Shown here in pieces: positions 1 to 54,245 of a stretch of DNA of 54,245 nucleotides. The position numbers were made by a program, and so were the translations under genes. This DNA is from Gracilaria domingensis. Lineage: Eukaryota; Rhodophyta; Florideophyceae; Gracilariales; Gracilariaceae. The stretch covers positions 1 to 54,245 of the forward strand of contig VCMS01000447.1 of assembly GCA_022539475.1 (NCBI GenBank). The letters are read 5' to 3'. Numbering within the stretch: the first letter of the stretch is position 1; every line of letters begins with the position of its first letter. The notes below the pieces were generated by a model that did no database searches, was not told the DNA's origin, and saw only the letters and a list, made by a program, of their open reading frames with translations.

Positions 1-1373
1 GTTGCAAGAGGTTCCTGCAGATCGAGGGTGTGGACTTCTCAGAGACTTATGCACCTGTGGTGAAGTTCACATCCATCAGAATGATCCTGTCAGTGACTGC
101 CGTACGAGACTTCCACTTGCACCAGATGGATGTGAAGACTGCCTTTCTGAACGGTGACCTTGACGAGACAGTGTACATGGAGCAGCCAATGGGATTCACA
201 CAGCAGGGAAAGGAGGACTTGGTGTGCCGACTGAAGAAAGCGATCTATGGGCTTAGACAAGCACCAAGACAGTGGCACGCCAAGATATACGCCTTCCTTG
301 TTGGTGAAATGCACCTCAAGCCGAATGACGCAGACGAGTGTGTCTACACCGGGATCATACTGGGTTTCTTGGTTATCATTGCTCTGTATGTTGACGACTT
401 GCTGATTGCGAGTCCGAGCATGAAAACCGTGGAACGTGTGAAGGCAGAGCTGTCAAGTCGTTTCCGCATGAAGGACCTCAAAGAAGCTCGCATGGTTCTT
501 GGATTTGAAATCCATCGAGACAGAACCAAGCGAGAGCTGTACTTGACTCAGTCAGCGTACACGAACAAGGTCCTGGAGCGATTTGGCATGCAGCTGTCGA
601 AACCCGTTGACACTCCTATGGAGTGCGGTGTGGACTTGTCTGTTGAGGAGGAAGTGCTCACGCATGTACCGTATCGTCAGGCGATTGGCTGCCTCATGTA
701 TCTCTCTGTGGGAACTCGTCCAGACATCTCATATGCTGTGGCTAAGCTGGCCAAGTATGTTGAGAAGCCGGGAAACACTCAGTGGAAGGCGGTCAAGCGT
801 GTTCTTCGCTACCTCAATGGCACTACCACGTTCGGGTTGACGTATGGCTCCAGCACCGATTTGCAACTGCACGGCTATGTGGACTCTGACTGGGCTGGCG
901 ATGTTGCCAACCGCAAGTCCACTAGTGGATACTTGTTCATGATGTGCGGAGGTGCTGTGTCGTGGTCGTCTCGTCAACAGGAGGTAGTTGCTCTGTCGAG
1001 TGCGGAGGCTGAGTACGTGAGCTTGTGCTCTGGCACCAAGGAGGCGATCTGGCTTAGGCGACTTTGGAACGGCATTGGCAGTGTGATTGGCATGGAAGCA
1101 GACGGGTCTGTAAAGCTGCTGGTTGAACCAACTCCCATGTATGTTGACAACCAGGGCAGCATTGACCTTGCTCGAAATGGAGTGGTGAACAGGCGAACCA
1201 AGCATATTGAAATTCGGTTCCACTTCACTCGAGAAGCTCTGCAGGCCAAGTCGATTGTGCTGTTCTACTGCCCGACGGATTCCATGGTTGCCGACATGCT
1301 GAATAAGCCGCTTGCGCGAGTGAAGCACGAGAGGTTCCGCGAAGCCGGTGGTGTGATCCACATAGAAGTTTGA
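1..1373 (+). CDS. Copia family A copy A1: 3' end of pol (reverse transcriptase and RNase H), cut by the window edge
   Basis: This is the C-terminal part of a Ty1/copia polyprotein, which copies element RNA into cDNA and degrades the RNA strand. Visible landmarks are the RT core with the YVDD catalytic box (near base 385), the fixed copia string VKTAFLNGDL (around 130-160) and the RNase H domain with VDSDWAGD (around 880) and SSAEAEY (around 1000). The frame is open from base 12 to the TGA at 1371-1373. Against A2, A3 and A5, one base is missing near 10-12 (GAGGTTCC instead of GAGGCTTCC), so this copy carries a frameshift just inside the window edge. It is followed in order by a polypurine tract and an LTR, as expected for the 3' end of an element. 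Gag, protease and integrase lie outside the window. Confidence 0.93.
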   Translation, partial: CKRFLQIEGVDFSETYAPVVKFTSIRMILSVTAVRDFHLHQMDVKTAFLNGDLDETVYMEQPMGFTQQGKEDLVCRLKKAIYGLRQAPRQWHAKIYAFLVGEMHLKPNDADECVYTGIILGFLVIIALYVDDLLIASPSMKTVERVKAELSSRFRMKDLKEARMVLGFEIHRDRTKRELYLTQSAYTNKVLERFGMQLSKPVDTPMECGVDLSVEEEVLTHVPYRQAIGCLMYLSVGTRPDISYAVAKLAKYVEKPGNTQWKAVKRVLRYLNGTTTFGLTYGSSTDLQLHGYVDSDWAGDVANRKSTSGYLFMMCGGAVSWSSRQQEVVALSSAEAEYVSLCSGTKEAIWLRRLWNGIGSVIGMEADGSVKLLVEPTPMYVDNQGSIDLARNGVVNRRTKHIEIRFHFTREALQAKSIVLFYCPTDSMVADMLNKPLARVKHERFREAGGVIHIEV

Positions 1374-1382
1374 AGTCAGTGA

Positions 1383-1393
1383 CAGAGGGGGGG
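1383..1393 (+). promoter_or_regulatory. Polypurine tract of A1
   Basis: A purine run (CAGAGGGGGGG) sits directly against the first TG of the LTR and a few bases after the pol stop. In LTR elements this RNase H-resistant primer starts plus-strand cDNA synthesis. The same tract flanks the 3' LTRs of A2 and A4. Confidence 0.85.
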
Positions 1394-2179
1394 TGTTGGA
1401 TGTTGACCCTGTGCTGTCACTGAAAACCAAAAGTGCTGGGGAGCATGGGCTGTTTTGGAGGGTGCCGTTGGAAAAGCGCATATGCGCCTCTGCGCAAACT
1501 CAACGTGAAACGGGCTTCTGATTGGCTACTGCAAATGGTCATATGCATTGTGGTTTGTACAAGTGTTGTGGCGCTAATGGGTTGTTTCCGGGGTACACGT
1601 GTGTAGCTAGTACACTGGGCATACTGTACATGATGCACAGGGTACACACGTATGTACGTGGACATGTAGGACAGCTTCATGTGACTTTGGCACTATGGTG
1701 AAGAGTAGATGCGCTGTCAAGAGGTTTACACTGTGGTATTGTTGGTGACGTAGGACTTGGAGTGAGTTTGTGGTGACGTGTTAGTTGGTGAGCTTGTACG
1801 TAACTGTTATGGTGGCAGGTACGGATTACAGTGTGTTGGCACTATGTGAATCTGTGCATGGTCATGGTTATGTGTAGGCACGTAACTTGATGTGCACGGT
1901 TGTGCACTGTTGTGCGTTGTTGTGCTTTGTTGTTGTAAGCTGTCATGATAGTGTGGCAGTGTTACTATGTTATGTTAGAAGATGATTGGTAGTATTGAGT
2001 GTCTCTAGCTGGTGGTTTAGGTAATGCTTGGAGTTGGAGTTGTGCGATGGTGTCGCAAAGTAGTTCTATATAAGCGGTGACTCGAGCGCCTCCAAGTAAA
2101 TTCCGAGCCAGAGCTGGCGAACTTCCCTTCATTCCCCCATCCTTTCTTCAACCTTCCCTTTCAGCTTCAACCTCTATCA
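1394..2179 (+). repeat. Family A 3' LTR of copy A1 (786 bp)
   Basis: It begins TGTTGGATGTTGA and ends CTCTATCA, bounded on the left by the polypurine tract. In the 5' part it has the palindrome GCGCATATGCGC (1476-1487) and an inverted CCAAT box (GATTGGCTACTG near 1525). Near the 3' end lies a TATA box (TATATAAG, 2067-2074), so transcription probably starts about 80 bp before the LTR end. A TTGTGC-rich degenerate repeat occurs at about 1890-1940. The right end abuts GTCGG inside a reversed B leader; the matching target duplication would be outside the window. Confidence 0.92.
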
Positions 2180-3237
2180 GTCGGACCCCTGACCCCGGAG
2201 ACTCTCCGGGTAGGAAACGACTTTCTTCTGTCTACCTCCTCCTGCGTTCCAGGAGAAGGCGCGTCGCTCTCTACGAGACGTCCAGATGATGGTTAGTGAC
2301 CAAAGATATGCCTTCACCAAGTTAAACCCTCTCTGGTCTCTTGCAAGAACTTGCGCGACCCTGATATTGCAGGTACTATGACAAACCGAGGTACGCTTCC
2401 AGCAAGCAAACAATCAAGTTCACAAGCGGCCTGATCCTGAAAAGGAGGTCAGCCTACGACACGTCGCCTCCCCGCACCACCGCAGCAGTACGGATCAAAA
2501 GCTCGTTTCAGTTTGTCTTCCCAACAGATCAAGAACCCAACACATAGTCAGGTCACACACAACAAAGGTGAACCACCCCTGTTCGATGCAGTACGTCACG
2601 GCACCCCGTCAACTTCAGCACTCGGGTACTACCAGGTCTTCCGACCGACACCGTTATCTGCCCCGAAGGACCGGTGGCAGCCCGCTGGACAGCGCGTCCG
2701 AATTGGTTCAAGCAGCCGGACTAACGTCCCCGATAGCTCCGATCAACCGCTCGGCGCACCGAAACCCAAGTGATCACCACAAGTGGCGAGCACACAGGCA
2801 GTGCCCGGACTTCAACGAAAAAACGAATGCTGAGCACAACACACAAGTGCACAGACTTCAACGACAACGGTACTCAACCCCTCGGATCAGAACCCGCAAA
2901 CACGACACGGGGATCACAACAACGAAAACAGAGGCGAGAAACCAACAAAGCGGATAGCGATCGACGAAAACGAAAATGAACTAGAAACCAAACAGAATCA
3001 CGAAAGTAGAACAACGTCGAGCCACTACCACCACAACGCCCTCAGGGAGAAGCGCAAACCAGAACGGAAATACAACACCACCAACCCGGGCAACGGCAAG
3101 AAACACGACGGAAAAAAAACATCGAAAACATCAACAACGGCGTTCAACAATACGGACGGCGGTGAGGGAGAGCGGCGGAAAGGAAAACCTCAAGACGAAC
3201 GACAACGGCAGAGATCAGCGGGGCTGGGCCCATAACC
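2180..3237 (-). mobile_element. Family B leader (5' untranslated region) fragment, reversed
   Basis: This stretch is nearly identical to 20700-21755, the leader of the B element, in the same (minus) orientation, including the short ORF-like shadows. It holds no convincing gene. The element-strand hairpins shared by A, B and C leaders are present (for example the GGAG...CTCC arms near 2198-2209 and CTCC...GGAG near 2240-2256). At its right end GCTGGGCCCATAACC (3223-3237) is the reversed primer-binding site. A1 is inserted at its left end. Confidence 0.8.
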
Positions 3238-3464
3238 TGTTAGAGGTTATAGCTGGGATCAGAAAGTTGACATGAGGAAGGATGGGGGGAATGGAAGGAA
3301 GTTCGCCAGCTCTGGCTCAGATTTACTTGGAGGTGCTTGAGTCACAACTTATATAGCACTTCTTCGCTACTCCATCATGCCACTCCAACCCTGACCAACA
3401 TGCAACTCACTAACAAGAGACACCCAATATTACCAATCATCTACAGACATAACATGGTAACAGT
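3238..3464 (-). repeat. Family B 5' LTR fragment, reversed and interrupted
   Basis: It starts TGTTAGAGGTTATAGC next to the reversed primer site and matches the first 227 bases of the B LTR at 21756. It stops at CATGGTAACAGT, where the A6 LTR is inserted; in intact B LTRs this motif continues into GCCAAAC. The remainder of the LTR is not adjacent because A6 and everything nested in it lie between. Confidence 0.85.
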
Positions 3465-4254
3465 TGTTGGATGTTGAGCCTGTGCTGTCACTGAAAACCA
3501 AAAGTGCTGGGGAGCATGGGCTGTTTTGGAGGGTGCCGTTGGAAAAGCGCATATGCGCCTCTGAGCAAACTCAACGTGAAACGGGCTTCTGATTGGCTAC
3601 TGCAAATGGTCATATGCATTGTGGTTCGTACAAGTGTTGTGGCGCTAATGGGTTGTTTCCAGGGTACACGTGTGTAGGTAATACACTGGGCATGCTGTAC
3701 ATGATGCACAGGGTACACACGTATGTACGTGGACATGTAGGACAGCTTCATGTGACTTCGGCACTATGGTGAAGAGTAGATGCGCTGTCAAGAGGTTTAC
3801 ACTGTGGTATTGTTGCTGACGTAGGACTTGGAGTGAGTTTGTGGTGACGTGTTAGTTGGTGAGCTTGTACGTAACTGTTATGGTGGCGTGTACGGATTAC
3901 AGTGTGTTGGCAGGCACTATGTGAATCTGTGCATGGTGATGGTTATGTGTAGGCACGTAACTTGATGTGCACGGTTGTGCACTGTTGTGCGTTGTTGTGC
4001 TTTGTTGTTGTAAGCTGTCATGATAGTGTGGCAGTGTTACCATGTTATGTTAGAAGATGATTGGTAGTATTGAGTGTCTCTAGATAGTGGTTTAGGTATT
4101 GCTTGGAGTTGGAGTTGTGCGACGGTTGCGCAAAGTAGTTCTATATAAGCGGTGACTCGAGCGCCTCCAAGTAAATTCCGAGCCAGAGCTGGCGAACTTC
4201 CCTTCATTCCCCATCCTTTCTTCAACCTTCCCTTCTCAGCTACAACCTCTATCA
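3465..4254 (+). repeat. Family A 5' LTR of copy A6 (790 bp)
   Basis: It starts TGTTGGATGTTGAGCC and ends CTCTATCA. It is followed immediately by a primer-binding site and leader, which identifies it as a 5' LTR in the plus orientation. It carries the GCGCATATGCGC palindrome near 3547 and a TATATAAG box near 4142. It is inserted in the B LTR at ACAGT. Confidence 0.92.
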
Positions 4255-4269
4255 GGTTATGGGCCCAGC
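4255..4269 (+). promoter_or_regulatory. Primer-binding site complementary to the initiator tRNA-Met anticodon arm
   Basis: GGTTATGGGCCCAGC directly follows the LTR. Its reverse complement, GCTGGGCCCATAACC, is the anticodon stem-loop (with CAT anticodon) of eukaryotic initiator tRNA-Met. Drosophila copia is known to prime from an internally cleaved initiator tRNA half, and this site fits that mode rather than the usual TGG start complementary to a tRNA 3' end. Confidence 0.85.
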
Positions 4270-5504
4270 CTCGCTGACCTCTGTCGTTATCGTTCGTCCA
4301 TCGCCGCTCTCCCTCACCGCCGTTCATCCGTTTCGCTGTTTTCCCTCTCGTTCTCTTCTTCGTTGCGTCGGGTGTGTTGACCATGTTGTTGGTTGGTGTT
4401 GGTCTTCTTCCTTCGGTCCTGCGTTCCTCCCTGAGGGTATTGTGGTGGTAGTGGTTCGACGTTGATTCTCTATCGTGATTGTGTTTGGGCGCTCGTTGTT
4501 GCCCGTGTTGTCGATCGCTATCCGTTTCGTTTGGTCTCCCTCTGTCGTTATTGTTGGGATCCCCGCGTCGTGTTGCGGGTTCTGATCCGAGAGGTTGAGG
4601 ACCTTGTGTTGTTGAAGTCTGTGCGCTGCGTGTGTGCTCAGCAGTTGTTGAAGTCTGTGCACTGTGTGTGCTCAGCGTTTGGGGTTTCTTACCTAAGGTC
4701 CAGCGACGAGCGGTTGATCCGAGCAATCGGGGACGTTAGTCTGGCGGCTTGAACCAAAGCGGAGGTGCTGTCTAGCGGGCTCCCACCGGTCCTTCGGGGC
4801 GGATAACGGTGTCGGTCGAAAGACCTGGTAGTACCGCGAGTGCTGAAGTGGACGGGGTGCCGTGGCGCACTGTTGGACTGGGGTGACTCACCTTTGTGGT
4901 TGTTGACCTGACTTTGTGTCGGGTTCTTGATCTGTGGTGAAGGCAAACCGAAACGAGCTTTTGATCCGTGCAACCTCGGTTGCGCGGGGAGGCGACGTAC
5001 CGAAGGCTGACCTCCTTTTCAGGATCAGGCCGCGTGTGGGCATTATTGTCTGCTCGTTAGGAGCGTACCTTGGTTTGTCATAGTAGCTGCAGTTTCGAGG
5101 TCGCGCAAGTTCTTGTAAGAGGCCAGATTGGGTTAAGTGGTGAAGACATATCTTTGGTCATTAACCATCCTTTGGACGCCTCGTAGAGAGCAACGCGCCT
5201 TCTCCTGGAACTCAGGAGGAGGTAGACTGCAGAAGTCGTTTCCTACCGGAGGGTCTCCGGGGGTCAGGGGTCCGATCCCCTAGGGTACTGGGAATTTAGT
5301 TCCTGCCAGTGGTCCCGCTATTGAAGTTTTTGTTGTTGTTGTTGTTGTTGTTGTTGTTTGCCGTTGTTGTTGTTTGCAGTTGTTGTTGTTTGCTGCTGTT
5401 GTTTGCTGCTGTTGTTTGCTGTCGTTGTTTGCTGTCGTTGTTGGCCACTGCTGTCAACCTGCCACCGCCGTATTTGATTTGCTCCCCTGTTTCCTTCTCA
5501 CAAC
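4270..5504 (+). mobile_element. Family A leader of copy A6 (long structured 5' untranslated region)
   Basis: About 1.2 kb without a credible gene. It contains a duplicated segment of roughly 36 bp (GTTGAAGTCTGTGC core, about 4609-4680). Four hairpins follow: arms 5202-5207/5213-5218, 5246-5251/5255-5260, 5266-5270/5277-5281 and 5291-5294/5300-5303. A (TTG)n tract lies at 5322-5445, just before the gag ATG. The same order occurs in the A3 leader (44913-46156) and, reversed, in A2 and A4. The structure suggests a packaging or translation-control role, which is inference. Confidence 0.8.
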
Positions 5505-5927
5505 ATGGATTCGTTCAGTGGGCTCAAGATCGAGAAGTTGGGTGAGGATAACTTCCACACATGGAAGCAGAAGATTCAGTACGTACTTGCACTGAAAGAC
5601 CTCAAGAACCATCTCACCACTTCTGCACCCACCGATGAAGAGGAACTGGCGAAATGGCAAATCCGAGACGAAAGGGCTAGAGCTATCATTGGACTCACGC
5701 TTGCCGACGAGCACTGGGATCACATCCGTGACATTGACACTGCTGCTGACGCATGGAAGGCCATCTGCAATGTGTTCCAACGCAAGACTCTTCTGAACCG
5801 AACCAACGCCAGACGTGCTTTCTACTCTGTCAAGATGCGCGAGGACGAGAAGATGTTGCAATTCATATATCGTGTTCGGCATTAGGCCTCCGACCTCAAG
5901 AGTATGGACGTCAACGTTAAAGAGGAG
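5505..5927 (+). pseudogene. Family A gag fragment of copy A6, truncated
   Basis: The ATG begins MDSFSGLKIEKLGEDNF, the copia Gag N-terminus of the UBN2/retrotran_gag type that forms the virus-like particle. The frame is open for 126 codons and then hits TAG at 5883-5885, where the other copies read TTG (Leu). Homology continues to 5927, where an A-type LTR (A7) is inserted after GAGGAG. Zinc knuckle, protease, integrase and RT of this copy are not adjacent. Confidence 0.88.
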
Positions 5928-6496
5928 TGATGGAGGTTATAGCTGGAAAGAGAAGGTTGAGAGAAAGGATGGGGAGAATGAAGGGAAGTTCGTCAGCTCT
6001 AGCTCGGAATTTACTTGGAGGTGCTCGAGTCACCGCTTATATAGAACTACTTTGCACAACCATCGCACAACTCCAACTCCAAGCAATACCTAAACCACTA
6101 GCTAGAAACACTCAGTACTATCGATCATCTTGTGACATGACATGATAACACTCCTACACTATCATAACAGCCTACAACAACAAAGCACAATAAAGCACAA
6201 CAGTGCACACCAAGTTACGTGCCTACACATAACCGGGATCATACACAGATTCACATAGAACCAACAGACTGTAATCCCTACACGACACCATAACAGTTAC
6301 GTACAAGCTCACCAACAACAACTCACCACAAACTCACTCCAAGTCCTACGTCACCAACAACACCACACTGTAATCCTCTTGACACCGCATCAACTCTTCA
6401 CCATAGTGCCCAAGTTACACCAAGCTGCTCTACATGTCCACGTACATACGTGTGTACCCTGTGCATAATGTACAATATGCCTAGTGTACTAGCTAC
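5928..6496 (-). repeat. Family A-type LTR (A7), reversed and interrupted by element C
   Basis: It starts TGATGGAGGTTATAGCTGG and contains the reversed TATA region near 6037 and the CAGCTTACAACAACAAAGCAC-like tract. It breaks off at CTAGCTAC, where A LTRs normally continue ACACGTGTACC. Element C begins there. The missing part would lie beyond C's 5' LTR, in or past the gap. Confidence 0.85.
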
Positions 6497-7224
6497 TAAC
6501 GCAAGGCACGCAGGTTAGACGAAGGGAAGTGACAAGGACACAAACAAGAAGAGTAGAATAAGTAAAGGGGGTAGGCCACCTTCGACCGAGTTTAGTGATC
6601 GGGGACGATCGCAACCTACTAGTACTAACCGCGCACCGCCGCCGTCGCTGCATGCGACATAACAGCACACGCCGTCAAAGTGTACACCTCGAAAACGAAA
6701 GCGCGCGCAAATCATAATACGAATTCAAAACATCTAAATCAAACCGCGCCAAATCCAATGCCAACTCCATGATCCAAAATCGCTCTAAAAAATCAACAAT
6801 TTCCATCTGGCGCAACAAACCCCCTCGCGCAGCTCAGAATCGCACATTCGCTCCAAAATCCTTCGTACTAGCCTAGAATCGCACATAAAGCAAAACCCGC
6901 CCAGAACAGCCTCTATTCGCACATTCTCAGCTACTGCATAACTGGCCAGCACTAGCACACTTCAGCCAATCATAGCGCACCACTTGTAGCATCCGCCACT
7001 CCTGCCCCATACAGCCAGGCACACTTGTCCATACTACATTGCATACACGCATTTGCAGTAGCCAATCATATTGCAGTATCACGTTGGGTTTTCGGAGAGG
7101 CGCATATGCGCTTTTCGCGCGAGGGTGCCCAAAAGTGCCCATGCTCTCCTGCAACTTTGTGTTCCAGGTAATTGGAGACACATTGAAGGACTGCCAGGCA
7201 CTCGACCCTATCCAAACATCAACA
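6497..7224 (-). repeat. Family C 3' LTR (728 bp), TG...TA ends
   Basis: On the minus strand it runs from TGTTGATGTTTGG to GCGTTA. The same repeat recurs at 34448-35176 and 48330-49005. It carries the CCAAT-box/GCGCATATGCGC module (7049-7125) that is also in family A LTRs. The element-strand end is TA, not CA; the solo copy at 48330 with a clean 5-bp target duplication supports that boundary. Confidence 0.88.
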
Positions 7225-10200
7225 CTCCTCTTCGAGTTCCTGACCAAGACCAATTCTTTCCATAATGGCCTGGGCGTCCAGGCTGCCTAGAGGCTTTGTC
7301 AGGATGTCCGAGTCGTTCAATTTACTTGGGACATACAGCACCACAATAACAGACTCCTTGACCAGTTCCCTAATGAAGTGCAGCTTAACATCAATATGTT
7401 TGGCACGACCAGATGGGCAACGCCCGCCTGCACTCCAGTCTATGGCAATCTGATTGTCAGAGTGCATAGGAACAGCCCGGGGACTATCCAGACCAATCTT
7501 AGAGAGTACACGCCTCATCCACACAACCTCCCGAGCAGCCATGGTTAGGGCGTAGTACTCAGCCTCAGCAGTAGACAAAGCAACAGACGACTGCTTCTTG
7601 GCACCGAAGAATACCACTGCAGATCCGACCTTGATCATGTACCCAGACATGGACTTGCGATCGCAGGTGTCACCGGCGTAGTCCGAGTCCACATAGGATT
7701 GCATGTCCAGGGATCCAGCCTCGTAGTTCAAGCCATGTCTGCGAGTTCCTTGCAGGTAACGCAACACTCGCTTCGCCGCCCTGTGGCAGTATGCCGTGGG
7801 GTTGCTCTGGAAACGAGCGAGGATGAGCACCGGGGCCAGAATGTCCACGCGCGTACGCAGTGCCAAGTACAGCAGAGACCCGATCATCTGCTGATACAGC
7901 TGCACATCTTGGGGTGACTTGTCTTCCTCGGCAGAGAAACCAGAGAAGAAGGACTCCACCATTGGACTATGAGCTGGCTTAGAGTTGTCCAGACCGAAGC
8001 GTCGCAGAATTCCTTCGATGTAGATCGTCTGACCAAGGTGCAATCCATTGACACGACCATCGTCATCAATGCTCCATGTCAACTCTACACCGAGGTAGAG
8101 TGTCACTTTGTTCTCAACACGAGTCTCGTACAACCGCTTGAGCTCCTCCAAGATCCCAGATCGTTCCTTGGCAGAGGGCGTGAAGATGAGCAAGTCATCG
8201 ACGTACACAAGGATATAGCAGTATCCATTATGCTCACTAGCTCTCCGAAAGACGCATGGGGCACTCGGTAGTTTCTGGAAACCAATGGAGTTTAGATCAC
8301 GTGTGAACTTAGTATGCCATGCCAAATGGGCTTGCTTCAATCCATACATGGTTTTCTGAAGTTTGTAGCACCGTGAACCAAGACCCGGAATGCCACGCGG
8401 TGACATGACCCACACGTCTTCCTCGAGGTCGCCATTGAGGAAGGCAGTCTTCACATCGACTTGAGCCACAAATATCTGCAAGCACAGCGTCAGGTAGAGG
8501 AAGAACCGCACCAAACTAAATGAAACCACTGGAGCATATGTGTCCATGTAGTTCTCCCCGAAGGTTTGGTGATTACCACCAGCGACAACTCGGGCCTTGA
8601 AGCGATCTACAGACCCATCCGCATTACGTTTAACTTTGAGAATGATATGTGTGGGAAGTGGTTGCTGAGCTGGGGACTGGTCAGCCTTCCAGGTTTTCTT
8701 CGACTCGAGAGATGCCAGCTCTTCCTCAATAGCGGCGCGCCACAAGCTTTGTTCCGTAGGCGTTGCGGACATTGCTTCCTTGAGCGTTGGTTCATCACTT
8801 GTAGTGACCTGGACTCCAGCTGAGGTTGCAGAACCAGCCATGAACCACCTGCGAGGTGCACGACGAGTGCGCTGTGGGTAGCGTGACTCCTGCTGTACAG
8901 GCTCATCTTGCTGCAAAGTAGGGACCTGATCGGTGTCATCGTCCACATCTGAGTCGCTGGAGTCATCATCGTCACTCTCGTCACCACCAGAGTCACTATC
9001 ATTTGACTGGACACTTGGTGCAGCTTCAACGACTTCTGCATCAGGTGCACTTTCTTCTGGAGAATGATCGTCAGCATCAGTTATATCATCAACAGAGACC
9101 TCATCAAGTACATTCCGATCTGTACTGGAGACATCTTCGGTGCTGTGAGACTCTGAATCGGTGAAGTCGGTATCAGATGCGCTTTCATCCTCCATGTACT
9201 CCTCCAAGTACTCTGCACCAGGGAATGAATCTTCGTCAAATGTGACATGACGGGAACGCATGATGCGCGGCAGTCCATCATCGCCAGCGACAAGAATGTC
9301 GTAGACACCATGCTCAAGAGTCTCCAAGTACACCCCCTCAAGTGCACGAGACTCGAACTTGGTTCCACCAGTCATCTTAAGCACAAATGCAGAACAACCA
9401 AACACGCGAGTGTGCTTCAACGTTGGTTTGTTCCCAGTCAATAACAAGAACGGCGTACTCCCAGTAGTGGAATGGGGTACACGGTTACGCACATACAGAA
9501 CATGTTTGACTGCGAAAGGCCACAAGCACTCTGGTAGATTTGCTTGAATGAGCAAAGCTCGAGCAGCTTCTTCCATGGTACGGTTGATGCGCTCGGCAAT
9601 GGCGTTATGTTCCGGGGTGTATGGGGCAGAGAACGATGTATCGTCGAAGGCATTCTCCGCATTCTCCTGCAGAGCGATGTACTCCTTTGCATCGTCAGAG
9701 TGTACCTTCTTCACCACAGCTCCTCCAAGCTGCTTGAGCTTCTGCGCCACTCCGTCATACACATCATTGATCTCACTGCGGTGTTTCATGAACCCTATGA
9801 TCACATAACGCGAGTGATCATCCACAAATGCTGATGCATACTTGAATCGGTCAGGGAAGGACAGGGTGAGTGGACCTATTATGTCGGAGTGCACAGTGTC
9901 ACCAACCTCGGATTCACGAGTAAATACTCCAGGAAATGGAAGCTTGTGTGCTTTCCCGAGACGACAAGGGTGACATACCTCCTTCATGTCTGTGAGCTGT
10001 GGCACACCACTAGCATGCTTGTGCACCATTTGAAGGTCTCTCGGGTTGATGTGCGCCAGTCGGCGGTGCCATAGTTGAGTCAACTCCGGTAATGATGCCT
10101 TCAGCACGCACTGCAGCCCAGCTTCACCAGCGAGTAATGCGTGCTTCGCGCCGAAATGCATGACCGGTTCGGGCAAAGTATACAGGCCAGAACGTTTATC

Positions 10201-11363
10201 GCGCTGTCCGCACCCGACCACCAAGCCATTTTCATGAATCAGGCGAACTTCACGTGCACGGAACCGAGACTCAATAGACTTGTCAGCAAGGCTCCCAACC
10301 GAAACTAGGTTGTACTCCATGTCAGGCACGAGTAGTGCGTCAGTCAACCTTAGATTCACATTTTCAAAAGGCAGAATAACATCTCCACACTTCGTCGCAG
10401 ACACAGTACTCTTGTCCGCCGACCGTATGTGTCGCTCCTCCACATCGTGCAATGAGCTTGGAACGAAGGCAGCTGCAGAGTGGAAGTAATGAGAAGTTGC
10501 TCCACTGTCTGCATAAGTGTCCATTTCCCGTTGTGCAGGTGGCAGGACTGCTGCCTTTTCAAATGACATGCCTGCAATCTCTATCTTGGAGGACTTACCA
10601 GCCGACTTTGCTGACGCTTTAGATCCTCCGGACTTGTCCTTCGCCTTCAAAGCCAACTTGTCGAGTATGCTCTGAGGCAGATGGTTGTCAGGATTGTCCG
10701 AGTTTACAAAGCAACGGTCTTTGGTATGTCCATCTCGACCAAAAAAGTCACAGTGATACCCGCTGCCACTGGCTGCTGCAAGTGCATGTGTGCCAGAAAC
10801 ATCATCCGAATCATTATCATCTCGATGATGTGTGATAGAGGAGGTACCATGAGACTTGTTGGAACCTCTTCCCTTTCCTTTCTTGCGGTTGCGACTGCGA
10901 CCAGTAGTCATATGACGTGCATTATATTCATCGATGAGGGTGGTAGCAACATAGTCCCACGTCAACTCAGAGATCTTCTTGGTACGTAATGCGGCAGCCG
11001 TGGACTTCAGTGAGCCCTGTGGATCAATAGAAGCCAACAACATGGGAGCTTTGTGAGACTCAGGAATGGCAGCATCCTTGCCCATACGATCCAACTGCGA
11101 GAACAGAGCCGTGAATTGGTCGACGTATTCGGACATGTTCTGCCCATTATATGTCATACGGAATAGTTGGGTCTGAACGGCAATCCTAGAAACCGTGCGA
11201 TTCGAAGCATAGCGTGCATCCAGAAACTTGAGCATCTTTGCCGGATCGTCATCCACGTCCATAACCACACGTAAAGGAGCATCACCAAGTGCACAGATGA
11301 TGATTCCACAAGCCTTCTCGCGTTTGGATAGCGTGCGAGTGGCATCAACAGATGATCCCTGAC
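7219..11363 (-). CDS. Copia family C gag-pol, main part (broken from its N-terminus by the B insertion)
   Basis: This encodes about 1,380 residues of a copia polyprotein. In order: the rest of Gag; a zinc knuckle CDFFGRDGHTKDRC (near 10711-10752) in which the second zinc-binding Cys is Phe; the protease box DSGA (near 10500); the integrase HHCC motif (LWHRRLAHIN...C..C); and the integrase catalytic D, D and E in VHSDIIG, HSDDAKEY and HNAIAERINR. An acidic Asp/Ser-rich linker follows, then RT with YVDDLL (near 8200) and RNase H with VDSDYAGD and DILTKPL. The stop TGA at 7219-7221 lies inside the 3' LTR, and the polypurine stretch AAGAGGAG just before it codes for Glu residues. The first 65 residues are at 22749-22943. 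Removing the insertion and one CTGAC copy restores the frame (about 1,444 residues). An apparent start further right, within the B LTR, is an artefact. Confidence 0.93.
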
Positions 11364-12355
11364 TGTTAGGGGTTATAGCTGGGATCGGAAAGTTGACATG
11401 AGGAAGGATGGGGGGATGCAAGGGAAGTTCGCCAGCTCTGGCTCAGATTTTCTTGGAGGTGCTTGAGTCACAACCTATATAGCACTTCTTCGCTACTCCA
11501 TCATGGGACTCCAACTCTGACCAACATGCAACTCACTAACCAGAGACACTCAATACTACCAATCATCTACAGACATAACATGGTAACAGTGCCAAACTGC
11601 TTACAACAGCAGTGCACAACAACGCACAACAGTGTACAACAGTGCACAACAATTCCGTACACTACTGCACAGCAGTGCACAACAATGCACAACAATGCAC
11701 ACCAATGTAGTAGCCATGCACGTCCCTGACAGTGTACCGACACATTTCTACACCACACCACGAGCACCACACATCAACGCAGTCAACAATATGACAGCTC
11801 ACCATAGTAACACGACCATGCATACACACAATGCAACACCTCACCATCATGACCAGCCATGCTTACGGAACATCACATCACACTTCACGTGTTGCTGGCA
11901 CGCTGTAATCTGTACACCACACCGTAATGTGTACGTGCCAGATACCCAAGTCCCACATTATCAACAAGTACCTGTAAACCACATGACGTCAGTCACTTAG
12001 CTGCAACATGTTCCATTCATCCATACACACACATTTGCATGTAGCACAACTCAAACATGGTGTAAACTTCACAACACTGACAGTGCTGCCACCTGTACCT
12101 TGTGTGCACATACATAGCCTTCAACCCTGTACTTCATGACCACTGTACAACCTGTCATCGTTGTACCTTGTGGTCATCCAGCTGAACGATAGCGTTCCAG
12201 TGTAGCCATAAACGTTCAACCCATAATGAGTATACCACACAGCAACGTAGTATACCAAACAGAACAACATCAATCTCGGTTTCACGTATCAAGGTACCAT
12301 TCTAGACTCCACACATCTCAACTGCTTGATGTCAGTGACAGCATGACTTCCAACA
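11364..12355 (-). repeat. Family B 3' LTR (992 bp)
   Basis: On the minus strand it starts TGTTGGAAGTCATG and ends CTAACA. It contains a degenerate 10-bp tandem repeat (GCACAACAGT-like) at about 11612-11702 and a reversed TATA-like CTATATAG near 11477. It differs from the 5' LTR at only about six positions, for example TTAGGGG for TTAGAGG at the end and ATTATC for ATCATC near 11958. Confidence 0.92.
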
Positions 12356-12389
12356 CCCTCCTCTGTTACTGACTTCAAGCAACCAGCGC
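12356..12389 (-). promoter_or_regulatory. Family B polypurine tract and 3' internal end
   Basis: On the minus strand this reads GTTGCTTGAAGTCAGTAACA followed by GAGGAGGG, directly against the LTR. The same segment precedes the B LTR at 33347. The last five bases (12385-12389, AGCGC) are one copy of the A2 target duplication. Confidence 0.85.
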
Positions 12390-13175
12390 TGATAGAGGTT
12401 GAAGCTGAAAGGGAAGGTTGAAGAAAGGATAGGGGAATGAAGGGAAGTTCGCCAGCTCTGGCACGGATTTTACTTGGAGGTGCTCGAGTCACCGCTTATA
12501 TAGAACTACTTTGCGCAACCATCGCACAACTCCAACTCCAAGCAATACCTAAACCACTAGCTAGAGACACCCAATACTACCAATCATCTTCTAACATAAC
12601 ATGGTAACACTGCCACACTATCATGACAGCTTACAACAACAAAGCACAACAACGCACAACAGTGCACAACCGTGCACATCAAGTTACGTGCCTACACATA
12701 ACCATGACCATGCACAGATTCACATAGTGCCAACACACTGTAATCCGTACACGCCACCATAACAGTTACGTACAAGCTCACCAACCAACACGTCACCACA
12801 AACTCACTCCAAGTCCTACGTCACCAACAATACCACAGTGTAAACCTCTTGACAGCGCATCTACTCTTCACCATAGTGCCAAAGTCACATGAAGCTGTCC
12901 TACATGTCCACGTACATACGTGTGTACCCTGTGCATCATGTACAGTATGCCCAGTGTACTAGCTACACACGTGTACCCCGGAAACAACCCATTAGCGCCA
13001 CAACACTTGTACCAACCACAATGCATATGACCATTTGCAGTAGCCAATCACAAGCCCGTTTCACGTTGAGTTTGCGCAGAGGCGCATATGCGCTTTTCCA
13101 ACGGCACCCTCCAAAACAGCCCATGTTCCCCAGCACTTTTGGTTTTCAGTGACAGCGCAGGGTCAACATCCAACA
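12390..13175 (-). repeat. A2 3' LTR (786 bp)
   Basis: Plus-strand ends are TGATAGAGG and CATCCAACA. The TATA box, CCAAT box and GCGCATATGCGC palindrome (near 13083) are all present. It is preceded on the element strand by the polypurine tract at 13176-13188. Confidence 0.93.
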
Positions 13176-13188
13176 CCCCCCCTCTGTC
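13176..13188 (-). promoter_or_regulatory. A2 polypurine tract
   Basis: On the minus strand GACAGAGGGGGGG abuts the LTR start TGTTGG. It lies seven bases past the pol stop codon at 13196-13198. Confidence 0.85.
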
Positions 13189-13195
13189 ACTGACT

Positions 13196-16100
13196 TCAAA
13201 CTTCTATGTGGATAACACCACCGGCTTCGCGGAACTTCTCGTGCTTCACTCGCGCAAGTGGCTTATTCAGCATGTCGGCAACCATGGAATCCGTCGGGCA
13301 GTAGAACAGCACAATCGACTTGGCCTGCAGAGCTTCTCGAGTGAAGTGGAACCGAATGTCAATGTGCTTGGTTCGCCTGTTCACCACTCCATTTCGAGCA
13401 AGGTCAATGCTGCCCTGGTTGTCAACATACATGGGAGTGGGTTCAACCAGCAGCTTCACAGACCCGTCTGCTTCCATACCAATCACACTGCCAATGCCGT
13501 TCCAAAGTCGCCTAAGCCAGATCGCCTCCTTGGTGCCAGAGCACAAGCTCACGTACTCAGCCTCTGCACTCGACAGAGCAACTACCTCCTGTTGACGAGA
13601 AGACCACGACACAGCACCACCGCACATCATGAACAAGTATCCACTAGTGGACTTGCGGTTGGCAACATCGCCAGCCCAGTCAGAGTCCACATAGCCGTGC
13701 AGTTGCAAATCGGTGCTGGAGCCATACGTCAACCCGAACGTGGTAGTGCCATTGAGGTAGCGAAGAACACGCTTGACCGCCTTCCAGTGAGTGTTTCCCG
13801 GCTTCTCAACATACTTGGCCAGCTTAGCCACAGCATATGAGATGTCTGGACGAGTTCCCACAGACAGATACATGAGGCAGCCAATCGCCTGACGATACGG
13901 TACATGCGTGAGCACTTCCTCCTCAACAGACAAGTCCACACCGCACTCCATAGGAGTGTCAACGGGTTTCGACAGCTGCATGCCAAATCGCTCCAGGACC
14001 TTGTTCGTGTACGCTGACTGAGTCAAGTACAGCTCTCGCTTGGTTCTGTCTCGATGGATTTCAAATCCAAGAACCATGCGAGCTTCTTTGAGGTCCTTCA
14101 TGCGGAAACGACTTGACAGCTCTGCCTTCACACGTTCCACGGTTTTCATGCTCGGACTCGCAATCAGCAAGTCGTCAACATACAGAGCAATGATAACCAA
14201 GAAACCCAGTATGATCCCGGTGTAGACACACTCGTCTGCGTCATTCGGCTTGAGGTGCATTTCACCAACAAGGAAGGCGTATATCTTGGCGTGCCACTGT
14301 CTTGGTGCTTGTCTAAGCCCATAGATCGCTTTCTTCAGTCGGCACACCAAGTCCTCCTTTCCCTGCTGTGTGAATCCCATTGGCTGCTCCATGTACACTG
14401 TCTCGTCAAGGTCACCGTTCAGAAAGGCAGTCTTCACATCCATCTGGTGCAAGTGGAAGTCTCGTACGGCAGTCACTGACAGGATCATTCTGATGGATGT
14501 GAACTTCACCACAGGTGCAAATGTCTCTGAGAAGTCCACACCCTCGATCTGCAGGAAGCCTCTTGCAACTACACGAGCCTTGTAACGCACTGTCGGTTCA
14601 CCAGTTGACGAAGCCTCATACTTCTGTACATACACCCACTTGGACGAAATCACGTTGCTGTCTGCTGGCCTTGGCACTAGATCCCATGTGTCATGCTCCA
14701 TCAATGACTCGTACTCACTCTTCATCGCCTTCTTCCAAGCTTCGGAATCAGGACGTGACACTGCGTCACCGTACGACGAAGGAGTATCATCACTGGCTGT
14801 AAGGAAAGCACTGGCACCACGCCACCACGAGGATGGCGTCTTTCTCTGACGTGTGGATCTACGAAGGGGCTGCGTCTCTGTCACTTCCGGCTCATCTTGT
14901 GGAACTGGTGTGGTGTCTTCATCCGTACTGGCATTCGTGGTACTCTCATGAGAAGCTGGTGCAGAAGGATCATCTTCAGAATGATCGGCGGATGTGTCGG
15001 AGGTTGGGGCTTCAGCAGATACCGACTTGTCGACCAAGTCGATATCCGCATAGTCCTCGTGTTCAGAGTGCTCGTCACTTTCAGTTGCAGAGCACTCGTC
15101 AAACCTCACATCTCGTGACACAATCACCTTCTTCTTCTGGCTGTCCCACAACTTGTACCCGTGGGAGCCTGAAGTGTACCCAATGAAGATGGCCTCCACT
15201 GCACGCTCTTCCAGCTTCTTCAACTTGTGATCAACCACCTTGTACCAGCAACGGCTACCAAACACACGCAGATTGCTCAGATCAGGCTTCTGTCCATGCC
15301 ACAGCTCAAACGGAGTCACGTCACTCGGAAGCGCTTTGCAGGTCACTCTGTTGCGCACATACACAGAAACATTCAGAGCCTCAGCCCAAAAGCTTTTTGG
15401 CACATTCTTGTGATGCAATATTGACCTGACCAAGTCCATGAGTGTGCGATTGAACCTCTCGGCAAGCCCGTTCTGCTGTGGATTATAAGGCACAGTTCGC
15501 TGATGCTCAATACCGTACTGCTCAAGCTTTTCGGAGAACCGATTGGACAAGTACTCACCACCATTGTCAGTGCGTAATGCACGCAACACACTCTTGCGAG
15601 CGGTGATGGTTAACACTTTCCTGCCCATCTGGTTCTCCACAAACCTGAGCCACTTGATGAACATCCGGAACACCTCATCCTTCGTCTTGAGCATGTACAA
15701 GAAGCAGTAGCGGCTGTGGTCATCGATGAATGTGACAAAGTAGTGCGAGCCTCCCAAGGACTTCACGTTCACTGGACCCGATATATCAGAGTGTACCAGG
15801 TCCAGTACGTGTTCAGCTCGTTCCCCCCCTTGCTTGGGAGTCGGAGCACGGGTTGCTTTGCCCACTACACAAGAGCCACACACATCCAGCTTCTGAGCCA
15901 CATCCACATTCAGACCTGACACAACACCGTTTCGAGCCATCTGCTTGATGCCTTCCACATTCACATGAGCCATTCGAGCATGCCAAAGAGACAAGTCTGA
16001 CACAAGCGCACTGTCCGTGTCCGTGAACTGATCTGCAGCAGTGCAAAGGTAGTACAGGTCTTTGACGCGGCGCCCAACGGCAACCACTTTTGACCCCTTG

Positions 16101-17229
16101 TACACACATACCTTTTCTTTGTCAAACACTACCGTGCAGCCCAGATCACAAATCTGTGACACAGACAACAAATGGTACCGTAAGTTGGGCACGTGTACCA
16201 CCTGCTTTAGCTTGCACTTACGCTTGGACCCTTCAACTGTCAGATCGAGCTCCACACTTCCGTGACCAACAGACTGCAACTTGGAATCATTGCCGATACT
16301 CACACCCGACGACACCTTTGTCTCGTACGTTTGGAACATTGAGTCATCATAAGTCATGTGGCAGTAGCTCCAGAGTCAACAATCCAGTCACTGTTAGTGG
16401 CCTTGTCGGCACCATTCGCAATGAGGCATACAAAGTCAGAATCGCTGCCGCCCGTACCTTGCTCATCGTTGAGCGCGGTATGTACACTTGGGTGAGCAGC
16501 ATCGATCTGATCCTTGTTAGCCCCATCACGTTGCTTTTTGAAACAGTTCTTCTGGATATGACCCTTTATGCCACAATAGTAACACACAACCGACTTCAAT
16601 GACTTCCTACGAAACTGGCGTCCCAAGAGTGCAGCATCAACACCGGACTCCTCCTTGGCACGATCACTCATACGTTGCTCTTCTTGCAATAGACGGCTCT
16701 TCACAAACTCCATAGTGAGTTGGCGATCTCCGATCGTGGTGTCAATTGCAACAATGAGGTGCTCAAAACGATCCGGAAGTCCACATAGAGCAGCCATAGC
16801 AATGTCCTCTTCTTCAACGTTGACGTCCATACTCTTGAGGTCGGAGGCCAAGTGCCGAACACGATTGATGAATTGCAACATCTTCTCGTCCTCGCGCATT
16901 TTGACAGAGTAGAAGGCACGTCTGGCGTTGATTCGGTTAAGAAGAGTCTTACGTTGAAACACATTGCAAATGGCCTTCCATGCGTCAGCAGCAGTCTCGA
17001 TGTCTCGAATGTGATCCAAGTGCTCGTCGGCAAGCGTGAGTCCAATGATAGCTCTAGCCCTTTCGTCGCGGATTTGCCACTTTACCAGTTCCTCTTCATC
17101 CGTGGGTGCAGAAGTGGTGAGATGGTTCTTGAGGTCTTTCAGTGCAAGTACATACTGAATCTTCTGCTTCCAAGTATGGAAGTTATCCTCACCCAACTTC
17201 TCGATCTTGAGCCCACTAAACGAGTCCAT
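13196..17229 (-). pseudogene. A2 gag-pol polyprotein with one single-base frameshift
   Basis: The start is the ATG at 17227-17229 (MDSFSGLKIEK), which is conserved in A3, A4 and A6. The product would be about 1,344 residues. Gag covers about 1-210, and the zinc knuckle CYYCGIKGHIQKNC (216-229) is complete. Protease DSGA is at 285-288. Integrase HHCC falls at about 417-454, with catalytic Asp near 482 and 555 and Glu near 591. An acidic, Thr/Ser-rich linker follows, then RT with YVDD near 1017-1020 and RNase H to the end. A missing base at about 16359 (GTGGCAG where A4 has GTGCGCAG) breaks the frame six residues after DSGA. It is the only lesion, so it may be a very young mutation, a consensus error or, less likely, a programmed shift; A3 and A4 are intact at this site, which argues against programming. 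Confidence 0.93.
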
Positions 17230-18460
17230 GATGTAAGAGAGGAACTGCAGCGAACCAGATAATGCGGTGGCAGACAGGCGGCAATAGCAAACGACAGCGG
17301 TAAACAACAACAGCAAACAACAACAACAAACAACAACAAACAACAATAACAACAAACAACAACAACAATAAAGATGAATAGTCGGGTGCAAAAGGAACTA
17401 AGATTCCTGGTACCCTAGGGAGTCGGACCCCTGACCCCCGGAGACTCTCCGGGTAAGAAACGACTTCTGCAGTCTACCTCCTCCTGCGTTCTAGGAGAAG
17501 GTGCGTCGCTCTCTACGAGACTTCCAGAGGATGGTTAATGACCGAAGATATGCCTTCACCAAGTAAAACCCTCTCTGGTCTCTTGCAAGAACTTGCGCGA
17601 CCCTGAAACTGCAGGTACTATGACAAACCGAGGTACGCTTCTAGCAAGCAAACAATGAAGTTCACAAGCGGCCTGATCCTAAAAAGGAGGTCAGCCTACG
17701 ACACGTCGCCTCCCCGCACCACCGAAGCAGTACGGATCAAAAGCTCGTTTCAGTTTGCCTTCGCCACAGATCAAGAACCCAACACAAAGTCAGGTCAGCA
17801 ACAATAAAGGTGGACCACCTCCTGTCCAGTGCAGTACGTCACGGCACCCCGTCCACAAATGCCCCCGCGAAGAATACCAGGTCTTTCGACCGACACCGTT
17901 ATCTGCCCCTAAGGACCGGTGGGAAACTCGCAAGACGGAACAAATGCTTTGGTTCAAGCCGCCAGACTAACGTCCCCGATTGCTCGGATCAACCGCTCGT
18001 CGCACCGAAACTCAAGTGATCACCACACCTGCCGAGCACACACGCAGTGCACGGACTTCAACAGAAACGAATGCTGAGCACAACACACAAGTGCACAGAC
18101 TTCAACAACACAAGGTCCTCAACCTCTCGGATCAGAACCCACAAAGACGACGTGGGGATCCCAACAATAATAACAGAGGGAGACCAAACGAAGCGGATAG
18201 CGATCGACAACACGGGCAACAACGAGCGCCCAAACACAATCACGATAGAAAGTCAACGTCGAACCACCACCAACAAAACGCCCTCAGGGAGGAACGAACG
18301 ACCGAAAGAAGAAAGTCAACACCGACCAACGATACGGTCAACACACCCGACGCAACGGAGAAGGGAACGAAAGGGAAAACAGCGAAGCGGATGAACGGCG
18401 GTGAGGGAGAGCGGCGAGAATCAGCGGCGAGAGGGAACGATAACGGCAGAGGTCAGCGGG
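17230..18460 (-). mobile_element. A2 leader, structured 5' untranslated region
   Basis: On the minus strand it runs from the primer site to the gag ATG. It holds the shared hairpins (plus-strand arms CCCGGAGA/TCTCCGGG near 17437-17453, AGGAA/TTCCT near 17399-17414) and a (TTG)n-like tract at 17300-17370. An in-frame ATG at 17389-17391 would add 54 hydrophobic Leu/Val/Cys residues to Gag. The tract is not kept in frame in A3 or A6, so I treat it as untranslated. Confidence 0.8.
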
Positions 18461-18475
18461 GCTGGGCCCATAACC
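18461..18475 (-). promoter_or_regulatory. A2 primer-binding site (initiator tRNA-Met anticodon arm)
   Basis: The plus strand GCTGGGCCCATAACC abuts the LTR, so the element strand is GGTTATGGGCCCAGC, complementary to the initiator tRNA-Met anticodon arm. Confidence 0.85.
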
Positions 18476-19258
18476 TGATAGAGGTTGAAGCTGAAAGGGA
18501 AGGTTGAAGAAAGGATAGGGGAATGAAGGGAAGTTCGCCAGCTCTGGCTCGGATTTACTTGGAGGCGCTCGAGTCACCGCTTATATAGAACTACTTTGCG
18601 CAACCATCGCACAACTCCAACTCCAAGCAATACCTAAACCACTAGCTAGAGACACCCAATACTACCAATCATCTTCTAACATAACATGGTAACACTGCCA
18701 CACTATCATGACAGCTTACAACAACAAAGCACAACAACGCACAACAGTGCACAACCGTGCACATCAAGTTACGTGCCTACACATAACCATGACCATGCAC
18801 AGATTCACATAGTGCCAACACACTGTAATCCGTACACGCCACCATAACAGTTACGTACAAGCTCACCAACCAACACGTCACCACAAACTCACTCCAAGTC
18901 CTACGTCACCAACAATACCACAGTGTAAACCTCTTGACAGCGCATCTACTCTTCACCATAGTGCCAAAGTCACATGAAGCTGTCCTACATGTCCACGTAC
19001 ATACGTGTGTACCCTGTGCATCATGTACAGTATGCCCAGTGTACTAGCTACACACGTGTACCCCGGAAACAACCCATTAGCGCCACAACACTTGTACAAC
19101 CACAATGCATATGACCATTTGCAGTAGCCAATCACAAGCCCGTTTCACGTTGAGTTTGCGCAGAGGCGCATATGCGCTTTTCCAACGGCACCCTCCAAAA
19201 CAGCCCATGTCCCCAGCACTTTTGGTTTTCAGTGACAGCGCAGGGTCAACATCCAACA
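18476..19258 (-). repeat. A2 5' LTR (783 bp)
   Basis: Ends TGATAGAGG and CATCCAACA on the plus strand. It is followed at 19259-19263 by the AGCGC target duplication. It has the same promoter landmarks as the 3' LTR. Confidence 0.94.
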
Positions 19259-19263
19259 AGCGC

Positions 19264-19705
19264 TCCTGGTCAAGTACTTGCTAAGTAACAAGTCGGGCAG
19301 TCAAGAAACCAATGTCACTGCAAATAAGCCTTACGATGGCCAACGGTGACAACTAAACATCAAGTGCAGTTAGTGTGTGTCCAAGCCCACGGCTGTACCG
19401 TTCTAGCAGTATACCAAGATCATAGTTCTGTTCTGTATTATTCGGATGTTCTGGAAACACCCTCCTTTTGTCACACACTCTGAACTTCTTACTCATCCTT
19501 CGTATGGCAACGAAGACAACAGCTTCCGGTTCAAACAGATATCAACAACAGACAGTGAGAGCTAAGTCTGAGGATGTTACTCTGACACCCTCCCTCTCTC
19601 ACTGGCTTTGAACTTCTCTCGGAACGAAAATGCACCTCAGAGTCCTTCACAAAAGGGATCTAGACGTCCATAAGTGACCACATTCTAGACACCGAAAACA
19701 ATGTT
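19264..19705 (-). mobile_element. B internal 3' region with two polypurine-like sites
   Basis: No gene is visible. On the minus strand two segments resemble a pol end plus polypurine tract plus LTR start: ACAAAAGGAGGGTGTT (about 19456-19471) and AGAGAGGGAGGGTGTC (about 19584-19599). Each is preceded by GAAGTTCA-like sequence, as in the 3' end of A pol. A perfect small hairpin has arms 19498-19503 and 19510-19515 (CTTCGT/ACGAAG). The part 19264-19460 is homologous (roughly 70-75% by eye) to 33120-33330, which precedes another B LTR. Confidence 0.6.
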
Positions 19706-20624
19706 GCTCCGAGCATGTAACACATAACAACCTCTCGGAGCACCATTAATCACAGTACTTCAACCAGACATGCAAACACACGCAACCTTCTGGTTCGAGA
19801 CCGATTTTCTGAACACCGGACATGCAACAAGTAGCAACCTTCCAGTTCAACATCACCTTCGTAACAGCTGGACATGCAAAAGAGAGCAACCTTCCAGCTC
19901 AACAAATCTCTTCAAACAGCGGACATGCAAAATCACAGCAACCTTCCGCGAATAACACACAAAGAGAATTGCAACACAGGCATCCTGGACTTGCAAAATG
20001 ACAACCTTCCAGGCCCCGTCCATACAAAATGATGTCCTACACACTCAGGCATGAAACAGTCAACCTCCTGAGTCAAACAGCTCTTTCATTCACACCGGAC
20101 ATGCAAACACATAGCAAACTTCCAGTGACAACAAACTGAAACAAAGAGCATAACAAACATCACAAGCAATGAAACAAACACTCAGGCATGAAACACTCAA
20201 CCTCCTGAATCGAACAGCTCTTCCATAACCAGACATGCATACATGTAACAACCTCCCGGTAACATGAAAACAACATGGAGAGCAAAACACACATCACAAG
20301 TGATCAATAATACACTCAGGCATGAAACACTCAACCTCCTGAGTCAAACAGCTCTTCCGTACACACCGGACATGCAGACAAATAGCAACCTTCCGGTACA
20401 ACATAAGTAAAGCGAAGAACACAGCACAACTCCCGGGCATACATAATGACAACCTTCTGAGCCTGCGTAAGGAAGTCACGATAACAACGGACAAGTAACA
20501 TCGCAACTTTCGAAAGTTGATACAAAGAAGAGCTCAGACATGTTCAACAACAAACACCCAGGAAGTGTCATAAACGAATCTCACACACACAGTCTCAGGC
20601 AGGAAACACTCCACCTCCTGAACT
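19706..20624 (-). repeat. Array of covarying hairpins in element B
   Basis: At least 13 stem-loops of about 30-36 nt. Perfect arm pairs: 19706-19713/19734-19741 (8 bp), 19762-19768/19789-19795 (7), 19866-19872/19893-19899 (7), 19919-19923/19945-19949 (5), 19984-19989/20008-20013 (6), 20043-20049/20067-20073 (7), 20182-20186/20204-20208 (5), 20314-20320/20338-20344 (7), 20365-20370/20392-20397 (6) and 20595-20599/20617-20621 (5). Pairs with one mismatch lie at 19815-19820/19841-19846 and 20093-20099/20121-20127; a weaker, imperfect pair lies near 20228/20260. Stems differ (AACCAGA, AGCTGGA, GCGGA, CCTGGA, ACTCAGG) but stay paired. Loops share CATGCAA...GCAACCT (type I) or CATGAAACACTCAACCT (type II). 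From 20041 to about 20440 type II and type I alternate as a tandem unit of about 135 bp, three times. Function unknown. Confidence 0.8.
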
Positions 20625-21740
20625 GTAGCGAGAATAACAACAACAAACTGCAAGCGATCGGGTGCATAAGGAACTAAGATTCCTGGTACCCTAGGGAGTC
20701 GGACCCCTGACCCCCGGAGACCCTCCGGGTAGGAAACGACTTTCTTCTGTCTACCTCCTCCTGCGTTCCAGGAGAAGGCGCGTCGCTCTCTACGAGACGT
20801 CCAGAGGATGGTTAGTGACCAAAGATATGCCTTCACCAAGTTAAACCCTCTCTGGTCTCTTGCAAGAACTTGCGCGACCCTGATACTGCAGGTACTATGA
20901 CAAACCGAGGTACGCTTCCAGCAAGCAAACAATCAAGTTCACAAGCGGCCTGATCCTGAAAAGGAGGTCAGCCTACGACACGTCGCCTCCCCGCACCACC
21001 GCAGCAGTACGGATCAAAAGCTCGTTTCAGTTTGTCTTCCCAACAGATCAAGAACCCAACACACAGTCAGGTCACACACAACAAAGGTGAACCACCCCTG
21101 TTCGATGCAGTACGTCACGGCACCCCGTCAACTTCAGCACTCGCGGTACTACCAGGTCTTCGACCGACACCGTTATCTGCCCCGAAGGACCGGTGGGAGC
21201 CCGCTCGACAGCGCGTCCGAATTGGTTCAAGCCGCCAGACTAACGTCCCCGATTGCTCGGATCAACCGCTCGTCGCACCGAAACCCAAGTGATCACCACA
21301 AATGCCGAGCACACAGGCAGTGCCCGGACTTCAACGAAAAAACGAATGCTGAGCACAACACACAAGTGCACAGACTTCAACGACAACGGTACTCAACCCC
21401 TCGGATCAGAACCCGCAAACACGACACGGGGATCACAACAACGAAAACAGAGGCGAGAAACCAACAAAGCGGATAGCGATCGACGAAAACGAAAATGAAC
21501 TAGAAACCAAACAGAATCACGAAAGTAGAACAGCGTCGAGCCACTACCACCACAACGCCCTCAGGGAGGAACGCAAACCAAAAGGGAAATACAACACCAC
21601 CAAACCGGTCAACGACAAGAAACACGACGAAAAAAAACATCGAAAACATCAACAACGGCGTTCAACAACATGGACGGCGGTGAGGGAGAGCGGCGGAAAG
21701 GGAAACCTCATGACGAACGACAACGGCAGAGGTCAGCGGG
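20625..21740 (-). mobile_element. B element leader
   Basis: Nearly identical to 2180-3237 and clearly homologous to the A leader. It contains the four shared hairpins between about 20665 and 20785. The short open frames are unconserved shadows in a low-complexity, purine-rich context; I see no gene. Confidence 0.8.
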
Positions 21741-21755
21741 GCTGGGCCCATAACC
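21741..21755 (-). promoter_or_regulatory. B primer-binding site (initiator tRNA-Met anticodon arm)
   Basis: GCTGGGCCCATAACC on the plus strand, directly against the 5' LTR. It is identical to the family A site, so A and B can share a primer. Confidence 0.85.
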
Positions 21756-22748
21756 TGTTAGAGGTTATAGCTGGGATCGGAAAGTTGACATGAGGAAGGA
21801 TGGGGGGATGCAAGGGAAGTTCGCCAGCTCTGGCTCAGATTTACTTGGAGGTGCTTGAGTCACAACCTATATAGCACTTCTTCGCTACTCCATCATGGGA
21901 CTCCAACTCTGACCAACATGCAACTCACTAACCAGAGACACTCAATACTACCAATCATCTACAGACATAACATGGTAACAGTGCCAAACTGCTTACAACA
22001 GCAGTGCACAACAACGCACAACAGTGTACAACAGTGCACAACAATTCCGTACACTACTGCACAGCAGTGCACAACAATGCACAACAATGCACACCAATGT
22101 AGTAGCCATGCACGTCCCTGACAGTGTACCGACACATTTCTACAGCACACCACGAGCACCACACATCAACGCAGTCAACAATATGACAGCTCACCATAGT
22201 AACACGACCATGCATACACACAATGCAACACCTCACCATCATGACCAGCCATGCTTACGGAACATCACATCACACTTCACGTGTTGCTGGCACGCTGTAA
22301 TCTGTACACCACACCGTAATGTGTACGTGCCAGATACCCAAGTCCCACATCATCAACAAGTACCTGTAAACCACATGACGTCAGTCACTTAGCTGCAACA
22401 TGTTCCATTCATCCATACACACACATTTGCATGTAGCACAACTCAAACATGGTGTAAACTTCACAACACTGACAGTGCTGCCACCTGTACCTTGTGTGCA
22501 CATACATAGCCTTCAACCCTGTACTTCATGACCACTGTACAACCTGTCATCGTTGTACCTTGTGGTCATCCCAGCTGAACGATAGCGTTCCAGTGTAGCC
22601 ATAAACGTTCAACCCATAATGAGTATACCACACAGCAACGTAGTATACCAAACAGAACAACATCAATCTCGGTTTCACGTATCAAGGTACCATTCTAGAC
22701 TCCACACATCTCAACTGCTTGATGTCAGTGACAGCATGACTTCCAACA
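21756..22748 (-). repeat. Family B 5' LTR (993 bp)
   Basis: Plus-strand ends are TGTTAGAGG and TTCCAACA, followed by the CTGAC duplication. It is the partner of 11364-12355 and contains the same GCACAACAGT-like tandem repeat (about 22004-22094). Confidence 0.93.
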
Positions 22749-22943
22749 CTGACCATCAGTACCGGTCGTCTCAGTTGAGAAAGACTGCTCAGCATCAGTG
22801 TTAACCACATTCCAGACACCTTTGATGCGACAGGCGGCACGAAGTCGGTGCCTCCAGAGTGCGTAATCCTCACCACGCTTGCCATGGAAGCGAGAAATCT
22901 TCATACCAGAGTTGGTATCCGTTTCCTTTTCGGAGTCAGACAT
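22749..22943 (-). CDS. Copia family C gag, first 65 codons
   Basis: From ATG at 22941-22943 (MSDSEKETDTNSG) this encodes a Gag N-terminus with the copia-type motif YALWRHRLRAAC. It ends at the CTGAC duplication where B is inserted. The reading frame continues at 11358 once the insertion and one duplication copy are set aside. The start is the first ATG after the leader and precedes recognisable Gag homology by about 15 codons. Confidence 0.88.
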
Positions 22944-23507
22944 GACGAAAGACCTGGTGGAGGACAGCCAGAATCAGAAAAACAGGTAGCAACCAAGCCA
23001 AGAAAAGTAGAAAAACAGCTTGGAAGTGAATAACAAAGATCAAAGACACAAACAAAGAAGCGGAAAGAGAGAATCAACACTTCAGTTACACAAGAGGGTA
23101 AAGGCTGGAGTGGAGTATTCTCAACACTCAACAGCGAGGGCGCCAGCGGAGACCGTGTAACCAGGTCTACAACGCTCGTCGGGACGCGTCCCGTACGCGA
23201 TCACAGGCGGAGTTCGGGTACTCGACGCCTGGAGTATACTCACGGGTGAGACAGAACTCAACCCGGAAACAAGAAGAAGAAGAAGAAGCAGCGGGTCCAC
23301 TGGCAGGATCTGATATCCGGTTACCCTAGAGGTCTGAACCTCTGGTCCCTGGTTACTCTCTCCAGGTGAGGCACGAGTTCTTCTTGACCTACCCTGCTCT
23401 GCGTACTTCAGAGCGAGGGGCTTTACAATCCCTACGAGACGTCCCAGGGAGGTTAGTAGCCAAAGATATGCGTTCACCAGTTAACCCCTGCTAGTCGCTT
23501 GCGGAAA
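22944..23507 (-). mobile_element. Family C leader, running into the gap
   Basis: There is no gene. On the minus strand it has the same succession as the A and B leaders: a GGTTA/CTACGAGAC block near 23430-23475, then four hairpins (plus-strand arms 23396-23401/23409-23414, 23348-23352/23362-23366, 23328-23333/23338-23343, 23306-23309/23315-23318). A GAA-rich tract follows at 23271-23290. Stem sequences differ from those of A but the pairing is kept. Confidence 0.75.
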
Positions 23508-24329
23508 NNNNNNNNNNNNNNNNNNNNNNNNNNNNNNNNNNNNNNNNNNNNNNNNNNNNNNNNNNNNNNNNNNNNNNNNNNNNNNNNNNNNNNNNNNNNN
23601 NNNNNNNNNNNNNNNNNNNNNNNNNNNNNNNNNNNNNNNNNNNNNNNNNNNNNNNNNNNNNNNNNNNNNNNNNNNNNNNNNNNNNNNNNNNNNNNNNNNN
23701 NNNNNNNNNNNNNNNNNNNNNNNNNNNNNNNNNNNNNNNNNNNNNNNNNNNNNNNNNNNNNNNNNNNNNNNNNNNNNNNNNNNNNNNNNNNNNNNNNNNN
23801 NNNNNNNNNNNNNNNNNNNNNNNNNNNNNNNNNNNNNNNNNNNNNNNNNNNNNNNNNNNNNNNNNNNNNNNNNNNNNNNNNNNNNNNNNNNNNNNNNNNN
23901 NNNNNNNNNNNNNNNNNNNNNNNNNNNNNNNNNNNNNNNNNNNNNNNNNNNNNNNNNNNNNNNNNNNNNNNNNNNNNNNNNNNNNNNNNNNNNNNNNNNN
24001 NNNNNNNNNNNNNNNNNNNNNNNNNNNNNNNNNNNNNNNNNNNNNNNNNNNNNNNNNNNNNNNNNNNNNNNNNNNNNNNNNNNNNNNNNNNNNNNNNNNN
24101 NNNNNNNNNNNNNNNNNNNNNNNNNNNNNNNNNNNNNNNNNNNNNNNNNNNNNNNNNNNNNNNNNNNNNNNNNNNNNNNNNNNNNNNNNNNNNNNNNNNN
24201 NNNNNNNNNNNNNNNNNNNNNNNNNNNNNNNNNNNNNNNNNNNNNNNNNNNNNNNNNNNNNNNNNNNNNNNNNNNNNNNNNNNNNNNNNNNNNNNNNNNN
24301 NNNNNNNNNNNNNNNNNNNNNNNNNNNNN
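23508..24329. other. Assembly gap (822 N)
   Basis: An unsequenced run. The C 5' LTR (about 730 bp), the rest of the C leader, the remainder of A7 and the N-terminus of the SET protein would all have to lie here or beyond, so the true gap is probably larger than 822 bases or the join is wrong. Confidence 1.
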
Positions 24330-25043
24330 ACTCAGTCCCTAGGAAAGATACTTGGAAGAACTGGGAACTTTGTCGAGAAATGTGGACAGCGTACTGTAGA
24401 TCTTTGGGAGGGGAAGTACCGAGGAGCTCTGAATCTTATCGATATGCATATGCTGTTGACTGTTGAAGCCAATCGCTATCGCCTACATATATCATTTTCT
24501 AAGATTCGACATCCCCGTGCTGGTATGGGGGTGTTCACGGAACATAAGATATTGGCTGGGGAAACTATCTGTCATTTCTATGGAACTTTGGTGTACACGG
24601 ATCTGAAGAACCGGAAGGAAAGACACTTAACGTATGGAATTGGCTGTCTCGGAGCAACTCCAGTGCGGTACAAGTTGTTTTCTATGATGGTCACTGTGAC
24701 TGGTACGGAGTTTCTGCACCTGAGGAACAGACCAGGACAGGCTCAGGATAGAAAGGAGAGCGAAGTCTACATTGTCCCGGCGCCTTTTTGTATCGGGGGC
24801 TACATTAACGACGCCGGATATCATGCCGGGGATCCCGATTTATCGGAGCCCCGGTCAAACAGGACTCGAAGTGCCAATGTGCAGGTGGTGGAAGCGAAGT
24901 CCGTGATACAGTTCAAGTCAGACCTTTCTAACTATGCTCTACTTCGTTGTAGAGCAGTAAGAGATATTGAGAGGGGCGAAGAGTTGTATTTCGACTACGG
25001 AGAGCAGTACGCCTGGGACTGGGCTCTGACATTGGAGCAATAG
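24330..25043 (+). CDS. SET-domain protein (putative protein lysine methyltransferase), C-terminal 237 residues
   Basis: SET enzymes transfer methyl groups from S-adenosylmethionine to lysine. Counting from the gap edge, the N-terminal SET motif is at about 65-88 (GMGVFTEHKILAGETICHFYG). The region equivalent to the family's NHSC motif is at 156-188 (GGYIND, then RSANVQVVE), and the C-terminal motif GEELYFDYGEQY is at 216-227. The cofactor-binding GxG and the closing DYG Tyr are present; the canonical NHSC Cys is absent. There are no post-SET cysteines. The start lies in the gap. It is followed 248 bp later by another plus-strand ORF and then by a convergent transposase, so it may be a transposon passenger rather than a host gene. 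Confidence 0.8.
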   Translation, partial: TQSLGKILGRTGNFVEKCGQRTVDLWEGKYRGALNLIDMHMLLTVEANRYRLHISFSKIRHPRAGMGVFTEHKILAGETICHFYGTLVYTDLKNRKERHLTYGIGCLGATPVRYKLFSMMVTVTGTEFLHLRNRPGQAQDRKESEVYIVPAPFCIGGYINDAGYHAGDPDLSEPRSNRTRSANVQVVEAKSVIQFKSDLSNYALLRCRAVRDIERGEELYFDYGEQYAWDWALTLEQ

Positions 25044-25291
25044 ATGAGTTCAGTAGCGAATAGAAAGTAAATATGCTTGTGAGTGTTGCAGCTGCCTGCA
25101 ATACGCGTTGTTGTACATGTACACTGGAGCTCTTCATCTGTAACGGCGATATTTGCGACCCATTGGGCACCTCAAATTCCTAAAAAGCAGGAACTGCGGA
25201 GTCTCCCGGAATATCTGAACCATGCACCCCCCCCCCCACCCCCTCCCCCCACCCAACAATTTCGTTTCATTACCCTGTTTATCTCCACAGC
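25044..25291. other. Intergenic stretch with a poly-C tract
   Basis: No gene seen. A C-rich run with a few A and T (about 25225-25254) lies 40 bp before the next ORF. TTTATCTCCACAG at about 25279-25291 resembles a 3' splice site, so the next ORF could be a downstream exon. Confidence 0.5.
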
Positions 25292-26095
25292 ATGGGTATA
25301 ACGCCGAGAAAGCGAAATAGTACGCAGCGGAACAAGAGTGGACAGAAGAAGAGAAGAGCATCGGATGATACGAATCATCCGATAAGCACCGCACTTCCTA
25401 AACGGAAGTCGTCCTCGACGAAGGAGAGAGTCAGTGGGCGTCCTTCTACAGGACTCTCTCGTCCATCTCGCAGCGGAGCGTCTTCCGGGATTGCGTCAAT
25501 AATTCGTGGATCAGCAAACGATGTCCTGCCGTCAACTGCCGATAATGCAAATCGTGCATCTGTCTCTGCTCCTCAAGAAGATGAGGTAACTGGGCCCAGC
25601 GGGTCAGGACAGGAGGCCATGACAACTGGAACCGAAGAGGTTCGTATGACACCAAAACCTTCATGTCCCCGGCCGATATCGAAGACCGGAGCTACTGGGG
25701 CGCGGGTTACGCCGCCCAGTGGATCTGGACAACAAGGGACAATGACGAGAAGTCGTGAGAGCCCTAGTATATTAAGATCGTCACGTCCATCCCTCTCTTC
25801 TAGAACTGGGGCCGCTATGAATCGTATCATGCCTCGCAATGGGTCCGGACAAGGGAGAAACACAATAAGAAATCGAGAGACAACTGATAGACGAGTTACT
25901 TTTCGACCTTCCCCTCTTTCCAGAGCGGGGCCGTTGCAGCTCGTACGAGGCCCAATTCATCTGATATACCATGCCGTGGAGGAGGACATACACGGGAGTT
26001 GGAGCTCGGAGCCGTGCCAAGGGTGGACACAGAACGCCTGCAGCCTCTCGTGGCTAAGGCTATGGCACATGAGGATAGTTCCGATAACGAAATAA
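25292..26095 (+). CDS. Unknown protein with three degenerate 40-residue repeats; frame probably broken near its end
   Basis: The product is 267 residues in this frame and very Ser/Arg/Thr/Pro-rich. The basic N-terminus (MGITPRKRNSTQRNKSGQKK) resembles a nuclear-localisation stretch. Three tandem repeats centred on SGSGQ or NGSGQ start at about residues 102, 141 and 182. After about residue 215 coding character moves to another frame, which reads RPNSSDIPCRGGG and continues to TAA near 26148. I recognise no family. The position between the SET gene and the coiled-coil ORF, all on one strand, suggests the two ORFs were one gene. Confidence 0.5.
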   Translation: MGITPRKRNSTQRNKSGQKKRRASDDTNHPISTALPKRKSSSTKERVSGRPSTGLSRPSRSGASSGIASIIRGSANDVLPSTADNANRASVSAPQEDEVTGPSGSGQEAMTTGTEEVRMTPKPSCPRPISKTGATGARVTPPSGSGQQGTMTRSRESPSILRSSRPSLSSRTGAAMNRIMPRNGSGQGRNTIRNRETTDRRVTFRPSPLSRAGPLQLVRGPIHLIYHAVEEDIHGSWSSEPCQGWTQNACSLSWLRLWHMRIVPITK

Positions 26096-26272
26096 CACCG
26101 AATCCTGCGGCATTACCGGGCCTGTCGCCGAAGAAGCTAGGGAAATAACGGAAGATATCCAAACTGGTGTGAATTCAAGCTCTATGAACAGACCTGATCT
26201 TCTAAATGAACTGAATTGCTTGAAAGAAAAGGTTAAGACGCTACAAGAGGACTTGATGGTTCGGGAATTCTA
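26096..26272 (+). pseudogene. Coding-like linker in shifted frames with a coiled-coil start
   Basis: One frame reads EITEDIQTGVNSS and then NELNCLKEKVKTLQEDLMVR before TAG at 26271-26273. The heptad pattern continues directly in the next ORF in a different frame (KVAQEQSRALKKRLEEK). This suggests an indel, an unrecognised intron or decay between the two ORFs. Confidence 0.45.
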
Positions 26273-27685
26273 GTGAAGGTCGCCCAAGAGCAGAGTAGGG
26301 CTTTGAAAAAGAGGCTTGAAGAGAAGGATCTAGTCATTGAAGGGCTAAGAGGGGCACTGAAACAGGAGGGAGATAGGAGTACACGTGCTGGTGAACCTGG
26401 GCAGACAGGTCGAAAGAAGCATAAAATTGAGGTGTGCGACGAGTTTCGAGGGGTTGCTCGAGCAGTGTATCACAACATGCTGACGTGGGCAAGGAGAGAA
26501 ACAAGTGAGCTATGGCTCGAAGGTGAGTCGCTCACCCGAAATTGGGGTAACCGTGCCGAGAAGGTGGAAGACGCAACTGAGAGTGGGGAAGGGCTTATTG
26601 AGCCGGAGGAAGGTGGTTCATACATGGTTCCTAAAAACCCCGTGGAGCTCTTGGGCAGTTTTGGCATGTTCACACCGTCGGTAGAGGGGAGGCCAGATGC
26701 TTTGCTGAAGAAAATGGTTGAAAGCGAGTTGAAGGAGTTGAGCTGGGAAGGTATTAGAAAAGCATCTCTTACCGACAGGTGTATACTGGAACTTTGTGCA
26801 GATATGTGCCTTAGGCAGAGAATGCGGCAGACCATGAGTGACGTCGTGGGCGTTCGTAAGAGAAATACGAGGGATAAACTATTTCTGCTCCTGGGGTACG
26901 ATCTGATTTGGAGAAGAACAAAGCTGGTAGAAGAGAATGCTGACGAACTCACAATGCAGTTGAAGGAAGCGCAGGAGAACATACTGCGTCTTGACGAAAA
27001 TGGTGTACCGAACACTTCATGGTGGAGAAAAGCCCCATTTGTTCGTCTAAAGTACTCCAATGCGGACAATGTCGAGGATATGCCGACGGAAGATCAAGAC
27101 TTGTTCTTCCGAAACCGTGTCGGGGTACAAGTGCTGAAGGAGTTTATTGGGTATGATGTGGAAGACAAGGATACGGGCACCCTTTTAGATGGCACAATAC
27201 TGTTGCTCGCACGTTTGGACGCTTGGGTGTTGACGGTTGTGAGCCTTCTAAGTACGGATGTGTCAAGGGGTGGCCAGAGACAGAAACTGTTTACAAAGAA
27301 GTTTGCTGAACTGCTACCTCTGTGTTTAAAGAATGTTCTGGGGGATGTTAGGCAACATGTCTTGAGGACCAATTCCAGCGAGTTTCATAATTTTGGAACG
27401 ACAACGGAAGATTGGACTAAGGTTCTTGGTAATGACATGAGAGAGGCTACATTTGGATATCGAATGCCGTCGAACGGAAGACTTTACCTCACTGTGAAAG
27501 AACAATTTCTTATTGACAGGGTGAGCCGAAGATTGGGGTCTATTAGCGATTGCTTCGTTGGTGAATGCGAGGAAGGGGATATGGAGTTCAAGGAAATGGA
27601 CATGAACGATTTCGGAAGTAACACAGGATCACAAGAAAAGGCACCACAAGGTGAACATGTAGAGGATGGAGCCCTTAATGTTTAA
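26273..27685 (+). CDS. Unknown 470-residue protein with N-terminal coiled coil
   Basis: The first ATG-like start is weak (GTG at 26273), so the true N-terminus probably lies upstream in another frame. Residues 1-35 are a charged coiled coil. The rest looks globular, mixed alpha-helical, with segments such as LLGYDLIWRRTKLVEENADELTMQLKEAQENI (second helix/coiled coil, near 210-240) and LLARLDAWVLTVVSLLSTDV (near 310-330). No catalytic motif or known domain is recognised. It converges on the transposase (stop at 27685; transposase stop at 27960). It could be an accessory protein of the same transposon, in the way some large DNA transposons carry a second ORF; that is inference. Confidence 0.6.
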   Translation: MKVAQEQSRALKKRLEEKDLVIEGLRGALKQEGDRSTRAGEPGQTGRKKHKIEVCDEFRGVARAVYHNMLTWARRETSELWLEGESLTRNWGNRAEKVEDATESGEGLIEPEEGGSYMVPKNPVELLGSFGMFTPSVEGRPDALLKKMVESELKELSWEGIRKASLTDRCILELCADMCLRQRMRQTMSDVVGVRKRNTRDKLFLLLGYDLIWRRTKLVEENADELTMQLKEAQENILRLDENGVPNTSWWRKAPFVRLKYSNADNVEDMPTEDQDLFFRNRVGVQVLKEFIGYDVEDKDTGTLLDGTILLLARLDAWVLTVVSLLSTDVSRGGQRQKLFTKKFAELLPLCLKNVLGDVRQHVLRTNSSEFHNFGTTTEDWTKVLGNDMREATFGYRMPSNGRLYLTVKEQFLIDRVSRRLGSISDCFVGECEEGDMEFKEMDMNDFGSNTGSQEKAPQGEHVEDGALNV

Positions 27686-27959
27686 GGCTGTACAAGATCA
27701 ACGTGCTCAGTTGGTCCTTCATCTGAATCATGATAGAATCGATTGATGTAGAATCGGTGTTGAAACCATTGAAGTGGAGGACAAAAAGGTGGAGCAGGGT
27801 AGTTTGATCGAACAACATGGACAGTTCCCTGTAGTGCAGAAGCCGGAACCATCCCGTACCAAGGAGTTAACTCTACGATAGTCTCCGCTTTGGAATGACG
27901 AGGGAACGGAAGAGTGTGGTTCTTTTCATCGTTTGTAGCCCACCGTAAAGATATGCATT
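27686..27959. other. Convergent intergenic region
   Basis: This is the 274 bp between the stops of two convergent ORFs. I see no gene; it presumably holds both 3' untranslated regions. Confidence 0.5.
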
Positions 27960-30944
27960 TCAATATGTGGTCGATGTTTGTTGCGGGGGTAAAACCTCGA
28001 AATACCGGACGAATGCCACCTCTGGTGCGGTAAGTGCGGAATCAAGGAGAGATATTCGAATCAGAGCGACTACCTGGGCAACCCAAGTCTCTGAATCTTC
28101 TCCGCTTACCAATACAGTGGAAAACTTTGGCTTTCTACTGGGACCAAATGCTGGAGAAGCGAAGACACGTTGGATGATGGGGTATTTGGGTCGTCCAAGC
28201 TTAAGTGCCTTAGAAGACGAATCGAAGTGTTCAAGAGTCGGAACGAAACCGACTTTCACGAGGGCCGAATTCACCAGAGTTATCCTTGTCTTTTCTGGGA
28301 AGTATGTAATAGAGTGCTCATCCAGTGTTTCTTTCACGAGACTGAGGAAAGGAGGAAGGGCCTGTTCACCAATTTGATCAAGAATCGACCTTGTGTCCGT
28401 ACTTGAGAACATTTCTCTAACAGCAGTCCATGTTTTTGAACTGGACATACTTGAAACACAATGTTGAAGAGCTCGTAAAGTGAAAGAACGCCCTCTCATT
28501 GCAAACCGAGGAAGCTGTGTGGAAGTTCCTGGTAAACCTGGATTACGCTGGTAAGGAGTATTGCCATTCCATTGCTTTCTAACATGTCCGTGCTCAATGG
28601 AGCGAATAGTCTCCTCCACAGCCGTTGCTGTTCTTCTGGACGTCTTTTTGTAGTGTCTTTTAAATAGCAGGTGTGCATGTTCGTATATGCCTGCGTCGTA
28701 GTACTTGATACTTCCCAGACGGCGAATATCGTCCACGAGATGATCGAGAAGATGAAACTTCAGAGTTCCCAGTCTGGAGGGATGACAATCCGCCAGAGTC
28801 TTTGTTGCGGAACGCTTGAAGGCTTTAATCTCCGAACTAAGACACAGGAAGGAGCTTTCAGTCCAATACGGGTCACGATTGTATCTGAATAAGGTCGAAA
28901 GCAAGTCCGAGTACTGGGAGAAAACTGTTGTGATTGGGGCAACGTCCTGTTCTCCACAGCATATGTCAAAGAATGCTCCTATGAAGAGAAAGACCATGTC
29001 AAGTGCTTTGTAGTTTTTGGCCTCCAGCATTCCACGGAGACCGTCTTTCGTGAAGATACCATTCAAAGATTTGCCTTTCTCCTGCGTGGAGAAATCGATA
29101 TGTAAACCTTTGGCAGGAGAATCGCGTTCTATGGCAGCTAGAATTGCGTTTGCATGGTTGAGGAGTTGGGTGCGTATCGTTCGAAATGAACGCGATGCAG
29201 ATGTTCCTATTGTGGTGCACAGGGTGTCTGACTGCAGTCTCTCGATTGTGGCCGTTTTTATCAACTTTGAGATGCCGAGATGCAAGTTGTGTAATGGTTC
29301 GAATGAGAACAGACTGTATGGAGACAATCCCGGGATCATTCCAAGGCTTACGGAAGTTTCGAGGAACGAAGGAATGAGAGATATGGAATTTGAACGCATC
29401 AGAGTATCCGCTTGAGATCTCCTCTCCCTCGCACGACGTGGACGTCTTTCCGCCTCGTCTTTTTGTGCATGTTGCAAGATAGCTGTGTATGTCTTTCGGA
29501 TGCTTTTCGTGTGCTTTTGAGAACGTCCGTTGAATGAGGTGGGAATAGGACTGCATAAAGATGAGCGAGGGGCTTTGCATCTATGACACGGGCTTTCTGT
29601 TTTGGTCCCATGAAGAATGGACAGAATGTCCTTAGCCTCAGGAATATCCGCACAACAACTTGCAAGCAGAGGATGGCACACTCGACTTAGTTTGTCTTCG
29701 CCGATGAACTGAAAACCTTTCTGCGTGAGATTTAGAATGGGCTCCAGGACTTGACGGAGAGATTCTTGAAGGATTTGCATCCTGGACTCGCGTAGAGACT
29801 TGCGAGAAACAAATGGCATTGCGTCTGCTTCAGATGCGGAAACCTCGATCAGTGTGGTAGGGAAGTATGCCACTACTGTGAGGTCATCACGGATACACTT
29901 ACGGCGAAGCTCGTCGGAGAAGTTGAGAAATATGAGGTGAAGAGGATAGGCGGTAACCGATGTTTGCTTTAGAGTTGTTGAAGACTTATCGGTGTATACC
30001 TGCAGAAGACCTACGAAAGATTCACTGTAACTTATTTCTTGGGAGTACCACACTATTCTACTATCCAAAGAGCCCATGAACATTTCCTTAAGTTTTGAGG
30101 TGGCGTCTCTTGCGAGAGAGCCGGACATGGGGTGAGATATTTTCGTGGAGTGGGTCTGAGGTATAGGGTGGAAGAATGTGTTTTCGTTGTTAGCCAACTG
30201 GAGCTGTTTCACAAGTGTCTGAACGGGGTCTCTCGTGTAGAGGGTGGCGCTGAACTTACATCCTTCTGGCGAGACAGTTCTGCGATTGAAACCGTCCTTT
30301 GAGGCGTATCGTTCGAAAATGGCGTTCTTCAGTTCTGTACAGCGCTTGGAACTGGTTATGGTCTCGTTGAATCGCTTTTGCGAGAATCGCGGGTCCCGAA
30401 GTAGCCCAATTAGCTCGTTCGCCTCACGATGACCAAGGTTGGAAGCTACTGAAGCCAGACAAACCGTGAGATAATCCATATGCAAATCACCAAGGGCCTC
30501 CTCAGAAGGCACTGGGCGGGAACTGCTTCCGTGTTCTCGCTCTAATGACGCGGGACCCGGGGAAGGAGAAACACAATGCGAAGTGTCCGGAATGGGAGGG
30601 GCGCACGGAGTGGGGTCGACGATGTCCTCGGACACTGGAGGCTCGGGAAGGCGACAAGGGTCAGTGACCGTTTCGGAAGATGCGAGCGCGCGCGCGGAAA
30701 GCTTGAGACGCTTGCTTCTCCGAATGGGCCGGCTATTGTCGTCTTCCAGCGCTGCTTTCAGACGAAACTGGCAATGGTTGACATGCTGTTGAAGAGATAA
30801 GACTCCTCGGCGAGTAACGAAGGGGCACCCACGCTTCTTATGTGTACAGTAGTAGACCATGGGAAGAAGAAATGAACGAGAAACGACGACAAAGACTGCA
30901 AGGGAAGGGCGTCCGAAGGGAGAAGGAGGTCGAGCGACAGTCAA
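27960..30944 (-). CDS. Plavaka-type DDE transposase (CACTA-related)
   Basis: This is a cut-and-paste transposase of up to 994 residues. The preferred start is Met29 (ATG at 30858-30860), because the N-terminal Zn finger follows at once (C33, C40, H54, H57/C58). The Plavaka core is recognisable: VYTDKSSTT (316-324, first catalytic Asp), then AYPLHLIFLNFSDELRRKC, the family's YP-LTIGN-RRK region. A CAD followed by an ILHG...SPCHRCKAP zinc pair comes next (Asp near 433, Cys 453 and 456), then FEPLHNLHLGISK (548-560). A Ser/Pro-rich linker separates the finger from the core (about 60-150). No stop or frameshift interrupts it, so it may be intact. Neighbouring SET and coiled-coil genes face it and may be passengers. 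Terminal inverted repeats could not be located; one side falls in the gap. Confidence 0.8.
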   Translation of the reverse strand: MTVARPPSPFGRPSLAVFVVVSRSFLLPMVYYCTHKKRGCPFVTRRGVLSLQQHVNHCQFRLKAALEDDNSRPIRRSKRLKLSARALASSETVTDPCRLPEPPVSEDIVDPTPCAPPIPDTSHCVSPSPGPASLEREHGSSSRPVPSEEALGDLHMDYLTVCLASVASNLGHREANELIGLLRDPRFSQKRFNETITSSKRCTELKNAIFERYASKDGFNRRTVSPEGCKFSATLYTRDPVQTLVKQLQLANNENTFFHPIPQTHSTKISHPMSGSLARDATSKLKEMFMGSLDSRIVWYSQEISYSESFVGLLQVYTDKSSTTLKQTSVTAYPLHLIFLNFSDELRRKCIRDDLTVVAYFPTTLIEVSASEADAMPFVSRKSLRESRMQILQESLRQVLEPILNLTQKGFQFIGEDKLSRVCHPLLASCCADIPEAKDILSILHGTKTESPCHRCKAPRSSLCSPIPTSFNGRSQKHTKSIRKTYTAILQHAQKDEAERRPRRARERRSQADTLMRSNSISLIPSFLETSVSLGMIPGLSPYSLFSFEPLHNLHLGISKLIKTATIERLQSDTLCTTIGTSASRSFRTIRTQLLNHANAILAAIERDSPAKGLHIDFSTQEKGKSLNGIFTKDGLRGMLEAKNYKALDMVFLFIGAFFDICCGEQDVAPITTVFSQYSDLLSTLFRYNRDPYWTESSFLCLSSEIKAFKRSATKTLADCHPSRLGTLKFHLLDHLVDDIRRLGSIKYYDAGIYEHAHLLFKRHYKKTSRRTATAVEETIRSIEHGHVRKQWNGNTPYQRNPGLPGTSTQLPRFAMRGRSFTLRALQHCVSSMSSSKTWTAVREMFSSTDTRSILDQIGEQALPPFLSLVKETLDEHSITYFPEKTRITLVNSALVKVGFVPTLEHFDSSSKALKLGRPKYPIIQRVFASPAFGPSRKPKFSTVLVSGEDSETWVAQVVALIRISLLDSALTAPEVAFVRYFEVLPPQQTSTTY

Positions 30945-31403
30945 TATCGACGTGTTGCTCAGAACGGAGAATATATTTTGAGTTTAAATCACGTGCTTTC
31001 GTTCAAAAAGGAACGTAGGTACACGTCGACCTCAACACAAGGGTGTACTTCTCGTATTATCTACCACTGGTTATAAACCTGTGGTTTCCCAGCGTTGTAC
31101 GCTGTACACTTGTCCAATCTCGCACAGAAAAATAAATCTCTTCCCTCCGCCGCCGCCCCCGCCCGTCCGAGGTCCGACCTTTTGTTACCGTCGTGATTAG
31201 GCGTACCTCATTCTCTTTCTCCGCCCTCGTCGGACGCCTCCATAAAGCGGACAGCATCCGTATCTCACGGATGTATTCCGTGCAGTCTTTTCGTACGTGC
31301 TTCCATTTCCTTCTACGTATCTTTGTTCTAAACTAACCAATCCTCACCACGTCTCTTCGCGCTCTGCGACATGTACACGGCAAGAAAACGGCTTTGGGTT
31401 ACT
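30945..31403. other. Upstream region of the transposase, no gene recognised
   Basis: Short open frames only. A CCGCC-rich patch lies at about 31147-31170. It presumably contains the transposase promoter; no clear TATA or known motif is visible on the minus strand. Confidence 0.4.
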
Positions 31404-31542
31404 TTTGCGAGTTACTAGGTCCCTCGACTTTTGTAGCGCAACGTTTCTGTTTTGCTCTATCAATGGTACGTTATATCGCATTTCAACTGTATCCAACGGA
31501 GCATTGACTAACATATGGATACTTTCTGCTTGCGTATACAGG
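31404..31542 (+). repeat. Duplicated block, copy 1, with an intron-like segment
   Basis: It matches 31777-31916 at about 90% or better. Inside is a 76-nt segment with GTACGT at the left (31466), TTGACTAAC as a possible branch site and TATACAG at the right end (31541), the layout of a short spliceosomal intron. Confidence 0.6.
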
Positions 31543-31730
31543 AAAACGACCAATTTCATTTCGTCTCTCAAGATCGATCTCTGGCTGTTCGGGATAGGCG
31601 ATTCTGGTACTTGGTTGGGACAGAGGCTGCTCTCTCGTTTATCGCATCTTGCGGTATGTTTGCTGCATGGGCATTCTTGGTGTCCTTGCTTGTGAGTTCT
31701 CGCTTCGACACCTTTCGCGCTTTACGATGA
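31515..31730 (+). CDS. Possible exon or small ORF with one hydrophobic segment
   Basis: The 71-codon frame contains AALSFIASCGMFAAWAFLVSLLV, long enough for one membrane span, followed by a basic tail. It begins within the intron-like segment and lies between the two duplicated blocks, so the real exon would begin at about 31542. No family recognised; it may be chance. Confidence 0.25.
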   Translation: MDTFCLRIQENDQFHFVSQDRSLAVRDRRFWYLVGTEAALSFIASCGMFAAWAFLVSLLVSSRFDTFRALR

Positions 31731-31776
31731 TGGTGGGCTGGTATTCTAACCGATCCCTTTCCTTCTTCTTTTTCAT

Positions 31777-31916
31777 TTTGCGAGTTACTAGGTCCCTCGA
31801 CTTTTCTAGCGCAACGTTTCTGTTTTGCTCTTATCAATGGTACGTTCCATCGCATTTCAAAAGTATCCAACGGATCATTGACTAACTTATGGATACTTTC
31901 TGCTTGCGTATACAGG
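31777..31916 (+). repeat. Duplicated block, copy 2, with an intron-like segment
   Basis: The copy 2 intron-like segment is 31840-31915, again exactly 76 nt, GTACGT to TATACAG. The offset from copy 1 is 373 bp. Differences include GCTCTTATC for GCTCTATC and a few substitutions. Confidence 0.6.
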
Positions 31917-31961
31917 TAAATGATTTTTGATGCGGACGTAACTCACGAGTTGCAGGTGCAG

Positions 31962-32013
31962 GTTCCTCAAGTAGGGAACCATGCATCTGGACATGGTTCC
32001 CTACATGAGGAAC
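31962..32013. repeat. Long hairpin 1 (22-bp arms, one mismatch)
   Basis: Arms 31962-31983 and 31992-32013 are complementary except at one central position, with an 8-nt loop. Each arm contains GTAGGGAACC or its complement, so smaller internal hairpins are also possible. Confidence 0.85.
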
Positions 32014-32014
32014 G

Positions 32015-32047
32015 GAGAGGATGAGGCGCGAAGCGCCTCATCCTCTC
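32015..32047. repeat. Long hairpin 2 (15-bp perfect arms, 3-nt loop)
   Basis: Arms 32015-32029 (GAGAGGATGAGGCGC) and 32033-32047 are perfectly complementary around GAA. It starts two bases after hairpin 1. Confidence 0.9.
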
Positions 32048-32080
32048 GGAGTGCGTATTTGTTCTACCGATACAGCCGAT

Positions 32081-32126
32081 GGTGGACGTGCAGTCTGCGG
32101 CATCTGCCGCAGATTGCGCCTACACC
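32081..32126. repeat. Long hairpin 3 (about 13-bp arms, one G-T pair)
   Basis: Arms 32090-32102 and 32105-32117 pair with one G-T, with GGTG/CACC (32081-32084/32123-32126) able to extend the stem. Third in a row within 170 bp. Confidence 0.8.
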
Positions 32127-32226
32127 CGCTCCATCATGGAGATATGGTACATGTAATATAGCGAAGTAGTGGTTAGCAAAAGCGGTCGATAGAAGAATAG
32201 ATACGAATAAAACGATATGATTTCAT
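32127..32226. other. No feature seen
   Basis: Short AT-rich unique stretch between the hairpins and the tandem duplication. Confidence 0.4.
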
Positions 32227-32866
32227 AATGGGCATCATCTGTACTAGCACCAGTATTCCATGCGTTGCAGGGTATCATTCCGCAGAAGTTATCGTGCAAT
32301 GTGCACCTTAATGGAAACTGAACCTAGACTTCGCGAAATACAGTTCAGGTAGCCCTCGACTAAAGAACTAGCACGAGTGGAAAACCCACCAGTATTTACT
32401 GCACAGCGATTCTGGACGACCCAAGCAATTATCTGCAAATTTTGAAATAATTGATCTCGATATTTTTTCAAAAAATTTACTGGACGACCCTTGCCACTTT
32501 CTGGACGACCCTCGCCAAAAACTAGCATCTGCAAGAGACAGACGATAATGGACATCATCTGTACTAGGAACAGTATTCCATGCGTTGCAGGGTATCATTC
32601 CGAAGAAGCTATCGTGTAATGTGCACCCTAATGGAAACAAAACCTAGACTTCGCGAAGTACCGTTCAGGTAGCCCTCGACTAAAGAACTAGCACGAGTGG
32701 AAAACCCACCAGTATTTACTGCACAGCGATTCTGGACGACCCAAGCAATTATCTTCAAATTTTGAAATAATTGATCTCGATATTTTTTCAAAAAATTTAC
32801 TGTACGACCCTTGCCACTTTCTGGACGACCCTCGCCAAAAACTAGCATCTGCAAGAGACAGACGGT
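32227..32866. repeat. 320-bp tandem duplication with internal CTGGACGACC repeats
   Basis: Two copies (32227-32546 and 32547-32866) at an exact 320-bp offset, about 95% identical. Each unit holds three TCTGGACGACC/ACTGGACGACC motifs and an AT-rich inverted repeat (AAATTTTGAAATAAT ... TTTCAAAAAATTT). It opens with TAATGG-CATCATCTGTACTAG. Unknown family; it is directly joined to an A LTR fragment at about 32868. Confidence 0.8.
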
Positions 32867-32867
32867 A

Positions 32868-33022
32868 ATGCATATGACCATTTGCAGTAGTCAATCAGAA
32901 GCCCGTTTCACGTCCACTTTGTGCAGAGGCGCATATGCGCTTCTCTAAGGACACCCTCTAAACCAGCCCATGCTCCCCAGCACTTTTGGTTTTCAGTGAC
33001 AGCACAGGGTCAACATCCAACA
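32868..33022 (-). repeat. Family A LTR fragment (first 155 bp of the element strand)
   Basis: Contains the CAGTAG-CAATCA box, the GCGCATATGCGC palindrome (near 32931-32942) and the LTR terminus CATCCAACA at 33022. The rest of the LTR is absent. Confidence 0.85.
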
Positions 33023-33346
33023 TCGGTTGTTGTTCTCTGTCTGAATCGGGACCTGTCACCTTTGTTATCGTACGAAGTGTGAGTGAGCTGATCAGAGAAA
33101 GTGGCAAAAGGGGAATATTTACATAACATCCAAATTGTACAGAACAGCACTTTGATCTTGTTATACTGGTGGTACAGTACAGCTCTGGACTTGGACACAC
33201 GCTAACTGCATCTGGTGTTTGGTTGTGGCCGGTTGACATCATAAGGTTTAAGTGTAGTAATGTTGGGTTCCTCACCACCAGACCTGTTACTTAGCATGTA
33301 CATGGCCAGCAGCGCTCGTTGCTTGAAGTCAGTAACAGAGGAAGGG
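33023..33346 (+). mobile_element. Family B internal 3' end, plus orientation
   Basis: Homologous, on the opposite strand, to 19264-19480, and ends in GTTGCTTGAAGTCAGTAACA + GAGGAAGGG (polypurine tract). A second purine site (GGCAAAAGGGGAATATTTAC, about 33101-33120) corresponds to the internal polypurine-like site of the other B copy. No gene. Confidence 0.7.
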
Positions 33347-34299
33347 TGTTGGAAGTCATGCTGTCACTCACATCAAGCAATTGAGATGTGTCGAGTTTAG
33401 AATGGTACCTTGGTATGTGAAACCGAGATTGATATTGTTCTGTTTGGTATACTATGTTGCTGTGTGGTATACTCAGTATGGGTTGAACGTTTATGTCTAC
33501 ATTGGAATGCTGTCGTTCATCTGGGATGACCAAAAGGTACAACGATGAAAGCTTGTACAGTGGTCATGGAGTACAGGTTGCAAGGCCATGTATGTGAACA
33601 CATGGTACAGGTTGCAGCACTGTTAGTGTTGTGAATTCTACATCATGTTTGGGTTGTGCTACATGCACATGTGTGTGTATGGATGAATGGAACATGTTGC
33701 AGCTGAGTGACTGACGTCATCTGGTTTACAGGTACTTGTTGATGATGTGGGACTTGGGTGTCTGGCACGTACACATTACGGTGTCGTGTACGGATTACAG
33801 CGTGCAAGCAACACGTGAAGTGTGCTGTGATGTTCCGTAAGCATGTCTGGTCACAATAGTGAGGTGTTGCATTGTGTGTATGCATGGTCGCGTTGCTTTG
33901 GTTTGCTGTCATATTGTTGACTGCATCGATGTGTGGTGCTTGTGGTGTACTGTCGAAATGTGTCGGTACACTGTCACGGACGTGCATGGCTACTAACATT
34001 GGTGTGAATTGTTGTGCATTGTTGTGCACTGTTGTGCGTTGTTGTGTACTGCTGTTGTAAGCAGTTTGGCACTATTACCATGTTATGTCTGTAGATGATT
34101 GGTAGTATTGAGTGTGTCTCTGGTTAGTGAGTTGCATGTTGGTCAGAGTTGAAGTTGCATGATTAAGTAGCGAAGAAGTCCTATATAAATTGTGACTCAA
34201 GCACCTCCATGTAAATCTGAGCCAGAGCTGGCGAACTTCCTTTGCATCCCCGCAATCCTTCCTCATGTCAACTTTCCGATCCCAGCTATAACCTCTAAC
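33347..34299 (+). repeat. Family B 3' LTR (953 bp), diverged
   Basis: Starts TGTTGGAAGTCATGCTGTCAC and ends CTATAACCTCTAAC. It has the TTGTGCATTGTTGTGC tract near 34010-34050 and a TATATAAA box near 34182-34190. It is clearly older than the pair at 11364/21756. Confidence 0.88.
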
Positions 34300-34393
34300 G
34301 AAGGGAAAACAGCGAAGCAAGTGAACGGCGGTGAGGGAGAGCGGCGATACACGAACGATAACGGCAGAGGTCAGCGGGGCTGGGCCCATAACC
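34300..34393 (-). mobile_element. Family A leader fragment with primer-binding site
   Basis: Matches the LTR-proximal part of the A2 leader (18365-18475). The reversed primer site GCTGGGCCCATAACC is at 34379-34393. Confidence 0.8.
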
Positions 34394-34447
34394 TGATGGA
34401 GGTTATAGCTGGGAAGAGAAGGTTGAGAAAAAGAATGGGTGGAATGA
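34394..34447 (-). repeat. Family A-type LTR fragment
   Basis: TGATGGAGGTTATAGCTGGG, following the primer site, is the 3' end of a 5' LTR on the minus strand. It is cut by a C LTR after 54 bp. Confidence 0.8.
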
Positions 34448-35176
34448 TAACGCAACGTGCGCAGGTTAGACAAAGGGAAGTGAGAAAAATGTGAACAAGA
34501 TGGGTAAAACAAACAAGGGAGGTAGGCCACCTTCGACCGAGTTTAGTGATCGGGGACGATCGCAACCTACTAGTACCAACCGCGCACCGCCGCCGTCGCT
34601 GCATGCGACATAACAGCACACGCTGTCAAAGTGTACACCTTGACAACGAAAGCGCGCGCAAATCATAATACGAATCCAAAACAACTAAATCAAACCGCGC
34701 CAAATCAAATGCCAACTCCATGATCCATAAATCGTTCTAAAAAATCAACAATTTCCATCTGGCGCAACAAACCCCCTCGCGCAGCTCAGAATCGCACATT
34801 CGCTCCAAAACCGTTCGTATTACCCTAGAATCGCACATAAAGCAAAACCCGCCTAGAACAGCCTCTATTTGCACATTCTCAGCTACCGCATAACTGGCCA
34901 GCACTAGCACACTTCAGCCAATCACAGCGCCCCACTTGTAGCATCCGCCACTCCTGCCCTATACATCCAGGCACACTTGTCCATACTATGTTGGATACAA
35001 GAATTTGCAGTAGCTAATCATATTGCAGTATCACGTTGGGTTTTCGGAGAGGCGCATATGCGCTTTTCGCGCTAGAGTGCCCAAAAGTGCCCATGCTCCC
35101 CTGCAACTTTGTGCTCCAGGTACCTGGAGACACATTGAAGGACTGCCAGGCACCGGACCCTATCCAAACATCAACA
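34448..35176 (-). repeat. Family C LTR (729 bp)
   Basis: Matches 6497-7224 (about 93-95% by eye). Plus-strand ends are TAACGCAACG and CATCAACA. The flanks (AATGA, TGTGG) do not match and come from A LTR sequence in opposite orientations, so a rearrangement followed insertion. Confidence 0.88.
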
Positions 35177-35209
35177 TGTGGCGCTAATGGGTTGTTTCCG
35201 GGATACACG
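35177..35209 (+). repeat. 33-bp family A LTR fragment
   Basis: TGTGGCGCTAATGGGTTGTT and the following bases equal the mid-LTR segment at about 1568-1600. Confidence 0.7.
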
Positions 35210-35450
35210 TGATGGAGGTTATAGTTGGAAAGGGAAGGTTGAGAGAAAGGATGGGGGGAAGGAAGAGAAGTTCGCCAGCTCCGGCTCGGAATTTAATTGG
35301 AGGTGCTCGAGTCACCGCTTATATAGAACTACTTTGCGCAACCATCGCACAACTCCAACTCCAAGCAATACCTAAAACACTGGCGAGAAACACTCAATAC
35401 TACCAATCATCTTCTAGCATGACATGGTAACACTCCCACACTATCATCGC
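35210..35450 (-). repeat. Family A-type LTR fragment (241 bp)
   Basis: Starts TGATGGAGGTTATAGTTGG and includes the reversed TATA box near 35320. It is cut after CTATCATCGC by the LTR at 35451. Confidence 0.85.
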
Positions 35451-36093
35451 TGTTGGATGTCGATCCTGTGCTGTCACTGAGAACCAAAAGTGCTGGGGAG
35501 CATGGGCTGTTTTGGAGGGTGCCGTTGGAAATGCGCATATGCGCCTCTGCGCAAACTCAACGTGAAACGGGCTTCTGATTGGCTACTGCAAATGGTCATA
35601 TGCAGTGTGGCTTGTACAAGTGTTGTGGCGCTAATGGGTTCTTTCCGGGGTACACGTGTGTAGCTAGTACACTGGGCATGCTGTACATGATGCACAGAGT
35701 ACACACGTATGTATGTGGACATGTAGGACAGCTTGGTGTATCTTGGGCACTATGGTGAAGAGTTGATGCGGTGTCAAGAGGATTACAGTGTGTTGTTGTT
35801 GGTGACGTAGGACTTGGAGTGAGTTTGTGTTGAGTTGTTGTTGGTGAGCTTGTACGTAACTGTTATGGTGTCGTGTAGGGATTACAGTGTGTTGGCACTA
35901 TGTGAATATGTGCATGGTCATGGTTATGTGTAGGCACGTAACTTGTTGTGCACTGTTGTGCTTTGTTTTGCTCTGTTGTTGTAAGCTGCCGTGATAATGT
36001 GGGAGTTTTACAATGTTATGTTAGAAGATAATTGGTAGTATTGAGTGTCTCTGATTAGTGAGTTGCATGTTGGTCAGAATTGGGGTCGCATGA
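35451..36093 (+). repeat. A/B chimeric LTR, left part, split by element D
   Basis: The first 590 bp are family A (TGTTGGATGTCGATCC onward, with GCGCATATGCGC near 35533). After about 36045 it reads GATTAGTGAGTTGCATGTTG, which is family B. It continues at 41689. CATGA (36089-36093) is the D target duplication. Confidence 0.82.
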
Positions 36094-36419
36094 TGTAGAC
36101 CAATTCAACACTTGTTGCTGTCAGTAAAAGACACCGGTCTTTTACCTGCTCACGGGAGCGGCGAGCGAGAAACAAACGCGGGCACTGACGCAGGTCAGAT
36201 GCTTTAGCAGTAGATAGTTTATTGTGCGACGGTAGTTTCTGCCAGAGAAGAACGCGATAGAGAAGCAGTTCTATCTCTAACAGGTATATAACTATCCGGC
36301 CCAATACAAACACTTGTCGATACACTATAGTGTAACAATTTTCGATACACTATAGTGTATCGATAATAAGAAAGATGCAATGTTGACGTTTGATACAAAG
36401 CTGTGAACTATTCTTAAGA
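36094..36419 (-). repeat. D 3' LTR (326 bp)
   Basis: Contains two palindromes (36321-36334 and 36342-36363), a reversed TATA-like ATAGTTATATACC near 36283-36295, and AAAAGACACCGGTCTTTT, an 18-nt inverted repeat near 36126-36143. Confidence 0.88.
36321..36363. promoter_or_regulatory. Paired palindromes TACACTATAGTGTA in the D LTR
   Basis: A 14-nt and a 22-nt perfect palindrome share the core TACACTATAGTGTA, 21 bp apart, in the LTR upstream part. Both are conserved in the other LTR (41585-41598 and 41606-41627) although the LTRs differ elsewhere. They look like a dimeric protein-binding site; function is inference. Confidence 0.65.
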
Positions 36420-36452
36420 TTCGGTATGTTTTTGAACGTGAACGTCGTGACA

Positions 36453-38006
36453 TCATCGTAAGATCCATTGCTGGACAGAAACGTCCTCTCGGCCAGTGTC
36501 CAGCAGTTGTTCCAGTTGTTTGCAACGAGTGTTTTTCGTCATGCCATCGGCGGGATTGTCCTTACCCATAATCCAGCCAATGTCGCTTATTTCTTTCGAT
36601 GAGTAAGCCTTTCGAGCCGCTTGTATGTCGATCATTAGTCGCTTTTCAGTCGTAGTAGTATTCTTGATTAATGTCTTGAACACCGAATCACTGTCCGTGT
36701 ACATAATCAGTGATATGTGGCGGTCCAACATTTTTTCCAGTTCACGCTTCCGCAAGTAGGCGTAGTCAAATGCGTCCGCAAACGCATATAATTCGGCGCC
36801 CATGACGGACCTCACCATTCGACGACTGCGGTAGCTGGAGTAATGGATCAAGTTATGATGCCCAGAATGATCAGACAAAGCTACCAGAAAGCCAAGTTGC
36901 GAATAAAGTGACGGAGAGTTTGCAAACGAACTATCACTGTAGACCTTGATGCACAAGCTGTCCATGCTAAGCTGCTGCTGGATAATTCCTCGAGATGCGG
37001 TTGCTTGTATGCAGCGAATCAGATCATTCGTTTGTGTGATATGTGTGCGTCCGAACATCGATTCCGTCACTTGTGTCATCAGGTTAACAGAGGCAGCAAT
37101 GTCTGGTCGTGTGTGTATTAGCCAATCGAGCTCTTGACGCTTCGATCGGAAGTCTATGAATGATGCGGTGTTTAGCAGAGCTTGTATGCGGGATGCAAAT
37201 GGTTTTTGATGTAACTTGTAACCATTCTTATATGGCGTGATCTCAATGCCAGCAAACTTAAACGTATTGTAAATGCGTGGTTTAGAGTCAAACAGTTGCT
37301 ATGTTAGACGAGAGGGCGCTTCGAATTCGCTGTTTCCGGTACTGATACTGTCATCCACATAAGCACCTGTTGCTCCGCCGAGCTTACCGTTGATAGTGCG
37401 AAAGAAAAGTGAAACATCACCGGCTGTGGGCTCCATCCTTAAATCGCTGCGTAGATGGTTTGCAAATGTTGCATTCTAATACTCCCCGGAATCTGTCAAA
37501 CCGTAGAGTGGTTTTAAGAGCTTCAAAAATTGGTTCTTAGATAGGCGGAATTCCTCCGTCGGTCGTACGTATATGTCGCGTATCAGCTTTCCGGCGGACT
37601 GCAAATACGCCTGCGATACATTCTGCGACCAAATTGGGTATCCAAACACTGCTGCAATTGCGATGAGTAGGCCGACTGACGACTGTTTCAGCGTAGTGCT
37701 GTTATGGAAAAGCATATGTTTTTCATGATCAGTGTGTCCTTGTACAATAAATCGAGCGTTGTAAACTTCGTTATCGATTTCCGTGTCCTTTATGCTAAGG
37801 GCAAATCGTCCGCCCATGATGTTGTGGCGCACGTTAGGGTCCAAATCTTCTCTGCAAACTACTTCATAGACGCCTCGTTTTACAAGACCTGCGAGCTTTT
37901 CTGCTTTTGCATCATCGAAGAGCTGGAGTTTTCCACGTTTGTCCGAGGGGTGTAATATCTCCGTTATATGGACAGATAAAGTCGAGTGGGGCTTGAAGTA
38001 ATTCAA
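36453..38006 (-). pseudogene. D reverse transcriptase and RNase H
   Basis: One frame runs from 38006 to the stop at 36453, broken by TAG at 37476-37478 (a Trp position by context, GEY-x-NATF) and TAG at 37299-37301. RT motifs include VSQAYLQS and the catalytic YVDD (near 37341-37352). RNase H includes VYSDSSFAN, MGAELYAFADAFDYA and DNPADGMTK. About 515 codons in total. Both nonsense codons are TAG, reachable by single transitions from TGG or CAG. Confidence 0.85.
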
Positions 38007-38059
38007 TCCCTGCGCATGGCGTTGTAGCTCTTGGTCATTGTGCTCTCATGGGTTGGGGA

Positions 38060-39025
38060 TTACATGAGTGATATTGTAGTGCGCAAGTCTGCCATCAATG
38101 TCGACGGTGACGTCTTTTCCGGCGACTTTGGAAATTGGATAGGGGCCGTGGCAGTGTTTAATCTTCTCGTCGTAGACCAGCACGGTATCACCTGCGTGAA
38201 GAAGGGGAGGTACTTTGTGGCAGGTGGGAGGCGACTGCGCAACGCTTGCTGGATTCGAAGCTTAGCAGTAATTGCGGCCATTTTGCTTCGTGCGGTTTCA
38301 AGCGCTCGCATGCGTTCTTCCTGGTTCTGCACCGATGAAACTGGTCTAGAAAATCGCGGAAGAGTTCTGTAGACTAGCAGAGATGGAACGAGACCCTCTG
38401 GATCCATTGTGTCATTCATCCCCTTTAAGGTGTAGCGGAGTGCTAGTTCCCTGTCCAAGGATGGGCATGCGTCAGTGATGACGTTGAAGAGTCGCCGTAA
38501 TGGGGTGTGATTTCTCTCCCCAGTTCCGATGCTGTTGTATGACTGTACGCCGGAGAGCTGCAGTTGAATTCCATACTCGGCTGTGCTTTTCTTCCAATAC
38601 TTCGATGTGAAAACTGATTCTCTGTCTGTGCGTACCGTAGAGGAAAAACCCGTGTAGGTAGTCACCCATGCTTCCATAAATGCGTCCCAGACATCTTCTG
38701 CTGATTCGCCCTTGAGTATGACAGCGTTTTGATAATGGGTCTGCGTGTCGACTACATGGAGCACGGCAATGCGCTTCTTCTTGTGGAATTTCAGATACAT
38801 CAAGTCAATGGATACCTCCTGGTTGAAGTGTATACTTTCCTCGGCTATAGACACTCGGAAACGGAACGGACGAGATGAGTAGTTGAGGCAGGACGCACAA
38901 TTCTTTGAGATTTCGTCAAGTGTTCGTTGCGTATCGGGGGTGAAGTCCTGGGGCTTTGCGCGCTTGACAAGTTTGTAGAGCTTCTCAGCTGAAGGGTGGA
39001 AAAAGTGTTCATGTAGCTTTTGCAA
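38060..39025 (-). pseudogene. D integrase
   Basis: 321 codons. An HHCC zinc-binding start (LHEHFFHPS...C..C, residues about 4-48) is followed by the catalytic core: Asp in SIDLMYL (near 74), Asp in RTDRESVF (near 132) and Glu in GTGERNHTPLRR (near 168). The tail after about residue 275 degenerates, and the RT that follows is in another frame, so a frameshift lies near 38060-38170. Confidence 0.82.
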
Positions 39026-39058
39026 CTCTTTTCGGGTGAATAAAACTTCTTCTACGTT

Positions 39059-39502
39059 CTATTCGACGAACATGTGCCCATGCTTTTGTTTGAGAGGAAG
39101 AGACCATCCCATGTTGTGGTGCACAAGTTGCACAAGTTGGTTTGAAACATTGTTAGCATACAAGCCGTACGTGTCGAGTACTTTGAGTCCTACAAGGAAC
39201 GGGATGTCGGCGTCTACTACATCAATGTCAAATGAGATAAACGTGCTCTGAGGGGTAGGCAGTCGTGCTCGCATTTGACCGATGCTACAACAGTAACCAT
39301 CATCGAACTTGAAGGTATAAGGTGACGGTTGAGGTTCCATCCGTGTGTTCAGAGCGTGCAGTAGGCTCGGGCTTGAGCCTTTCCACAGACGGATCGTGTG
39401 CCCCAGGGTCAATACATCCCCCTTCGAACAGGTCGGAGCGATACAGAGGAGGTTTGCTTCGTCGTATTCGAACGTTTTGGATAGCAAAAACCAAGCGGGC
39501 AC
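39059..39502 (-). pseudogene. D protease remnant
   Basis: Two frames together resemble a retropepsin. GGCIDPGAHDPSV (near 39400-39440, in one frame) is likely a changed active site, where DTGA or DSGA would be expected. The C-terminal half ISFDIDVVDADIPFLVGLKV (near 39180-39240) is in the other. A frameshift at about 39310-39330 joins them. Confidence 0.6.
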
Positions 39503-39598
39503 TCTCTTTGGATCTGAGTCTGTCCGGTATTTCGCGCGACTTGTCAGGAGGTTCCCTGGGCCTAGTGGAGGCGAACGAACGGCCGAGGCGTTCCCCGT

Positions 39599-41308
39599 TT
39601 AAAAACCTTCATCAGATGATGAGTTTTCCGTGGCATTCTCGGAATGGTTGCGAAGAGCTGAGTGTACGGCAGAAAGATTTGTGGGTATATCGCATATAGT
39701 TTCATCATAGCTATTGCGGTTCTCCAAATCTGCTTCGTCGCTTGACAGCAAAAGGGTTTCGACGAGCTGTCGGGCCACATCAGAATCATCGGCGTTGTCC
39801 ACGAAGTTCACCCTTTTTGTCCGGTCCTGCCGCAGCCACGCTTTGGCTAACAGTCTGTTTCGTTTTATGAGGGCTTCATTCCGTGAATGGAGGCAGGAAT
39901 AAAGGCGGCAGTCGGTTCTCTGGCAGTTCCAGGAGGCGTGCAGTACTGCGGGCATGTCTGCGATACGACGTGAGTTGCTCGTTTTGTATGATCTATTCCT
40001 GCGTACACCATCAGCGGGTTTGAAAGAAGATCCACTTACCGGGGTCCTTCCAAATCGTCCTGGTCCTGAAAAAAGTACTCCACGATCGTCTGGCTCTTCG
40101 ACGATGACGTTCACAGCCTTAGATGTCATGCGTGGGCGGTATTGTACGTCATCCGTGTCTTGTGACTCAGAGTTCAATCTCACACGTCGTTCTCCTTCGG
40201 TGTATTTGCGTTCATTGAATTCAGCGCTGAAAAACTCAGAACAAAGTTCTCGATACGCAAAGTGTCTGGACTCTGCCTGTGAAAGAGCATGGCGTGCCCA
40301 AGAGATTCCTTGGCATGATAGGCTGAAAAGTTTCCTCTTACGTCGATCAGTTCCGTCTTCTGTGTGTGCCATAGGGAATAAACGGTCGATCTCTTTGATA
40401 AGACTGTCCAGAGCTTCTCTAGGAGAGATGTCGATCTTCATGAAATCCGATAAATGCAAGGACTCAAGTTGCTTTGATACGTCTTCCCTGGTTGTTAAGG
40501 AAGAATTCCGATCGTTGAACGCGCTTACTATAGTTCCCGAGGAGCGTATCTTGTCCCTCACATCCGTTTTGTATAAATGCAAAGCATCTCCATGCAGCGA
40601 GTAGTGCAGGTATTGAGCCCTTTCGTTTCCACGGAGCTTTTGGTCAGAACAAAAATCCATGAATGTAGAGATGTGATCACCCCAGTCTTCTTCAAGGTCT
40701 TCACAGAACTTGTCACGACGGGAACGATACTTAGATGCGAAGAAGGAGGACCTTTTGTTCTCATATGTGTCATCTCGATTCTGGTCGTTTTGAACAACCA
40801 CGATGGGATCCCTTGCGGCGGTCGACGGTCCACCAGGTGCGGGTCCCGCATCCGCTGGGGCTTTGGGTTCCTAGAGACGAAACGGGATTTGAGTCGGTGA
40901 CGTTGGAGTGTTTGTTGGTGAGAACAGGACTACATCACCTCAGCGAACAGCATCAAAGTATTCCAATGCTTTTATGCGCTCTTCCTCGTACTCCTCATCT
41001 TTCCATATGGCTGCAATAACTCTCTTTTCGATCAGTGAGCCAGTCTCCGTATTGCGAGGTATGACGACGGATCTAGTTTCAAGGAAAACTCTGATGCGCT
41101 TTAGAATGTCATAGTGACCGACAATGTTGGGACTTGCTAGCTGCATTAGGCCAAGGTCTTCTCGAATAACATTCAGAAGATCATCGCCTTGTAGCGGTGG
41201 ATCTGCTTTTATGTAGGAGGCAAATAGGCTTTCAAGACAGCGTTGCACATCGTTTTGAAGCAAGATAGTACCCCACGGTTTGAGTTGCTGCGAAGAGTCT
41301 GTAGTCAT
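39599..41308 (-). pseudogene. D Gag
   Basis: A single frame of about 569 codons starting at ATG 41306-41308 (MTTDSSQQLKPWG), broken by TGA at 40940-40942 and TAG at 40871-40873. The protein is hydrophilic, with a helical mid-region (RDKFCEDLEEDWGDHISTFM) and a Cys-rich stretch near its end (CQRTDCRLYSCLH) instead of a canonical CCHC knuckle. The earlier in-frame ATG at 41398 lies within the LTR and is less likely. Identification rests on position and layout. Confidence 0.65.
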
Positions 41309-41357
41309 GACGAACTTCTGATTGTTGGAAAGGTGGTGGATAGTCTTAACTCGCGAA

Positions 41358-41683
41358 TATCGAGCAAGCCAACACTTGTTGCTCTCAGTAAAAGACACGG
41401 GTCTTTTAACTGCTCATGGGAGCGGCGAGCGAGAAACAAACGCGGGCACTGACGCAGGTCAGATGCTTTAGCAATAGATAGTTTACTGTGCGACGTTAGT
41501 TTCTGCCAGAGAAGAACGCGACAGAGAAGCAGTTCTATCTCTAACAGGTATATAACTATTCGGCCCAATACAAACACTTCCCGATACACTATAGTGTAAC
41601 ACTTTTCGATACACTATAGTGTATCGATAATAAGAAAGATGCAATGTTGACGTTTGATACAAAGCTGTGAAGGATTCTTAACA
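41358..41683 (-). repeat. D 5' LTR (326 bp)
   Basis: Partner of 36094-36419, followed by CATGA. The inner 13 bases (41358-41370) match the other LTR poorly (8 of 13), so the exact inner boundary is uncertain; TTGGCTTGCTCGATATTC on the element strand here could instead be a conventional TGG-type primer site. Confidence 0.85.
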
Positions 41684-41688
41684 CATGA

Positions 41689-41828
41689 TGGTCTAGCGAG
41701 GAAGTGATATACAAGTTGTGACTCAAGCACCTCCAAGTAAATTCCAATCCAGAGCTGGCGAACTTCCCTTGCATCCCCCAATTCTTCTTCATGTCAACTT
41801 TCCGATCCCAGCTATAACCTCTAAAAAA
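41689..41828 (+). repeat. A/B chimeric LTR, right part
   Basis: Continues 36093: GTGACTCAAGCACCTCCAAG ... CCGATCCCAGCTATAACCTC, family B type, ending CTAA near 41825 rather than CTAACA. It adjoins the truncated A5 pol after a short A-rich join. Confidence 0.8.
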
Positions 41829-44119
41829 TTACACCTCTCGCATGGTTCTGTCTCGATGGATTTCAAATCCAAGAACCATGCGAGCTTCTTTGAGGTCCTT
41901 CATACGGAAACGACTTGACAGCTCTGTCTTCACATGTTCCACGGTTTTCATGCTCGGACTGACAATCAGCAAGTAGTCAACATACAGAACAGTGATAACC
42001 GAGAAACCCAGTATGATCCCGGTGTAGACACACTCGTCTACGTCATTCGGCTTGAGGTGCATTTCACCAACAAGGAAGGCGTATACTTTGTCGTGCTACT
42101 GTCTTGGTGCTTGTCTAAGCCAATAGATCGCTTTCTTCAGTCGGCACACCAAGTCATCCTTTCCCTGCTGTGTGAACCCCATTGGCTGCTCCATGTACAC
42201 TGTCTCGTCAAGGTCACCGTTCAGAAAGGCAGTCTTCACGTCCATCTGGTGCAAGTGAAAGTCCCGTACGGCAGTCACAGACAAGATCATTCTGATGGAT
42301 GTGAACTTCACTACGGGTGCATAAGTCTCTGAGAAGTCCACACCCTCGATCTGCAGGAAGCCTCTTGCAACCACACGAGCCTTGTAACGCACTGTCGGTT
42401 CACCAGATGACGAAGCCTCATACTTCTGCACATACACCCACTTGGACGAAATCACGTTGCTGTCTGCTGGCCTTGGCACTAGATCCCACGTGTCGTGCTC
42501 CATCAACGATTGATACTCACTTTTCATCGCCTTCTTCCAAGCTTCGGAATCAGGACGTGACACTGCGTCACCGTACGCCGAAGGAGTATCATCACTGGCT
42601 GTAAGGAAAGCACTGGCACCAAGCCACCATGAGGATGTCGTCTTTCTCTGACGTGTGGATCTACGAAGGGGCTGCGTCTCTAACAATCCGGGCTCATCAT
42701 GGGCGTCTAGTGTGGTGTGTTCATCCGTACTAGCATTCGTGGTACTTTCGTGAGAAGCTGGTGCGGAAGGGTCATCTTCAGAATCATTGGTGGATGTGTA
42801 AGAGGTTGAGGTTTCAGCAGGTCCCGACTTGTCGACCAAGTCGATTTCCGCATATTCCTCGTGTTCAGAGTGCTCGTCACTTTCAGTTCCAGAGCACTCG
42901 TCAAACCTCACATCTCGTGACACAATCACCTTCTTCTTCTGTCTGTCCCACAACTTGTATCCGTGGGAGCCTGAAGTGTACCCAATGAAGATGGCTTCTA
43001 CTGCACGCTCTTCCAGCTTCTTCAACTTGTGATCAACCACCTTGTACCAGCAACGGCTACCAAACACACGCAGATTGCTCAGATCAGGCTTCTGTCCGTG
43101 CCACAGCTCAAACGGAGTCACGTCACTCGGAAGCGCTCTGCAGATCACTCTGTTGCGCACATACACAGAAACATTCAGAGCCTCAGCCCAAAAGCTTTTT
43201 GGCACATTTTTGTGATGCAACATTGACCTGACCAAGTCCATGAGTGTGCGATTGAACCTCTCGGCAAGTCCGTTCTGCTGTGGATTGTAAGGCACAGTTC
43301 GCTGATGCTCAATACCGTACTGCTCCAGTTTGTCGGAGAACCGATTGGACAGGTACTCACCACCGTTGTCTGTGCGCAAAGCACGCAGCACACTTTTACG
43401 AGCGGTGATGGTTAACACTTTCCTGCCCATCTGGTTCTCCACAAACCTGAGCCACTTGATGAACATCCGGAACACCTCATCCTTCGTCTTGAGCATGTAC
43501 AAGAAGCAGTAGCGGCTGTGGTCATCGATGAATGTGACAAAGTAGTGCGAGCCTCCCAAGGACTTCACGTTTACTGGACCCGATATATCAGAGTGTACCA
43601 GGTCCAATACGTGTTCAGCTCGTTCCCCCCCTTGCTTGGGAGTCGGAGCACGGGTTGCTTTGCCCACTACACATGAGCCACACACATCCACCTTGTGAGC
43701 CACGTCCACATTCAGACCTGACAAAACGCCATTTCGAGCCATCTGCTTGATGCCTTCCACATTCACATGAGCCATTCGAGCATGCCAAAGAGACAAGTCT
43801 GACACAAGGGCACTGTCCGTGTCCGTGAACTGATCTGCAGCAGTGCAAAGGTAGTACAGGTCTTTGACGTGGCACCCAACGGCAACCACTTTTGACCCCT
43901 TGTACACACATACCTTTTCTTTGTGAAACACTACCGTGCAGCCCAGATCACATATCTGTAACACAGACAACAAGTGGTACCGTACGTTGGGCACGTGTAC
44001 CACCTGCTTTAGCTTGCACTTACGCTTGGACCCTTCAACTGTCAGATCGAGCTCCACACTTCCGTGACCAACAAACTGCAACTTGGAATCATTGCCGATA
44101 CTCACACCCGACGACACCT
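41829..44119 (-). pseudogene. Family A pol fragment (A5), inactivated
   Basis: Minus-strand homology starts at KVSSGVSIGNDSKLQ (protease-integrase spacer), where A3 is inserted, and covers integrase (HHCC, Asp, Asp, Glu all present) and the front half of RT. TAG at 42096-42098 replaces the Trp of QAPRQW. Downstream the catalytic box reads YVDY instead of YVDD. Homology ends near 41834. Codons and LTR context show it is older than A2 and A4. Confidence 0.9.
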
Positions 44120-44897
44120 TGTTGGATGTTGACCGTGTGCCGTCACTGAAAACCAAAAGTGCTGGGGAGCATGGGCTGTTTTGGAGGGTGCCGTTGGAAA
44201 TGCGCATATGCGCCTCTGCGCAAACTCAACGTGGAACGGGCTTCTGATTGGCTACTGCAAATGGTCATATGCATTGTGGTTGGTACAAGTGTTGTGGCGC
44301 TAATGCGTTGTTTCCGGGGTACACATGGGTAGCTAGTACACTGGGCATGCTGTACATGATACACAGGGTACACACGTATGTACGTGGACATGTAGGACAG
44401 CTTGGTGTAACTTGGGCACTATGGTGAAGAGTTGATGCGGTGTCAAGAGGATTACAGTGTGGTGTTGTTGGTGACGTAGGACTTGGAGTGAGTTTGTGGT
44501 GAAATGTTGTTGGTGAGCTTGTACGTAACTGTTATGGTGTCGTGTAGGGATTACAGTGTGTTGGCACTTTGTGAATCTGTGCATGGTCACGGTTATGTGT
44601 AGGCACGTAAGTTGTTGTGCACTGTTGTGCACTGTTGTGCTTTGTTGTTGTAAGCTGCCATGATAGTGTGGGAGTGTTACCATGTTATGTTAGAAGATGA
44701 TTGGTAGTATTGAGTGTCTCTAGCTAGTGGTTTAGGTATTGCTTGGAGTTGGAGGTTTGCGATGGTTGCGCAAAGTAGTTCTATATAAGCGGTGACTCGA
44801 GCACCTCCAAGTAAATTCCGAGCCAGAGCTGGCGAACTTCCTTTCATTCCCCCCATCCTTTCTCTCAAACTTCTCTTTCCAGCTATAACCTCCATCA
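44120..44897 (+). repeat. Family A 5' LTR of copy A3 (778 bp)
   Basis: TGTTGGATGTTGACCG to ACCTCCATCA, with GCGCATATGCGC near 44201 and TATATAAG near 44783. Inserted in A5 after CACCT. Its last bases, CTATAACCTCCATCA, mix A and B character. Confidence 0.92.
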
Positions 44898-44912
44898 GTT
44901 AATGGGCCCAGC
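44898..44912 (+). promoter_or_regulatory. A3 primer-binding site, slightly altered
   Basis: GTTAATGGGCCCAGC directly after the LTR; the others have GGTTATGGGCCCAGC. The core ATGGGCCCAGC still complements the initiator tRNA-Met anticodon arm. Confidence 0.75.
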
Positions 44913-46156
44913 CCCGCTGACCTCTGCCGTTATCGTTCGTCTATCGCCGCTCTCCCTCACCGCCGTTCACCCGCTTCGCTGTTTTCCCTTCTCTCTCCTT
45001 TCGTCGTTGCGTCGGGTGTGTTGACCGTGTTGTTGGTTGGTGTTGATCTTCTCCTTTCGGTCTTGCGTTCCTCCCTGAGGGCGTTGTGGTGGTAGTGGTT
45101 CGACTTTGATTCTGTATCTTGATAGTGTTTGGGCGCTCGATGTTGCCCGTGTTGTCGATCGCTATCCGTTTCGTTTGGTCTCCCTCTGTCATTATTGTTG
45201 GGATCCGCGCGTCGTGTTGCGGGTTCTGATCCGAGAGGTTGAGGACCGTTCGTTGTTGAAGTCTGTGCACTGCGTGTGTGCTCAGCAGTTGTTGAAGTCT
45301 GTGCACTGTGTGTGCTCAGCGTTTGGGTTTGTCATCTGAGGTCCAGCGACGAGCGGTTGATCCGAGCAATCGGGGACGTTAGTCTGGCGGCTTCAACCAA
45401 AGCGGACGTGCTGTCTAGCGGGCTCCCACCGGTCCTTCGGGGCGGATAACGGTGTCGGTCGGAAGACCTGGTAGTACCGCGAGTGCTGAAGTCGACGGGG
45501 TGCCGTGACGCACTGTTGGATTTGGGTGGCTCACCTTTGTTGTTGTTGACCTGACTTTGTGTCGGGTTCTTGATCTGTGGTGAAGGCAAACCGAAAGAAG
45601 CTTTTGATCCGTGCAACCTCGGTTGAGCGGGGAGGCGACGTACCGAAGGCTGACGTCCTTTTCAGGATCAGGCTGCGTGTGGGCATTATTGTCTGCTCGT
45701 TAGGAGCATACCTTGGTTTGTCATAGTAGCTGCAGTTTTGAGGTCGCGCAAGTTCTTGCAAGAGGCCAGATTGGGTTAAGTGGTGAAGACATATCTTTGG
45801 TCATTAACCATCCTTTGGACGCCTCGTAGAGAGCAACGCGCGTTCTCCTGGAACGCAGGAGGAGGTAGACTGCAGAAGTCGTTTCCTACCCGGAGGGTTA
45901 CCGGAGGTCAGGGGTCCGATCCCCTAGGGTACTGGGAATTTAGTTCCTGCCAGTGGTACCGACTATTGAAGTTTTTGTTGTTGTTGTTGTTGTTGTTTGA
46001 CGTTGTTGTTGTTTGCAGTTGTTGTTGTTTGCTGCTGTTGTTTGCTGCTGTCGTTTACTGCTGTTGTTTGCTGTCGTTGTTTGTTGTCGTTGTTTGCCGT
46101 TGCTGTCTACTTGCCGCCGCTGTATTTGATTTGCTCCGCTGTTTCCTTCTTACAAC
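44913..46156 (+). mobile_element. A3 leader, structured 5' untranslated region
   Basis: Same order as the A6 leader: the duplicated GTTGAAGTCTGTGCACTG segment (about 45253-45325), four hairpins (about 45848-45950) and a (TTG)n tract (45971-46100), then gag. No gene. Confidence 0.8.
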
Positions 46157-49095
46157 ATGGATTCTTTCAGTGGGCTCAAGATCTAGAAGTTGGGTGAGGA
46201 TAACTTCCACACCTGGAAGCAGAAGATTCAGTACGAACTTGCACTGAAAGACCTCAAGAACCATCTCACTACTTCTGCACCCACAGATGAAGAGGAAATG
46301 GCGAAATGGCAAATCCGAGACGAAAGAGCTAGAGCGATCATTGGACTCACGCTTGCTGACGAGCACTTGGATCACATTCGTGACATTGACACTGCTGCTG
46401 ACGCATGGAAGGCCATCTGCAATGTGTTCCAACGCAAGACTCTTCTGAACCGAATCAACGCCAGACGTGCCTTCTACTCTGCCAAGATGCGCGAGGACGA
46501 GAAGATGTTGCAATTCATCAATCGTGTTCGGCACTTGGCCTCCGACCTCAAGAGTATGGACTTCAACGTTGAAGAAGAGGACATTGCCATGGCCGCTCTA
46601 TGTGGACTTCCGGAACGTTTTGAGCACCTCATTGTTGCAATTGACACCACGATCGGAGATCGCGAACTCACCATGGAGTTTGTGAAGAGCCGTCTGTTGC
46701 AAGAAGAGCAACGTATGAGTGATCGTGCCAAGGAGGAGTCCGGTGGTGATGCAGCACTCGTGGGACGCCAGTTTCGTAGGAAGTCATTGAAGTCGGTTGT
46801 GTGTTACTATTGTGGCATAAAGGGTCATATCCAGAAGAACTGTTTCAAGAAGCAACGTGATGGGGCTGACAAGGATCACATCGATGCTGCTCACCCAAGT
46901 GTACATACCGCGCTCAACGATGAGCAAGGTACGGGCGGCACCGATTCTGACTTTGTATGCCTCATTGCGAATGGTGCCGACAAGGCCACTAACAGTGACT
47001 GGATTGTTGACTCTGGAGCTACTGCACACATGACTTATGATGACTCAATGTTCCAAACGTACGAGACAAAGGTGTCGTCGGGTGTGAGTATCGGCAATGA
47101 TTCCAAGTTGCAGTCTGTTGGTCACGGAAGTGTGGAGCTCGATCTGACAGTTGAAGGGTCCAAGCGTAAGTGCAAGCTAAAGCAGGTGGTACACGTGCCC
47201 AACTTACGGTACCACTTGTTGTCTGTGTCACAGATTTGTGATCTGGGCTGCACGGTAGTGTTTGACAAAGAAAAGGTATGTGTGTACAAGGGGTCAAAAG
47301 TGGTTGCCGTTGGGCGCCGCGTCAAAGACCTGTACTACCTTTGCACTGCTGCAGATCAGTTCACGGACACGGACAGTGCCCTTGTGTCAGACTTGTCTCT
47401 TTGGCATGCTCGAATGGCTCATGTGAATGTGGAAGGCATCAAGCAGATGGCTCGAGACGGTGTTGTGTCAGGTCTGAATGTGGATGTGGCTCAGAAGCTG
47501 GATGTGTGTGGCTCTTGTGTAGTGGGCAAAGCAACCCGTGCTCCGACTGCCAAGCAAGGGGGGGAACGAGCTGAACACGTACTGGACCTGGTACACTCTG
47601 ATATATCGGGTCCAGTGAACGTGAAGTCCTTGGGAGGCTCGCACTACTTTGTCACATTCATCGATGACCACAGCCGCTACTGCTTCTTGTACATGCTCAA
47701 GACGAAGGATGAGGTGTTCCGGATGTTCATCAAGTGGCTCAGGTTTGTGGAGAACCAGATGGGCAGGAAAGTGTTAACCATCACCGCTCGCAAGAGTGTG
47801 TTGCGTGCATTACGCACTGACAATGGTGGTGAGTACTTGTCCAATCGGTTCTCCGACAAACTGGAGCAGTACGGTATTGAGCATCAGCAAACTGTGCCTT
47901 ACAATCCACAGCAGAACGGACTTGCCGAGAGGTTCAACCGCACACTCATGGACTTGGTCAGGTCAATGTTGCATCACAAAATGTGCCAAAAAGCTTTTGG
48001 GCTGAGGCTCTGAATGTTTCTGTGTATGTGTGCAACAGAGTGACCTGCAAAGCGCTTCCGAGTGACGTGACCCCGTTTGAGCTGTGGCATGGGCAGAAGC
48101 CTGATCTGAGCAATCTGCGTGTGTTTGGTAGCCGTTGCTGGTACAAGGTGGTTGATCACAAGTTGAAGAAGCTGGAAGAGCGTGCAGTAGAGCCATCTTC
48201 ATTGGGTACACTTCAAGCTCCCATGGATACAAGTTGTGGGACGGACAGAAGAAGAAGGTGATTGTGTCACGAGATGTGAGGTTTGACGAGTGCTCTGGAA
48301 CTGAAAGTGACGAGCACTCCGAACACGAGTACGCAACGAACGCAGGTTAGAGAAGTGAAAAAAAAGATGTGAACAAGATGGGTAAGACAACAAAAGGTAG
48401 GCCACCTCGACCAGTTAGTGAACGGGACAATCGCAACCTACTAGTACTAACGCGCACCGCCGCCGTCGCTGCATGCGACATAACAGCACACGCTGTCAAA
48501 GTGTACACCTTGACAACGAAAGCGCGTGCAAATCATAACACGAATTCAAAACAACTAAATCAAACCGCGCCAATCCAATGCACTCCATGATCCATTAGTA
48601 GCCCAAAATCAACATTTCAATCGGCGCATCAACCGCTCGCGCAGCTCAGATCCACATTCGCTCCAAACCTTCGTACTAGCTGATCGACATATTGCAAATC
48701 TGCTCAAACAGCCTGTATTCGCACATTCTCAGCTACTGATACTGGCCAGCAGTAGCAGACTCAGCCATCACAGCGCACCACTGTGCCATTCGCCACTCCT
48801 GCATACAGCCAGTCCACTTGTCCACCTACGTTGCATATAAGCATTTGCAGTAGCCAATAAATGCAGTATCACGTTGGTTTGTGGAGAGGCGCATATGCGC
48901 TTTTCGCGCGAGGTGCCAAAAGTGCCCATGCTCCCCTGCACTTTGTGTCCAAGTAATTGAGCACCTTGAGGACTGACAGGCACTCGACATGACCAAACAT
49001 CAACAACGAGGACTATGCGGAAATCGACTTGGTCGACAAGTCGGGAGCTGCAAAGCCTCACCTCTGACACATTTACCCATGAGTCAAGATGACCC
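46157..49095 (+). pseudogene. A3 gag-pol, interrupted
   Basis: ATG 46157-46159. Codon 10 is TAG (46184-46186), where other copies have GAG. After that the frame is open through the zinc knuckle CYYCGIKGHIQKNC (near 46803-46844), DSGATAH (near 47010) and integrase with HHCC, both Asp and Glu, to 47980. One base is lost there (CACAAAATG for CACAAGAATG), another near 48192. A C LTR sits at 48330-49005, and homology resumes at 49011 in decayed form (GACTTGGTCGACAAGTCGGG) until A4 inserts at 49096. The RT part would lie beyond the window. Confidence 0.9.
48330..49005 (-). repeat. Solo family C LTR in A3 pol (676 bp)
   Basis: ACGAG at 48325-48329 and 49006-49010 brackets a repeat running from TACGCAACG to CATCAACA. 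No C internal sequence adjoins, so it is a solo LTR left by LTR-LTR recombination. It is about 50 bp shorter than other C LTRs through many 1-2-base losses. Confidence 0.92.
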
Positions 49096-49876
49096 TGATA
49101 GAGGTTGAAGCTGAAAGGGAAGGTTGAAGAAAGGATGGGGAATGAAGGGAAGTTCGCCAGCTCTGGCTCGGAATTTACTTGGAGGCGCTCGAGTCACCGC
49201 TTATATAGAACTACTTTGCGACACCACGCACAACTCCAACTCCAAGCATTACCTAAACCACAGCTAGAGACACTCAATACTACCAATCATCTTCTAACAT
49301 AACATGGTAACACTGCCACACTATCATGACAGCTTACAACAACAAAGCACAACAACGCACAACAGTGCACAACCGTGCACATCAAGTTACGTGCCTACAC
49401 ATAACCATGACCATGCACAGATTCACATAGTGCCAACACACTGTAATCCGTACCGCCACCATAACAGTTACGTACAAGCTCACCAACTAACACGTCACCA
49501 CAAACTCACTCCAAGTCCTACGTCACCAACAATACCACAGTGTAAACCTCTTGACAGCGCATCTACTCTTCACCATAGTGCCAAAGTCACATGAAGCTGT
49601 CCTACATGTCCACGTACATACGTGTGTACCCTGTGCATCATGTACAGTATGCCCAGTGTACTAGCTACACACGTGTACCCCGGAAACAACCCATTAGCGC
49701 CACAACACTTGTACAACCACAATGCATATGACCATTTGCAGTAGCCAATCAGAAGCCCGTTTCACGTTGAGTTTGCGCAGAGGCGCATATGCGCTTTTCC
49801 AACGGCACCCTCCAAAACAGCCCATGCTCCCCAGCACTTTTGGTTTTCAGTGACAGCACAGGGTCAACATCCAACA
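49096..49876 (-). repeat. A4 3' LTR (781 bp)
   Basis: TGATAGAGG to CATCCAACA on the plus strand, inserted after GACCC. Near-identical to the A2 LTRs, with the promoter module near 49735-49797. Confidence 0.93.
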
Positions 49877-49889
49877 CCCCCCCTCTGTC
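49877..49889 (-). promoter_or_regulatory. A4 polypurine tract
   Basis: GACAGAGGGGGGG on the minus strand, against the LTR start. Confidence 0.85.
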
Positions 49890-49896
49890 ACTGACT

Positions 49897-52800
49897 TCAA
49901 ACTTCTATGTGGATCACACCACCGGCTTCGCGGAACTTCTCGTGCTTCACTCGCGCAAGCGGCTTATTCAGCATGTCGGCAACCATGGAATCCGTCGGGC
50001 AGTAGAACAGCACAATCGACTTGGCCTGCAGAGCTTCTCGAGTGAAGTGGAACCGAATTTCAATATGCTTGGTTCGCCTGTTCACCACTCCATTTCGAGC
50101 AAGGTCAATGCTGCCCTGGTTGTCAACATACATGGGAGTTGGTTCAACCAGCAGCTTTACAGACCCGTCTGCTTCCATGCCAATCACACTGCCAATGCCG
50201 TTCCAAAGTCGCCTAAGCCAGATCGCCTCCTTGGTGCCAGAGCACAAGCTCACGTACTCAGCCTCCGCACTCGACAGAGCAACTACCTCCTGTTGACGAG
50301 ACGACCACGACACAGCACCTCCGCACATCATGAACAAGTATCCACTAGTGGACTTGCGGTTGGCAACATCGCCAGCCCAGTCAGAGTCCACATAGCCGTG
50401 CAGTTGCAAATCGGTGCTGGAGCCATACGTCAACCCGAACGTGGTAGTGCCATTGAGGTAGCGAAGAACACGCTTGACCGCCTTCCACTGAGTGTTTCCC
50501 GGCTTCTCAACATACTTGGCCAGCTTAGCCACAGCATATGAGATGTCTGGACGAGTTCCCACAGAAGATACATGAGGCAGCCAATCGCCTGACGATACGG
50601 TACATGCGTGAGCACTTCCTCCTCAACAGACAAGTCCACACCGCACTCCATAGGAGTGTCAACGGGTTTCGACAGCTGCATGCCAAATCGCTCCAGGACC
50701 TTGTTCGTGTACGCTGACTGAGTCAAGTACAGCTCTCGCTTGGTTCTGTCTCGATGGATTTCAAATCCAAGAACCATGCGAGCTTCTTTGAGGTCCTTCA
50801 TGCGGAAACGACTTGACAGCTCTGCCTTCACACGTTCCACGGTTTTCATGCTCGGACTCGCAATCAGCAAGTCGTCAACATACAGAGCAATGATAACCAA
50901 GAAACCCAGTATGATCCCGGTGTAGACACACTCGTCTGCGTCATTCGGCTTGAGGTGCATTTCACCAACAAGGAAGGCGTATATCTTGGCGTGCCACTGT
51001 CTTGGTGCTTGTCTAAGCCCATAGATCGCTTTCTTCAGTCGGCACACCAAGTCCTCCTTTCCCTGCTGTGTGAATCCCATTGGCTGCTCCATGTACACTG
51101 TCTCGTCAAGGTCACCGTTCAGAAAGGCAGTCTTCACATCCATCTGGTGCAAGTGGAAGTCTCGTACGGCAGTCACTGACAGGATCATTCTGATGGATGT
51201 GAACTTCACCACAGGTGCATAAGTCTCTGAGAAGTCCACACCCTCGATCTGCAGGAAGCCTCTTGCAACCACACGAGCCTTGTAACGCACTGTCGGTTCA
51301 CCAGATGACGAAGCCTCATACTTTGTACATACACCCACTTGGACGAAATCACGTTGCTGTCTGCTGGCCTTGGCACTAGATCCCATGTGTCATGCTCCAT
51401 CAATGACTCGTACTCACTCTTCATCGCCTTCTTCCAAGCTTCGGAATCAGGACGTGACACTGCGTCACCGTACGACGAAGGAGTATCATCACTGGCTGTA
51501 AGGAAAGCACTGGCACCACGCCACCACGAGGATGGCGTCTTTCTCTGACGTGTGGATCTACGAAGGGGCTGCGTCTCTGTCACTTCCGGCTCATCTTGTG
51601 GAACTGGTGTGGTGTCTTCATCCGTACTGGCATTCGTGGTACTCTCATGAGAAGCTGGTGCAGAAGGATCATCTTCAGAATGATCGGCGGATGTGTCGGA
51701 GGTTGGGGCTTCAGCAGATACCGACTTGTCGACCAAGTCGATATCCGCATAGTCCTCGTCTTCAGAGTGCTCGTCACTTTCAGTTGCAGAGCACTCGTCA
51801 AACCTCACATCTCGTGACACAATCACCTTCTTCTTCTGGCTGTCCCACAACTTGTACCCGTGGGAGCCTGAAGTGTACCCAATGAAGATGGCCTCCACTG
51901 CACGCTCTTCCAGCTTCTTCAACTTGTGATCAACCACCTTGTACCAGCAACGGCTACCAAACACACGCAGATTGCTCAGATCAGGCTTCTGTCCATGCCA
52001 CAGCTCAAACGGAGTCACGTCACTCGGAAGCGCTTTGCAGGTCACTCTGTTGCGCACATACACAGAAACATTCAGAGCCTCAGCCCAAAAGCTTTTTGGC
52101 ACATTCTTGTGATGCAAATTGACCTGACCAAGTCCATGAGTGTGCGATTGAACCTCTCGGCAAGCCCGTTCTGCTGTGGATTATAAGGCACAGTTCGCTG
52201 ATGCTCAATACCGTACTGCTCAAGCTTTTCGGAGAACCGATTGGACAAGTACTCACCACCATTGTCAGTGCGTAATGCACGCAACACACTCTTGCGAGCG
52301 GTGATGGTTAACACTTTCCTGCCCATCTGGTTCTCCACAAACCTGAGCCACTTGATGAACATCCGGAACACCTCATCCTTCGTCTTGAGCATGTACAAGA
52401 AGCAGTAGCGGCTGTGGTCATCGATGAATGTGACAAAGTAGTGCGAGCCTCCCAAGGACTTCACGTTCACTGGACCCGATATATCAGAGTGTACCAGGTC
52501 CAGTACGTGTTCAGCTCGTTCCCCCCCTTGCTTGGGAGTCGGAGCACGGGTTGCTTTGCCCACTACACAAGAGCCACACACATCCAGCTTCTGAGCCACA
52601 TCCACATTCAGACCTGACACAACACCGTTTCGAGCCATCTGCTTGATGCCTTCCACATTCACATGAGCCATTCGAGCATGCCAAAGAGACAAGTCTGACA
52701 CAAGCGCACTGTCCGTGTCCGTGAACTGATCTGCAGCAGTGCAAAGGTAGTACAGGTCTTTGACGCGGCGCCCAACGGCAACCACTTTTGACCCCTTGTA

Positions 52801-53927
52801 CACACATACCTTTTCTTTGTCAAACACTACCGTGCAGCCCAGATCACAAATCTGTGACACAGACAACAAATGGTACCGTAAGTTGGGCACGTGTACCACC
52901 TGCTTAGCTTGCACTTACGCTTGGACCCTTCAACTGTCAGATCGAGCTCCACACTTCCGTGACCAACAGACTGCAACTTGGAATCATTGCCGATGCTCAC
53001 ACCCGACGACACCTTTGTCTCGTACGTTTGGAACATTGAGTCGTCATAAGTCATGTGCGCAGTAGCTCCAGAGTCAACAATCCAGTCACTGTTAGTGGCC
53101 TTGTCGGCACCATTCGCAATGAGGCATACAAAGTCAGAATCGCTGCCGCCCGTACCTTGCTCATCGTTGAGCGCGGTATGTACACTTGGGTGAGCAGCAT
53201 CGATCTGATCCTTGTTAGCCCCATCACGTTGCTTTTTGAAACAGTTCTTCTGGATATGACCCTTTATGCCACAATAGTAACACACAACCGACTTCAATGA
53301 CTTCCTACGAAACTGGCGTCCCAAGAGTGCAGCATCACCACCGGACTCCTCCTTGGCACGATCACTCATACGTTGCTCTTCTTGCAATAGACGGCTCTTC
53401 ACAAACTCCATGGTGAGTTGGCGATCTCCGATCGTGGTGTCAATTGCAACAATGAGGTGCTCAAAACGATCCGGAAGTCCACATAGGGCAGCCATAGCAA
53501 TGTCCTCTTCTTCAACGTTGACGTCCATACTCTTGAGGTCGGAGGCCAAGTGCCGAACACGATTGATGAATTGCAACATCTTCTCGTCCTCGCGCATTTT
53601 GACAGAGTAGAAAGCACGTCTGGCGTTGATTCGGTTCAGAAGAGTCTTACGTTGAAACACATTGCAAATGGCCTTCCATGCGTCAGCAGCAGTCTCGATG
53701 TCTCGAATGTGATCCAAGTGCTCGTCGGCAAGCGTGAGTCCAATGATAGCTCTAGCCCTTTCGTCGCGGATTTGCCACTTTACCAGTTCCTCTTCATCCG
53801 TGGGTGCAGAAGTGGTGAGATGGTTCTTGAGGTCTTTCAGTGCAAGTACATACTGAATCTTCTGCTTCCAAGTATGGAAGTTATCCTCACCCAACTTCTC
53901 GATCTTGAGCCCACTAAACGAGTCCAT
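49897..53927 (-). pseudogene. A4 gag-pol with four single-base deletions
   Basis: ATG 53925-53927 (MDSFSGLKIEK), stop at 49897-49899. The domain content equals A2 and the protease junction that is broken in A2 is intact here (DSGATAHMTYDD). Compared with A2, single bases are missing near 52906, 52118, 51323 and 50566; each shifts the frame, and the sequence between them is almost unchanged. Zinc knuckle, protease, integrase, YVDD and RNase H motifs are all present in pieces. This pattern suggests a very young element or uncorrected sequencing errors. Leader and 5' LTR lie to the right. Confidence 0.92.
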
Positions 53928-54245
53928 GATGTAAGAGAGGAACTGCAGCGAACCAGATAATGCGGTGGCAGACAGGCGGCAATAGCAAACGACAGCGGTA
54001 AACAACAACAGCAAACAACAACAAACAACAACAAACAACAATAACAACAAACAACAACAACAATAAAGATGAATAGTCGGGTGCAAAAGGAACTAAGATT
54101 CCTGGTACCCTAGGGAGTCGGACCCCTGACCCCCGGAGACTCTCCGGGTAAGAAACGACTTCTGCAGTCTACCTCCTCCTGCGTTCTAGGAGAAGGTGCG
54201 TCGCTCTCTACGAGACTTCCAGAGGATGGTTAATGACCGAAGATA
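53928..54245 (-). mobile_element. A4 leader, start
   Basis: Matches the A2 leader at 17230-17545 almost base for base: the TTG-like tract (54000-54065) and hairpins near 54095-54155. It is cut by the window edge; the primer site and 5' LTR are not in view. Confidence 0.85.

Follow-up and report, generated by a model that had tools for sequence, protein, structure and literature searches.

A non-autonomous, LARD-like Ty1/copia element of Gracilaria domingensis, here called B, carries in its interior a tandem array of hairpins with arms that differ from unit to unit. Pairing between units exceeds what tandem descent gives, and the RNA motif is very probably real and under selection. In sense orientation, units consist of a variable outer stem, an internal loop AGGU/UG, a 3-bp inner stem and a variable apical loop. 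The window, i.e. the whole stretch of 54,245 nucleotides that was analysed, holds the features listed in Table 1.

Table 1. Elements A and B and the units of the hairpin array, in window coordinates.
Feature	Position	Strand	Remarks
B, non-autonomous Ty1/copia-type LTR element	11359..22753	-	including target duplication; split by A; from flanks, self-BLAST and uninterrupted copies
5' LTR of B	21756..22748	-	993 bp; 99.5% identity to 3' LTR
3' LTR of B	11364..12355	-	
Primer-binding site of B, GGTTATGGGCCCAGCC	21740..21755	-	directly adjoins 5' LTR; read from sequence
Leader of B	20698..21755	-	~83% like leader of A (17421-18474); self-BLAST
Hairpin array	19706..20624	-	14 units (u1-u13, u16) and 2 decayed
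B, from array toward 3' LTR side	19259..19705	-	without model matches
A, coding Ty1/copia element inside B	12389..19258	-	no model match
LTRs of A	12389-13175 and 18475-19258	-	99.4% identical
gag frame of A	16354-17397	-	
pol frame of A	13196-16375	-	
Hairpin u1	19706..19741	-	outer stem 8-9 bp; inner stem UGU/ACA
Hairpin u2	19762..19795	-	
Hairpin u3	19815..19846	-	
Hairpin u4	19866..19899	-	
Hairpin u5	19919..19949	-	
Hairpin u6	19984..20013	-	3' side of internal loop AG instead of UG
Hairpin u7	20043..20073	-	type II; inner stem UGA/UCA
Hairpin u8	20093..20127	-	internal loop AGUU
Hairpin u9	20180..20210	-	type II
Hairpin u10	20228..20260	-	many wobbles; weak fold
Hairpin u11	20314..20344	-	type II
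Hairpin u12	20365..20397	-	
Hairpin u13	20432..20461	-	two A.C mismatches; weakest among the 14
Decayed units u14, u15	loops 20492-20509, 20539-20558	-	
Hairpin u16	20594..20622	-	type II; inner stem GGA/UCC

B is 4.5 kb long and non-coding, with the minus strand as sense. The 5-bp target duplication CTGAC (11359-11363 and 22749-22753) brackets the whole element, its LTRs end in TG...CA, and uninterrupted copies are present elsewhere in the genome (L030, L031 and L046). In order of transcription, B comprises the 5' LTR, primer-binding site, leader, array, positions 19705-19259, the inserted A (19258-12389) and, past this insertion, a short segment bearing the polypurine tract, followed by the 3' LTR. 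Both the primer-binding site, which presumably resembles the half-tRNAiMet primer type of copia elements, and the polypurine tract adjoin the LTRs, as read from the letters. The interior of 2.5 kb is non-coding; the sole listed open reading frame of at least 180 aa is antisense (20901-21476). A reading made earlier from the sequence only had assigned the array to a non-autonomous retrotransposon, and the two LTRs, the target duplication and the gene-less interior support this. Because of the identity between their LTRs (Table 1), B and A are both young. The nest appears to be triple (7219-22753), A lying in B and B apparently in the gag region of a further copia element, P, whose gag-pol frame (7219-11442) has its N-terminal part removed at the 3' LTR of B. 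The genome gave 14 matches to the phycobilisome linker family on 9 contigs, in keeping with a red algal host; such linkers mark red algae, cyanobacteria and glaucophytes. Elsewhere in the window, a tandem duplication of 320 bp (32225-32870), an N run within a frame bearing a SET domain (23508-24329), a frame of 1007 aa with a Plavaka transposase domain (27960-30983) and more retroelement-like frames (36453-40870) were observed.

The 14 units were aligned in sense orientation over 37 columns, with decayed u14 and u15 omitted. The unpaired 4x2 internal loop, 5'-AGGU / UG-3', is exact in 12 of them. The inner stem covaries (UGC/GCA, UGU/ACA, UGA/UCA and GGA/UCC), with wobble forms in u6, u10 and u13. 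Mean majority between units was 0.98 in the internal loop, 0.81 in the inner stem, 0.79 in the apical loop and 0.64 in the outer stem. All six arm pairs quoted in the sequence-only reading were recovered where it had placed them, and its count of at least 13 hairpins is borne out by two decayed units plus 14 others, among which u10 and u13 fold poorly (z of the isolated units -0.2 and +1.3, respectively). Its two-hairpin unit of ~135 bp applies to 20041-20403 only; a 52-bp repeat with one hairpin was found at 19812-19947. The conserved segment, described there as loop throughout, is made up of the AGGU/UG internal loop, the covarying 3-bp inner stem and the apical loop. CAUG occurs at the 3' side in 11 of the 14 units. 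In sense RNA, type-II hairpins (20041-20624) show AGGAGG, ~10 nt and AUG, which resembles a bacterial ribosome-binding site, probably by coincidence.

The array holds nine pairs of perfect arms, with each arm 6 nt or longer and a loop of 15-22 nt between them. The same count in dinucleotide shuffles of the array had a mean of 0.95 and a maximum of 4 (0/300 reached nine), and in 107 overlapping 919-nt pieces from the rest of the window a mean of 1.46 and a maximum of 4. RNAalifold, run with no structure supplied, returned the same fold, with 9 of 10 pairs doubly changed. With the structure given, 89.0% of the 154 cells of the 14 units were paired versus 71.6% in shuffles (0/500 reached the observed value), 10 of 11 pairs were changed on both sides (1/500) and further pair types numbered 23 (11/500). 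Choosing the structure on the same units favours it, a bias limited by the unaided RNAalifold run and by controls in which partners were slid by 1-3 columns, where pairing fell to 24-45%.

Shared descent was modelled by a tree-aware null, in which the observed number of substitutions was placed on the unit tree, independently per column and from a paired root, under two transition biases. For the 14 units, nine core pairs were used and the two outermost pairs, u14 and u15 were left out. Here, 97.6% of cells were paired and 32 were doubly changed, values each reached by 0/2000 simulations; null pairing had means of 69 and 75% and maxima of 86.5 and 89.7%, and doubly changed cells had means of 5.4 and 4.4 and maxima of 18 and 17. 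Following addition of the decayed units, 92.4% of core cells were paired against a null maximum of 84.7%, and when all 11 pairs of the 16 units were considered the share was 85.2% of 176 cells, the null maximum being 80.1% (0/2000 in both cases). The compensatory change between units and the tandem-repeat origin put forward earlier are both supported, and the change exceeds what shared descent gives. Arms that are random given a tandem origin, the outcome which the earlier reading had set against its own proposal, were found neither with nor without the decayed units.

The genome contains at least 53 array stretches: 49 of at least 400 nt, the window included, and four more loci. A model built from the window units (R1) was run on 30 of 48 array loci and gave 437 matches, all within arrays and on the sense strand (tables read by eye). 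In the window, R1 found nothing beyond the array better than E 0.6. An origin of the array from A was considered and rejected, as A yielded no model match up to E 5. The type-II pattern occurs at 126 genome places (control 0); among the matches listed (100 of 126), the four outside the loci that were analysed are C162:102226, C426:24575, C435:5960 and C435:39121. A strict 20-base pattern had 0 matches in viral contigs, and Rfam at gathering score had 0 matches in the whole window. Head-to-tail B elements with common LTRs (L028:155-7385 and L042:1806-9461) fit unequal recombination. The array itself would have expanded as units of 52 bp and ~135 bp were duplicated in tandem, and the hairpin stems would have changed sequence under selection to stay paired.

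The tree-aware and R-scape-style tests excluded copies in which a unit had more than three additional gaps. With the 167 distinct rows obtained from copies, no simulation (0/300) attained the observed pairing or double changes, and 19 and 9 of 300 attained the number of extra pair types. An R-scape-style single-pair test over all 666 column pairs returned 0 at E<0.05, with 14 as with 167 rows; in each run the top three pairs fall inside the structure. The minority fraction among genomic copies was lowest in inner stems and internal loop (0.022), higher in outer stems (0.028) and highest in apical loops (0.030) and spacers (0.032), and G.U and A.C departures were about equal in number (outer stems 21 vs 23, inner stems 6 vs 5). 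Genomic copies mostly decay neutrally, and the covariation signal stems from older divergence between units. Covariation across copies, to which the earlier reading had pointed as a check, is weak: the array region of the 49 copies is 87.5-100% identical to that of the window, stems vary nearly as much as spacers do, and single pairs all fall short of significance.

In the fold of the full sense array, outer-stem probability was above 0.7 in 11 of 16 units, 0.59 in u7, 0.15 in u10 and 0.00 in u13-u15. Full-length folding gave z = -1.15 for sense and -5.89 for antisense, and the antisense strand or the DNA may be the level of action. The sense array does not fold unusually well compared to its shuffles (2/20 fold as well) because it is G- and U-rich, with 67% G+U; the leader and LTRs are also G/U-rich (61-63%). 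Wobble asymmetry was rejected as proof of strand: with the outermost pair omitted, 11 G.U versus 2 A.C cells in sense give p=0.011 against an expectation of one-half, and match the expectation from GT-rich composition (p=0.53). From the earlier claim of selection on RNA or a cruciform, pairing beyond descent was upheld, and wobble pairs do not separate the two. Based on LTR-element biology, not on the folding numbers, we infer that sense is the acting strand.

Element A was assigned to copia by Pfam; its Gag carries one CCHC zinc knuckle and has 44 proteins as relatives. B is related to gag/pol copia elements of this kind through the leader in common with A and through A-type LTRs on array elements. 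Most copies of the leader and array interior have a B-type LTR on one side or both. A-type LTRs flank this interior on both sides at L050:7-4262 (LTRs 100% identical over 778 bp) and at L045 (99.6% over 480 bp), with arrays ~95% like that of the window. Because the same leader and array sit between B-type and A-type LTR families, this interior recombines with the A lineage by LTR exchange. Such exchange fits template switching between a pair of RNAs within the same particle, so that B and A probably share particles. The 3' LTR at L047:2-983 is a mosaic, part A-type and part B-type. A short element at 1394-4255 has A-type LTRs around a leader-like interior of 1.28 kb without array. In the copy of A studied here, gag and pol are in two frames (13196-17397); a related copy at 52827-54092 has one frame from gag into the next domain.

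An unpaired motif repeated in stems of free sequence has the layout of a multi-copy protein-binding site. Gag binding, action as a decoy and processing by an enzyme, the roles suggested in the earlier reading, are candidate functions. B could plausibly, though we put this forward with caution, be a LARD-like parasite in which the coding region has been replaced by a multivalent protein-binding array, likeliest for A-like Gag. B keeps its LTRs along with the primer-binding site, the leader and the polypurine tract, and the tandem array stands where gag-pol would be. Its sense genomic RNA would fold in vivo and the repeated internal loop would be bound by a protein, most likely the single-zinc-knuckle Gag of A-like elements; many sites would favour uptake of B RNA into A particles. 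That the array is a platform for this Gag is a tentative suggestion, preferred because B needs the proteins of another element, swaps LTRs with the A lineage and has G/U-rich RNA. Retroviral nucleocapsids prefer unpaired G within G/U-rich RNA. Against Gag as ligand, A has no such hairpin, which means that the array does not multiply a signal found in A, the shared leader is a more obvious packaging region than the array, and the G/U richness noted above is not special to the array. In more general terms, it is possible, and no firmer than that, that B is a parasite that has given up its genes for a multivalent aptamer, a natural equivalent of the engineered MS2 array, with at least 12 internal-loop copies capturing a helper or host protein; the helper RNA itself would then not bind the captured protein via the hairpin motif.

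The array might instead bind a host protein and serve the gene-less RNA as a nuclear-export or stability element, by analogy with the CTE of simple retroviruses and its repeated internal loops. The non-coding transcript, the near-identical asymmetric internal loop in varied helices and the lack of a counterpart in coding A agree with such a role, which we consider rather unlikely, there being neither a candidate host factor nor an Rfam match. Unit number differs among copies, from 12-16 in fuller arrays (L010 and L012, 12; L030, 14; L023 and the first array of L028, 16) to 11 and 9 in truncated ones (L009 and L011, respectively), as would suit a spacer or structural filler giving a compact RNA of suitable length with no specific partner. 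This is improbable, however, since filler requires no conserved loop and the unpaired AGGU/UG is near-invariant despite changing stems.

A sponge or decoy that sequesters a regulatory or silencing protein of the host would profit from many sites per RNA and from the number of array stretches, but no host target RNA was found and we regard it as very unlikely. AGGTTG-N8-TGCATG occurs at 144 genome places (7 for the reversed control), and eight off-array copies were present among the matches listed (100 of 144), none of them (0/8) with a stem; a host singleton ancestor of the hairpin was likewise not found among these eight. Absence of selection, with arms kept by template-driven repair or reverse-transcriptase template switching (quasi-palindrome correction) or present as DNA cruciforms, would accord with a wobble test that is blind to strand and with the antisense strand folding further from its shuffles, but is hardly to be expected, as palindrome correction should also close the internal loop, whose sides are non-complementary in 14 units, and inner and outer stems covary across this unpaired gap.

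Most non-coding interiors of gene-less LTR elements lack an explanation, and it is not settled how such elements compete for machinery that others encode. In B, the interior can be broken down into a single recurrent RNA motif that is open to testing, has near-invariant bases and comes with natural stem variants. The motif is absent from A, the young coding relative of B. The partner bound, the effect of dose (12-16 units) and any gain in packaging can therefore be measured directly. In the open-licence literature surveyed, judged by titles and the beginnings of abstracts, no LTR element with a hairpin array was found, and a core in which a single covarying hairpin recurs in tandem has no precedent there.

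LARDs (large retrotransposon derivatives) are gypsy-type elements of grasses with LTRs of ~4.4 kb. In the part of the literature consulted, LARDs such as Sukkula resemble B in being LTR elements with a protein-free core, and B has a kilobase-scale conserved non-coding interior with conserved RNA secondary structure; B differs in being copia-type and algal, with 993-bp LTRs and a core in which a single motif is repeated in tandem. It is termed LARD-like, not LARD, because it is not gypsy-type with very long LTRs. In the TRIM Cassandra, a 5S-like RNA resides in the LTRs. Gene-less LTR elements with conserved RNA structure, namely LARDs and TRIMs, are known from the consulted part of PMC7215508, and Cassandra, with its 5S rRNA-like sequence, is described there as a gene-less LTR element with structured RNA, as is proposed for B. 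The array of B, in contrast, is internal and matches no Rfam family. Retrozymes are, like B, gene-less retroelements carrying functional RNA motifs; these are hammerhead ribozymes, which self-cleave, whereas the window has no Rfam match. The Mason-Pfizer CTE has internal loops that recur within a helix and are bound by a single protein; the likeness to B is one of description, the CTE having two loops of different sequence. Engineered MS2 arrays line up hairpins whose stems differ and whose contact bases are constant, and so parallel the array of B in layout, although they are man-made and built on a different motif.
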